Of a stretch of 64,000 nucleotides of DNA, positions 1-64,000 are shown piece by piece. The stretch comes from Cordylochernes scorpioides. Taxonomy: Eukaryota > Arthropoda > Arachnida > Pseudoscorpiones > Chernetidae. The notes beneath the pieces are model-generated. The model saw only the letters and a list, made by a program, of their open reading frames with translations. It searched no databases and was not told where the DNA came from. The stretch lies in contig CP092879.1 in the NCBI GenBank assembly GCA_030710605.1, positions 19,130,702-19,194,701 on the forward strand, given 5' to 3'. A program made the position numbers and the translations under genes. Every line of letters starts with the position of its first letter. The first letter of the stretch is position 1.

Positions 1-160
1 CAGAAGGTTATAGCGTCAGGCCATGCTAATCATAGTGAGTATAAGCTGTAGATGTATGTACTGAAAGTGTTCGTTCACTATATATCTACAAACAGCTTGA
101 CCTTTGCACACACAAGATGCCAAGTTCTCAATGTTTACTTACTAGCGGGGTTGGACATGT
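1..160. repeat. Dispersed SINE-like tail
   Basis: The stretch with TTCACTATATATCTAC, AGCTTGACCTTTGC and GCGGGGTTGGACAT resembles the body of the tRNA-derived element at 48410-48660, so it looks like an older, truncated copy. Confidence 0.4.
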
Positions 161-224
161 AGATTAATCAGAGGCCGTTGAAGCGATATTTTAAACTGTC
201 CAGTATTGTGGAAAAAAAGTATAA

Positions 225-370
225 AAGTGAAATTGTACTGTGTCAGGTGGATAAATTAAGAAAAAAGCATACCCTGATCGTACAACTAAAAGTTGCTGAT
301 GGCTTGTGCCATCTGTCGGAAGCCTTCAGCAACATTTCGTTGCACGATCAGCAGATGCCTTTTTTCTTTT
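225..370. repeat. Dispersed short repeat with 'GATGGCxxGCGCCATC' core
   Basis: Shares the series 'aaattgtactg... gatcgtacaact aaaagttgctgatgg ... gccatct... cgga' with copies near 10820-10870, 12925-13020, 51740-51900, 52120-52190 and 59420-59490. The core can pair with itself (atggc/gccat). Family unknown. Confidence 0.5.
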
Positions 371-1602
371 TGCTCAGTATTAGTTTGAATCCTGAGACCA
401 TGGTTACCGCCTGTTGCTCAGTATTAGTTTGAATCCTGAGACCATGGTTACCGCCTGTTGCTCAGTATTAGTTTGAATCCTGATACCATGGTTACCGCCT
501 GTTGCTCAGTATTAGTTTGAATCCTGAGACCATGGTTACCGCCTGTTGCTCAGTATTAGTTTGAATCCTGAGACCATGGTTACCGCCTGTTGCTCAGTAT
601 TAGTTTGAATCCTGAGACCATGGTTACCGCCTGTTGCTCAGTATTAGTTTGAATCCTGAGACCATGGTTACCGCCTGTTGCTCAGTATTAATTTGAATCC
701 TGAGACCATGGTTACCGCCTGTTGCTCAGTATTAGTTTGAATCCTGAGACCATGGTTACCGCCTGTTGCTCAGTATTAGTTTGAATCCTGAGACCATGGT
801 TACCGCCTGTTGCTCAGTATTAGTTTGAATCCTGAGACCATGGTTACCGCCTGTTGCTCAGTATTAGTTTGAATCCTGAGACCATGGTTACCGCCTGTTG
901 CTCAGTATTAGTTTGAATCCTGAGACCATGGTTACCGCCTGTTGCTCAGTATTAGTTTGAATCCTGAGACCATGGTTACCGCCTGTTGCTCAGTATTAGT
1001 TTGAATCCTGAGACCATGGTTACCGCCTGTTGCTCAGTATTAGTTTGAATCCTGAGACCATGGTTACCGCCTGTTGCTCAGTATTAGTTTGAATCCTGAG
1101 ACCATGGTTACCGCCTGTTGCTCAGTATTAGTTTGAATCCTGAGACCATGGTTACCGCCTGTTGCTCAGTATTAGTTTGAATCCTGAGACCATGGTTACC
1201 GCCTGTTGCTCAGTATTAGTTTGAATCCTGAGACCATGGTTACCGCCTGTTGCTCAGTATTAGTTTGAATCCTGAGACCATGGTTACCGCCTGTTGCTCA
1301 GTATTAGTTTGAATCCTGAGACCATGGTTACCGCCTGTTGCTCAGTATTAGTTTGAATCCTGAGACCATGGTTACCGCCTGTTGCTCAGTATTAGTTTGA
1401 ATCCTGAGACCATGGTTACCGCCTGTTGCTCAGTATTAGTTTGAATCCTGAGACCATGGTTACCGCCTGTTGCTCAGTATTAGTTTGAATCCTGAGACCA
1501 TGGTTACCGCCTGTTGCTCAGTATTAGTTTGAATCCTGAGACCATGGTTACCGCCTGTTGCTCAGTATTAGTTTGAATCCTGAGACCATGGTTACCGCCT
1601 GT
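371..1602 (+). repeat. 44-bp minisatellite, 28 copies
   Basis: Head-to-tail units of exactly 44 bp beginning TGCTCAGTATTAGTTTGAAT, with the palindrome ACCATGGT in each. Only two base variants were seen across 28 units (one in copy 3, one in copy 8). Such homogeneity means very recent amplification or strong conversion. No unit lies elsewhere in the window. Confidence 0.97.
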
Positions 1603-2580
1603 TTAGATCAAGCTACAAACAGAACAAAATCAAGCGACAAACAGAACAAAGGGCAACAGCCTGAAATACGTGGTTGTTTTTTTTTTCTAAATAAATTGTT
1701 ATTTATTCTGGAATATACTAAAAATCACGATCCCACACACATTTAAATTTATTCCGATAGATGGATCAAGCCATCAAAAACGTTCTGTTGCAGACGATAC
1801 TGAAGAATATAAGCCCCAGCCTGGTTATTACTATAAAATTCAAAGAAAGCATGCATCGATCTAAAGAACAACATATATAACAAATACAGATATATAAAAC
1901 TATTCACACATCTAAAAAAATGGCATTTAGTTTTAATTTTATAATAGTTTACATTCCCGGCATATAGGTGCGTTGTATGTACATTGTGAGGGCAGAATAG
2001 GCAGAACAGGGATAAAGGGACAAATCCTAGATAAAATGGATCACATTAAAGAGATGTTGTTGGAAGGAAGCAATCAAGGTGATAAAGAAACGGCCTTGTT
2101 TTAATATATTTTTTAAGGGAGAGGTGCTTATTTAGGTACTCGAATACCATCCTCCCTGTTGTTAGATAAATATATGTAAAAATGTAATGATAAGAGCGGA
2201 TGTTTATTCTCAACAAAAACTACTCAATAAGTCGTTAAGAAATTTCACAGTAAGCTAGCTGAGAATGATGATATAGTTCATCATAAATGTATAAACTATT
2301 TAAAAATTCAAAAGAATTTTATGTCAATTTGATATAAAAAAAACCTAATTTTTGTAATTCTTTTACCACTAGGGGCAGCACTGGTAGACCTAATAAATTT
2401 GATTGGGTGCTATTTTTGGCACAATATTTTTACGACTAAAATTACGCAACTATGTTTTAAGACGCTCTAACAAAACGTGGTTGAAATGCATCAGGAAAAA
2501 AGTTTTAAAAACTATATCTATTCTGCTAAGAATATGTAAATATTAATGACTGTAAAGATTATGAAGAAAGTGAGCTAAAG
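1603..2580. other. AT-rich, no supported feature
   Basis: Nothing firm was found apart from a short piece of the dispersed 'ccgatagatgg' repeat near 1752-1790. Confidence 0.5.
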
Positions 2581-2625
2581 AATGTGTCTTACACGTAGCT
2601 ACTTGAAGGTGTCGCCAAACATTTA

Positions 2626-2734
2626 TTACCCCAAGGACGTGACGGTCATAAAAAGGCAGGCCATAAAGTGCTGGAAAATTCCAGGAACAAGGTCAATGGC
2701 TGCACCGTCTGACAGCATGGATGACATAAGTACT
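2626..2734 (-). CDS. Candidate terminal exon (weak)
   Basis: A minus-strand AG at 2735-2736 is followed by 35 codons and a stop in the phase exon 7 needs (one base, then GTA CTT ATG...). The encoded tail contains a hydrophobic stretch L-V-P-G-I-F-Q-H-F-M-A-C-L-F-M-T. I do not recognise it as the usual last helix of Aa_trans proteins, and the acceptor has a purine-rich rather than pyrimidine-rich tract. The opposite strand is also open here, so this may be unrelated repeat DNA. Confidence 0.15.
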
Positions 2735-3399
2735 CTGTTCTTCAGTTTCTCTTGCATCAACACTATCTTTGTTTTCTGAATTCAACCTACATTTTATAAA
2801 TACACTGCCCAAATGAACTTGTTTGCTCCGGATTTTTGCAGAGTGATTGTTTTCTCAATGGTTTTAACAATGATTAATTATTATGGTTATTATAATAGTA
2901 ATTGTTGCAGCCGAATAATTATATTATTATGCTATATATCATTATTATAATCATTTTTATATCAATAAAATATGCTAATTAGTTTGTTTTATTAGGCTTT
3001 GAATTAATCTATATCTTCAGATACCTTTATGTAAAATTTTTCTAATGATTTATTCAGTAAATATTGTGGATTGACTTATTTAAATATAGATTTAATATTC
3101 ATTACTATATTTACTATATAAAAGGCTACACGCTACAGACATGCATGAAATTTACACTTTAAGAAAAGATAACATGATACTCAAATAATTAGGTTTTCAA
3201 CGTATTTATGTAAAATAGACGACGGTAGTGACACGAGGATTTGTTGAAGAGATTTTACATCAGGTTTCTTATACAGAAATTGTATTTGAAACGTTACTTC
3301 GTTGTGAAATGTTGACGATATATCGTTGTATTTCTGAGTTTGATTGACGTATAATTGTAACCTATACCGAGATTGCAGTTTATCATACTTCAGTATTTC

Positions 3400-4280
3400 T
3401 GATAGCGTCGTCGAGGTCTCATGACTGTTATCAGAATATAGAATCGATGGATTCAGGACGGTCAAATGGAACGACGTACTGGATCTCTGCGGTCCCCTAT
3501 CACTAACAGCCAAGAAGACCGACATGTCACTCCACATGCTCTTAATGGATCGTATAGGAAGAAATGAGGTCTTAGAAAGTCAAAGAGTGTTTGCACGAAT
3601 AATTCGACGCTATTTGAAGCAGCAAGGACTGTCAACTCGGCGACCATGACTTTGGCTACCCTTTAACTATATCACAGACATCTGTGGACGAAGGAATAGC
3701 GTGATGTATTTTCAGATCAATCTAGGTTTTGTTTGCAGCATCATGATGGCCGCATCTGTGTTTGAGGTCATCGTGGTAAAATCTCATTGCCAGCATGCAT
3801 TCGACATGTCACACCGGCTCATCACATGGGGTAATGGTATGGGGTGTCATTGGACACACGTCTCGGTCAATTCTTGTTCCCATTCCCGGAACTTTGAATA
3901 ATTCACCGTCACATTTCTGATGCGATAAGGCCCGTAGAAGTACCTCTTGTTCAAGGCTTGTGAAACGCTACGTTTCAGCAGGATAATGTACGACCGCATG
4001 GTTTCTGTACTGTACGTACAGACAAAGTTCGGCAACTGCCTTGAACAGCACGTTCTCTTGATCTGTCTGCAATAAAAAACGTCTGGTCAATGGTTTCCGA
4101 ACGACTGACTTGTTACAATACTCCAGTCACTACTGTCGATAAATGTAGCATAGTCTTGAGGCTGCATGTGAAGCTGTACATGTCATCCAGTCACTGTTTG
4201 TCTCAATGCCCAGGCGTTTAAATGCTGCTATTGCTACCAGAGGTGATTCTTCTGTGCATCGATTTCTAAGGTTCCATGTC
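3400..4280 (+). pseudogene. Tc1-like transposase relic
   Basis: A degenerate DDE transposase read across several frames on the plus strand. Recognisable blocks in order are an R-R-T-G-S/P-I-T-N-S-Q-E-D-R-H-V-T segment (about 3470-3530), R-R-Y-L-K-Q-Q-G-L-S-T-R-R-P (about 3600-3650), D-V-I-F-S-D-Q-S-R-F with the first catalytic Asp (about 3700-3735), V-M-V-W-G-V-I-G (about 3835-3860), F-Q-Q-D-N-V-R-P-H with the second Asp (about 3975-4005), and K-N-V-W-S-M-V-S-E-R-L (about 4075-4110). Many stops and frameshifts show it is long dead. No terminal inverted repeats were identified. Confidence 0.75.
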
Positions 4281-5280
4281 TTAAATTTATTGAAAATTTA
4301 ATCACTTGTTATTTCCAGTATAATGCATTTGTTATTTTGTTATTGACATTTCTTCTTGGTGTAGAAATTTAATGGCCACTAGTGCATATATTCATTCGCA
4401 TCTAAAATGGCATATCTTTCACTTGTAAATTTTACATCAAGATGTGTTTAAAAACTTGTGATTAGGATTCCAATATCTATCTTTGAATTAAAAATGTTCT
4501 CTTCTCCATTTTTATATATAATACTTCAAACTAACTACATACTTGCATACATGTTTACATCGATATAATGAACCTCTTAATCGGTATATACGCGTTTGCT
4601 TCACCTTTCCTCCCAACGTCATTTGTTAGCGCATGCGTATTTCACTTCATTTTTTATCGCCGCGGAGTGTATATGTATGGTATCACAGATTCGTCCATCT
4701 TTTGGCTTATTTCTGTACATAGCTTCGGTTAGTGGTATCCTCGATGATCTCTGACACATGTGTGACGGGCGATATTTTGATATTTGGATATTTATTAGCA
4801 CAAAAATAAATAAAAAATTGACGTCATCTGTATATCTAGGTTGCAAATATTTTCATTATTTTAAATTCATTTCAAGTCAAAATTTTATTTTAAAATCATA
4901 ATATTAGAAAAAGGAAAATATTAGGAATAGCATATTCTTATCAAACTGAAAGGTCGTTTCGACCTATAATTACAGCTGTTTTGAACGTTTCCTCTTTTAT
5001 AAGACAAAATCTTACTACCTAAACCGAGTGAAATTTCAATAATTATTTACTTTTCTAGGTTGAAAAGTAGAGAAACGAGGGTAATTCCAAATTTGATAGA
5101 AAAAAAAAACGAATTTCTTCGATTATATGTCTTAAGATTATAACAACAGGTTTGGTTATAACTATTGTAGAGGTTTGATTTCATAGCGCAAGTTGTTATG
5201 AGAGAGATATTTGAGATTATTGATATAGATAAGAGAGGAGAATAAAGCGTGACAACAGAAAATGAACTAAGATCCGATTC
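4281..5280. other. AT-rich intergenic or intronic DNA, no supported feature
   Basis: A minus-strand open stretch near 4640-4760 (R-I-P-L-T-E-A-M-Y) faintly resembles the loop after TM10 of transporters but lacks a membrane helix, so it is not called. Confidence 0.5.
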
Positions 5281-8200
5281 AACCTACCAAGCATGACAAA
5301 AGATGCTTACACTCCGAGCCAGTCCCCCTTAGTTCGAAGGAGCATGTCAACAAATGAGGTTTACATTCAAAGTATATCCCCTTAGGTCAACAGAATATGG
5401 CGACAGAAAGGGACTTACAATCCAAATATATCTCCCTTAGGTCAACAGAATATGGCAACAGAAAGGTACTTACATTCCAAGCATATCTCCCTTAGGTCGA
5501 CAGAACATGGCAACAGAAAGGGACTCACATTCCAGGCCAGTCTTCCTTAGGCCGACAGAACATGGCAACAGAAAGGAACTTACATTCCAAGCATATCTCC
5601 CTTAGGCCGACAGAACATGGTAACAGAAAGGGACTCACATTACAAGCATATCTCCCTTATTTCGACAGAACATGGTAACAGAAAGGGACTCACATTCCAG
5701 GCCAGTCTTCCTTAGGCCGACAGAACATGGCAACAGAAAGGAACTTACATTCCAAGCATATCTCCCTTAGGCCGGCAAAACAATGCAACAGAACGGGACT
5801 TACATTCCTGAGCAGTCTCCCTTAGGCCGGCAAAACATAGCAACAGAAAGGGACTCACATTCCAGGCTAGTCTTCCTTAGGTCGACAGAACATGGCAACA
5901 GAAAGGAACTTACATTCCAAGAATATCTCCCTTAGGCCGGCAAAACAATGCAACAGAACGGAACTTACATTCCTGACCAGTCTCCCTTAGGCCGGCAAAA
6001 CATAGCAACAGAAAGGGACTTACATTCCAAGCATTATCTCCCTTAGGCCGACAGAACATGGTAACAGAAAGGGACTCACATTCCAAACATATCTCCCTGA
6101 GGTCGACAGAACATGGCAACACAAAGGGTCTCACATTCCAAGCATATCTCCCTTAGGCCGACAGAACATGGTAACAGAAAGGGACTCACATTCCAAGCAT
6201 ATCTCCCTTAGGCCGACAGAACATGGCAACACAAAGGGTCTCACATTCCAAGCATATCTCCCTTAGGCCGACAGAACATGGTAACAGAAAGGGACTGACA
6301 TTCCAAGAATATCTCCCTTAGGCCGACAGAACATGGTAACAGAAAGGGACTCACATTCCAAGCATATCTCCCTTATGTCAAAAGAACATGGTAACAGAAA
6401 GGGACTCACATTCCAAGCATATCTCCCTTAGGTCGACAGAACATGGCAACAGAAAGGGACTCACATTCCAGGCCAGTCTTCCTTAGGCCGACAGAACATG
6501 GCAACAGAAAGGAACTTACATTCCAAGCATATCTCCCTTAGGCCGGCAAAACAATACAACAGAACGGGACTTACATTCCTGACCAGTCTCCCTTAGGCCG
6601 GCAAAACATAGCAACAGAAAGGGACTTACATTCCAAGCATATCTCCCTTAGGCCGGCAAAACAATACAACAGAACGGGACTTACATTCCTGACCAGTCTC
6701 CCTTAGGCCGGCAAAACATAGCAACAGAAAGGGACTTACATTCCAAGCATATCTCCCTTAGGTCGACAGAACATGGTAACAGAAAGGGACTCACATTCCA
6801 AGCATATCTCCCTTAGGCCGACAGAACATGGTAACAGAAAGGGACTCACATTCCAAGCATATCTCCCTTAGGTCGACAGAACATGATAACATAAAAGGAC
6901 TCACATTCCAAGCATATCTCCCTTAGGCCGACAGAACATGGTAACAGAAAGGGACTCACATTCCAAGCATATCTCCCTTAGGTCGACAGAACATGGCAAC
7001 ACAAAGGGTCTCACATTCCAAGCATATCTCCCTTAGGCCGACAGAACATGGCAACACAAAGGGTCTCACATTCCAAGCATATCTCCCTTAGGCCGACAGA
7101 ACATGGTAACAGAAAGGGACTCACATTCCAAGCATATCTCCCTTAGGCCGACAGAACATGGTAACAGAAAGGGACTTACATTCCAAGCATATCTCCCTTA
7201 GGTCGACAGAACATGATAACATAAAAGGACCCACATTCCAAGCATATCTCCCTTAGGCCGACAGAACATGGTAACAGAAAGGGACTCACATTCCAAGCAT
7301 ATCTCCCTTAGGCCGACAGAACATGGCAACACAAAGGGTCTCACATTCCAAGCATATCTCCCTTAGGCCGACAGAACATGGTAACAGAAAGGGACTGACA
7401 TTCCAAGAATATCTCCCTTAGGCCGACAGAACATGGTAACAGAAAGGGACTCACATTCCAAGCATATCTCCCTTATGTCGAAAGAACATGGTAACAGAAA
7501 GGGACTCACATTCCAAGCATATCTCCCTTAGGTCGACAGAACATGGCAACAGAAAGGGACTCACATTCCAGGCCAGTCTTCCTTAGGCCGACAGAACATG
7601 GCAACAGAAAGGAACTTACATTCCAAGCATATCTCCCTTAGGCCGGCAAAACAATACAACAGAACGGGACTTACATTCCTGACCAGTCTCCCTTAGGCCG
7701 GCAAAACATAGCAACAGAAAGGGACTTACATTCCAAGCATATCTCCCTTAGGCCGGCAAAACAATACAACAGAACGGGACTTACATTCCTGACCAGTCTC
7801 CCTTAGGCCGGCAAAACATAGCAACAGAAAGGGACTTACATTCCAAGCATATCTCCCTTAGGTCGACAGAACATGGTAACAGAAAGGGACTCACATTCCA
7901 AGCATATCTCCCTTAGGTCGACAGAACATGATAACATAAAAGGACTCACATTCCAAGCATATCTCCCTTAGGCCGACAGAACATGGTAACAGAAAGGGAC
8001 TCACATTCCAAGCATATCTCCCTTAGGTCGACAGAACATGGCAACACAAAGGGTCTCACATTCCAAGCATATCTCCCTTAGGCCGACAGAACATGGCAAC
8101 ACAAAGGGTCTCACATTCCAAGCATATCTCCCTTAGGCCGACAGAACATGGTAACAGAAAGGGACTCACATTCCAAGCATATCTCCCTTAGGCCGACAGA

Positions 8201-9870
8201 ACATGGTAACAGAAAGGGACTTACATTCCAAGCATATCTCCCTTAGGTCGACAGAACATGATAACATAAAAGGACTCACATTCCAAGCATATCTCCCTTA
8301 GGTCGACAGAACATGATAACATAAAAGGACTCACATTCCAAGCATATCTCCCTTAGGCCGACAGAACATGGTAACAGAAAGGGACTCACATTCCAAGCAT
8401 ATCTCCCTTAGGTCGACAGAACATGGCAACACAAAGGGTCTCACATTCCAAGCATATCTCCCTTAGGCCGACAGAACATGGTAACAGAAAGGGACTCACA
8501 TTCCAAGCATATCTCCCTTAGGCCGACAGAACATGGTAACAGAAAGGGACTTACATTCCAAGCATATCTCCCTTAGGTCGACAGAACATGATAACATAAA
8601 AGGACTCACATTCCAAGCATATCTCCCTTAGGCCGACAGAACATGGTAACAGAAAGGGACTCACATTCCAAGCATATCTCCCTTAGGTCGACAGAACATG
8701 GCAACACAAAGGGTCTCACATTCCAAGCATATCTCCCTTAGGTCGACAGAACATGGCAACACAAAAGGTCTCACATTCCAAGCATATCTCCCTTAGGTCG
8801 ACAGAACATGATAACATAAAAGGACTCACATTCCAAGCATATCTCCCTTAGGTCGACAGAACATGGCAACACAAAGGGTCTCACATTCCAAGCATATCTC
8901 CCTTAGGCCGACAGAACATGGTAACAGAAAGGGACTCACATTCCAAGCATATCTCCCTTAGGCCGACAGAACATGGTAACAGAAAGGGACTTACATTCCA
9001 AGCATATCTCCCTTAGGTCGACAGAACATGATAACATAAAAGGACTCACATTCCAAGCATATCTCCCTTAGGCCGACAGAACATGGTAACAGAAAGGGAC
9101 TCACATTCCAAGCATATCTCCCTTAGGTCGACAGAACATGGCAACACAAAGGGTCTCACATTCCAAGCATATCTCCCTTAGGCCGACAGAACATGGTAAC
9201 AGAAAGGGACTCACATTCCAAGCATATCTCCCTTAGGCCGACAGAACATGGTAACAGAAAGGGACTTACATTCCAAGCATATCTCCCTTAGGTCGACAGA
9301 ACATGATAACATAAAAGGACTCACATTCCAAGCATATCTCCCTTAGGCCGACAGAACATGGTAACAGAAAGGGACTCACATTCCAAGCATATCTCCCTTA
9401 GGTCGACAGAACATGGCAACACAAAGGGTCTCACATTCCATGCATATCTCCCTTAGGCCGACAGAACATGGTAACAGAAAGGGACTCACATTCCAAGCAT
9501 ATCTCCTTTAGGCCGACAGAACATGGTAACAGAAAGGGACTCACATTCCAAGCATATCTCCCTTATGTCGACAGAACATGGTAACAGAAAGGGACTTACA
9601 TTCCAGGCCAGTCTTCCTCAGGTCGACAGAACATGGCAACAGAAAGAGACTTACATTCCAGGCCAGTCTTCCTTAGGTCGACAGAACATGGCAACAGAAA
9701 GAGACTTACATTCCAGGCCAGTCTTCCTTAGGTCGACAGAACATGGCGACAGAAAGGGACTTACATTCCAGGCAAGTCCCCTATGACTACAGAACGTGGC
9801 AACAGAAAGGGACTTACATTACAGGCCAGTCTCCTATGTCTACAGAACGTGGCAACAGAAATAGACTTAC
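5281..9870 (-). repeat. 55-bp satellite (about 84 units) derived from a transporter exon end and its splice donor
   Basis: Period 55 bp, with variants arranged in higher-order blocks. Diagnostic variants recur 1100 bp (20 units) apart, for example 6291 and 7391, 6371 and 7471, 6541 and 7641. Read on the minus (gene-sense) strand, each unit contains CTGTCGGCCTAAGGGAGAT then GGAATGTAAGT or GGAATGTGAGT. The last bases of exon 7 and its donor carry the same series. Nearly every unit therefore offers a consensus 5' splice site in sense orientation inside the transporter's intron or 3' flank. Confidence 0.95.
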
Positions 9871-10060
9871 ATTCCAGGCCAATCTCCCTTAGGCCGACAG
9901 AGTAGGAGGTAGAAGAGGGGAGGGAAGATGAAGTTGGCTGATGTCCCAGCGAACGCTCCCACCAGATGCAGGATCTTGCTGAACTCAGGTATGGTCTCAC
10001 AGATCAACACCAGGAAGGCGACCAGGATAGTGCGGGTTACAATGCGGTGCCAGCCCAGCT
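9871..10060 (-). CDS. Transporter exon 7 (TM9-TM10), seed of the 55-bp satellite
   Basis: 190 nt, phase 1 to 2. The acceptor is GTTTCCAG before AGCTGGGC. It encodes L-G-W-H-R-I-V-T-R-T, TM9 ending in C-E-T-I-P-E-F, and TM10 with N-F-I-F-P-P-L-F-Y-L. It ends ...K-G-D-W-P-G at a consensus GTAAGT donor (9870-9865). The last 30 bases plus this donor are homologous to the tandem unit that fills 5281-9870. Reading on past the donor meets a stop after one codon, so the exon must end here or be terminal. Confidence 0.8.
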
Positions 10061-13000
10061 CTGGAAACATCGTTCTCATTTAATCTCATTCCTACATCCA
10101 CACAACTCTCTTAACTTATACAAACATAGTAGAACCTAACTGAAAATTAACAATCATTAATATATCTATGAAGCATCAATGTGTTTTAAAATCATTTATT
10201 GTTCATTTTGGAAAACGCAACTTTTCAAGTCGGTCTTATAATTGAATTGAAAGTTATATCAGATCATTCATAACTTAGTTGCAATTGAGCATTATCAAAA
10301 TAGTTTTCATTGGAGAGGGCGACGGTGGATCGCCGAAACGTTAAAAAAGGTTTCTAAAAAGGTTGTTTCAAAACATTTAACAAAATATTTGCCCATTGTT
10401 AGGTGCATTGTAAATTGGTATCTATGCCTATACATAGTTACTTCTTGGTATTTAATATATATTTGATAACATAGAAATATCAGTTTATTATGTTTGTAAG
10501 ATGTAAGTAATTTTATCATTTTAAAACCTGTGTTTATGAGATATGATAGGAAAGCTTTGTTTCCATATAGAAGATTTAGCTTCTTTCTATCTATCTTTAC
10601 CAAATTCAACAAACTCTTCATGATAAACTGTCTAAATATTCCCTGGTTAGGGAAGAAAGCAATGAAAAATTGTGCAATAAACACTTCCGTCAACTAAAGA
10701 AAGCTAATTCTTGCACCTTTTACAACTTCTTTGCGTGTATAATATATGTTATTGAATTGTTATTTCACACACGATATAGAGACTAAATTCATAATTACAA
10801 TATTGAATAGGTGGTGCATAAAGAAATATGAAAAATAGTACAAAAGAGAAATTGTACTGGGATCAGGAGGTTGTTGTTGTTGTTGTCGTGTCCAAAGAAG
10901 TCTCAGATGTCTCCATGCATCTCCATCACAGCAGCAGCAATATCCACTATCTTGGGTGTGTAAAGCTGCTGCTCTGGGTCTAAGTCAATTTTCTGCAAAG
11001 CTGCGGCCATTGCTGGGCATTAGAATATGTGAGTAGGTGTTAGTTCCACACCAGGACAGTTGTTGCATGCTCTATAGGTTCTTGTGCTATCTGGATGTAT
11101 TGTCATTCCTTTATAGTGTTTTGTTCTAAGTCTTTTTATAGTTTTTGTCAGTTTTCTCTCAGAGTTTATTTCACATATTTGATCTTTTCTTATTTTTTGT
11201 TTGATTATCTTGTATTTTGCCAAAGCATCAGCGTCAAATACTGACATTTGTTCTTTCCTTTGGCTCAGCTTTCTGGCTTCATTTGCCAATTCATCTGCCA
11301 TTTCATTACCCTCGATCCCAACATGGGCAGGAATCCATTGTAGAATGCAGTTCTTCTCCAATGTTTCCAGTTGGGTAAGTAATGAGTGTATTTTCTGCGT
11401 CATTCCAGTATTGCCCTTCTTAATTGCTTCTAGAGCGGATCTGGAGTCGCTGTATATTATGATTCCTTCTGCTTGATGCAGGGATGGTTGGTTCGGGCAT
11501 ACATCAAGGGCTTTCCAGATAGCTGTCAGTTCAAAAGTGAAGTTTGTCTAAGTCTTTCCTGCTCCTTCTTTGATCTTGATGTATGTTCCATCTTGGAGTA
11601 TTATGTTAATTCCGGCCCCTCCATTACTCAGGGTAAGGTCTGATAATCCATCTGTGTATGCTAATAAATAATTTTTCTGATCATATAAATCAATTGTGTC
11701 AAGTTCCTTCTTTTTAAGTATATTTTTGTTCTCTCTTTTATTGCAGGATTCATTCAGGTTGAGATTGATGATTACATTTGATGGTAATGGGGTAGGAAAT
11801 GTCGGTTCTTCTTGAATTTGAAAGTCATTGTGTTTCATGTTTATGCCCTTTCTATTATTGTTGTCGTGCTGAAGTGTTGAAGATATTTTAAGTCTTTCTT
11901 TTTGTGTCCATTTTTAATAGGTTCTATGGGATAGGTGTTCGTTTTTTTTTTACTTTTTGCGCTATTGGTGAATTTAATTGTTTTTAATTGTCTTCTGCTT
12001 CCAAGTAGGTCTAGACCACATTCTCTCTGAATTTTCTCACTGTTGGTGGATGAAATAGCACCAGTGATTATTTTAGCCGCCTTTGCTTGAACACTGTCTA
12101 GTCTTCCTTTTAGTGATGAGCTTTAGGGAGCCCAGACAGGTGTTGCATATTCCATTATTGGCCTTATTAAGGTGGTATATGTTGTTCTGAGGGTTTTGGG
12201 TTTTGCTCCCCAATTTGCTCCACATAATTTTCTCAGAGTATTTAGTTTTCTGGTAGCTCTATTTGAGGTGATAATTATGTGTTCTGTAAATCGCAATTCC
12301 TCATCAAGTATCACACCTAGGTATTTTGGATTTCTAATTTTATCAATTACTAGCGGATGTGTACCCGGCTTCGCCCGGGTTTTATCCGAGTGAAAGTTTG
12401 CCTAACGAATATTATATATTATGAAGTATAATAAACAATGTTAAAGATTAGTTTTAATTATTAATCAAGATTGTGTGTGAATATGTGAGAAAGATGTAAT
12501 ATCGTTGTTGTTTTCTTGGCCGACTGTTTTACATATGATGTTATCTTAAAATTGCTTGTTTTGAATATTTTTTTAGATTGAGTTGAATGAATTGCTAATT
12601 TTTTTTTTTTGTATTTATATATAAATAAAATTAACTCTGTTGATTTTTTTTTGTATTAATCGATAACAGCGAAGTTACGCATGTTAAAGTTAGGAAAAAA
12701 TATTTTGATGTTAAGCAAAACCTGCTCCATCTCGTTTTACATAAATGTTGAAAATTTGGTCGAAATTGATGCATTGTAACGAAAGTTTTTAGCGAACACC
12801 ACTTATGAAATTTGCATTTTATTAATATAGATTTGGTTATTTATGCTTATTTTGGGATTTAAATTTATGCCTGTTTTTCCTGTCAGTGGAGAAGACGCAT
12901 AGGTTTGTTTTTATTGGGTTCATCTCCTGATCGTGCAACTGGAAGTTACTGATGTCTTGCGCCCTCTATAGGATTAAATTTCAACTATTCGTTGATATTC

Positions 13001-16000
13001 AATTATTTCAGAATATTTCCCGAATATCATCTACTTATATAATTGCCTTATTCTGTCTGTGTGAAGTTCACTGTGTGAAGTTCACGGATAGATTTTGGTC
13101 AGAATGGATAAAATAAAAAAGTGTCAAGGGATGGGAATCGAACCCACGACCTTCCGCTTACCGGGCAGATGCCATGACCACTAGGCCACATGACCACAAT
13201 TTATAATTGTAACAAATAGTATTTGAATCAAAACCTTCAATCGGGTAAAACACGGGCGTTGCCCGGGTTATTCGGCTAGTTTATTAATAAATCAAGAAAA
13301 TACAACTACGTAGGCGTTTCAGATTGTTGACCCTCGTCAGCGTGATACAGGCTGTACCTAAACAATTAAAAAATCAGGTTCTAGAGACTTCTTGGAAAAT
13401 CAGTGAATTGTCACTTAAGATTATAAATGAGTGAGAACATAAAACTATCCGTATGGGATTAACTCATCTTGATATTTCAAGAAAGGACATTTAGATAATA
13501 TTATAGAATGATTAAAAATTAACTATTACTTGACATTTATTCTACCAGATTGAAAAGTATGGTAAGATTGTGGAGAAGTAGAAAACTAAGTAGCTAAATA
13601 AAGTGTCATTATTTATACATTAAATATATTTTGAGAACCTCCGTTGTAAATATGATAGTAATTTGTAGACCTTGCAAGGGTATTCTCACGAAAATATACA
13701 TTTATTGAAATTTTTGATTTGTCATACACAACCCCTCTAAGATTGTTTTCAATAACATGGGGATTTCATTTGTCGAAATCCTTTAAGTGACCTTTCGGAT
13801 TATGATCCTGGCTTAATATATATATATCTCTCTCTGGTTGTCAAAAATCTACAATCAATTTCACCTCCATATATTTCTATCTGTTGTACCTCTATATCAT
13901 CTTTACACTACTTGATTAAAAATTTGGATTTGTCATACTACCTCTTAGATTGTTTGCAATACATGGGGATTTCATTTGTCGAAATCCTTTAAGTGACCTT
14001 TCGGATTATGATCCTGGCTTAATCTCTGGTTGTCAAAATTCTACAATATATTTCACCTCCATATATTCCTATCTGTTGTATCTCTACATCATCTTTATAC
14101 TACTTGATTAACACAGACTTCTCTATTTAAAATTCTCCTTAGCTATATAACGAAAAGAGCATAATAACAAAGGAGAAACATTATTTGTATTTCGATAATA
14201 CTTAAAACACAGGCTTTCAAACCTACCGGTCTTCTATGAGTGGAGCTCTTCAACTTTCCACTTTTCTATTATTTAAACAATTAAAAAGGTTTCCGGAGAT
14301 GAGTTCTTTTTATTTTTAAACCGTCTCAAGCTTTCGGGCATCTCTGCCCTTCTACAGGAGAACTTCTACATTGAATAAAACGCCGCCTGATGCCTAACTT
14401 TGACGGCGTTTTATCCATTGTATAAGTTCTCCTATAGAAAGTCTGAGATGCCCGAAAGCTTGAGATGGTTTTAAAATAAAAAGAAATTCATCTCCGGAAA
14501 CATTTTTAATTATTTAATTAATATCCAGGAGATTCAAATCAATTGACTTTGCTATTAGACTTTCCGTTACAAGTTTCTCTGTTTTGTCCATTCCACATAG
14601 CAGTTAGAAAACGACTGTTTGTCGACTTACTCTTGGGCAACTTGAGGTATTCTTCTATCTCCTGGGCGGGGGAGTTGACCATGATCTGGAAGGCCGCAGC
14701 GAAGTGGATGATGATGAGAACCTGGGCAGCAGTCCGCAATGGACTTGCACTGAGGGACTCCAGGACATTGCCGGACACGCGGTCGCCATACACGTACTTG
14801 CCGGCCAGGCCCATGCTGACGTACATGAGGATCAGACCTGTGGACAACAGCAAGCCAGATTATCATCAGGAAGGAATCCTATAAGTGTTTCATATAAACA
14901 TGTCATAATATTGAGAAATATTTAAATTAAGATAGCTTGTTTGTTGGACATGTGGTGCGTGGATCAGCAGGAGAGACATTGCTGACAGTGTTGGAGGGAA
15001 AGCTCCAGGGGAGGAGACGACGGGGATACACAGACGATCTAAAACAATGAACTGGACGACACGAGGAGATGAAGAGGATGGCGGAGGACCAAGAAGTATG
15101 GTGAGACCATGTGACCCACCTTCAGTAGAGGAAGGCATTGAAGGAAGAAGTATGGAGAGACCATGTGGTCCACCCTCAGTAGAGGAAGGCATTGAAGGAA
15201 GGAAGTATGGAGGGACCATGTGGCCCACCCTCAGTAGAGGAAGACATTGAAGGAAGGAAGTATGGAGGGACCATGTGGCCCACCCTCAGTCGAGGAAGAC
15301 ATTGAAGGAAGGAAGTATGGTGAGACCATGTGACCCACCTTCAGTAGAGGAAGGCATTGAAGGAAGGAAGTATGGAGGGACCATGTGGCCCACCCTCAGT
15401 AGAGGAAGGCATTGAAGGAAGGAAGAAAAACTGTGTGAAAGTATGAGGAAAGGAAAGAGAAAATTCCCTGGTCAGAGCAACCCCTGGGTGACCATATGCC
15501 CAGCCTTCTAAAAACAAACATTCCCGAGATCTCCCGTCTCACCCCTTCCCCTTGGGGATAATTTATCCTACTCAAAAGTTTAAAAGCCTCTATATTTGAT
15601 GATCAAGAGACAGTTAGCACCGAGGTGATCTCGACATCAGTTGTTCCCAGGGTGGTCCTCAGGCCTTCTCTTTCCTCTCCGATCTGCATCTCACGGGGTT
15701 TTACTTCTGGATCCTGACTCCTGTGTACGTCCTTACCACACAACTACCACGACTGCTTCGCATATCACCACATATATTTAATGTATAGAGCGAGATCAAA
15801 TTAAAGATTCCGCCATTATATGTAACACGCTGAACGAGAAGACTGAGTAGAAGCGCTTTTTTGTATTCAGTGAACCTTTATTACAAGTTTTCAAACTTTA
15901 TGTCCTCCAAAAGGCACAAGGAAAGCTTTCCTTTAGCTCTTATCTTGCCATTCCATGTACTCGTTGAAGGACATAATGATTACTGAATGAAATAAATGCT

Positions 16001-19000
16001 TCCCTTTAGTCTTCTCGTTTCTATAAAGTAAGATATTGCATAGAACTGACTTACCAATATAAGCAATGATGACAGCCAGACTGAACTTATTCCTGTTCTT
16101 CATGTCATTCTGGAAGGATGGGAAGGCGGGCGTGCCAGCGTAGGCGAAGGAGAAGGTGCTCAGAGCGAGGAAGAAGTGGTCCGTGGTCATGACGGCCGCC
16201 GGGGCGGGGACGTGGGTGACGGCCGTGAACTCGTAGTACATCTGGAGCAGGGCGAGCACGCAGCACACCGCCGTCGTGGAGATGGCCAGCACGGCGATGA
16301 ACCTTCGCCAACACTTCATGTTCAAAACCTGACTATCGATGAGCATAATTGACATCACAGTCAGTAAACATGTTCCATACTCATCAAAGTCAGTAAGCAT
16401 GCTTTATAACCAGAACTTCACTATCAATGAGCATTTTTGATGTCCAACACATCACTGCCAGGAAGCATGTTTAATATTCAACACGTACTGTCAATGTTTT
16501 ATCTCCAACACAAGTTAATGTCAGTTTGAATGTTTGTCGTCCCTACACAGCAAGCATGTTTATGTTCAACATGTAAGCGTTAAAGAGCATATTTCATATT
16601 CAAAATATGTCTAATGTCCAGTACATCATTCTTAGTGAACATGCTTATTGGTCAACATACCATTATCAGTGATCCTGCTCTGACACTCAAAGAACCACAC
16701 AAATAGAGGGACCATGAAGTCAGGGAGAATGCCTCCTGTCCAACTTGCGCACTGTTCTTGCTTAATGTCCAAAGCACAATTACATTTCCAATAAACGTGT
16801 GCGTGGGATGTACAAAGACTTGAAGCCTGGCACTTACATCTTTCTGCTAACCTCTCTAACGTTCATAAATTACTTAAATCAATATAAAACCTAAACTTAC
16901 AAAACTTCTATAAATTCCAGAGGTGGCTTATTTAGAGGAAATTTTAAAACTGTCTAGACGCAGAGATATAATAATTTTCTCCCAAAATATTTTTCCAAGT
17001 TTGAATTTCCAATGGTTCATCAATATTAACTAGAATAATTTTTAACGCCTTGCCAAATGTTTTAATTTTTATTTGCTCCCGACGAGAAAAAAATATTTCT
17101 GTCGAAACGTCGAGATAATAAAAGATTTACTGGCCGAAGTATCTTTAATAAAAAAAAACTATGAATGTCGGCCAGGCAGCCTCTTTCTTTAAGATAATAT
17201 TAACTCTGTACTACCGTGTCGCTGTGTAACAAACATTTAGAAATACTACGAGACGTTAGGCTAAAAGTTGAATGTTAAGCTTTCTATATCTTTTACAGTT
17301 TTATTATAAAATAATATCTGCTAACAATATATGTCTTAATGTCACATATATAATAACTAGCCGAATGACCCGGGCAACGCCCGGGGTTTACCCGATTAAA
17401 TGCTTTTATTCAAATACTATTCGTTACAATTATAAATTGGCGCCGTGGATGTCATTCTTGTATAATATATAAATGAGTTTTAAAAATTGTAAAAAAAAAA
17501 ATGCATCGGCCGGAAATCGAACCCGGGGCGCCCGCGTGGCAGGCGAGCATTCTACCACTGAACCAAAAGCAAACGGTGACAGAATTAAGAACGGATGACG
17601 CTGATAACTGTATATAGAATATTAATTTTACACATAACTGTACAGATACTACTTTAAAAAATGTGAAGGATACTAAAAGAGCAATTGACAAAGAGGTATA
17701 TCTACCTAGCGAATTCCCACCACAGTATTGACAGTCCATCCTCAGGTCTCCCAGTTCACAGAAAGAATTGTACAAGCAGCCATCATATGTGAGGTTTATA
17801 ATCTTGTAGCGTCCTCTTATTGACTACCCTAGCCACGAGAAAGGTGTGTTTGCTATATTCAATTGGTAATTCTGTTCTCTGTTATTTGTATATTGACTTT
17901 CTAAAGTTGATCGTTTTGTTATAAGGCCATATTAGTCGAAGACAGATTGAGATATTATATCCTATATGGAGATAGAAGAAATCTCTGATCCGACCACAAA
18001 TCGGTCGATTTCCTTATTACAACCAGTATTATTTAAATAAAAAGCCATATATTGGATCAAAATATCATTTATTTTACCAATATTTCAGTTGGCTGAATGC
18101 CAACCTTTATCAAGGTATTATAACATTTTAAAGTGTGTCAACAACAAACTCAGCGCCACATAACGTCGATGAAATTAAGTTTAAAAAATAGTTTTGCTTA
18201 TATTCAATGGGGAGAAAAAAATTGATATATCAAGTTTTTTGACACACTTTAAAATGTTATAATACTTTGATAAAGGTTGGCGTTCAGCCAACTGAAATAT
18301 TGGTAAAATAAAGGATATTTTGATCCAATATATGCCTTTTTATTTAAAGATTTATTTATGGATTGCTCTATTTTCAAAGCCAGTATTATATTTAAATATA
18401 TAAGAACAGAAACTAAAAGAAGACCATCAAAGATATTTCAATCTTAATTTATAAACCTATTTTATGAGTTATTTTTATTAAATCAATTATCATATTTGAA
18501 TACATAATTATTTTAATTTGATGGCTTCAGCTTATTAAAGTGAATTCGTTTAGAAATGTTTAACCGCGACTATTGTATATTGATTTATATGTAAGGATGT
18601 AAGGCAGGCTTGGAAGTCTTGCAAATAAAAAAAAGATAAAACCATACATAAAAATGCTAGATTTTCGAATTTCGTAAGTATAAAAAGAACACGGTTGCGT
18701 TAGTTTGAGCTATTCCGGGTCAATATGGTGAGATTGTTTGGCAGAAGGCTGGCCATAAAGGCATAAAGCTGTCATCTGGAGCAAATATGGATAAGATAAG
18801 AACACATAGGGTAGGGTCCGTTGGATTTTTATGATGTTTATGCATTCCTCTACCTCTCTATACCGTTTGAATTTTGTTTTATTATAATCTCTATCGAGAG
18901 CTTCTTTCATCTAGTAGTAGACTCACATTTGCTGAAGTACACCTCTAATAGCGTTTAGTAATATGGACTTAAATAGGTTGAAAATCCCCTCAGGAGACCT

Positions 19001-22000
19001 TCGTTCAGAAGTGGGCTCACATAGGCTGAAATATTCCTCTAGGAGAGGCCTTCGTTTAGTAATATGGAGTTATATAGGTTAAAAAATCCCCTCGTTCAGT
19101 AGTGGACTCAAGAGGGCTGAAACATCTCTCAAGAAACTTTCGTTTAGTAATTGAATCACGAGAGCTGAAGCATTCCTTTAGGAGATATCTTTGCCCATCA
19201 GTCGACTCGCATGAGCATCAGAATCGATTGACCTTCTGGCTCATCCTTAGACTCACATGGGCTAAAATATAATTCCTTTCAATAGTTCATTCTACTCAAG
19301 CGCATTGGTTAATAAGACAGATTGATAGGAATTCTGGCTTTAAGGGCATTAATTTTTCTTACGGTCAACAGTATAGTTGCAGAGAACGTCCCTTGAGATA
19401 AGGATAATCCTGGCCTTCCTGGAGATTATCTCTCAATAGAGACTTATTATATATATCAGATCATTTTTTATTCAGAGAATTATTTTACTGTTGAATCTTT
19501 TTAAATTATCCTTGGTGAATATTAGCTAGTCTTCCATAAAATATAGGAATTTGTGTTTATTCAAACTAAAATTAGGATAGAACTTTTGAGAGCGTGGTTA
19601 TACATCGTTTCAAGATAATAGATTGGATCATTGAAAGGCTACTTACCAGAAATCGTGAGGAGATCCGAGGAAGGTAAAAGGCAGTAAGATCAAACTCAGT
19701 AGGACGATCCACACACAAAACGACATGCCAAGTTGTGGAAACATCTGCTGAAGAAACTTGCTGATAACCAGGATGTAGACGACGTCTCCACCAAGCAGAC
19801 TGAAGTAGCTGCAGATAGATACTGGAATCCTACAGCAGAACACGTGGTATTCTCACATGAATGCCAATGGGAGATATAGTTGTACCTCATCCACGGAGCC
19901 ACGGCCTTCTCCCCCATAGTTGGATAGGGATTTCCGCATTTCTGCGACTTGTATTGGGGCCAACGTTCCTCCACAATCATCCAGCTCTTCCCCAGCAAGA
20001 TTCCCATCAGTCCGGCCACTACGCTGTAGTACAGGAGGATGGCCACGCCGTACCATTCTGTCACACGCAGTCGTTTGGTCCTGTGCAACAGACCTTTATC
20101 TCCACTCACCTGTGTCGACGAATGCTCTACTGATGGCCATCATCCCTGCTCCGGCCTGCTCGCCCATGATAAACATGATGACCATGAACACGGATAGTCC
20201 TTTGTGTTTCTTTGGTACTTCATTTTCCTGCATCACATATTTGGACGTTATAAGATGAACATCATTTTAATATTTGCCTTAATCCCTAATATGGTAGAGT
20301 AGAACTTTCCGTAAGAAACCGTCCATAAATATAGATAACCCCGGACTTAATGGATGTTAGATTAGGTCGAGTCATTTTTGATTTTCAAAGTAGCCGCAGA
20401 TAACTACCATGTTTAAACCAAGGGTAGCAATCGTCGAGATATACAATAAGACATTTAAAAGAACAAATTTACTTCAGAGCCTAAAGTACCTAGTTATGCC
20501 CTATCTCTCAGAGGAGCAAGATTATTTCAAATCCATTGAAACGGGGGGAAATTTGCCAAACATAGCCAAAATACAATAAGACATTTAAAAGAACAAATTT
20601 ACTTCAGAGCCTAAAGTACCTAGTTATGCTCTATCTCTCAGAGGAGCAAGATAATTTCAAATCCATTGAAACGGGGGAAAATTTGCCAAACATAGCCAAA
20701 ATACAATTTTTCAAAATATTTGAAGGAATAAAACACTAATAGAGACAAAAGACTATTATTTATTTTAAAAACATTTAAAGACATATGAATGCCGGTCAGA
20801 AATCCTCTATCATAACGAAAAAAAAAACTATCAGATTCCTTTTCTTAAATTTTTGGGGGCCAGATAAATAATTCCTTAGGATGCCCAACGGTGGAAAACC
20901 AAGACAAAAGATACAATGAGAAGCTTAAATGTAAAAACTGCGTCGAAGAGCATTTAACAACGTAATGCCTTAATCATAACAAAAACATATCGTCACAGAT
21001 GGACATTTAAATTACAAAACTTCAGATAATTTTTGGACAGAATTTATAAAAAGAACAGGATCCTTTTCGTCGAAGATTGACCTTATAAATAAGTTAAAGA
21101 TGCACACAATTGAACTTAAAACGTCCCTAGACAATTTTAATTTAATCATAGAATGAGGCAGTAAAAAATTGACCTTTTTTGGTTCTACAAGAACTGCCAG
21201 TCATGAGTTTCACCCCATAGAACATGAACAAGCAGTTCAAGACGCAGTAGAAGGTTAGGTTGAGTACGACTGCCTAAACTTATACACAATGTCCTGCAAT
21301 CTTGTTTGCAACCTATTGATTGAATGGAAGGGCTTTTATCTTTGTTTACTTTTCTCAATCTCACGACGTCACTAGCTTACTAGGGAAATTGGTGATGACA
21401 TATTCTTCTTAAAACATTTCACGCTACATTGTAGTTCGCAGAGATGATTCTTATTTTGTTACTAGCCGAATGACCCGGGCAACGCCCGTGTTTTACCCGA
21501 TTGAATGTTTTGATTCAAATACTATTTGTTACAATTATAAATTGGCGCCTTAAATAAATGCATATATTAGTTAATAACTATAGCCTATGTGCTTTATCTG
21601 TCTATGTACTGTTGGCTTCCGTAGGCGTCTCTTACTGGGAAAAAGAGAGGATTCCATTTGGTTATTAACTAATATATGCATTTATTTAAGGAGCGACCCG
21701 CTCCAACACAATGGTTACAAAAACGAAAAAGCGAGTGGGGGGGGGGCATGATGGGGGGGGGGGGGGCAAAGGTGGCGTGATTGTAGCCGACCAATAGGAG
21801 GGCGCCATTCCAAAAAAAAAAAGCAAACGGTGACAGAGATGACTGATGAAGAATGACGCTCGTAACTGTATATAGAATTCCTATAAGGCGCTGATACGGC
21901 AATTTCTTGACGTTCACAAATCTGAAATCTTCTCTTGAAATGTTTCGAGAAACATTTTACTTAATTATATATAGCTAATGCCTTTATATAAAAATCCCAT

Positions 22001-25000
22001 TCTTTTTTCTACATAAGTTCATAGGTGTCATACGTTATTATTATTATTATTATGACAACGATAATCTACCTATTTGCTATAGAAGAATAAATTCAAGTCA
22101 CTTATATAAAGAAGCTCTTCTACCACTCTTGTGTTTCTTCTCTTTTATTATTATTGTATTCCAATTGATTACACACAGCGCTCAACGTTAATTATTATTT
22201 AATTAACTACAAGGTAAAGGGAATATATATAGATTAAATAGTAAACATGGAGAAAGAGAATAAGTCAGTATGGCGACGCCGCCTGCAGGGTTACATCAAC
22301 AGGAAGTGACGTCAGCTCCAGTGTTATCGAAGCCAACGGTCCAGCAATTATTATTAATAATAATATATAAGGAATTTTTATACATTTATGCGAGAGCGTT
22401 TTGAAATTAAAATCTCATTTCATTAAATAATTAATATAATATCTTACATAATTAATATATAAGTTACTTTTTTGGGGGTATATATATAAAAAAAACTTTT
22501 GTTATATCTCTCAATTAGATTCTTAAAACCTGATTTTTGATTTTTTGTAAAATAATTTTTGCGCCAAAAATTGTTAAAATGATAAAGCTAATTAAAATGT
22601 CAAATCTCGATATAAATATCTATGCATCAAAACCAGTTCACATGTATGTATATTATTTTTTTCCTTTTATACACTCATTGACAAAACTTATAAGGAAGTA
22701 TAATATTTTGATTTCGCCTGTGGGCTGTTTTATTTAAGGAGACAGAAGTAATTTTGTTCACACTTGGTTACCTCGTATGTATTCAACAAAGTTCACTGTG
22801 TATTAAATATCTTTTAGATTTATTGTCTGAATCCCGATATATATGCTAAACAGTACAACTCCCTTAAGTTTTGTCTACGAATGTATAAAAGCCCACAATA
22901 TTTGATCTAGACTGGATGAAATTTTGATAGGATATAAAGTTATAGGTCAGAAAGGAGGCAAATATGTTGGTATTAGTGAATTTCTATAATCATTAATATT
23001 AATATTAATAAAAAATATAATTTTGTTGGACAATTATTCACTAATTCACGTGGTAGACGTGCAATCGTCTAGCATTTTATATCTAATCTCATCTACAATA
23101 AGCTATGTTCCCACGTTAGGATACATTCTGAGGCCCAGTTGTACTTAGGTTATACCTATAGTTAGAGAGGCTCTCTGTGTGTTGACTAGGATGCTAAAGA
23201 ATAAATCCAATGCATTAGGTGTAGGTGTGAGTATTAGAGCTGTAGGTAAGCGGATATGTAAATGAACGATCATTTGTAAATAATTAACTCTTTTCTAAGC
23301 AATTATATGCACCAATCCTGTGTAGGGTCCCCAATAAAAGGCTTGTTGTTGATGATATCTACAGTTTTATACCTACAGCCATAGCTTGCAAGTTAGTTTC
23401 ATTTTGATGGGAAATAGAACAGAGAGACATATCATATCCCTTGACACGAGAGTCAGACCTAACCAACATATTTATTATAAAATTAACACAAATCACTGAT
23501 GGTATTTAAAACACGAGAACACCAAATCTATATAACGATATATTAATTTTGATTTAAATATCCTGGATATTAATTAAACAAATGCTACAACTTTCTGGAG
23601 ATAAGTTTCTTCATCTTTATTAACACTTTCGACCCGAGGGATGCGAATTCGTGTCCTTTCCGAATTTGAATCAAGCCCGAAGGACGCGAATTCGCGTCCT
23701 AGATTTTCAAAATTAAATATAATATTAATACTGATTTCACATCATCTTGTTCCATACTTCTTGTCTATCTATCAATGGGTTGGGGGATGTCAGATAACCT
23801 AATGTACATGTAAAACGTCGGCAAGGACGCGAATTCGCGTCCCTCGGGTCGAAAGTGTTAAACGTGATCTCAAGCTTTCAGGAATCTCTACCCTTCTACA
23901 GGAGTACATAGAAACATATAAATGTCTATATGTACTCCTGTAGTAGTACAGAGATTCTCTAAAGCTCGAGATTACGTTTAATAAAGATGAAGAAACTCAT
24001 CTCTAGAAACCTCTAGCATTTGTTTGATATATTACTTCTTTTCGATAGAACTGGGCTACGAGGCTTTTCTTCTCCGACCTCTATATAATACAGTTCTTAA
24101 AGAAATCCGCGTCTCTTATTTACATCTACTTAATATCTACATATCTAAAATATTATTTTAAAAGTTATTATGAAAACTATTTTAAAATTTTCAGTTTTAA
24201 TAAAAATTTTAATAATATTTTTGACACATGCGTAAATATTAAATAGATTTAATATAAGAGATGAATTTCCTTTAAAGCGCGATTTGAAAAAATCATATTA
24301 GGGTCGTGAACCTTCTAGTTTGAAATCTCGTGGTCCAGTTTTATCCAAATAAAGATATGAATAATTACAAGTTGTCGTGTTCGAACTAACCAACATACGA
24401 GGGTAAGATGAAAAGTTCTCAGTCTGACAATGAAAGATTGACTTTCAGATTTAAAAAAAAGGAATCAATAGATCCATGGATTTGCCCGACGTATATCATA
24501 GTGTAATTCCGGAACCTCCATCCTAATCAATAATCTCCGGTTTCTTAAATTTGTAATTTACTGTAATCGCATAACTTTAATAGAGAATTAGCATTAACCA
24601 ATAATTTATTTTTTATTTTTGTAATATGTAAATCAGTTTTTTAGCATATCTGTCTTATATTTCCTGCTTCTTTGTATGTATATATATATATGGATTAGAT
24701 TCGATAAACCTCAGTAACGTAGTTATACCTGTCGAAGGGCTGTTGAGCCCGAAAGCTTGTATTACCGATATACATAAAAGAAACTTTTCCCTCAGCGAGA
24801 ATTTTCTTTTATTAATAATTATACCGAAGGGATTATATTAGCAACAAAAAAAAACATTTTATTTTTCTATATAATCTCCCTTCAACATACTTGGTCCATA
24901 ATTTCTCCAATATCAGTATTCCTTCCCAGAAATGAGTCTGGAAGGTTGTTAAAATACAAGGCTGTCCCAAAAGTTGGTAAACAATTGCCATAAATTAAAA

Positions 25001-28000
25001 TACCAATATTATTCTTATTATAAGATATCAAAAACCTTTCGCAACAAGTTTCTTTATTAAAAATATTATTCGCCGTTATGTATAATGTCTTTGTAATATG
25101 TATAAAATAATTGTATTATGTACGTATTTTTGTATATTCGCCATAATAATATTATTCGCCATGCAATAAGAAAAACAACTTTTTAAGAAAAACACGAATT
25201 TTTGGGATAACCTTATAGTTATCTACAGCCTCTCAACTTCTTCAATGGACGCTCATTTTAGAGAAAAATTTCTTCAAGTGTGGGAAGAGATGGAAGTCTG
25301 AAAGTGCCAAATCAGGAGAATTGGGGAATTTAAAGAGAAACTTTTTTTTTATAAACTAAAAATGTACTTGGAATTTAAGGAAATTTAGGCAGGTGATTAT
25401 TATTTTAATTCGCTCCGCGTTGAATTTGCACACATAGACAATAATTTAAAATAACATAAAAATTAATAACTATAAGATAATTTGGGAAATAAAGATATAT
25501 TCAAAATTGTGTTAATTATAATTTTTTATAGAAATAAAAATTTCATGTATGTGAAAATAAAGACTAAGAACAAAAGGAAAGTTGAAATTACTTACAGAGG
25601 GTGTAACTCAGCATTTACAAAAATTAATTTTCAGACATAATAACTGCGGAGAATAAGGGAAAAATTGTGCACTTCTTGAATTCGATAGCATTATCTAACA
25701 TCGGTGTTAGATTGTATGAAGGAAATCAATAAAAACAAATATTTTTATAGAAGAGTATTTATTACTCTTTAGAGTATGCATAAAGTTGTCCCAAAAATTC
25801 GTGTTTTTCTTTTAACGTTGTTTTTCGCATTACTTGGCTCCAAGATTACTCCACCAGAAATCTACGAAGATTTGCTGCTACCCCGAAACTACTCCTCCAA
25901 ATGCTTCGAAACATCAAGCATGGATCTACCTCCACAACAATCCAGACCGGCCATGGTTACATTCAGGCAGACCTTGCAACGGTATCGAAAGAAGACCCAA
26001 TTTGCCCCCACAGCCAAGATAAAGACCAAACCGTAGACCACCTCCTCTTCACTTGCCCAACCTTCCAATACCAAAGATTCCAGACAGCCACTCTCCTAGG
26101 TATCACCAACATATGTCCAGCATCCCTAGAAAATCTCCCAAGAAAGAAATCTGCCTGGCGACACCTCATTAATTGGACTTCCACTGGCATTGTATATAAA
26201 TCCAAGAAGACTTAGTTCAGAAGGACATCCCGGGTAGTTGGCGACTTCTGTACGCTCCAGGAACCTGGGTTACTTAAATAAATAATAATTGGCGAATTAA
26301 ATTATTACGGCGAAGAACATAATAATACATAATACAATTACTTTATACATAATACAAAGACATTATACATAACGGCGAATAATATTGGTATTTCAAATTT
26401 TTGCAAGTGTTTACGAACTTTTGGGACATTTGTAGTAAGCATTGATTGTTAATTCCCCCAACGTTTCTAGTTGATCACTTCCTGATTAATAGCGTGAGTA
26501 TTATATTATTTTAGAACAGAACTTAATTTTTTTATTATCGCCACAAACTCTCACGTTTACCATTATTACAATGATAGACAGCTACAATATATTGAAATCA
26601 TTTCATAAACGCGACCTAATCTGTCAAAAAAGAAGATATATCTAGCTGTTGAACGCTAGTGCCTACTTTAGATGACAAAATTAATTATTATGTATCCAAT
26701 TTCAAATAAATATGTATATGAACTAAGAAAATTAAGGAATAACCATTGTGCCTTTTGTAAGCAAGGATTTAAATCTTTCCAAACATATACAAGCTACAAA
26801 TGTATAAATGAAAATATTAAGATGCGAATGTTTCTTTTCACAAATAAATCACACTTCTACTGTCCTTACTGCGATTAAAAAAATATTGGGAGGGCTAGGC
26901 TCATCAGTGAAGAGCCCTTACAGCAGTTTCGTCAATTTAATCTACCAGACCTCTTCTTTAGAGCTCTAATACCGTATTGGTCATTCAGCTTTCATCGCAG
27001 TAAGGACAGTAGAATTTTGATTTATTTGTGAAAAGAAACATTCGCGTCTTAATGTTTTCATTTGTTATATATAGATGGCGCGATATTACCTTGTACTAAC
27101 AAATGTATAAGTTACCTACGTTTTTCAGGTTGAAGATGTCGGAGAGGCGTAGGGATCGTATGTCGACGACGACCATCATGACGTGAAGGTTATATAATTC
27201 TATGTATAGAAGATGGTATCATTAAGTTAGATATTAGATCTTAGTTAAGAGAGCTTATACATAGATTAGAGGACAATTGCTACTTCCACGCTGTTGGCAT
27301 CTCAGCTCTCAGAAGAATCAGAAAGTTCTGCCCAGATTCTTATCATGTTTGCAGCCTCGTAAATGGGGGACCATATAGTTTATCTGTGTCGTATCTTTGC
27401 TTCTGTACCTAGCGACATGGGTGGTATATAGGAGGTGATCCTACACGGACCTTATACTGTAGGTGATCTCGTGTAGCTACTTTAGGATATTTCTTCAGTG
27501 ATCACTGACATAGGCGGTATATGGTAGGTGCTCCTACAAGGGCCTTATACTGTAGGTGATCCCGTGTAGATACATTAGAATATATCCCCTGTGATCCCTG
27601 ACATTATCGGTATATGGTAGGTGCTCCCGTGTAGGTACGTCAGAATATTTCTCTGTGATTCTTGACACGGACCTTATACTTTAGGTGATCCCGTGTAGAT
27701 ACATCAGGATATTTCTTCAGTGTTCACTGACATGTGCAGTGTATGGTAGGTGCTCCCGTGTAGGTACGTTAGAATATTTCTCTGTGATTCTTGACACGGA
27801 CCTTATACTTTAGGTGATCCCGTGTAGATACATCAGGATATTTCTTCAGTGTTCACTGACATGTGCTGTGTATGGTAGGTGCTCCCGTGTAGGTACGTTA
27901 GAATATTTCTCTGTGATTCTTGACACGGACCTTATACTTTAGGTGATCCCGTGTAGATACATCAGGATATTTCTTCAGTGTTCACTGACATGTGCTGTGT

Positions 28001-31000
28001 ATGGTAGGTGCTCCCGTGTAGGTACGTCAGGATATTTCTCTAGGTTCACTGACACGAACCTAATACTTTAGGTGATCCCGTATAGATACATCAGGATATT
28101 TCTCCAGTGTTCACTGACATGTGCAGTGTATGGTAGGTGCTCCCGTGTAGGTACGTTAGATTATTTCTCTAGGTTCACTGACACGAATCTTATACTTTAG
28201 GTGATCCCGTATAGATACATCAGGATATTTCTCCAGTGTTCACCGACATGTGCTGTGTATGGTAGGTGCTCCCGTGTAGGTACGTTAGATTATTTCTCTA
28301 GGTTCACTGACACGAATCTTATACTTTAGGTGATCCCGTATAGATATATCAGGATATTTCTCCAGTGTTCACTGACATGTGCTGTGTATGGTAGGTGCTC
28401 CCGTGTAGGTACGTTAGAATATTTCTCTAGGTTCACTGACACGAACCTTATACTTTAGGTGATCCCGTATAGATACATCAGGATATTTCTCCAGTGTTCA
28501 CTGACATGTGCAGTGTATGGTAGGTGCTCTCGTGTAGGTACGTCAGAATATTTCTCTAGGTTCACTGACACGAACCTTATACTTTAGGTGATCCCGTATA
28601 GATATATCAGGATATTTCTCCAGTGTTCACTGACATGTGCAGTGTATGGTAGGTGCTCCCGTGTAGGTACGTTAGAATATTTCTCTAGGTTCACTGACAC
28701 GAACCTAATACTTTAGGTGATCCCGTGTAGATACATCAGGATATTTCTCCAGTGTTCACTGACATGTGCAGTGTATGGTAGGTGCTCCCGTGTAGGTACG
28801 TCAGAAAATTTCTCTAGGTTCACTGACACGGACCTTATACTTTATGTGATCCCGTGTAGATACATCAGGATATTTCTCCAGTATTCCTGACATGTGCAGT
28901 GTATGGTGGGTGCTCCCGTGTAGGTACGTTAGAATATTTCTCTAGGTTCACTGACCTTATACTTTAGGTGATCCCGTGTAGATACATCAGGATATTTCTC
29001 CAGTGTCCACTGACATGTGCAGTGTATGGTAGGTGCTCCCGTGTAGGTACGTTAGATTATTTCTCTAGGTTCACTGACACGAACCTTATACTTTAGGTGA
29101 TCCCGTGTAGATACATCAGGATATTTCTTCAGTGTTCACTGACATGTGCAGTGTATGGTAGGTGCTCCCGTGTAGGTACGTTAGAATATTTCTCTAGGTT
29201 CACTGACACGAGCCTTATACTTTAGGTGATCCCGTATAGATACATCAGGATATTTCTCCAGTGTTCACTGACATGTGCTGTGTATGGTAGGTGCTCCCGT
29301 GTAGGTACGTCAGGATATTTCTCTAGGTTCACTGACACGAACCTAATACTTTAGGTGATCCCGTATAGATACATCAGGATATTTCTCCAGTGTTCACTGA
29401 CATGTGCAGTGTATGGTAGGTGCTCCCGTGTAGGTACGTTAGATTATTTCTCTAGGTTCACTGACACGAATCTTATACTTTAGGTGATCCCGTATAGATA
29501 CATCAGGATATTTCTCCAGTGTTCACCGACATGTGCTGTGTATGGTAGGTGCTCCCGTGTAGGTACGTTAGATTATTTCTCTAGGTTCACTGACACGAAT
29601 CTTATACTTTAGGTGATCCCGTATAGATATATCAGGATATTTCTCCAGTGTTCACTGACATGTGCTGTGTATGGTAGGTGCTCCCGTGTAGGTACGTTAG
29701 AATATTTCTCTAGGTTCACTGACACGAACCTTATACTTTAGGTGATCCCGTATAGATACATCAGGATATTTCTCCAGTGTTCACTGACATGTGCAGTGTA
29801 TGGTAGGTGCTCTCGTGTAGGTACGTCAGAATATTTCTCTAGGTTCACTGACACGAACCTTATACTTTAGGTGATCCCGTATAGATATATCAGGATATTT
29901 CTCCAGTGTTCACTGACATGTGCAGTGTATGGTAGGTGCTCCCGTGTAGGTACGTTAGAATATTTCTCTAGGTTCACTGACACGAACCTAATACTTTAGG
30001 TGATCCCGTGTAGATACATCAGGATATTTCTCCAGTGTTCACTGACATGTGCAGTGTATGGTAGGTGCTCCCGTGTAGGTACGTCAGAAAATTTCTCTAG
30101 GTTCACTGACACGGACCTTATACTTTATGTGATCCCGTGTAGATACATCAGGATATTTCTCCAGTATTCCTGACATGTGCAGTGTATGGTGGGTGCTCCC
30201 GTGTAGGTACGTTAGAATATTTCTCTAGGTTCACTGACCTTATACTTTAGGTGATCCCGTGTAGATACATCAGGATATTTCTCCAGTGTCCACTGACATG
30301 TGCAGTGTATGGTAGGTGCTCCCGTGTAGGTACGTTAGATTATTTCTCTAGGTTCACTGACACGAACCTTATACTTTAGGTGATCCCGTGTAGATACATC
30401 AGGATATTTCTCCAGTGTCCACTGACATGTGCAGTGTATGGTAGGTGCTCCCGTGTAGGTACGTCAGAATATTTCTCTAGGTTCACTGACACGGACCTTA
30501 TACTTTAGGTGATCCCGTGTAGATACATCAGGATATTTCTCCAGTGTCCACTGACATGTGCAGTGTATGGTAGGTGCTCCCGTGTAGGTACGTCAGAATA
30601 TTTCTCTAGGTTCACTGACACGGACCTTATACTTTAGGTGATCCCGTGTAGATACCTCAGGATATTTCTTCAGTGTTCACTGACATGTGCAGTGTATGGT
30701 GGGTGCTCCCGTGTAAGTACGTTAGATTATTTCTCTAGGTTCACTGACACGGACCTTATACTTTAGGTGATCCCGTGTAGATACATCAGGATATTTCTCC
30801 AGTGTCCACTGACATGTGCAGTGTATGGTAGGTGCTCCCGTGTAGGTACGTCAGAATATTTCTCTAGGTTCACTGACACGGACCTTATACTTTAGGTGAT
30901 CCCGTGTAGATACCTCAGGATATTTCTTCAGTGTTCACTGACATGTGCTGTGTATGGTAGTTTCACGTAAATTCAATAATTGGTTATTAATATTATTCGC

Positions 31001-34000
31001 ACAATTTTATTTACCCCCACATTGTTTAATCATTTAAGCGAAAACTTCAACATATTTTCAATTTTAACAATATTCTCAGTTGTGTTCAAGAGATTTACAC
31101 CGATATAGATCTATTTTTGTTTTGAATTTTAAAATGTAAAACTATTATATTTTATGATACTCCATTATATTACATGTTGCTAGGATTTATCTTCGATTTT
31201 AAAGAACTTTTCTTGAAAATGTAAATAGATTCATTTTTCAAAATAAATTCGGTGATAGAGGGCTCTCTCTAACACCCCATTCTTACTGCCTTACCACGGA
31301 TTGTTGTAAACTGGGGCTTGCTCTTTTCAAACTAGATGTGTCATTGTTGTTAGAGTAGAAAATGATGGTTCTTAAGGGTTCTTTTATCTCCTTTTGTCTG
31401 AATATAAAAGTATTATTTGAGGATATTCTTTTCTGAACAAGAACACCTTGTTGAGTTTTCCTCCATTAAGGAAACAAACAGAAATTACTGCGGATGCGCT
31501 TTCCTGTTGTGGAGTCAAGAAAGATTCACCTTTAGGTTGTTCCTTTAGATTATGTAAAATAAAATAAATATATTAAACTGTGTGATTCATGTTTAGGATG
31601 TACTTTCCTCTTGTGGAAACAAGGTGGATTGATCCTGAAGATTCCAGTTATGGATCAAGGCATACTGAGAATTACCATTCCGTTGTGGAGACAAGAAAGA
31701 TTTACTTTTAGGATGTATTTTCCTCTTGTGGAAACAAGATGGATTTATCCTGAGAATTCCAGTTATGGATCAAGACTACCCTGAAAATTCTCATTCCGTT
31801 GTGGAGACCCAGAATGTACTTGTCAATGTGGAGACAATAAAGTTGCGCCATGAGATGCCGACTTAATGCCAAACCAGACGTATCCCTTCATGAGTCAGCA
31901 ATTTATTCTTTCGATTGCTCTCTATGCAAGCAAAATATTATAAAAACGTCAATCTCACTCATTTGCTATTGTTCTAGCTATTGGTAAAATATAGCTTACC
32001 CATTCCTGTGTGTGTTCTGTTATAAACAACAACCGTTTTATATGGAAAGCGCTCTTAAACTCTTTAAATATAAAATAATATAGTTCGAGATTAAGAAGGC
32101 CTACCAGTCATGAAACTGATTCACCTGAAATCAATAATTTAGTATAAGCCACAAAAAGAAGTAGCGAATATAATGTGTGATGGTAAAAGAGGGATTTTGA
32201 AAGTGGTTGGTTACTGTGTTGGAGTTGGGATGAGAACATACAAATATTATGGCTGTTTTCACCTATTCCTATGACTGTATTATATAGAATAAATAATTGG
32301 CCACGAACAAAAATACTTTTCTCGAAACTTATACACGAACGCGTGCCAATAATCTTTTTTTTTTTTTTTCAATAGTGTTACGAGTACTCTAGTCGAACAA
32401 GGATTTCGTCCACTTTTTAATATAGATTAGAAATTGCAACGAAGGATTTTTTTCATAGAATTTTAACTCAAACTTCAAATAACAGCTACCAAATATTTAC
32501 AATTCAAGTATTATCCAACTGCGCTCTCAGGCGAACAACTATTTTAAGTAGTGAAAATTGGAAACTATAATAGACGCGTATGATTCTTTTAAAAATAAAA
32601 CCATTTATACTCCCCTCACTGCAATGGATAAATTGTTTTATTTTTAAAATAATCATACGCGTCTATAATAGTTTCGAATTTTCATAACAGATGGCGCGCT
32701 AATGTATCATAATTTTAAGTAGTATTCACGATTTAAAAAGGACAGAAATCTGCACAAATTGATCGAAGAAAACTCGCGATTCAATTTATGGTGGCTTGGA
32801 GGAAGAGACATATCTAAAAACCAATTATTGGATTCATTATAAGAGAAGATGTATGCCTTAAATAAACACCAGCAAAATTCAGATAAAGGATCCTCAGAAA
32901 GGAACAGAAGCAGTATCGGCTCGAGACTTACGCTTACATGTTGGTAATGACAATAACGGAATGGAAGGGCAAAGGGTCAAAGGCGAGGAAACATGGGTCA
33001 ACTACGGCTATGACCCTGAAGCCAAGCGTCAATCCACTAAACGGCTATATCAGGGTGAGCCTAGCCCCGAAAAATCAAATTGTTCAAATCTCAAGACAAG
33101 GTAATTCTGGTCGTTTTTCGGAGAGTAAGGGCATTCATTATTCACCACGAGTTATCGCACGCAACAATGGTTAGGAAGATAGTTTATTCGAACATTCTAA
33201 GACGCTTAATAGAATCAATTCGGTAAAAAGATCAGAAAATTTACAAATGGCAATTGGATCTTACGCCATTACAATGTCCGCTCACGAGTGACGCATTTGA
33301 TTCTGGCTGTTTAAGCTAAAATCAGAAATTAAATCTCAACGACCCTATATTTCTTAAATATGGGACACGGTGAATTCTTCCTATTTTCTATTATTCTCTA
33401 AACTCAATCAGCTCTAAAAGAAAGGCGCTTTGACACAAGGGACTACATTGAAAATCGCCAATGCACTATTAGGAACATTTTAAACCAAAGAATCACAAGT
33501 GCGTGCGAATGTAGTGGATCAAGAATGGTACTGATGTGTAGCCAGTTCGTTATTCTATATGCTACAGTATTTTTTGTTGGAAAAACGGCAAAAAAAATAC
33601 CGTAAATGCCTTGATCTCGGAACCATATTGGACACACCTCGTAGAATGCTCTATCGAGAACATGACAAGACGTTCGTCTGTAACATTGAACTTCTGCCGA
33701 GACATCTGGTGGCTATCAGCCGACACCGGAAGTAACCATAGCCACTTCCGTTTCCTCTAACCCCTTTCCCGTGACCCATGACCCGAGATATGTCTTGAAT
33801 TCTATTAATAAAGAGCCCGCCGCCACAGTAGAAAGTTGTCGTCTGGTCTCCCGAATGAGTCATCTTGAGAATCTGCGACTCTGTGTGACACCATTTTGGT
33901 ATTTTACAACGACGCCCTCTCTTTCTATACAACCTATACTTCAAATTTAACGATCTGCAAATGTGTGTAATGAAAATAATTAAGTTCTTAAAATTATAAA

Positions 34001-37000
34001 GATATTTCGGCCAGTAATTTTTTTTATTATCTCGACGTTTCAATAAAAATCTTTTAACCTCGTCATGAGCAAAGATTTACTGGCCGAAGTATCTTTAATT
34101 TTAAGAACTATGAATGCCGGCCAGGCAACCTCCATTTTCTTTTTTTTTATAATTAATTTAATCATTTTGAAATGATTGTGTTTAATTAAAACTTAATGAA
34201 TGAAATAAAAGCTTCAATCCGCTAAATTTATATTAATATTTTAAAGTCATAGTTTCTTTTTGGGTCAAATTCTTTTAATGGATAAACTTTCTATAGAGGA
34301 TCAAAATGCTTTTAGACCACATGCTCCAAGTATAATTAGATCATTTTTAAATGCAAAAATGGATGAATCATTTCTAAAAACAAATGAAACATTCCAAAGC
34401 TTTTTTCCGTTTGGAATTCCAACATTTTTTTTTCGTTCCAATTTTTATAATACCCAGTTCACAACGAACCATGGAAATTTTAAGGGATTTTTATCAAAAA
34501 TTGGAGGACTCGAGACACCTACTGCTGGAATGCCCACTCTTCTTTATCGCTAGAAAACAGACAGTAAACAATGTTGTAAATCTATATCAATTTGTAAATA
34601 CTAGAGAAAATGATCACAGATATAACTATTTTTATAAATATATTTATGATTATCTTTCTAACCTGAAAGATCAAGGTTCCTAATATATATTATTGTTTCT
34701 CTTTTTTTATTTTTAATTTTTTTTTTCTTGTATAATATGTTTATAACTATTATATAAAAGGGCGTACCTGGATCTGTAAAGAAAAAAAATTTTTTTTTTC
34801 TTAAAATATTTCGAGAGATTGCTCCCTCTTTATCAATTTATTGCACAGTGAATTTAATTTACAAATTATTGTACATCATATGAAAACAAATTGATGTAAT
34901 ATGTTTATAACTGTTTCTGTTTAAAAATGTAAATCGACGCAATTATCCCTAGCCGGGATATGGCGTTTTGTGTGTGTTGAAATAAAATAACAAACAAACA
35001 AATATATTATTTTCGGTCCATATTTTGATTGTATGGCTATTATAAACTGTGGCAAGATACAGATTGGAGTGTTAAACAGTTAAACCTGTCTATAGCGCCC
35101 CCCCCCCCCCCCTAAATAGCGCCTCCCTCTCTATAGCGCCCGATTTTAAATACGTAGTACGATGCGATTTACATTAAAAGTGACCTGTCTATAGCACCCC
35201 CTCTCTATAGCACCCTATTTTGGTGAGTCCCAAGAGGGGACACTATAGACAGGTTTAACTGTATATTTTTTCATCGCCAGTAAGAAAAGTAGAAGTTTAT
35301 ATATAAAAGAAACATTTGTGTTTAAATGATTCTATTTCCTATAAATATATGGCGCGTAATTGCTTTGTATCAATTTATGTCGAACTGGCTTTTTTCTTAT
35401 CGTTTGCGGAAGAGCATTGCTCGATGCAAATATCCATATGTAATTCTACTGTTCTATAAGCTTATGTTCATAGTTTGCTTGAACCCCATTTCTGAGATTC
35501 CACCCTTCATTGTAGCATATATAAGCAGAATCGTCCAATACAGTATTAGAACTCTAAGAAGCGGTCTGGTAGATTAAATCGGCGAAATCGCTGGGAGGGT
35601 TCACCTACTGATGAGCCAAGCCCTCACAATATTCTTTCATCGCCAGTAAAGACAGTAGAAATTTGTTTTGTGTATAAAAGAAACATTCGTGATTAATTTA
35701 TTCATATATATAGAAAGAGAAAAATTGTAATATATATATATATATATATATATAAATGAATGTTTGTATGTTTGTCTGTTGGTCTGTTTGTTTGTATGTC
35801 TGGTATACAAATTCGCAGTAGTTCACTAATTCAAACCAAAATTTCCATACATAGGTAAAAAAAATACGGGGAAGACGATAGGCTATTTTAAAAAATATAT
35901 AAATCAATTATTAAAACTATATATTTTTAGTCAGAAAATGATGATGACGATATTGCTGTATCATGTTTTATATCGGGAAAAATTCCAAAATGCAGAGACC
36001 ACGGGAGAAACCAGTTCATTATTTTGTACCCAGGAACAAAATTCTAACAGAAAAACATTCATTCGAGCAGAAACAAAAGCCAGATCATCTTTCTATAAAA
36101 ATATCGCTTCTCAGACACAAAGTTTGGAGCGGGACGTTTCACAAGAGTGACATCCACGGCGCCAATTTATAATTGTAACGAATAGTATTTGAAGTTTTTG
36201 AAATAGTGGTTGAAATAATTTGAAAAGAGAAATGTATGCAAATATATATTTAACAAAGAAGCATGCTTAATCTGATTAAATTGGAAGAAAAAATCTACTT
36301 CTCAGATTACTTTCTTCTTTTTGATTGAAAAATATCTGGTTCGTCACCCTAGTTGTTGTTTTTTTTTTCGACAAGCTCATGACGTGTCAAAGCCGATTTA
36401 TATGTTTGGTTCCGTTGTTAAATCTTGCTGTTAAACATTTAAATATATTGATATATTCACAATATCAAAAATAATAATATGAACATATCTTATTCATTAT
36501 ATTTCTCTTTTATTCTTCTTCATTATTTTAGTTATATATCTATATATATAAAAATCAATGTTTGTATGTTTGTTTGTATGTCCGGTATACAAATTCGCAG
36601 TAGTTCACTAATTCAAACCAAAATTTCCATACATAGGTAAAAGAAATACGGGGAAGACGATAGGCTATTTAAAAAATATATAAATCAATTATTAAAACTA
36701 TATATTTTTAGTCAGAAAATGATGATGACGATATTGCTGTATCATGTTTGATTATCAGATACAAAATTATATCGGGAAAAATATTCCAAAAAGCAGAGAC
36801 CACGGGTGAAACCAGTTCATTATTTTGTACGCAGGAACAAAATCCTAACAGAAAAACATTCATTCGAGCAGAAAACAAAAGCCAGATCATCTTTCTATAA
36901 AAATATCGCTTCTCAGACACAAAGTTTGGAGCGGGACGTTTCACAAGAGTGACATCCACGGTGCCAATTTATAATTGTAACGAATAGTATTTGAATAAAA

Positions 37001-40000
37001 ACATTTAATCGGGTAAAACCCGGGCGTTGCCCGGGTCATTCGGCTAGTATATTATAAAAATGATTTTCTGTTGAATTTGGAATATTATTGAAATATATAT
37101 GTGACATTGCAGAATCGAATTATTACTTGATGATTGTTTTGAGGCTGATGAATATTATTGCAGTCGTGCTAATAATTAATAATAACATTTTGAATCACAA
37201 TTTGCTAATAATCGTTCATTTTATAAAATATTTCTACTCATTCAAATATATACATGTATATTTAAGAGACAAGGGTCGCCTCTCCCGTCAAAATAGACGT
37301 CTAAAACCAGACGCCATCTATATATAGATCGCCATAGATCAATTTCCTGAGATCCCGTGTGGATCTCATGGAATAAAGTCCGCCTTAGACTGACGAGTGC
37401 CATTAGCCCGAAACCATGGTCTCTAGGTGGACGCTTTTCAGTTTGCCAAAGCTGGTGTTGTGGCTTTGTCACCGACCCGAGGCCGCTGGTTGCGGCGACG
37501 GTCAATAGATGGCGTCTGGCTTTAGACTTCTATTTTGACGGGAGAGGCGACCCTTGTCTCTTTAGATCAATTTCCTCCCGGCAAAATTTCTATATATATA
37601 TATTGTTTTGAAAATAGAGCAATCCATACTTAATTCATTGGATAATAAAAGGCATATATTGGATTTCCAATATTGGCAAAATAAATATTTTATTAAATCC
37701 AATATATGCCTTTTATTATCTAATATATATATCCTCTCTAGTTTCTTGTATTCGCTTATTAGCCTGTTGAAGGACGTCATAATCCGAAATCTCGCAGACT
37801 TTTAAATAAATAAACACGTCGCGTCTACCTTTGGTCTATTCCAACAATGGTATCCTGCGATCCCTTTTTTTATAAAATAAAGTCTGTATTAAATATTTAC
37901 TGAAAGATTAATAGTGAATAATTCTACGATAATAGATAATTCTTGGTTTGGGCAAACAGTTATATATTCAGGCATACCTATTAGTATATTTACACCCATT
38001 GACCAAACTTGTAGGAAGTTGTAGCTTTTAGCATGTATATCAGGGGATTCAAATAATAACTCTGCAAGATATTTGATACACAGTGACCTTTATTGAAGAC
38101 ACACGAGATAACCAAGTGTGAACAAAATTGCCTCTGTCTCCTTAAAAAAAAAAAAAAAACAGACAACCAGCGATATAAGACTTTCCACTTCCTTAAATTT
38201 CGTCCAAGAGTGTAAAATGTTCATCTTACATCAAGCTGACGGCTATCTAAATCGCAACACTTTAGTTCGTTGATAGGGCTATTGTTCTAGTTTGATGTGT
38301 CAAGGGTGTAAGAGTACAATGTCAACTTTAATTTAAAATTATTTTTGAAACTTACTGTTGATTATAATCAATAGGAAAGAGTTTTCAGAAAATAATTATG
38401 TCTTTAAAAGCTGATATTCATCCTCCAGTAAAAAAGACGGAAAGTTATATAGAGAGAGTAGAGTATGTATAGATATAGATTTTATTTAGATATGTATTAT
38501 ACATAACATACTGTATATATGCAAAAAAATAGCTTATATATATGTATAGATAAATATGGGAAATATACTGGATATAAATTGTTAATCGGCTAGTATTTCT
38601 AGGGGCAACACGCCTCTCTTTGTCAGGGCTTTTCTTTGATTTAAACTAAATCACGTGGATATGTGATCCACTCACGCTATACAAGACCAAAGCGAGAAAC
38701 CATTTAAAGAAAATATATATATCTGTACATACATGACTACTTGAAATTGTATCCATTATTCCTGTAGAAGGGCAGCTTACGCCCGAAAGCTCGAATTGAT
38801 TTTCAAATAAAGAAACTTATCCTTTTTGAATCTATTCGTTATTATACTGTATATATGTTTGGAAAGAGTACGGAAGGATAGATTAATATATGCCAAAAAA
38901 GGCCCATCCTTTTCCCTTTTAATATATGAAACGAAAGCACATAAGTTAAATGCATCAATGAATATTTTATTCATCTCTGCGGTAGGTTTTTTCACGTATC
39001 TGAAAACCTGTGCGTGTTTTGTTCAAAAACAATCAAAAGATGCCTTTTTGATGCATTTACAAAATTTAGTACATTTTTGTAAAATATTCTTTTGTTCGCA
39101 TACTAGTAAAATGTTAATAAAAACATTTAAATGACAATAGAATTTTTAAAACGGTTTCAGAAAGTTGAATAGTAGAAAAAAACTCAATATGCTCAAAATC
39201 AAATTGAATTAAAATAGTTTCATATTACACTTTATATTTAATAAAATGATAAATGATAAAAATATATTTACAGTTTAAAAGATTTTAAACCGTTTTTGAA
39301 ATCAAATATCAGTATTTTTAAATCTGCCTTTTAAAAATAATAGTAAAAGGCCTCGAAAATAAGTTTCACAAAGAAAATCGAAGAAACGGAGCTGACACAC
39401 AAAAATTAAAGTGATTTATTTTATTATAAATTCCAATGACAATCTTTGGTCTGGAATAATCGATTGCAATTTGACCTGTGCCTCAGTCACTTAAAAGAGT
39501 GTAGAGTCCAAATTTGTGTCTTGACCATAAAAACAAAAATGTTGCATCACCGATGTGCTGTTCTAGGTAGGCTACACGGATAGAGCACATGTGATAGTAG
39601 AATATAGAACGGATGCTGATGCCCGGGATGGCCTAGAATAAGTTCCAACAGCTGAGAAACCTAGAAAAGAGAATGGTTGCGTTCTGGTGCAGATGTGGAT
39701 ATGAAATGTGAACTTAGGGTTACACAGCTGATGGAGTCGTTTTCTTTTTCTCAGTTGTTGTTGTTGTCGTGTCCAATGAAGAGGCTCAGATGTCTCCATG
39801 CATCTCTATCACAGCAGTCGCAATGTCCTCTATCTTGGGTTTGTAAATCTGCTGCTCTGGGTCCATGTCAGTTTTCTGCAAGGCTGCAGCCGTTTCTGGG
39901 CATGAGAATATGTGGGTAGGTGTTAGTTCCACACCAGGACAGTTGTTGCATGTCCTGTAGGTTCTTGCGTCATCTGGATGTCATTCCTTTGTGGTGTTTC

Positions 40001-43000
40001 CTTCTGAGTCTGAGTCGAGGGAAGGGGGGAGGGGGAGAAGTCCGACCACACCTCCCCCTGAACCCTTGAAATATTCGACCAAATTCAGAGAGAGAGAGAG
40101 AAATTTTTCGAATTCAACACAATTTTTATTATGTCAATTAAATGTGCTTTAAATCTATTTTAGAAAGATGCACATCGAAGATCCCACAATCGATTACTCT
40201 GGCATTTGATGTACAAATGGTCGAACAGATGCAGAGCTTTAGTTACTTAGGACAGCTCATTACACATGGCTGGTATTGCAGGAGGTAAATACAATCCCAA
40301 GTCTCAATGGCAAAAGCTGCCTTCAGAAATAAGCGAATGCTACTGACTCAAAACATTTTGGATTTCAGCTGGGCAAACGACTTATAAACATTAATGCGGA
40401 GAATGACTTTATATGGAAGCAAAATATGGACGTTGTAAGCTAGGAACGTCAGATTCTGAAGGTTTTTTGAGATGTGACTTGGGGAAACGTTTGCTGGGAA
40501 CACCATGGACTGCAAATGTCGCGAATAACAAGAGGTTATGGCTAGCAGTGACATTAAAATACTGAAATAATGCAACAGGATTCTGAAGATGAGTTTCTTT
40601 TCATTTTTATTGCATTCTCAAGCTTTAGGGAATTTCCGCCCTTCTACATGAGTACAAAATGTATAATAACGAAACGCCGTTGAATCAGAAATTGAATTGG
40701 AGAGGACAGGCTAAATGCTAAAACATGATTACCTACTAAATGATTGGTTGAAGGGCGTAGTGAAGACACACACACACCAAATTAAGAGGACATCTTCGCA
40801 CTACATTTAGGGATCAAGTGGAGAAACCAAGACCAAGTCTTACCACCAGTTGAAAACTATGGCAATGAACCAATCCCCTTGGAGTAGAAGCCTGATTAAA
40901 TTGGCATATCAGTCTTTGGAATAATTCGTATAAATTAAAAATAAAAACTAAATCTACCAGGCTATGCCAAAAATTCGTTCCCAAAGCGGAAACCCAATAT
41001 AAAATTAAATTATTAAAATATATACTAATATAAATAAAGTTTAAATAACGTTTTTTTCTGAATAAAAAACAAAAATTTCAAATACTTTCCTAGGTCTGAA
41101 TATTGGAATATTGGTATAGAAGTCTGGATATTGGCAAATTTACAATCTATATATATAAAATTGAATGTCTGTCTGTCTGTCTGTTTGTCTGTACTCTATA
41201 GATTCAAAAACCATACATCCAATCGCCGTGAAATTTTGGGATATTATTAGGTATATCACCGGGAAGGTTTTTGAAAAATAATTTCATTAATATATTGAAT
41301 ATCCTTAGAGTTATTTGCAGATTTGTAGATTTAACTCGCAAGCAGCGCCCCCATTGTGACGATGATAACAAGTTTTCTTATCACTAAGTTTGTTATCTTA
41401 AATATTATTTATCAAAAGTAAGATTATCTCAGGATGACACGGCAATTTATTTGAGACAAGAATAATGATACAATTCCAAGGCGAAGATACTATTCCTTTA
41501 ACTTCCAATTACCGAGGGAACCAATTAATATTGAATTTATTCAACTTATCGAGTATTTTTCAAGGGACCGGGAAAAAATGTTCACTAGATAAAACTATGG
41601 AAAGACAAAATTCAGGATGACACGGCACACAGGGACCGGGAAAAAATGTTCGCTTTATCGAGAGATTCAAATTTACGAGTTTCAAATTATCAAAATATAT
41701 CTTTTTTTTTTTAAGTTTTTAGAGAATTGTTTCAACAAATGTTCGCTAGACAAACCTTTACTCGGATAAAACCTCGGGCGAAGCCGGGTACATCCGCTAG
41801 TTTCCTTATATCCCAATCAACATGCGCGGGATATCTGCGCCATTTTCATCATTTACATAACTCGGTGAGCTAACTTTACCCTGAAATTTTCATATTTTAC
41901 CCAGTAATATTGGTGTTGCAAATTCAGAATCTCGCAGTGTATTTATTACATCCTTTGTATTTACTCTCTAGATAGTTTTAAATTGTTGTCTCCCTATACT
42001 GATAATATACTTTAGCTTTTATGTTTATAAATTCGAACAGAAACTCCTTGCGATTATATGAAAGAGAAAAATTCGAGGACAGTTGAAACAAAGTCCTTTA
42101 TGTGTCTCCTTCTTTGTAGCTTAGAATTTTTATTATTTTTAATTTGACATATCGGACGCGATATCCCAGCTTGGGATACTTGCGCCTAAATACATTTTAG
42201 CAGCTTATATAAAATTAATTTTATATACAGTTCAATAAACAAGACTAAAAACAAAATTACGAGGGCCATCCAATAAATAAGTTTCCCTATTTTTTAACAA
42301 ATAAACAACATTATTTACAATTATGCAGTTATTTTATTTTCATTATACAACTCATAGACTACTTCTCTAAATAAACACCATTTCTGTCCAAACATTTTTT
42401 GGTACCGTTGTAGCAATTTTTGATACCACTGTTGTACCAAGCCGTGTCCTGTCTTCGTAGCCAGTGGTTCACATCCGCCGTCATCATTCGCAAAGTGCTT
42501 GCCTCCAAGGTGCAACTTGAGTGCTGGAAAAGGATGGAAGTCGCTTGGGGCAAGATCCGGAGAATAAGGTGGATGTGTGAAAAATTTCGATTTGAAGTTT
42601 TCCAGCAACGTTTGGGTCGTTCGAGCAGCGTGAGGGCGAGCATTGTCATGGACGAGTAACACTTTCCGAGACAAAAGTCCAGAACGTTTCCGTTTTATTG
42701 CAGCTCTGAGTTTAGTGAGGACTTCGCAGTACCTCGCAGCGTTAACCGTAGTGTTTGGGGGCAGGTAGTCCACCAATAAAACACCCTTACAGTCCCAAAA
42801 CGATAGCCATAACTTTGCCTGCAGAGATTGTGACCTTCGCCTTTTTTGGTGCACTTTCCTCAGGCTTCTTCCACACCATGCTTTGTCGTTTTGTTTCTGG
42901 AGTTGAATGATGCACCCAGCTTTCATCTCCAGTGACAATACTTGAGCTCCATCTCTTCGATGCATTTTCAGGAAAGCTCGGGGTGCCTCCATCCGTTGTT

Positions 43001-46000
43001 GTTTGTGATATTCCGAGAGCAAACGCGGGGCTTATCTTGCGCAGACTTTGAGAAAATTCAAAACATCTGACATGATTCTTCCAATCGAAAAGCGTTCAAT
43101 TAGGATTCCAGGAGGCAGTCGAATCATTATTTCGTCAATGGTGACGCGGGGATCTGCTTCCACCACACTCCGAACAGCAGCAACGGCTGCATTGTCCGTA
43201 GCAGTAACGGACCTGCCGCTTCGCTCGTCATCATGCACGTTTTGCCGTCCTTCCAAGAACCATGAACGCCATCGGCGAACCATTTGGATGCTCAAACAAC
43301 CTTCACCGTACACTGACACTAAATTGCGATGAATATTGACCGCAGTTTCATTTTTGGCAGTGAAAAAACGAATTACAGAGAAACGGAGTTCGCAAGTGGA
43401 CACTTTCACCAGTGGTAGCTCCATGGAAACTGAAGCGCTACGGACTTGCGCGTACGAGTAGCGTGATTTTGAAGGTAACACGCTTTCAACGCATCCTAGT
43501 GACCATTTCTTACACTGCTAACTAATTTTTACAACGTTTCGTTCGCAGAAAAAAAATAGGGAAACTTATTTATTGGATGGCCCTCGTAAAACTGAAAGGT
43601 TGGTTTTCTTCAACAGAAAAGAAAGTCTGAAATGAATTTACAAAAATTATTGAATTTTACATAGATGTCTTTGTTATATACAAATTCGCACATTTCTTCG
43701 ATGGGATAAAGATATTACTTCTGTAGCTGTGAAAGAATGGACATTCTATCAATAAATGTATTGAGTCTTAGAATTTTTATAAAATGAAATATAAAATGTT
43801 TAAAAGTATATTTTAAGAAAATAACTTTCTCTTTTTTTTTAAGTTTAAGCTGGGAATTTGATCTGAATTGACATCAAATACACTGACTAAGGCATATATT
43901 ATTAGCAAATATATTTACAAATCTTGATGTTGATATATCACATTAAATCTTTCTTTCTCTATAAAGAAAACAATATTTTTTTAGCTTCTCCAACTTTCGC
44001 AATAATGCAAATGGAGAAGACATATTTGTAAGATATCTAAGACATCATAATCATTATAAACTCCGCCTTTGCCGGTCCCAAGCCCGGATGAAAAAGGAGG
44101 AGGGGGAGCAGTAACAAGCTCGCTAAAAAACCTGGGTTCAGCTGGCCCGGCTGATAGTACCCTGTAAGGGCTCCCAATCCAGGGATACAGGATGAGCAGC
44201 GTTTGTACTCTATGTTAGGAGCAGCTGCACATGGTGTCTGTTCCTCATGTCAGAGGCGGCCATTTCTTTTGGAGCTAAGTCGGCCTGCCACTGAGTAGTG
44301 CTCCCAGTCTTGATGACAAAGGCAGACGCATTCTACTTCACCCAATCATGATGGTTGTCATGCTTTACAAGCTTGATACCTTGATATGATTAAGTGAAGA
44401 TAAGAAAGAAGAAGAAGAAGATAATCATTATAGGACTCCATAAAACTGCCTTAGAAGTACATGATGCCACGAGAACAACATAATCACCGCGACGCGGGAT
44501 GTTACAGCCTTTGCTTTCTATTGGTTGAAAGAATCCATCAATGGGCGCTATCGAATTATAAACCTGATATACGATGGATTCAATAATAATATATAGTATA
44601 AAATATAGTATGTAAATATTGTAGAGGAAGTATAGCATTTTACTTCGCTGTACATAAATAACCTCTCTCTTTAAAAAATAAAACTGATTACTTGTGGCCA
44701 TTTTGTGCTTGCGCGTGCATATAGAAATAGATAATATTATTAGTTATAATATAATCCCTTCTGTAAAATTAGAAATAAAAGACAATTATCCGAGGGAAGT
44801 GGTTCTTTTTATATATACCGGCAATACTACAAGTTTTCGGGCTCAACAGCTCTTTGACAGGTATAACTATGTATAAAAACCTCAGTAACGTAGTTATACC
44901 TGTCGAAGGGCTGTTGAGGCCGAAAGCTTGTATTGCCGTTATACGTTGTATATATAAAAGAAACTCTTCTCCCTCAGCGAATTGCCTCTTATTTATAATA
45001 CTATTAGTGATTATTTCCCTTAGGAGTGAATATATTTTGCTTTCATGGTTCTCTATGATCATATGTGAACAGTGTGAGTATAGTGTGATTGTCTTCTAGT
45101 GTCCTATTCACCCACATGTTGTTATCTGGCTTGACAAAAGTAGAGTGGAAAGTTAAAAGGTCAGGCTGACCTTGTGTCATATTACTCTGGAAAACTTGAT
45201 ACGTTTGTTCCTAAAAAGATAAGAGTTCCTATTGTCTTGCTGTAGGGTTGTTTATCTATGAGCTCTGAAAGATAATGTTCTTTTTATTTTATAAGCGACT
45301 CAGCTCTTTTGCCGGGTACTTGACTCTCCAGGATCCTGATTTATGTCTCTTTGTAGGATGTCTTCCATAGGAATTCCAATTCGAGCAGTGATTTCTTCTA
45401 AAGGTCTTCTTATTCTATATTTTTTCATTAATTTGGATTTCCAGATAAAGCTAAGGAATTTCATTAATGGATCTGTACGGTAGATATGGATAGTGTACTT
45501 GATTAAATAAGGCTGTAGTTCCCCGTACATTTTGAACTGCAAACATTATAAACGATATGTAGTCAACATTTTTTAAAAATTTATCATCTCTTGATCGCCA
45601 ATCATTTAAGATCGTAGTCATAGGCAGGCTACCTTGTCATAACGATGTGTATTGATGATATCTCACATACACACATGTTATCTACTCCTATACAATGAGG
45701 TACAATAAAACCTTGACATTAGAGAGGCCACCCTATCATGTTGTTAATTATTATATTGATGAGATCTCACATACACACATGTTATCTCTTACTATACAAT
45801 GAGGTACAATAAAACCTTGACATTAGAGAGGCCACCCTATCATGATCCTGTTATCTGTTCCTATACAATAATATAAGCTATTAAATTCCTGACCTATAGG
45901 CCGTTACCTCAGCTTATAAGAACTAGAAATTACTGTTATTTATTTTGTCTCATGCCAACTGCTGGGTTATTTTTCGTTCTGAATTAAAGTTATAAACGTT

Positions 46001-49000
46001 TTATATTATGTCATATTCTTCAATTCTGTCATTATCAAATTGTTTTATAAAATTGAGTTTTTCTAATCATTAGAAAAAACTACCTAAAATTGTACGTCGA
46101 GCTAAGTAAGTTCTTCCGTACGATCTATTGCATAGCTTAAGGTTATTGCAATATATGAAGGAAATATATTATGAAATTGAAGAGATTATAAGGATTGTGC
46201 CATGGCACAGACCAGATGGTAGTCTATTACACAATGAACACAATGCAATTAACCACATATGTGCAAAGCGGCAAATGTGGCCTCACTTGAAGATGGCATG
46301 ATTTCCCCCAGATACGGCGACACACATCTCTGGAATTATTTGGAAGCATAAAATACACTGAACACTGCTACTTTAAATTACATATGGCTACAAACTACAC
46401 CAAATAATCAGTAGAAGTGAGTGGTAGCAATGTTTCAAAAGTCTAATTTCTCTTTTAGCTACACCAGCTGGGTGTAGCTAAGCTTCTGTGAGAGCTATCA
46501 CACACACACACAAAGCCTTTATTAAGACATTAGTCTTATACAGATTCTCCGTACAAGGTGCAATATCAGGAAAAGAGCAGCACAGGAAACCAGTAGTTCC
46601 GCAACTATATACAATTATTAGTAATAAGGAAAAGTAAGATTTAATATGAAAGGTCGACGCCATCGCCCCAAGTCTTCAATTCCATAAGCGCGGAGCAGAA
46701 ATAGGGACTAAGTTATTTAGTTCGCCATAAATATAGCATCCAGACACAAAAAAAGGAGGTTTACTCCAGCACAGCCATCCATATTACCAGCTCCGCAATC
46801 TCATCGTCGACCAACACGATGGCCCCTCGATGTTTCGTCGAGAGCTATCAGTCATTCTTCAGGAAGAACGAATCTTTCCCCCAATAACTAAACTAGGTAG
46901 GATGGAAGCAATCTACGTGTCACCTCTTAGTTGTACTTAGTGTGGTTTCTTTGTTATTTTCTGTCTGGATGTTGTCAATTTGACTGACAAACACCGATGC
47001 ATACACCGAAATATTTGCAAAATTCGACAAAATTGGGAGAAATACATTATTTTTCAATGTTAAGATATATATTGTAACCCAGGTTCTTGAAATGCAGATC
47101 GCCAACTATTCTAATGAATGTTAAATTATATTTCAATAAAATAATTTTAATGCCAAATTATATTGAAATAAAGACTTGGGTTTCTTTGCATGAGGTCGCT
47201 TTAATAAAACCAAATGTTTATCATAACATACTTTTATAATATACAATATTGTTTATTCCGGTGGTTATAATTATAGAATTTGACAGAACCACATTTATAC
47301 ACTTTGGATCATACAGCTGTCGAGGAAGTCAGACAAATTGTGCTGAAGAGTGTCCGATCGCTCAAAAGGTTTAGGAACCTGTGATTATCCTAGCGAGGTC
47401 TCTACATTAGCTGCTTACATTACATAAGTAGCCTAAGAGTAAATGTTGGTAGATAGAGATACATGTGTGATCTCTTTAGAGAGTGAGAACTTTATCATTA
47501 TTTACATATTTTCTCATTTGTTGTGCTTTATACAGGGTCTTATAAAATGTCAGTGTGCCGTTAAAATTTGTGTGAAAATATTTTTATTGAATAAAATAAG
47601 AGTTCTGATAATATTTGATTGCAAACCGAATGTTCAAACCATGCAATTTAAAAATGAAACTTTTATAAAAATGTACTAAAAAATAATACAGTAGAACTAC
47701 CTCCCTGTAAAGAACACCTAATTGCAGAGCCAAAATGTTCTTTAAGGAGAGGTGTCCTCTTACCGGGGAGTTTCTATAGAGTAAAAATGGTAATTTTGCA
47801 AATTAAAACTGTCTTTATAGAGAGGTGTCCTCTCACACATGGAGGTTGTACTTTATATATATATATATATATACTAGCGGATGTGTACCCGGCTTCGCCC
47901 GGGTTTTATCCGAGTGAAAGTTTGCCTAACGAATATTATATATTATGAAGTATAATAAACAATGTTAAAGATTAGTTTTAATTATTAATCAAGATTGTGT
48001 GTGAATATGTGAGAAAGATGTAATATCGTTGTTGTTTTCTTGGCCGACTGTTTTACATATGGTGTTATCTTAAAATTGCTTGTTTTGAATATTTTTTTAG
48101 ATTGAGTTGAATGAATTGCTGAATTTCTTTTTTTGTATTTATATATAAATAAAATTAACTCTGTTGATTTTTTTTGTATTTAATCGATAACAGCGAAGTT
48201 ACGCATGTTAATGTTAGGAAAAATATTTTGATGTTAAGCAAAACCTGCTCCATCTCGTTTTACATAAATGTTGAAAATTTGGTTGAAATTGATGCATTGT
48301 AACGAAAGTTTTTAGTGAACAACACTTATGAAATTTGCATTTTATTAATATAGATATATTTTGCTTATCCTTATTACACGTGGTACAGGCCAATGTAATC
48401 GTGGGGGGTAGAAGTAGGCAACTGCTTTTACTATAGGTTCACTATACGTCTATACATGTGAAAAGCAGTTCGACTTTGCTCTTACAAATGTGCCAGAGCC
48501 CCGTTTGGTTACTTGCACTCGCTGGTGGGGTTGAACTTTTGCAAGAATCAGGAGCCATTGGAACATTTTTTAACAGAAAAAAAGTGCCCAATGTAGGAAT
48601 CGAACCCGGGTCGTAGCGGTCAAAAACCAACGGTTTAGACCATCCTTCCACCGACCCCCCAGTATATTAATTTAATTATTATAATTTGTAGATAAATATA
48701 AGAATTCCAGAAACCTTTTAAAACAACTAGCAAGATCATTTATCTGAAAAATCTATGTTTCAAGTCTCGTGACAAAAATACACACTCACAATGAAGACAT
48801 ATCATCCACAAACAGTTAATGCTATCTACATCACTTCACACCTAATCTCTCTATGTAAATAAAGAGGTCTACCAAATGTTACATAATCCAGATGAAAACA
48901 TGACGTCCAGACAATTTTATCTATCGACATATCTACAGCAGTTTAGATATAGTGCCGATGTGTAAATAAGCCTCCTACCAAATTCACATTATCCCAAAGA

Positions 49001-51556
49001 GAGTTTTAGCCGTCTACGTACCTCTACAGCAGTTTATATAATACCTATACAAAAAAGGTGTTCTACGAAAGATGTATTATCTTGATGAAAATGTAATCGT
49101 CTAGACAGTTTTATCTACTTACATAGCTACAGCAGTTGACAACTACATATCGTCCATACAGTAGTTTATATTTTACACATAGTACAAAGTCTTTTTACAC
49201 ATAGTACAAAGTCTTTTTACCCATAGTACAAAGTCTTTTTACATAGTACAAAGTCTTTTTACATAGTACAAAGTCTTTTTACATAGTACAAAGTCTTTTC
49301 ATACATAGTAAAAATTCTTTACACATAGTACAAAGTCTTTTCACACATAGTACAAATAATTATTTAAATATTTATTGCCATCTATCGTTAAAATTTTACA
49401 CAAATAAATTTACTGGCAATGCGTTTCTTTTAAATATCATCAAATATTATCTCTACAGACCTTACTGCAATGATATGAGTTATTGAATGAGAGGGCTTGG
49501 CTCATCAGTAGTGAACCCTCTCAGCGATTTCGCCAAATTAATCTCTAGACCGCTCTACTATTGTATTGGACTGGTTTTGTTATATACCCTGCATTTTCTA
49601 TGGAAGGCAGCTTGGGGGGGGTTTAGTGAACTATGGACATAAGCTTATAGGTCTGTAGAGGTACATACATATAATTTCAAGGTATTGCATCGAACAAAGC
49701 TCTTCCGCAAAATATGTTTTCATAACCAATATATATTAGTAATAATTATAAATATAAAATAGGCGTTATTGTTAATTTTCAAAATATTTACCCCCATATT
49801 TTGCAAAATTTATTATGACCATAATATAAATATATATATCAAATTTTTTTCTTCCCATTGAATATAACAAAATATTTTTAAAACTTAATTCTGTTGACGT
49901 TATGCGCCGCTGAGTTTGTTGTTGACACACATTAAATATGTTATAACACCTTGATAAAGGTTGGCGTTCGGCCAACTAAAATATTGGCAAAATAAATGAT
50001 ATTTTGATCCAATATATGCCTTTTTAATTAAAGTAGTTTATATATATAATGTCTATGCAAATAAGTGTCCTACCAAATTGTCTATCCCAAAAAAAAAAAC
50101 ATATCGTTCATACAGCAGTTTAAATATATAATGCCTATGCAAATACGTGTGTGTCCTACCAAATTTCTATCCCAAATAAAAACAGCAGTTTATATATAAG
50201 GCCTATGCAAATAAGTGTATATGTCCTACCAAATCTCTATCCCAAATAAAAAACATCGTCCATACAGCAGTTTATATATATAATGCCTATGCAAATAAGT
50301 GTGTATGTCCTACCAAATTTCTATCCCAAATAAAAAGCATCGTCCATACAGCAGTTTATATATATAATGCCTATGCAAATAAGAGTGCCTTACCAAATCT
50401 CTATCCGAAATAAAAAAAACATCGTCCATACAGCAGTTTATAAATATAATGCCTATGCAAATAAGAGTGCCTTACAAAATCTCTATCCCAAATAAAAACA
50501 TATCGTTTATACAGCAGTTTATAAATATAATGCCTATGCAAATAAGAGTGCCTTACCAAATCTCTATCCCAAATAAAAACATATCGTCCCTACAGCAGTT
50601 TATATATATAATGCCTATGCAAATAAGAGTGCCTTACCAAATCTCTATCCAAAATAAAAAAAAACATCGTCCATACAGCAGTTTATATATATAATGCCTA
50701 TGCAAATAAGAGTGCCTTACCAAATCTCTATCCAAAATTTAAAAAAAACATCGTCCATACAGCAGTTTATGTATAATGCCTATTCAAATAAGAGTGCCTT
50801 ACCAAATCTCTATCCAAAATAAAAAAAACATCGTCCATACAGCAGGTATCCAAAACGAACCCACATTGTTCTCTTAGAAACCTTGAACGCAAACATCGAC
50901 AGCTGAGAAGAGTCGTAACAATATAATGCCTATGCAAATAAGTGTCCTACCAAATTGTCTATACCAAATAAAAACATATCGTCCATACAGCAGTTTATAT
51001 ATAATGCCTATGCAAATAAGTGTCCTACCAAATTGTCTATCCCAAATAAAAACATATCGTCCATAATGCCTATGCAAATAAGTGTGTGTGTCCTACCAAA
51101 TCTCAATTCCAAATAAAAACATATCGTTCATAATATATAATATTTTTATGAAAAATAGACACTTCGGCCAGTTGGAGTTTTTTTTTTTTATTTCTTAACG
51201 TTTCGACAAAAATCTTTTGTCTTGTCAGGAGAACTAAATAAAATAAATCACGTGAGAACGCCCTTAAAAACCTCAGAACAATTTTTAACGCCTTGCCAAA
51301 TGTTTTATTTTATTTACTTCCCCTGACGAAGACAAAAGATTTTTGTCGAAACGTTGAGAAAATAAAAAACTCTAACTGGCCGAAGTGTCTATTTATCATA
51401 TAAATATGAATGCCGGCCAGGCAGCCTCTATCCTTACCATAAAATATAAAAAAGTACCTATGCAAATAAGTGTCCTACCAAACCCCAAATAAAAAAACCC
51501 ACCTCTAGCTTGGGCCCCCCATTGATGATACACACGGTCTTGAGCGGATACTCCAT
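9871..51556 (-). CDS. Amino-acid transporter (Aa_trans superfamily), seven coding exons, 3' end missing
   Basis: A multi-pass membrane carrier of the Aa_trans fold (SLC32/36/38-like), which moves amino acids, often with H+ or Na+, across plasma or organelle membranes. Exons are 51556-51503, 20227-20110, 20057-19886, 19829-19647, 16302-16055, 14837-14631 and 10060-9871. All junctions are GT-AG and all phases agree, giving about 390 residues. TM1 (about residues 28-52) carries the family signature as GEQAGAGMM. Further hydrophobic segments sit near 62-82, 117-139, 150-167, 176-198, 215-235, 244-268, 293-313, 335-355 and 362-383, so ten of the usual eleven are seen. Typical family phrases include FSFAYAGTPAFPSFQNDM, YGDRVSGNVL and FIFPPLFYL. 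A last TM and C-terminus are lacking. Introns are 31.3 kb, 52, 56, 3344, 1217 and 4570 bp. Family assignment is firm; substrate and subfamily cannot be told from sequence. Confidence 0.88.
10310..10350 (+). other. Stem-loop with GAAACG box (hammerhead-like foldback remnant)
   Basis: GGCGAcggtggaTCGCC forms a 5-bp stem followed by GAAACGTT. This is the same 'stem II then GAAA' layout as the foldback elements elsewhere in the window. The rest of 10081-10870 shows no coding feature. Confidence 0.3.
10866..12920 (-). mobile_element. Non-LTR retrotransposon (RT C-terminus plus RNase H), split by a Helitron
   Basis: Minus strand. Coding blocks are N-P-K-Y-L-G-V-I-L-D-E-E-L-R-F (RT palm/thumb, near 12300), T-L-R-T-T-Y-T-T-L-I-R-P-I-M-E-Y-A-T-P-V-W, then an RNase H domain: Y-T-D-G with its Asp (near 11660), F-E-L-T-A-I-W with Glu (near 11530), Y-S-D-S-R-S-A-L-E (near 11440) and P-A-H-V-G-I-E-G-N-E-M-A-D-E-L-A (near 11310). 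One in-frame stop lies near 11548 and others occur between blocks. It ends in a (CAA)n tail at 10868-10882, typical of I/Jockey-like LINEs. The reading frame resumes on the far side of the Helitron at 12832. Confidence 0.88.
12350..12831 (-). mobile_element. Non-autonomous Helitron, family 1
   Basis: In minus orientation it starts TCTATATTAATAAAATGC and ends with a GC-rich hairpin (CCCGGGCGAAGCCGGG) and CTAG, inserted between A and T without target duplication. Near-identical to 47874-48354, with terminus similarity to 41146-41800. It interrupts the LINE reading frame. Confidence 0.88.
13030..13279 (+). mobile_element. Non-autonomous Helitron, family 2, with tRNA-like passenger
   Basis: Starts TCTACTTATATAATTG and ends with a CGGGCGTTGCCCGG hairpin and CGGCTAG, inserted between A and T. 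250 bp. A near-identical copy lies at 63620-63870. The same 3' end occurs at 37047, and on the opposite strand at 17357 and 21462. Confidence 0.88.
13122..13198 (-). pseudogene. tRNA-like sequence inside a Helitron
   Basis: On the minus strand it has a box A-like TGGCCTAGTGG, a 5-bp anticodon-like stem (TCTGC/GCGGA) around a 7-base loop, and a box B GGTTCGATTCC. The loop would read GGT as anticodon, but position 33 is C rather than the invariant U. It is a tRNA-derived module rather than a working gene. Confidence 0.6.
13709..14112. repeat. Tandem duplication, about 200 bp x 2
   Basis: Two adjacent copies share GGGGATTTCATTTGTCGAAA and the following CTTTAAGTGACCTTTCGG, through to CTACTTGATTAA. 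They differ by small indels. Confidence 0.85.
14284..14513. mobile_element. Foldback element with hammerhead-like core
   Basis: Arms of about 85 bp (TTTCCGGAGATGAG...CTTTCGGGCAT and its reverse complement) flank a central hairpin (ATAAAACGCCG...CGGCGTTTTAT). Each arm carries a CTGTAGAA or CTATAGAA box, a GGGCA/TGCCC-type stem, GAAAGCTT and a 4-bp outer stem TCTC/GAGA. Class unknown; a Penelope-like terminal repeat is possible. Confidence 0.6.
14631..14837 (-). CDS. Transporter exon 6 (TM7-TM8)
   Basis: 207 nt, phase 1 to 1. A strong acceptor (TTGCTGTTGTCCACAG) and donor (CCCAAGA before GTAAGTC). It encodes G-L-I-L-M-Y-V-S-M-G, the family-typical Y-G-D-R-V loop, helix TM8 (A-A-Q-V-L-I-I-I-H-F-A-A-A-F) and N-S-P-A-Q-E-I-E-E-Y-L-K. 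Confidence 0.9.
14945..15090 (+). pseudogene. LINE reverse-transcriptase C-terminal fragment (RTE-like)
   Basis: Encodes V-R-G-S-A-G-E-T-L-L-T-V-L-E-G-K, then the basic R-R-R-R-G, then D-D-L-K and M-K-R-M-A-E-D, which is the usual C-terminal tail of RTE-type reverse transcriptases. It runs directly into the 15.1-15.4 kb array. Confidence 0.6.
15091..15425 (+). repeat. About 55-56-bp tandem array, six units, seeded by the LINE tail
   Basis: Units of GACCATGTGGCCCACCCTCA then GTAGAGGAAGACATTGAAGG. The first unit continues the LINE tail reading frame, so the array seems to have grown from it. It lies in the intron between exons 5 and 6. Confidence 0.85.
15426..15930. other. Intronic, no supported feature
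   Basis: GC-mixed DNA with no recognised gene or repeat. Confidence 0.5.
16055..16302 (-). CDS. Transporter exon 5 (TM5-TM7)
   Basis: 248 nt, phase 2 to 1. The chosen acceptor (GGCGAAG before GTTCATC) gives H-D-F-W-F-I-A-V-L-A, which matches the family best although its pyrimidine tract is weak. An AG 19 bp farther upstream (16322) is also in phase and would add seven residues. The donor is ATATTG before GTAAGTC. It encodes TM5, a proline-alanine loop (T-H-V-P-A-P-A-A-V), the conserved F-S-F-A-Y-A-G-T-P-A-F-P-S-F segment and the start of TM7. Confidence 0.85.
16313..16690. repeat. Degenerate repeat at the acceptor side of exon 5
   Basis: Loosely repeated segments of about 45-50 bp (gagcat...ttcaacac...actgtcagt...agcatgttt) start within 15 bp of the exon 5 acceptor and run upstream into the intron. 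Confidence 0.55.
17030..17175 (+). mobile_element. Half of foldback family K (hammerhead-like)
   Basis: Carries TTGCTCCCGACGAG, an A/T-rich stem, TCTGTCGAAACGTCGAG and ACTGGCCGAAGTATCTTT, then GAATGTCGGCCAGGCAGCCT. Other copies are at 33985-34130, 51145-51430 and 61345-61620. Confidence 0.6.
17357..17618 (-). mobile_element. Non-autonomous Helitron (family 2 end) carrying a tRNA-Gly-like sequence
   Basis: The 3' end (minus orientation) has the CCCGGGCGTTGCCCGGG hairpin, TCATTCGG and CTAG. The proposed 5' end TCTATATACAGTTA is shared with the copy at 21462-21876. Confidence 0.7.
17503..17566 (-). pseudogene. tRNA-Gly(GCC)-like sequence, 5' acceptor lost
   Basis: Minus strand: TGGTTCAGTGGTAGAATGCT, then CGCC-TGCCACG-CGGGCG (anticodon GCC), box B GGTTCGATT and 3' CCGGCCGATGCA, an almost intact glycine tRNA. 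The 5' acceptor half does not pair with the 3' half, so it is a tRNA fragment inside a Helitron. Confidence 0.8.
18040..18345. mobile_element. Foldback element, family 'GGTTGGC' (hammerhead-like)
   Basis: Arms of about 90 bp: ATATTGGATCAAAATATCAT ... GGCTGAATGCCAACC and the reverse complement near 18245-18335. Each arm has TTGATAAAGGTTGGC, a loop, a complementary stem, GAAATATT and an outer stem TACC/GGTA. Other copies are at 49790-50030 and 58960-59215. Confidence 0.7.
18925..19290. repeat. Degenerate tandem repeat, about 60 bp x 6
   Basis: Recurring 'ccttcgtt(t/c)ag(t)a..ggactcacat.ggctgaaa.attcctctaggaga' in the intron between exons 4 and 5. Confidence 0.7.
19647..19829 (-). CDS. Transporter exon 4 (TM3-TM4)
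   Basis: 183 nt, phase 2 to 2. The acceptor is TTCTGCTGTAG and the donor is TTTCTG before GTAAGTAG. It encodes two hydrophobic helices, around V-S-I-C-S-Y-F-S-L-L-G-G-D-V-V-Y-I and F-C-V-W-I-V-L-L-S-L-I-L-L, and ends in the family-like L-G-S-P-H-D-F. The intron upstream is only 56 bp. Confidence 0.88.
19886..20057 (-). CDS. Transporter exon 3 (TM2 and loop)
   Basis: 172 nt, phase 1 to 2. The acceptor is GTGTGACAG before AATGG; a nearer AG would create an in-frame stop. The exon encodes W-Y-G-V-A-I-L-L-Y-Y and a second hydrophobic helix, then a hydrophilic loop with two cysteines' worth of spacing (K-C-G-N-P-Y-P-T) and GEKAVAPWM. It is separated from exon 2 by an intron of only 52 bp. Confidence 0.85.
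20110..20227 (-). CDS. Transporter exon 2 (TM1)
   Basis: 118 nt, phase 0 to 1. The acceptor is ...GATGCAG and the donor is GACACAG followed by GTGAGT. It encodes E-N-E-V-P-K-K then the TM1 signature GLSVFMVIMFIMGEQAG with AGMMAISRAFVDT. This is the first conserved helix of Aa_trans proteins. Confidence 0.88.
20441..20700. repeat. 130-bp tandem duplication
   Basis: Two adjacent, nearly identical copies beginning ATACAATAAGACATTTAAAA. Confidence 0.95.
20701..21461. other. Intronic, no supported feature
   Basis: AT-rich, with scattered short similarity to other repeats only. Confidence 0.5.
21462..21876 (-). mobile_element. Helitron family 2 copy interrupted by a MITE
   Basis: Same 3' end as 17357 and the same 5' segment (GCAAACGGTGACAGAG...CTGTATATAGA). 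Between them are the MITE at 21549-21690 and G-runs at 21738-21768 in place of the tRNA-Gly module. Confidence 0.65.
21549..21690. mobile_element. 142-bp MITE with perfect 30-bp inverted repeats
   Basis: CTTAAATAAATGCATATATT... is repeated exactly in reverse at 21661-21690. TTAA occurs at both ends, so a TTAA or TA target is possible. Confidence 0.85.
21877..22671. other. AT-rich, no supported gene
   Basis: Contains a (TTA)n run near 22036-22055 and otherwise unremarkable DNA. Confidence 0.5.
22672..22883. mobile_element. Tc1-type MITE, copy 1
   Basis: TA-flanked, ends CACTCATTGACAAAACTT and the imperfect reverse complement. Siblings at 37993-38212 and 53067-53265 share internal sequence (gagacag...gttcacacttggtta). 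Confidence 0.8.
23290..23356 (+). mobile_element. LINE 3' tail fragment
   Basis: GGGTCCCCAATAAAAGGCTT followed by GTTGTTG, matching a tail at 58735-58790. Confidence 0.5.
23576..24030. mobile_element. Foldback element interrupted by a piggyBac-like MITE
   Basis: Outer arms AAACAAATGCTACAACTTTC... at 23577-23623 and the reverse complement at 23975-24025. An inner hairpin (TATGTACTCCTGTAG / CTACAGGAGTACATA) is present. The left arm is cut at a TTAA by the element at 23624-23857. Confidence 0.75.
23624..23857. mobile_element. piggyBac-like MITE, TTAA target
   Basis: Terminal repeats start CACTTTCGACCCGAGGGA, are about 33 bp long with two mismatches, and are flanked by TTAA on both sides (23620-23623 and 23858-23861). 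A third internal copy of GGACGCGAATTCGCGTCC lies at 23677-23694. Confidence 0.88.
24722..24785 (+). other. Hammerhead-like foldback arm
   Basis: ATAC-CTGTCGAA-GGGCTgttgAGCCC-GAAAGCTT-GTAT, the same module as 44875-44945. Confidence 0.5.
24855..25335 (-). pseudogene. mariner transposase C-terminal relic, interrupted
   Basis: On the minus strand, about 25330-25215 encodes S-P-D-L-A-L-S-D-F-H-L-F-P-H-L-K-K (third catalytic Asp). About 24955-24858 gives L-E-K-L-W-T-K-Y-V-E-G and a frameshifted D-Y-I-E-K end. The two parts are separated by the MITE at 24961-25210. Confidence 0.7.
24961..25210. mobile_element. MITE, family 'AAGGCTGTCCCAAAA', copy 1
   Basis: Ends AAGGCTGTCCCAAAAGTT and, reversed, AAGGTTATCCCAAAAATT. 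Inserted in the mariner relic. The second copy (25768-26440) is inverted. Confidence 0.7.
25768..26440. mobile_element. MITE copy 2, split by a LINE fragment
   Basis: Begins AAAGTTGTCCCAAAAATTCG and ends ACGAACTTTTGGGACATTTG, with GCGAATAATATTGGTATTT internally as in copy 1 reversed. It contains LINE DNA at about 25835-26285. Confidence 0.7.
25835..26285 (+). mobile_element. LINE ORF2 C-terminal fragment
   Basis: The plus strand encodes T-G-H-G-Y-I-Q-A-D-L, then I-C-P-H-S...D-Q-T-V-D-H-L-L-F-T-C-P-T-F (the Cys/His cluster at the end of non-LTR ORF2; one Cys is replaced by Ser). A stop follows at 26213-26215, then a short 3' UTR ending AAATAAATAATAA. A related 3' end lies near 47075-47130 on the minus strand. 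Confidence 0.75.
26808..27062 (-). mobile_element. Hairpin-core MITE family, copy
   Basis: About 70-bp terminal inverted repeats (GAATGTTTCTTTTCACAAAT ... ACTGTCCTTACTGCGAT and the reverse at 26992-27062) surround the core CTCATCAGTG...GTTTCGTCAATTTAATC. The element has at least ten relatives in this window. Confidence 0.75.
27120..27179 (-). CDS. Candidate third first exon (weak)
   Basis: On the minus strand, ATG ATG at 27179-27174 opens 20 codons (M-M-V-V-V-D-I-R-S-L-R-L to N-L-K-N) that end in phase 0 at a GTAGGT donor. It would therefore splice in frame to exon 2 about 6.9 kb downstream. The stretch is visibly richer in GC and CpG than its AT-rich surroundings. No phase-0 acceptor precedes it, so it would have to be a first exon. 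Similarity to the other two first exons is marginal (D-I...L...I), so chance remains possible. Confidence 0.28.
27405..30959 (+). repeat. 129-bp satellite built of two related 64/65-bp halves
   Basis: About 27 dimers of 'ctgacatgtgcagtgtatgg taggtgctcccgtgtaggta...' plus 'ctgacacgaaccttatactt taggtgatcccgtgtagata...'. The first 250 bp are diverged. A segment from about 28020 to 29100 recurs 1283 bp downstream with the same private variants (28801 and 30084; 28881 and 30164), showing a higher-order repeat of about ten dimers. Confidence 0.95.
30960..31585. other. Intronic, no supported feature
   Basis: AT-rich; nothing recognised. Confidence 0.5.
31586..31815. repeat. Tandem duplication, about 115 bp x 2
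   Basis: Two copies of 'aggatgtactttcctcttgt ggaaacaa.gtggattgatcctga.gattccagttatggatcaag'. Confidence 0.85.
32558..32692. mobile_element. Deleted hairpin-core MITE
   Basis: Inverted ends GAAACTATAATAGACGCGTA and the reverse complement near 32645-32675, the same ends as 57160-57200 and 59840-59890, but the core is missing. Confidence 0.7.
32760..33640 (+). pseudogene. Degenerate mariner transposase
   Basis: Multi-frame traces on the plus strand: E-E-T-W-V-N-Y-G-Y-D-P-E-A-K-R-Q-S (near 32980-33030), R-R-L-I-E-S-I-R (near 33205), W-I-L-R-H-Y-N-V where family members have H-D-N (near 33255), and S-K-L-N-Q-L / F-D-T-R-D-Y-I-E-N (near 33400-33460). The second catalytic Asp is lost and stops are frequent, so it is inactive. 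Confidence 0.65.
33985..34130. mobile_element. Foldback family K, collapsed copy
   Basis: The left arm (AAAGATATTTCGGCCAGTAA ... CGACGTTTCAATAAAAATC) runs almost directly into the right-arm end (ACTGGCCGAAGTATCTTT), with most of the middle deleted. Confidence 0.65.
34260..35003 (+). mobile_element. LINE 3' region (family of 53446-53925)
   Basis: Encodes F-G-I-P-T-F-F, N-F-Y-N-T-Q-F-T-T-N-H-G-N-F and, after a frameshift, D-S-R-H-L-L-L-E-C-P-L-F, the C-terminal part of non-LTR ORF2. The 3' UTR ends AAATAAAATAACAAACAAAC. Confidence 0.65.
35077..35261. mobile_element. pogo/Tigger-like MITE
   Basis: 185 bp, ends CAGTTAAACCTGTCTATAG and the inverse, with TA at the right side. Internally several short TCTATAGCGCC/CACC repeats and a run of C. 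Confidence 0.75.
35277..35700 (+). mobile_element. Hairpin-core MITE, long copy
   Basis: Contains AGTAGAAGTTTATATATAAA at the left, the core GGCGAAATCGCTGGGAGGGT ... CTACTGATGAGCC, and CAGTAAAGACAGTAGAAATT at the right. Confidence 0.7.
35727..36192 (+). mobile_element. Helitron copy lacking its 3' end
   Basis: Nearly identical to the first 440 bp of the complete copy at 36539-37047, but it stops after AATAGTATTTGAA, before the 3' hairpin. Confidence 0.75.
36539..37047 (+). mobile_element. Non-autonomous Helitron, complete
   Basis: Starts TCTATATATATAAAAATC and ends CCCGGGCGTTGCCCGGG, TCATTCGG, CTAG, between A and T. 509 bp. Both strands are open for about 70-80 codons but no helicase motifs are seen. 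Confidence 0.88.
37261..37566 (+). mobile_element. GC-rich foldback carrying a hammerhead ribozyme
   Basis: Inverted arms of about 60 bp: AGAGACAAGGGTCGCCTCTC ... at 37267-37323 and the complement at 37505-37563. The 180-bp centre carries the hammerhead at 37378-37432. The GC content stands out sharply from the AT-rich surroundings. Element class is unknown; a retrozyme-like or Penelope-related element is possible. Confidence 0.75.
37378..37432 (+). ncRNA. Type I hammerhead ribozyme
   Basis: Every core element is present in order. Stem I 5' strand is 37378-37389 (GUCCGCCUUAGA). Core CUGACGA is 37390-37396. Stem II is 37397-37400 with 37406-37409 (three pairs, one U-C mismatch, loop CAUUA). 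GAAA is 37410-37413. Stem III is A413-U420 and C414-G419 with loop CAUG. The cleavage-site nucleotide C17 is at 37421, within GUC. Stem I 3' strand is 37422-37432 (UCUAGGUGGAC), pairing over 11 positions with one bulged U and one G-U. Short stem III is usual for retrotransposon-borne hammerheads. Self-cleavage activity is inferred. Confidence 0.82.
37600..37735. repeat. Short inverted repeat, relative of the 58960 foldback
   Basis: GGATAATAAAAGGCATATAT and its reverse complement near 37700-37722, with the same outer bases as 59155-59220. Confidence 0.6.
37993..38212. mobile_element. Tc1-type MITE, copy 2
   Basis: TA-flanked; begins CACCCATTGACCAAACTT and ends ...CGTCCAAGAGTG. Internal match to 22672-22883 in inverse orientation. 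Confidence 0.75.
38757..38825 (+). other. Hammerhead-like foldback arm
   Basis: ATTC-CTGTAGAA-GGGCagcttacGCCC-GAAAGCTC-GAAT. The outer 4-bp stem differs from those at 14430 and 24725 but still pairs. Confidence 0.5.
38826..39755. other. Intronic, no supported gene
   Basis: AT-rich open stretches on both strands look like chance. Confidence 0.5.
39759..40010 (-). mobile_element. LINE 3' fragment (same family as 10866-12920)
   Basis: About 250 bp closely matching 10868-11120, including the (CAA)n tail, CCACACCAGGACAGTTGTTG and GTAGGTGTTAGT. It is a typical 5'-truncated insertion. Confidence 0.85.
40165..40930 (+). pseudogene. RTE-like LINE reverse transcriptase fragment
   Basis: Plus strand, multi-frame: V-E-Q-M-Q-S-F-S-Y-L-G-Q-L-I-T-H, A-K-A-A-F-R-N-K-R-M-L-L-T-Q-N-I-L-D-F, M-T-L-Y-G-S-K-I-W-T-L, and further on T-T-F-R-D-Q-V-E-K-P-R-P-S. 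This matches the thumb region of endonuclease-reverse transcriptases. A hammerhead-like foldback arm (about 40590-40660) is inserted inside. Confidence 0.75.
41146..41800 (+). mobile_element. Non-autonomous Helitron, family 1, 655 bp
   Basis: Starts TCTATATATATAAAATTGAA with a (TGTC)n run and ends CTCGGGCGAAGCCGGG, TACATCCG, CTAG, between A and T. Confidence 0.88.
42260..43586 (-). mobile_element. mariner element with perfect inverted repeats
   Basis: 1327 bp. Both ends read CGAGGGCCATCCAATAAATA inward, with about 36 bp of perfect terminal inverted repeat, and TA duplications at 42258-42259 and 43587-43588. The perfect ends but damaged gene suggest a recent insertion mobilised in trans. Confidence 0.95.
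42359..43481 (-). pseudogene. mariner (DD34D) transposase, broken
   Basis: Minus strand. The N-terminal helix-turn-helix region reads from an ATG at 43481 (or 43424) through E-L-R-F-S-V-I-R-F-F and V-R-R-W-R-S-W-F-L-E-G-R to an in-frame TAA at 43034-43032. The frame resumes at once with L-L-S-E-Y-H-K-Q-Q-R-M-E. T-G-D-E-S-W-V-H-H, with the first catalytic Asp (42927-42925), lies in a shifted frame between about 42945 and 42800. V-H-D-N-A-R-P-H and S-P-D-L-A-P-S-D-F (second and third Asp, 34-residue spacing class) are back in the first frame. Another shift near 42485 moves the C-terminus to N-G-V-Y-L-E-K. One stop and three frameshifts make it non-functional. Confidence 0.93.
44060..44415 (+). 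mobile_element. Probable LINE fragment with (GAA)n tail
   Basis: The GC-rich GGTCCCAAGCCCGGATGAAA start and the terminal AGAAAGAAGAAGAAGAAG tail resemble RTE-type LINE untranslated regions. No coding motif is visible. Confidence 0.4.
44755..44995. mobile_element. Foldback element with hammerhead-like arms
   Basis: About 90-bp arms around an 8-base centre (TATGTATAAAAA). The right arm reads ATAC-CTGTCGAA-GGGCTgttgAGGCC-GAAAGCTT-GTAT. The left arm is its inverse. Confidence 0.65.
45300..45542 (-). CDS. Unassigned 80-codon open frame, possible terminal exon
   Basis: Minus-strand frame Q-F-K-M-Y-G-E-L-Q-P-Y to Q-D-P-G-E-S-S-T-R-Q-K-S, stop at 45300. It is preceded by a good acceptor-like TTTATAATGTTTGCAG. 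The C-terminal part is hydrophilic (R-R-P-L-E-E-I-T-A-R-I-G-I-P-M). I do not recognise the protein. It could be the last exon of an unknown transcript or a repeat-derived frame. Confidence 0.25.
   Translation of the reverse strand: MQFKMYGELQPYLIKYTIHIYRTDPLMKFLSFIWKSKLMKKYRIRRPLEEITARIGIPMEDILQRDINQDPGESSTRQKS
45645..45855. repeat. Tandem duplication, about 115 bp x 2
   Basis: Two copies of 'catacacacatgttatct..ctatacaatgaggtacaata' ending in GAGAGGCCACCCTATCATG. Confidence 0.9.
45860..47680. other. Intronic, few features
   Basis: Holds a near-perfect palindrome (TAGCTACACC-AGCTG-GGTGTAGCTA near 46457-46481), a (CA)n start at 46500, a GACGAAACATCGAGG box near 46825-46845 (minus) like the other foldbacks, and a LINE tail scrap at 47075-47130. 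No gene was recognised. Confidence 0.5.
47689..47853. mobile_element. pogo-like MITE
   Basis: TA-flanked, begins CAGTAGAACTACCTCCCTG, with GTTCTTTAAGGAGAGGTGTC inside. Relative of 52467-52644. Confidence 0.7.
47874..48354 (-). mobile_element. Non-autonomous Helitron, family 1
   Basis: About 97% identical to 12350-12831, same ends and orientation, again between A and T. It sits at the end of an (AT)n run. Confidence 0.9.
48400..48660 (-). mobile_element. tRNA-derived SINE
   Basis: The minus strand starts with a tRNA-like head (48660-48586: GGTCGGTGGAAGGATGG ... box B GGTTCGATTCC), a T-run, then a body ending TATAGTGAACC. The body matches 1-160. Confidence 0.7.
49185..49350 (+). repeat. Short tandem repeat, 'tacaaagtcttttacatag' x 8
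   Basis: Units of 19-24 bp with small length variation. Confidence 0.9.
49370..49700 (-). mobile_element. Hairpin-core MITE copy
   Basis: Contains GGGCTTGGCTCATCAGTAGT ... CTCTCAGCGATTTCGCC, ACTGCAATGATATGAG and related ends. Core stem GAGAGGG/CCCTCTC. Confidence 0.65.
49790..50030. mobile_element. Foldback family 'GGTTGGC', one arm
   Basis: ACACC-TTGATAAAGGTTGGC...GCCAACTAAAATATT-GGCAAAATAA, then GATCCAATATATGCC, as at 18240-18345. Confidence 0.6.
51145..51430. mobile_element. Foldback family K inserted in the octamer array
   Basis: Arms GACACTTCGGCCAGT ... TCTTTTGTCTTGTCAGG and CCTGACGAAGACAAAAGATT ... ACTGGCCGAAGTGTC, with a short unique centre. The tail is GAATGCCGGCCAGGCAGCCT. Confidence 0.7.
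51503..51556 (-). CDS. Transporter exon 1 (start codon exon)
   Basis: ATG at 51556-51554 in a good context (GCCATGG) opens 18 codons, M-E-Y-P-L-K-T to K-L-E, ending GAG before a GTGGGT donor in phase 0. That phase fits exon 2, which begins with a full codon. The product is a short hydrophilic cytosolic N-terminus ahead of TM1. A homologous exon at 57836-57889 with the same length, phase and M-x-x-P-L-K-T start supports it being real. The upstream sequence (51557-51690) is GC-richer than its surroundings, as expected for a 5' UTR and promoter. Confidence 0.72.
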
Positions 51557-51690
51557 GGCTGTCTGCCGACTGTCTGTCTAATCAACTGCTGAAGCGGTGA
51601 TTTCGCGCTGCGTCACGGAATTAGCCGATCTGGCGTCACGTGGGAGGGAGGGATGGTACATTCGTCCTCATTTGTCGCAAATCTCCTCCT
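51557..51690 (-). promoter_or_regulatory. Likely 5' UTR and promoter of the transporter exon 1
   Basis: A short GC- and CpG-rich island between AT-rich arrays. It holds GTCACGTG (51635-51642), an E-box core that matches most of the CLEAR site of TFEB/MITF factors, and a nearby CGTGACG on the minus strand. No clear TATA box is seen apart from the flanking (AT)n run. Promoter function is inferred from position only. Confidence 0.4.

Positions 51691-51691
<1 letters not shown>

Positions 51692-51723
<32 letters not shown>
51692..51723. repeat. (AT)n microsatellite
   Basis: Sixteen TA/AT dinucleotides just upstream of the exon 1 promoter region. Confidence 0.95.
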
Positions 51724-51725
<2 letters not shown>

Positions 51726-51739
51726 CGTGTATTATATAT

Positions 51740-52195
51740 GTACTTCTTTTAAATAGAACAATATGAAGTGTGAAAAAATAATGCAAAAGTCAATTTGTAC
51801 TGAGATAAGGTTCATAAATTAAGAAAAAGAGCATCTCCTTATCGTGCATCTAAAGGTTGCTGATGGCCTGCGCCATCTATCGGAATAAATATAAACTATT
51901 CTTTGGTTTTTAATTATTTCATAATTTACACACACACAAAAGCCTTTATTAAGACACACAGGTCTTACAGAGAATTCTCCTTGGGGTTGCAAGACGGAGA
52001 AACCTATGAAAGTGGGAAATAAAAATGGAGAAAGATTATATACATATGGTAAATACGGTATATGGTATATTATTTCATAATTTAGTCAAATACCGTTTCT
52101 TGATTACTCAAGAAAATGATATTTATTCCGATAGATGGCGCAAGCCATCAGCAACTTTTAGTTGCACGATCAGAAGATGCCTTTTTTTATATATA
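51740..52195. repeat. Dispersed short repeats
   Basis: Two opposed copies of the 'gatgcc ... gcgccatct atcggaataaat' family (51770-51900 and 52120-52190) and a (CA)n stretch at 51930-51945. Confidence 0.6.
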
Positions 52196-52466
52196 TATAT
52201 GAAGTGTCTTCTAAAAGTGTGTGCATTCAAAAATTACAAGAACAAAAAATATCAATAAATGCTGGAAATTTTTCCCTGAGTTTTGATATCAGGTGTTCAT
52301 ACGACCCTGTAGCATAATATTTTTACTTAATAAAAATACAGAATTTCTATTGTATTTTGATTACATATATCTTTTAGGATAATATGTTTATATCGGTAAT
52401 AGATTTGGCCTATGTCTGAATATATATTTTAATATTTTGTAATAAAAATCCTTCAAAATCTATATA

Positions 52467-52644
52467 CAGTAGAACCTCCCTGTAAAGGACAACACCTAAT
52501 TGCAGAGTCAAAGTGTCCTTTAAGGAGAGATGTCCTCTTACCGGAGAGTTGTTAAATTGTAAAAATTATAATTTTGCAAATGAAAAATGTTCTTTGTAGA
52601 GAGGTGACCGCTAGCAGGGTGTCAGCTAAAGAGAGGTTCTACTG
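52467..52644. mobile_element. pogo-like MITE with intact ends
   Basis: CAGTAGAACCTCCCTGTAAA ... GAGAGGTTCTACTG with TA on both sides; 178 bp. Confidence 0.85.
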
Positions 52645-52731
52645 TATTTATATGTAAATATATCAAAAGCGTTGCTCTCTAATATATTTCGTTAGGATAG
52701 CTCGGTTTTAACCGAATATATATGAAATACA

Positions 52732-52894
52732 AAACTATTTTAAAGGCGTAAGGCGCCAGATTAAACTGGCGAAACCGCTGAGAGGGTTCACCACTGATGA
52801 GCCAGGCCCTCTCATTAATTTTTCCATTGCAGTAAGGGCAGTAGAAATTGTTTAATATCAAAAAGAATCTTACGCCTTTAAAATAGTTTTGAAT
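52732..52894 (+). mobile_element. Hairpin-core MITE, short copy
   Basis: Ends ACTATTTTAAAGGCGTAAG and its inverse. Core stem GAGAGGG...CCCTCTC around CACCACTGATGAGCC. Confidence 0.8.
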
Positions 52895-53066
52895 TTTGAT
52901 AACAGATGGCGCGCTAGTGCATCATATATAAAATACTTATATTTAAAATAATAATAGAAATTATATAGAGAATAGTTGACTAATATTTTAACTTGGATTG
53001 AAAATGTGTAGCTTTATTGAAAGATAATGAACGAGTTTACAATAAATATACGGATTGCTATACCTA

Positions 53067-53265
53067 CACTCATAGACAAAACTTGAGGAAGTTTCATAAA
53101 GTCGTCTTTTTTTTTTTTTTTTGAGACAGATGCAATTTTGTTCACACCTGGTTATCTCGTGTGTCTTCAATAAAGATCAATGTATCGAATATACTTCATA
53201 GTTATTGTTTGAATCCTGATATACATTCTAAAAGTTATAACTTCTTTAAGCTCTGTCCATGAGTG
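53067..53265. mobile_element. Tc1-type MITE, copy 3
   Basis: TA-flanked; CACTCATAGACAAAACTT ... AAGCTCTGTCCATGAGTG. Confidence 0.85.
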
Positions 53266-53445
53266 TAGTTGCAATATTAGTTGCCCGTCTACTTATGTAA
53301 AACAAGACAGAAAAGGTATTGCCAGCATGTGAAATATATATACCTTTGCTATTGTAATAATTAATTGATCATTACAACAAAATGTGACCTTCTTTTATGG
53401 CCTCCCTGTTCTTTTATGTGAATTTGTTGTAAGTTTATTTATTTA

Positions 53446-53925
53446 TTTGACATTTTGGACGCGATATCACAGCTTGGGATACTTGCAGCTATGAATACAC
53501 ATTTTATCAGCTTATATACAAAATTTACTTTATATACAAGACTTAATAAACAATAAACAAGACTTAAAACAAGATTAAAACTGAAAGGTTAGTTTTCTCA
53601 GACAAAAAAGAAAATCTAAAATGAATCTATAAAAATTATTGAATTTTACATAGGTGTCTTTGTTATATACAAATTCGCACATTTCTTAGATGGGATAAAA
53701 ATAATTACTTCTGTAGCTGTGAAAAATTAGCATTCTATTAATAAATGTATTGAGTCTTGGTTTTATTTTCCACAGATGCATCTAGGATCATCTTTTGCCC
53801 CGATTTTCGCCAGAAATTCTCCAAAATTACCATGATTGGTAATGAACTGGGCGTTGTAAAAATTTGGACCAAAATAATAAGGAATTCCGAATGCATTGAA
53901 CAGAATAAATAGTCTTGTCATCTTG
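53446..53925 (-). mobile_element. LINE 3' end with intact mariner target site
   Basis: The minus strand encodes F-G-I-P-Y-Y-F-G-P-N-F-Y-N-A-Q-F-I-T-N-H-G-N-F, then D-D-P-R-C-I-C-G-K, then a 3' UTR ending AATAAATAAATAAAC. Around 53573 it reads AAGATTAAAACTG, the unoccupied form of the mariner site at 42258. Confidence 0.8.
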
Positions 53926-53939
53926 ACGTTTGTCTTTCC

Positions 53940-54257
53940 TCATTTCCTATGCGACATATAGGTGGAGATGTTGGGAAGATTAGGGAAGGCAAGCTGAACA
54001 TCTTTGAAGCCATAGGTGTTGTGAACTGCACATTCCAGCGACTGACTCCAGGATTCCACCGCCGTGTCATAGTCAACACTTCCCTTCAAAAAGATGACGT
54101 CCCTATAGACGCTAGGACGACAAAGCTGCTTTTTACGCTGCAAGAAAAAGAACGCAACTGGGGATAAACTTTCAAGACTCCGAGTGAATCTTGAAAGAAA
54201 TACGTCAGGTTGTGTCACTAGCAACAAAATTTGTAAGCAATGAGTCACAGTTCTCAT
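53940..54257 (-). CDS. Unassigned 105-codon open frame
   Basis: Minus-strand frame with a hydrophobic start and a C-terminal part V-I-F-L-K-G-S-V-D-Y-D-T-A-V-E-S-W, ending Y-M-S-H-R-K. An internal TTCTTTTTCTTGCAG looks like a good acceptor, so the last 65 codons could be an exon. The base composition is less AT-rich than the neighbours. No family was recognised. Confidence 0.25.
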   Translation of the reverse strand: MRTVTHCLQILLLVTQPDVFLSRFTRSLESLSPVAFFFLQRKKQLCRPSVYRDVIFLKGSVDYDTAVESWSQSLECAVHNTYGFKDVQLAFPNLPNISTYMSHRK

Positions 54258-54479
54258 AGGAAAGGAAGGAGCAACATTGATTTTATCAACAAGTTATTTT
54301 GTTACTCATCAAATTTCTTTTATTGCGCCTTCCATTTTTTTAATTAGGTCATATTTAAAAAAAAAATAGAATGATGGCCCATTTTATTGCAGATATATAT
54401 AACTATTTGATGTAAAACAATGTTTATACAATTGTTATGTATGTGTTTAAACAATAAAATTTGAATTCTTAAAGACTTG

Positions 54480-54890
54480 ATATCACCAAGATTGAACCTT
54501 CAAGTACAGACTATATAAGTAGAATCCACATACAATAGTTGTAACGATCTAGTTAGATTAAATTGGGGAAGTTGCTGGCATACTTCACTACTGATGAGCC
54601 TTCCCAATTCTTTTACTTTTTCAAATCACTAATTGTAGGTCATTTATTATAAAATAGAAACGCCGCGTTGAATAATTCCACCCTCTACAAACTAAATTAC
54701 ATATTTTTGCGTCCTAAATGCGTCTTAATTGCAGACTATATAAACGGAATCCGCTTACAATAGTTGTAACGATCTGGTGGATTAAAATGGCGAAGTTGCT
54801 GGCATAGTTAACCACCGATTCCCAATACTTTTTTACATCTCAATTCACTAATTGTAGGTCATTTATTGTAAAATTTTCACCATATTGAAT
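54480..54890 (+). mobile_element. Two degenerate hairpin-core MITE copies
   Basis: AGATTAAATTGGGGAAGTTG ... CACTACTGATGAGCC at 54557-54603 and a more decayed copy at 54776-54830. Confidence 0.55.
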
Positions 54891-55704
54891 AATTCCACAC
54901 TCTACAAACTAATATACATATTTTTGCGATTTAAATTTATATAATGACGATAACATTGTAATAAACTACAAGAAAATAAGACCGAATCAAAGAATAATTC
55001 CAAACATAATTCATAAAGTAATTCCAAATGCATTTCTCTCATTACAAATAGATGGAATTTTACAAAATCTGAATCAAAATTGAAAGATTATTGGATTAGG
55101 TCTTATTTTCTTGTAGCTATAATCTATAATCCAAATTGTACTTTATCATTGTAATAAACTATAGAAAAAACACAAGTCGTCAAAAAGAATCTTATCTCTC
55201 CGACCTGTTTCTTCTTTTTTTAGCTAATAGGGACATTGTCTTAATTGTAATATACTCCTATAGAACTACAAATATACTGATGATAGTTATCTATATAAAT
55301 ATAAATGTGGGCTTTTGGTTGTTCCTTGCAGACATTCACATTATTTGACCGACCTGGATGAAGTTCCAACAGGACATAGATTTAGGTCTAGAAGCCATTA
55401 TAGGTTCAAATCCAGAATATCGAATACATTTTTTTTTTTCATTCACGATAATTGGACAAGTTTGCTAACATCATCTTAATACGTTGTCTGCTGATATTAA
55501 ATAGTATTAAATTGGCCTCTAATTATGATAAATGGTTATATAAATTGTAACAAGTTGGTATATAAATGGTAATAATTTAGTATTGATGTGGTAACTCATT
55601 GATATAAATGTGGTAAAAATTGATATAAATGATAACAAATTGGTATATTAATTATAATAAATTGGTATAGATGTGGTATAATATTAATATATTCATCGGT
55701 GTAA

Positions 55705-56155
55705 GGAGAGTGGAGATTGTTTATATGTAAAAGTAACATTTGTGTTTTAATGATCTTATTTCTTATATATAGATATCACGTTATTGCCTTAAATTTAATT
55801 ATGTCTAACTGGTCTTGTACTTATTGTTTGTGGAAGAGCATTGCTCGATGTAAATATTTATATGTAAATCTACTGTCCTAAACGCTTATGTCCACAATTT
55901 GCTTGAATACCATTTCAAAGATTACACCCTTCAGTATAGCATATAAAAGCAGAATGATCCAATACAGTATTAGAGCTCTAAAAATGCCGTCTGGTAGATT
56001 AAATTGGTGAAACCGCTGGGAAGGTTCACCACTAATGAACCAAGCCCTCCCAATATATTTTTCATCGCAGTAAGGACAGTAGAAGTTTGTTTTATGTGGA
56101 AAAGAACCATTCGTGCTTTAATTATATCATTTCTTATATAGAGTGACGTGTTATT
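55705..56155 (+). mobile_element. Hairpin-core MITE, long copy
   Basis: Left end TGGAGATTGTTTATATGTAA, internal GTGGAAGAGCATTGCTCGAT as in 35410, core near 55995-56060, right end CATCGCAGTAAGGACAGTAG. Confidence 0.7.
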
Positions 56156-56509
56156 GCCTTATAATATAAATAATAAAAGTAATAAAACCTTATATAAAAA
56201 GTAAAATTTTCTTTTCAAGAAGAGAAAGAAAAAAAAAGGTTAACCCCTTGTTAAGTTTATGAATAAAACAGAAATAGTGGAATATTTTATATTAATTTCA
56301 TTTTTAAATAATTATTATACAACTAAATGTCGTATATTCTGAGGATATTTTTTATAATATTTGAATGCAGTGAAATAGGCGTTAAAAATAATCAAATTAG
56401 TAAAAACATAGTTAAACTTACAAAATATTTATTGTTTACTTTCATAATTATTTTTAATTTTATATTTAACACCATATTTTCATACACTCATAAATATATA
56501 AATTAATTG

Positions 56510-56790
56510 CCATTAATCGATCAAATTTGAAACAAATAAATTTACTGGAAATTTGTTTATTTTTAATATCATCAAATATTATCTCTACAGACCTTACTGC
56601 AATAATAAAAGTTATTGAGTGAAAAGGCTTGGCTCATCGGTGGTGAACCCTCTCAGTGGTTTCGCCAAATTAATCTCCGTATCAACAAATATTATCTCTA
56701 CAGGCCTTACTGTAATAATCAAAATATAATAATTGTATGTAATAATTTATAACGATGTAATTTTGCTGTCCTCAAAGCTTATATCCATAG
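56510..56790 (-). mobile_element. Hairpin-core MITE copy
   Basis: GGCTTGGCTCATCGGTGGTG ... CTCAGTGGTTTCGCC, similar to 49370-49700. Confidence 0.6.
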
Positions 56791-57019
56791 TTAATCTAAA
56801 ATACCCATTCCCATACCCATTCTTGTTGCTGCATCGCAATTAGATAAGGATAATTTCTCAGTAGTCAATCCGCAGGTCGAGGTGAAACATACAGTCCAAT
56901 ATAAACTCTGCCAAAAGATCGTCAACATCTAAAACAAAAGGTTAGAGAGCTACACGGAATTCCAAGCTAATACTGTGAGGATCCAAGCTCCAACATTATA
57001 AAAGGAAGATCGAAAAATT

Positions 57020-57200
57020 CAATATACAACTTGTAACAGCGGTATGGTAGATTAAACTGGCGAAACCACTGGGAGAGTTCACCACTGATGAGCCAAGCCC
57101 TCCCATTAAATTTACCATTGCTGTAAAGACAATAGAAATTGTTTAATTAAAAAAAAAAGAACCATACGCGTCTATAATAGTTCGAATTATCGTAATAAGA
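57020..57200 (+). mobile_element. Hairpin-core MITE copy
   Basis: GGTAGATTAAACTGGCGAAA ... CACCACTGATGAGCCAAG, right end ACGCGTCTATAATAGTTCG. Confidence 0.7.
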
Positions 57201-57830
57201 AATACCATATTTTATTTTGTACCGTGACTATCTCAACTAAAACTTTATTGACAAATCAAATGAATTTTGGAAGAATCAGGTGAAAATTAAGTACATAGAA
57301 CATAGTGTACAGGAATAGATTTCTTACAAATGAACTTGGCTTCAAATTTATATATATTAGAGCTCTCAAAATATTTTATATATTGGAACAAAATTTTAAA
57401 ATTGTAAAGATTTTAAAATCGTTAAGTTTTTAATAATCATGTGAAGTTTAGTCTAAAAAGTAATAGTAATAATCATTAAATAAAACGTTTTCAAATTATT
57501 TGAACTTTTTTAATCTTTTGATAAATTTTCTTTTTTCGCAAATATACAAACGGTCTTATTTATATTGATAATCTCCAATGACAGTTTGTATATATCTGCA
57601 ATTATATATTTACGTTTTCGTGAATTTTTGTGAAAAAGAGAAATTTCCTGAAATTTTAAAGGTTTAAAATAAAAGAGTTGGCGATTCAAATAACTTGTAA
57701 ACGTTTAGATTTACAAAGTTCATATGCGCTAAGAAAGCTTTACGTAATAAAAGCCAAACGTAATTGATGAAAATCTCAACATTTGAGTATATTTCTACCA
57801 GAAATTATCCTAAAGTTACTAAATGATTGT
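57201..57830. other. AT-rich, no supported feature
   Basis: Nothing recognised between the MITE and the second first exon. Confidence 0.5.
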
Positions 57831-57835
57831 CTTAC

Positions 57836-57889
57836 CTCTTTAACTTGGCTACCGCTGATGTTATTTAACGTTTTAAGAGGAATGTCCAT
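57836..57889 (-). CDS. Second, homologous first exon of the transporter (alternative start)
   Basis: ATG at 57889-57887 opens exactly 18 codons, M-D-I-P-L-K-T-L to Q-V-K-E, then GAG and a good GTAAGA donor in phase 0. Length, phase, opening residues (M, acidic, x, P-L-K-T) and final Glu codon match exon 1 at 51503-51556. The bases just upstream (CAGTTAGTCAG...) also resemble the leader of exon 1 (CAGTTGATTAGACAG...). It can splice in frame to exon 2 at 20227, which would make it an alternative promoter and start. No other Aa_trans exon lies between 51.6 and 64 kb, so a separate paralogous gene here is less likely. Confidence 0.6.
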
Positions 57890-58730
57890 TATGTCTTCCA
57901 ATGACTGACTAACTGTTCACTTCTTGGTTTCAAACCCTCTCGATCATGATGAGACATATTTTAAACTACGTCATCAAAGTCATATATATTTGGAGTTTTT
58001 CCTTCAACATTAAAGCGTAGTTTATTTAATTTTATGTTAGTTTGCATGATTTTAAGTTTTAGCTTTTACTAGGTTTATTTATTTAGATTGGAATGGAAGG
58101 TTATTGCTATATAAATTTGTGTATCATCAATTATAGTGAAGACTGTTCGTTATTACTGAATAATAAAACTTTTTTTCTACTTCCCTCTTTCAGCAATTAT
58201 TTTTCTAACGCGACAATGTAATTGCACATTGCATCATTTAAAGTAATATATTTGCATATTGTATCTTCAAAATAGAAGTAGTGTTTTCGTAATATAGTTT
58301 TTTTTTTTTTAATAAATAAAAATGTAAAATGAGTTGAATAGGCTGCAATATATATATTTTGGGAGATATTATAATCTAAGGGTAGGTTTTCCAACTTTTA
58401 CAAATCTTGAAGTTATTTTACTACAACCTTTCAAATAAATAAAATGTATAATGAGTTAAATGCAAATATTTAGGTGAAGAAAGAGAAAAAACTCTTAAAA
58501 ACACCTTCTGGAGATTTAGCAACCCACTGCAGACGCTGAGAACTAATTCAGAAAAAATTATATAGCAATAGAACTCTATAATTTCTACAGATCAATTGTA
58601 AATAGATTCATACGCAAAAGAGGTAGTGAGGAAAGTTTTAGAAAAGATGTGTAAATAAATCCCTTTTCAAACAAAGGCTCACGTGCACATGGTGAAAAGG
58701 AGAAAAAATTACTGTATTATTTTGTTGTTG
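57890..58730. other. Upstream flank of the second first exon
   Basis: It includes a minus-strand TGATGACGTAG (CRE-like, about 57963-57975) and an AT-rich CCAAATATATATG. No gene was seen. Promoter function is only a guess from position. Confidence 0.25.
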
Positions 58731-58734
58731 TATG

Positions 58735-58795
58735 GCATATCCATACAGGGCAATGGGCCCTAATAAAAGCCTTTTTGTTGTTGTTGTATAATGAG
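58735..58795 (+). mobile_element. LINE 3' tail fragment with (TTG)n
   Basis: CAATGGGCCCTAATAAAAGC then TTTTTGTTGTTGTTG. Confidence 0.5.
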
Positions 58796-58959
58796 TTAAA
58801 TAGGATTGTAACATACATATAATGGGAGATATTATAATCTAAGAGTAGATTTTCTAACTTTTACAAATCTTGAGGGGATTTACCGCAACGTTTCAAATAA
58901 ATAAAGAGTATAAAGAATTGAATAGGGTTGTAATATAAAATATGGGAGTATTACAAACT

Positions 58960-59220
58960 ATTAGATAATAAAAGGCATATATTGTATTTAATAAAATATT
59001 TATTTTGCCAATATTTCGGCTGGCTGAACGCCAACCTTTATCGAGGCATTACATTTTTGTATACACAAACTCAGCGCCGCATAGTGTTATACAAAAATGT
59101 AATGCCTCGATAAAGGTTGGCGTTCAGCCAGCCGAAATATTGGCAAAATAAATATTTTATTAAATCCAATATATGCCTTTTATTATCTAATGAATTAAGT
59201 ATGGATTGCTCTATTTTCAA
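58960..59220. mobile_element. Foldback family 'GGTTGGC', complete
   Basis: Arms of about 110 bp (TTAGATAATAAAAGGCATAT ... GAGGCATTACATTTTTGTAT) around CTCAGCGCCGCATAG. Each arm has TGCC-TCGATAAAGGTTGGC...GCCAGCCGAAATATT-GGCA. Confidence 0.8.
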
Positions 59221-59699
59221 AATTACAAACTATGGATATAGACTTTCCAACTTTTATAAATTCTGTGTTGTGGTGATTTTACTGAGTTTTCAAATAAATA
59301 AAGTATAAAATAAGTTGACTAAGGTTGAAATAAATATTCAGAGTGGGATAACAACCTCTACCACAATTAATCAAGAATGGGTATTTGACCAATTCTGGAA
59401 TAATCAACGATTATAGTTGATATTTATTCCGACAGATGGCGCGCACCATTACAACTTTTAGTTGCACCATCAGGAGATGCCTTTGTTACTTAACTCTACC
59501 AATAGGTTTTTATAAATCTTTTAGTTATGATACTCATATTGACTAACTTTTAAAATTTTATTTAAAATTATCAAAAAAATCATTTTTGGCTTGATGGTAG
59601 AATAACTATTTTATTTATATCAAAATTTTCCTTTTACTTAAACTTTAAAGGAATGGAATACTGCAGAGTCTAGGACGTTATTTTAATAAACTTTATACT

Positions 59700-59895
59700 T
59701 TTACCCACACACATCGATATATTTATGGTAGATTAAACTGGCGAAACCCCTGGGAAGGTTCACCACTGTTGAGATAGGGCCTCCCATTAAATTTCCATTG
59801 CAGTAAAGGCAGTATAATTTTTTTAATTTTTTAAAAGATTCATACGCGTCTATAATAGTTTCGATTTTTCATAAGAGATGGCGCTCTAATGCATC
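59700..59895 (+). mobile_element. Hairpin-core MITE copy
   Basis: GATTAAACTGGCGAAACCCC ... right end ACGCGTCTATAATAGTTTCG. Confidence 0.65.
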
Positions 59896-59934
59896 ATAAT
59901 ATAACTCTAATATAACCTTACTAATATAAGAAAT

Positions 59935-60310
59935 AGAAGCACATCAAAGCACGAATGTTTGTTTTATACATAAATCTAACTGCTTCTGTCCTTACAGCGG
60001 TGGAAAAATATTGGAAGGGCTTGGCTCATCAGTGGTGAACCCTCCCAGCGTTTTCGCCAATTTAATCTACCAGACCGCTTCTTAGAGCTCTAATACTGTA
60101 TTGGACGATTATGCTTATATATTCTGAAATAAAGAGTGGAATCTTAGAAATGGTTTTTAAGAAAACTATGGACATAAGCTTTTAGGACAGCATAATTACA
60201 TATAAATCGCAGTAAGGACAGTAGAAGTTTGTTTTATGTTTAAAAGAAACATTTGTGCTTTGATTTCTTATACATATATGCCACGTTATCGACTTATAAT
60301 TAACCTTACT
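59935..60310 (-). mobile_element. Hairpin-core MITE, full-length (about 375 bp)
   Basis: Inverted ends AACCTTACTAAT...AAGCACGAATGTTTGTTTT and the reverse (ATTAACCTTACTAATG on the right). The core is near 60010-60080, with GCTTATATATTCTGAAATAA in the centre. Confidence 0.7.
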
Positions 60311-60719
60311 AATGTTTACAAATACGCTCCTACAAGAGTTATCCGAACCGGATAATTTAGAAGGTAAATATAAGGAAACCTTTTGTTGTAACGTGAAATG
60401 GTTCAACACTAGGCAACTCTACATTGTTGATTTACAATCTAAAACTTGTTTCTCGACTAACCTTTGGCATCCGAATCTTTAAAAACTTTTCTTTTTTTTT
60501 TCTATCTTTCAAATTAAGCTTCAAGCTACAGGACAACTTTCTTATGCATTCTATAGCAAAAATAAATCGACGCTGCAAGAAGTTGTCCGACTTGGAAAAA
60601 AATTGATGTATATGAAGAGCATGTATAGACGGAAAATATTATTAAAATTCCAGAACAATTAATTATTTTATTATATAGTTTTATCGTCACAAATTGAGAA
60701 AGTCAATATATTGTTGGAC

Positions 60720-61240
60720 CACTTACTGGCCTGGATGCAGGCTGCCACCTGGCGTGTCATGGACTGGTAAAGATTCAGGATGGTGTGCTGTGGATTTCTT
60801 TCCAAATTGTCTCCAGCTGTCAGGCTAAATAGTCAACATTCCGGGATGGTTACAATCTCCTTACCATCATGTTCCAGATGTGTTCTATGGGTGAGAGATT
60901 AGACGACCTTGCTGACCACGGAAGAGTTCAGCAAGATAAAAGACAATCCATAGTAACACGTGCCGTGTGTGGCCGGACATTATCTTGTTGAGAAGCCCTG
61001 GGTTATGTAAGAGGAACGACAACAAAACAGGCCGTAGAATTCTATCTACGTACCATTGTGCTGTCAGGGTGTCCGGAATGATTGCCAATGGGTTCTGATA
61101 TCAAGTGAAATGTCACCCCAGACCATAACGCCCTATTGTGAACCTGTATTGTGTGCCACGCCGAATATTGAGTCTAGAACACTCGCGCTGGATACGCAAT
61201 TCAGATGGAGCTCTTGCTTTGAATAAATCGGCCATCAAAT
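60720..61240 (-). pseudogene. Tc1-like transposase relic
   Basis: On the minus strand, I-P-D-T-L-T-A-Q-W-Y-V-D-R-I-L-R-P-V-L-L is well preserved (about 61075-61015). It is followed by traces of the Q-D-N-A-R-P-H region (now decayed) and, near 60735-60775, N-L-Y-Q-S-M-T-R-Q-V-A-A-C-I-Q-A at the C-terminus. Several stops and shifts make it inactive. It differs from the relic at 3400-4280. Confidence 0.75.
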
Positions 61241-61344
61241 TTCAATCCTTTGCATGTTTGGTCGAAACGTCTTTGTATACGTATTTTCATATAAATCGGA
61301 GAATCACTCTTTTTAACATTAAAATTAACAAGTAGGTCTTCAAA

Positions 61345-61620
61345 TTAAAGATACTTCGGCCAGTAAATCTTTTTTATTACCTCGACTTTTCGATAAAAAT
61401 CTTTTGTCCTCGTCAGGAGCAAACAAAATTTAAAACATTTGGCAAGGAGTTAAAAATTATTTTTAATTTTAACTCCTTGCCAAATGTATTCATTTTTGTT
61501 TGCTCCTGACGAGGACAAAAGATTTTTGTCGAAACGTCAAGGTAATAAAAAATATTTACTGGCCGAAGTATCTTTAATTTGAAGAACTATGAATGCCGGC
61601 CAGGCAGCCTCTATCTTTAC
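61345..61620. mobile_element. Foldback family K, complete
   Basis: Arms of about 115 bp meet almost without spacer (ATTATTTTTAATTTTAACTC, near 61457-61476). The right arm has CTGACGAG, a GACAAAA/TTTTGTC stem and GAAACGTC, and the outer end is ACTGGCCGAAGTATCTTT. Confidence 0.8.
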
Positions 61621-61984
61621 GATAACAAGTAGGTGTATAGATGAATATACACAGTATGAATTATGGTATTCAAAGCATATTCAAACTAAACCAAATTCAA
61701 CTAGTTCAAACTAATTTACATTATTCCAATCCATTACTTACAATTCAGTGATGCGGAGTCAATCTCGAATCTTCCTGTTTCTTTCATGGACAACTGTATG
61801 TGGCATGGGTAGGTTCCTATGAATAATTTATTTATGTACAAGGAAAAAAGAAACTTTAAATATATTGTCTACCAACAAATACTTAAGCAAATGCAAAATG
61901 TCAATTATTATACGAATTAAGGAAGATCGCCTTCCATTATGAACTTGAAGATGAAGGTTTAAAATTATTGAAAGCTGCGTTAGA

Positions 61985-63005
61985 TCTTGATCTTGTATCC
62001 AAGAGATTCCATGCGGCTTATGTCGAGAGCCAGATTTTGCAGCTCTGGTGCCATCCTAGATATTCCATGCAGCTTTTGCCGAGAGCCAGATCTTTCGGCT
62101 CTGAGGTCATCCAAGAGATTCCGTGCAGCTTTTGCCGAGAGCCAGATCTTTCGGCTATGGTGTCATCCAAGAGATTCCATGCAGCCTTTTCCGAGAGCCA
62201 GATCTTTCGGCTCTGGGGTCATCCGAGAGATTCCATGCAGCCTTTGCCGAGAGCCAGATCTTTCGGCTCTGGGGTCATCCAAGAGATTCCATGCAGCTTT
62301 TGCCGAGAGCCAGATCTTTCGGCTCTGGGGTCATCCAAGAGATTCCATGCAGCTTTTGCCGAGAGCCAGATCTTTCGGCTCTGGGGTCATCCAAGAGATT
62401 CCATGCAGCTTTTGCCGAGAGCCAGATCTTTCGGCTATGGTGCCATCGAAGAGATTCTATGCAGCTTTTGCCGAGAGCCAGATCTTTCGGCTCTGAGGTC
62501 ATCCAAGAGATTCCGTGCAGCTTTTGCCGAGAGCCAGATCTTTCGGCTATGGTGTCATCCAAGAGATTCCATGCAGCTTTTTCCGAGAGCCAGATCTTTC
62601 GGCTCTGGGGTCATCCAAGAGATTCCATGCAGCTTTTGCCGAGAGCCAGATCTTTCGGCTCTGGGGTCATCCAAGAGATTCCATGCAGCTTTTGCCGAGA
62701 GCCAGATCTTTCGGCTCTGGGATCATCCAAGAGATTCCATGCAGCTTTTGCCGAGAGCCAGATCTTTCGGCTATGGTGCCATCGAAGAGATTCTATACAG
62801 CTTTTGCTGAGAGCCAGATCTTTCACCTCTGGGGCCATCCAAGAGATTCTATGCAGCTTTTGCCGAGAGCCAGATCTTTCGGCTCCGGGGCCATCCAAGA
62901 GATTCTATGCAACTTTTGCCGAGAGCCAGATCTTTTGGCTCTGGGGCCATCCAAGAGATTACATGCATCCTATGCCGAGAGTCAGATCTTGAAGCTCTAG
63001 TGCCA
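61985..63005 (+). repeat. 56-bp tandem array, about 18 units
   Basis: Unit 'ccatgcagcttttgccgaga gccagatctttcggctctgg ggtcatccaagagatt'. AGAGCC/GGCTCT can form a hairpin in each unit. Fifty-six is not a multiple of three, and no plus-frame stop occurs, so long overlapping open frames appear in all three frames. They are artefacts of the repeat. Confidence 0.95.
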
Positions 63006-63615
63006 CTTAAGAGGTTCTATTCAATGTCGGGGACAGATTTTACGGGCTTGGCGCCGTCTTCTTTATTGTCCCATGCAATAAACGGTCTTCACGCATTGTG
63101 TGCTCCAATTTTTCATGGAAAATTATATTAATATCCATTTTAAATAGCACCCATAACAATAATATTCATTCAATATTGAATCGATGAAAATTTTGACTTC
63201 ATTTTCTTTTTTATCCAGAGCAATATATGAATATATATTCAATAGGTCTTAACACAAATATTTTGATACACAATAATATTGAGAGCACGTTTTTGCAATT
63301 AAAACATTGAGCTATTTCTTTGAAACTTAATACCAAGCATATCTAATCATAGCAAGTTAAAATAGTAAAAATATTTTCAGAAAATCTGTTGTAGTGACAA
63401 TTACAATTAGAGGATTCTTTGGATAGTAAAGCGCTTCAGTGAAAATTTTCTTCAAAATATATCGCCCCAAATAGTTTTATTTGTTCCTGAAATCGTATCA
63501 TTTATACAATATATGTCGATCATAATAGGGAGAGGTTGAATGATATAAAGTTATTAATTGGTTATCTCCTGGCTTCATCAAAATTATTGTCATAAAATAA
63601 GCTTAATATTAGCTT
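63006..63615. other. No supported feature
   Basis: AT-rich intergenic DNA. Confidence 0.5.
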
Positions 63616-63619
63616 CGTA

Positions 63620-63870
63620 TCTACTTATATAATTGTCTTATTCTGTCTGTGTGAAGTTCACTGTGTGAAGTTCACGGATAGATTTTGGTCAGAATGGATA
63701 AAATAAAAAAAGTGTCAAGGGATCGGAATCGAACCCACAACCTTCCGCTTACCGGGCAGATGCCATGACCACTAGGCCACATGACCACAATTTATAATTG
63801 TAACAAATAGTATTTGAATCAAAACATTCAATTGGGTAAAACACGGGCGTTGCCCGGGTCATTCGGCTAG
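63620..63870 (+). mobile_element. Non-autonomous Helitron, family 2, with tRNA-like passenger
   Basis: 251 bp, almost identical to 13030-13279, including ends and the minus-strand tRNA-like module at 63713-63789. Inserted between A and T. Confidence 0.9.
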
Positions 63871-64000
63871 TTCTTGTATAAAGAGTTATTATTTCTTTGG
63901 TAGTGGGCGGAATTTTGTCAGCACACTTCGTTTCATAAGCACAATACAGATTTGATTTTGTGTTTATCACTACTGTTTTGACACAGCTTTAGTTTCATCC

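Follow-up and report, generated by a model that had tools for sequence, protein, structure and literature searches.

The locus described here raises two questions: whether a tandem repeat that begins inside a coding exon, and reiterates its 5′ splice site, grew from that exon or supplied its end, and what so many copies of a splice donor would mean for the host gene. The window, by which we mean the whole stretch of 64,000 nucleotides analysed (G000:C17:19130702-19194701 of a 2.62-Gb assembly of Cordylochernes scorpioides), carries on its minus strand the gene LAZ67_17000841, whose deposited product, P0001, is the best protein match to our reading of exons 2-7 (97% over all 372 residues). The gene codes for an amino-acid transporter, with a match to the Pfam profile Aa_trans (PF01490) scoring 202.7 bits against a curated cut-off of 25.6, and its product weakly resembles proton-coupled amino acid transporter 1, the structure of which is solved. 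Coordinates are collected in Table 1.

Table 1. Features of the transporter gene and of its array, in window positions.
Feature	Position	Strand	Basis
55-bp minisatellite, 84 donor-bearing units	5281..9901	-	TRF and unit parsing
Unit 1, copy 53 long: 31 coding bases of exon 7 and 22 intron bases	9849..9901	-	sequence and parsing
Exon 1 (MMVVVDIRSLRLSDIFNLKN), deposited model	27120..27179	-	tblastn of P0001
Exon 2	20110..20227	-	haplotype gene rebuild
Exon 3	19886..20057	-	haplotype gene rebuild
Exon 4	19647..19829	-	haplotype gene rebuild
Exon 5	16055..16302	-	haplotype gene rebuild
Exon 6	14631..14837	-	haplotype gene rebuild
Exon 7, 190 nt, end GGA AT|, phase 2, acceptor TTTCCAG	9871..10060	-	rebuild and homology to P0003-P0008
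True 5′ splice site of intron 7, GTAAGT, T at -1	9865..9870	-	frame continues into exon 8 at acceptor TTTCAG|A
TAA stop reached immediately without use of the first donor (GGA ATG TAA)	9867..9869	-	sequence
Rest of intron 7, window haplotype	1..5280	-	exon 8 lies 312 bases beyond, on c2, if c4 and c2 abut
Array stretch taken as exon by deposited model; acceptor TTCTGTAG, donor GGAAT|GTAAGT	9710..9786	-	judged artefact
Second array stretch taken as exon; acceptor GGCCTAAG, donor GGAAT|GTAAGT	6024..6151	-	judged artefact

Anatomy of the array

TRF reports positions 5363-9901 as a repeat of period 55, with 82.6 copies and 90% matches, and parsing by donor anchors yields 84 donor-like sites, the spacing being exactly 55 in 78 of 83 cases; around 5281-5450 the final two or three units are degenerate. 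This agrees with an earlier note on this DNA, which had described a 55-bp unit in about 84 copies over 4.6 kb, and which numbered the adjoining exon 7, as does the deposited gene model. In its general layout the unit combines 31 exon-derived bases with about 24 intron bases. The note was right that the exon end forms part of the unit, but the shared portion is 31 bases, starting at 9901 (where the TRF call also ends), and not the last 30 (9900-9871). The native donor of exon 7 is at the same time the donor of unit 1, so that the repeat includes the native splice donor.

The most frequent types of donor site (positions -3 to +6, n=84) are AATGTGAGT (37), AATGTAAGT (28) and AATGTGAGA (13); the rare ones are AATGTCAGT (2) and AATGTGGGT, ATTGTAAGT, AATGTAAAC and AGTGTAAGC (1 each). 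GT is present in all 84 sites and GTRAGT in 66 (79%), i.e. in most units, although the wording that nearly every unit has GTAAGT or GTGAGT was slightly generous. These 66 occurrences fall within 4,620 bases of the sense strand of the array, its opposite strand having none, against a background of 17 in the 54,095 bases of the minus strand outside it; the density of GTRAGT and its 55-base spacing are more than chance. The pyrimidine-rich stretch said to end in CTAAG about 17 bases before the donor is likewise there: CTAAG occurs 74 times within 9870-5281, and in the bulk unit it lies 17 nt before AAT|GT. Each unit also contains ATGTAA or ATGTGA, which is a stop in one frame.

A genome search with an exact 24-mer of the unit returned 19 matches and one with a 401-b piece of the array 27, all of them in just two arrays; for repeats such counts are lower bounds, very common words being skipped. 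The second array, at C17:18995063-18997459, about 140 kb from that of the window, has 43.7 copies by TRF and 44 donors, with GTRAGT in 41 and GT in all 44, and it likewise begins inside a copy of exon 7 of identical protein sequence. Satellite DNA proper forms long arrays at many loci or in heterochromatin, whereas the genome searches found these two arrays only, which are read below as alleles; the term “satellite” of the earlier note should thus give way to single-locus minisatellite.

Two arrays as probable alleles of one gene

The surrounding 264 kb (C17:18930702-19194701) are divided by three 100-N gaps into four contigs, c1-c4, and the first base of the window is the start of its contig, c4. 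The contig arms form long inverted blocks, mostly 95-98.5% identical, with 87-88% in two array-bearing blocks. At one cut point, the end of c3 is the equivalent of position 19140814 and the end of c1 that of 19140813; at the other, the first base of the window corresponds to 18990107 and the start of c2 to 18990106. Exon 8 was not found inside the window with the last exon of P0003 as query (E up to 10), and is located from base 312 of c2 onwards, which adjoins the start of the window's contig. Rejoined in this way, haplotype 1 (c3 and c1) and haplotype 2 (window and c2) each code for the same 423 residues (exons 2-8) followed by a stop, with differences at 10 of 1,272 nucleotides, all silent, and no inner stop. 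Exons 7 and 8 each have exactly two copies in the genome at 100% protein identity. Provided that c4 and c2 abut, the window haplotype has an intron 7 of 10,181 bases, compared with 7,639 on the other haplotype. A reading of the window gene as a truncated pseudogene was rejected in view of the intact frame of the rejoined haplotypes.

Since contig ends join up across the gaps with single-base precision, the two arrays are best read as alleles, one of 84 and one of 44 units; the array is length-polymorphic only under this reading, and its lengths are known from one assembly. It is improbable that the arrays are instead paralogs in a real palindromic duplication. The order of the assembly does place them so, inverted blocks occur dispersed across some 250 kb, and two array-bearing ones are just 87-88% identical, but each of the three joints is a 100-N gap, the two cut points agree to the single base, and a complete gene appears on each haplotype only after rejoining. 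The 264-kb region as a whole looks like a pair of uncollapsed haplotypes, adjacent but in inverted order and interrupted by the three gaps. P0002 (LAZ67_17000838) most plausibly represents exons 2-6 of the other haplotype, continued into a retrotransposon, and the gene models LAZ67_17000838 and LAZ67_17000841 would then belong to two alleles of one gene.

Relative age of the exon edge and the array

Searching the genome with exon 7 gave 18 matches, and the exon end could be read in 14 of them, namely in the pair at the window gene, in that of P0003 and at another ten loci. After merging of near-identical neighbours, the twelve loci outside the window pair amount to 8 genes. In all eight the coding end is homologous and, as read from the sequence, an AG|GT donor occupies the same phase-2 position; these relatives are on C1, C2, C5, C8, C17 and C23. 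The terminal residues are LCRPKGDWPG in the window gene, LCRPRGEWAG in the neighbouring paralog P0003 and LCRQKGEWPER in P0005/P0006. Variants include extra residues before the donor (L045), GTCAGT (L044) and GTTGGT (L039/40) as donors, and an end without the usual WP-D/E (L048). A match to exon 8 lies downstream in four of the eight genes (P0003, L045, L043 and L046/47), which are on C2 (12.85/12.91 Mb), C5, C8 and C17.

The earlier note had named related genes with an exon ending elsewhere as the finding that would speak against growth of the repeat from the exon edge, and the opposite was observed. The same phase-2 end in eight other family genes shows the exon edge to be older than the array, and supports the proposal that the array grew from it. 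The unit was not found in the other family genes in the genome searches with the 24-mer and the 401-b piece, and in the 2.9-kb intron 7 of P0003 no tandem array longer than 250 bases was listed. At the end of exon 7, AT|GT is peculiar to the window gene, the eight others having AG|GT, and because the T at -1 is present in the array units too, the change at this base is likely to be older than the expansion.

Array turnover and neighbouring repeats

There are 38 distinct unit types in the window array and 29 in the second array, with 7 shared. Counting from the exon, units 1, 2, 4 and 5 are identical between the arrays, and units 3 and 6 differ; at the distal end none of eight compared units is identical, with 1 to 8 columns differing. 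Such a pattern, with renewal of the interior, would be usual for a minisatellite. AATGT does not vary across 53 distinct units of the interior, but the donor as a whole is not clearly set apart by its conservation. With all letters considered, ten of the 55 possible 9-column windows are more conserved than the donor 9-mer, which is among the best 3 of 55 if purines and pyrimidines are pooled (R/Y).

Other repeats were noted nearby. Within intron 7, a 44-bp minisatellite at 370-1603 comprises 28 units with a mean identity of 99.8%, seemingly a very recent burst, and is represented by one unit on the contig of the other haplotype (C17:18990333). A 113-bp unit occurs once at 1989-2086 and 10 times, at about 99%, on the other haplotype (L015:39-1172), and a 104-bp unit occurs twice at 45650-45844 and 51 times (5.3 kb) on the other haplotype's contig (C17:19092310-19097589). 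Three of the six units counted are therefore single or double on one haplotype and present in 10 to 51 copies on the other; provided that the assembly did not create these contrasts, they may be more surprising than the donor array. A 129-bp minisatellite at 27543-30960, about 360 bases upstream of exon 1, is of similar length on the two haplotypes, with 26.6 and 25.7 copies. Frames at 42324-43517, on the minus strand, resemble what is presumably a broken mariner-type transposase, and intron 6 contains at 10906-12401 what we take to be a decayed non-LTR retrotransposon, with frames resembling RNase H and reverse transcriptase; a piece related to the latter element sits on c3 at 19129190-19129804.

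Predicted consequences for splicing

Donor strength was expressed as U1 pairing energy in a simple duplex model, in kcal/mol. The donors of exons 2-7 score -13.3, -5.7, -10.7, -9.1, -6.4 and -5.4, respectively, making the true exon 7 donor the weakest of the six scored; it is also the weakest of 9 exon 7 donors in the family, the others ranging from -5.5 (L048) to -12.1. The commonest unit types in the array have energies of -5.4 to -5.5, with 13 of the 84 at -4.4 and a single unit at -6.8; an isolated GT site at the distal edge of the array reaches -8.8. Because the unit donors about equal the true donor in modelled energy, the first donor would have no advantage in strength over most of them.

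Use of a later donor, or retention of the intron, is predicted to add one residue before a stop, so that the protein would end in LCRPKGDWPGM and would miss its last 51 residues, i.e. exon 8 and its split codon. The distance from this stop to the junction is 49 bases with the second donor (9817) and 102 with the third (9764). In vertebrates, RNA decay follows a 50-55 base rule, under which most later-donor RNAs would be open to decay. Neither AATAAA nor ATTAAA occurs inside the array on the sense strand, against nine and five, respectively, in the remaining intron 7 sequence of the window. The functions that the earlier note proposed for the array, as splice decoys, in the control of intron retention or as an alternative 3′ terminus, are hypothetical.

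Origin and role of the array

We consider it most likely, with a probability of about 0.8, that a working transporter gene gave rise, at the boundary of its exon 7 and intron 7, to an intronic VNTR, which offers competing donors at most and is tolerated; on the genomic evidence the array would be a VNTR with a possible splicing cost rather than a proven regulator. Its history may have begun with a tandem duplication across the boundary, followed by growth and shrinkage through unequal exchange or replication slippage. Turnover would renew the interior, with most exon-side units remaining shared between the arrays. As a side effect, the donors of most units would roughly equal the real one in U1 pairing strength, and the array, if active at all, might lower productive splicing somewhat by competition, more so in longer alleles.

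It is possible, but in our opinion doubtful, that the array is a selected splicing rheostat, in which similar donors sequester U1 or divert splicing and array length sets the share of full-length product. Such a role would suit an exon 7 donor with the weakest U1 pairing in gene and family, the AT|GT junction peculiar to this gene, and the retention of GT in 84/84 and 44/44 units. The units are mutual copies, however, and would be alike without any selection, the test of donor conservation is weak (ten of 55 windows do better with all letters), and nearby minisatellites are at least as variable in copy number. The human ABCA7 VNTR speaks both ways: expression decreases and skipping of exon 19 increases with its length, but the isoform retaining one unit, which leads to a frameshift and stop, stays at about 2% across lengths (PMC5954066).

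We regard as a long shot the proposal that the -1 G was lost at the exon 7 donor and that the array then joined in the recognition of a weak exon, as a cooperative splice site. Tens of weak U1 sites would jointly define the exon, and array length would tune the output of full-length transporter; if so, the splice site would be the array and not any single site.

Splicing of the units as micro-exons, from the CTAAG acceptor to the donor 17 nt further on, with many isoforms as the result, is highly improbable. The candidate acceptors have a mean pyrimidine fraction of 0.71 at -20 to -4, with A at -3, and are thus richer in pyrimidines than the seven real acceptors scored in the gene (0.35-0.65), one of which, that of exon 5, also has an AAG end; moreover, the deposited model contains two array exons. 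Beyond exon 7, P0001 takes in 9786-9710 and 6151-6024 of the array before continuing to 3540, and our rebuild of this model from residue 341 reproduced the first 182 of 194 residues. The model most likely uses these stretches because its contig stops before the real exon 8, which is on another contig, and so the array exons are unsupported as real ones; the stop in one frame of each unit also argues against micro-exons. The case is a warning that contig ends and uncollapsed haplotypes can thread the exons of gene models through repeats. Finally, the idea that the exon end came from a foreign satellite that had entered the gene is rejected as next to impossible, given that the repeat has no other copies found in the genome and that the exon end is homologous in relatives.

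With a tolerated VNTR as the preferred reading, the locus constitutes a natural competition experiment, in which one acceptor faces a series of similar donors, 84 or 44 of them, at intervals of about 55 bases. Only the first donor would give the full protein, and the two apparent alleles code for an identical one. How the first among many equal donors is chosen is usually asked with designed minigenes. The locus would also provide a minisatellite born from an exon edge whose ancestral state can be read in relatives.

Comparison with known splice-donor repeats

Splice-donor VNTRs are already known in human ABCA7 and IFI6, and the resemblance of the present array to them is anatomical: the native donor lies in the repeat and most units have a donor (GTRAGT in 66/84 and 41/44). 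In ABCA7 intron 18, a 25-bp unit, the first two bases of which are the exon 18 donor, is present in about 12 to 427 units (PMC5954066). Both are tandem repeats placed directly at an exon and including its native donor, and both are length-polymorphic, here if the arrays are alleles. The ABCA7 repeat starts at GT and includes no exon sequence, whereas our 55-bp unit has 31 coding bases, and ABCA7 was studied in RNA and at many lengths, whereas the present case consists of genomic sequence with two arrays read as alleles.

The IFI6 minisatellite has a 12 bp unit and extends the frame by a few codons. This gene (also 6-16 or G1P3) is described as having multiple splice donors in its minisatellite, two downstream repeat units being used as donors to give three mRNA species (PMC4526556, citing Turri, Cuin and Porter 1995). 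The array would similarly be a minisatellite carrying many candidate donors, but here every downstream donor would lead directly to a stop. Intron gain by tandem duplication, in which copying across an exon/intron boundary duplicates the splice signals (PMC4974935), resembles the present case in that such signals were apparently copied across a boundary; it differs in that no new intron was formed. A gained intron would be absent from relatives, and the same intron position is read in all eight family genes. No such array was found in the literature searched on the genome assembly of this species and on splice-donor repeats. What would be new here is a larger, single-locus invertebrate array with coding exon in its unit, an immediate stop behind each later donor, and a readable ancestral state.
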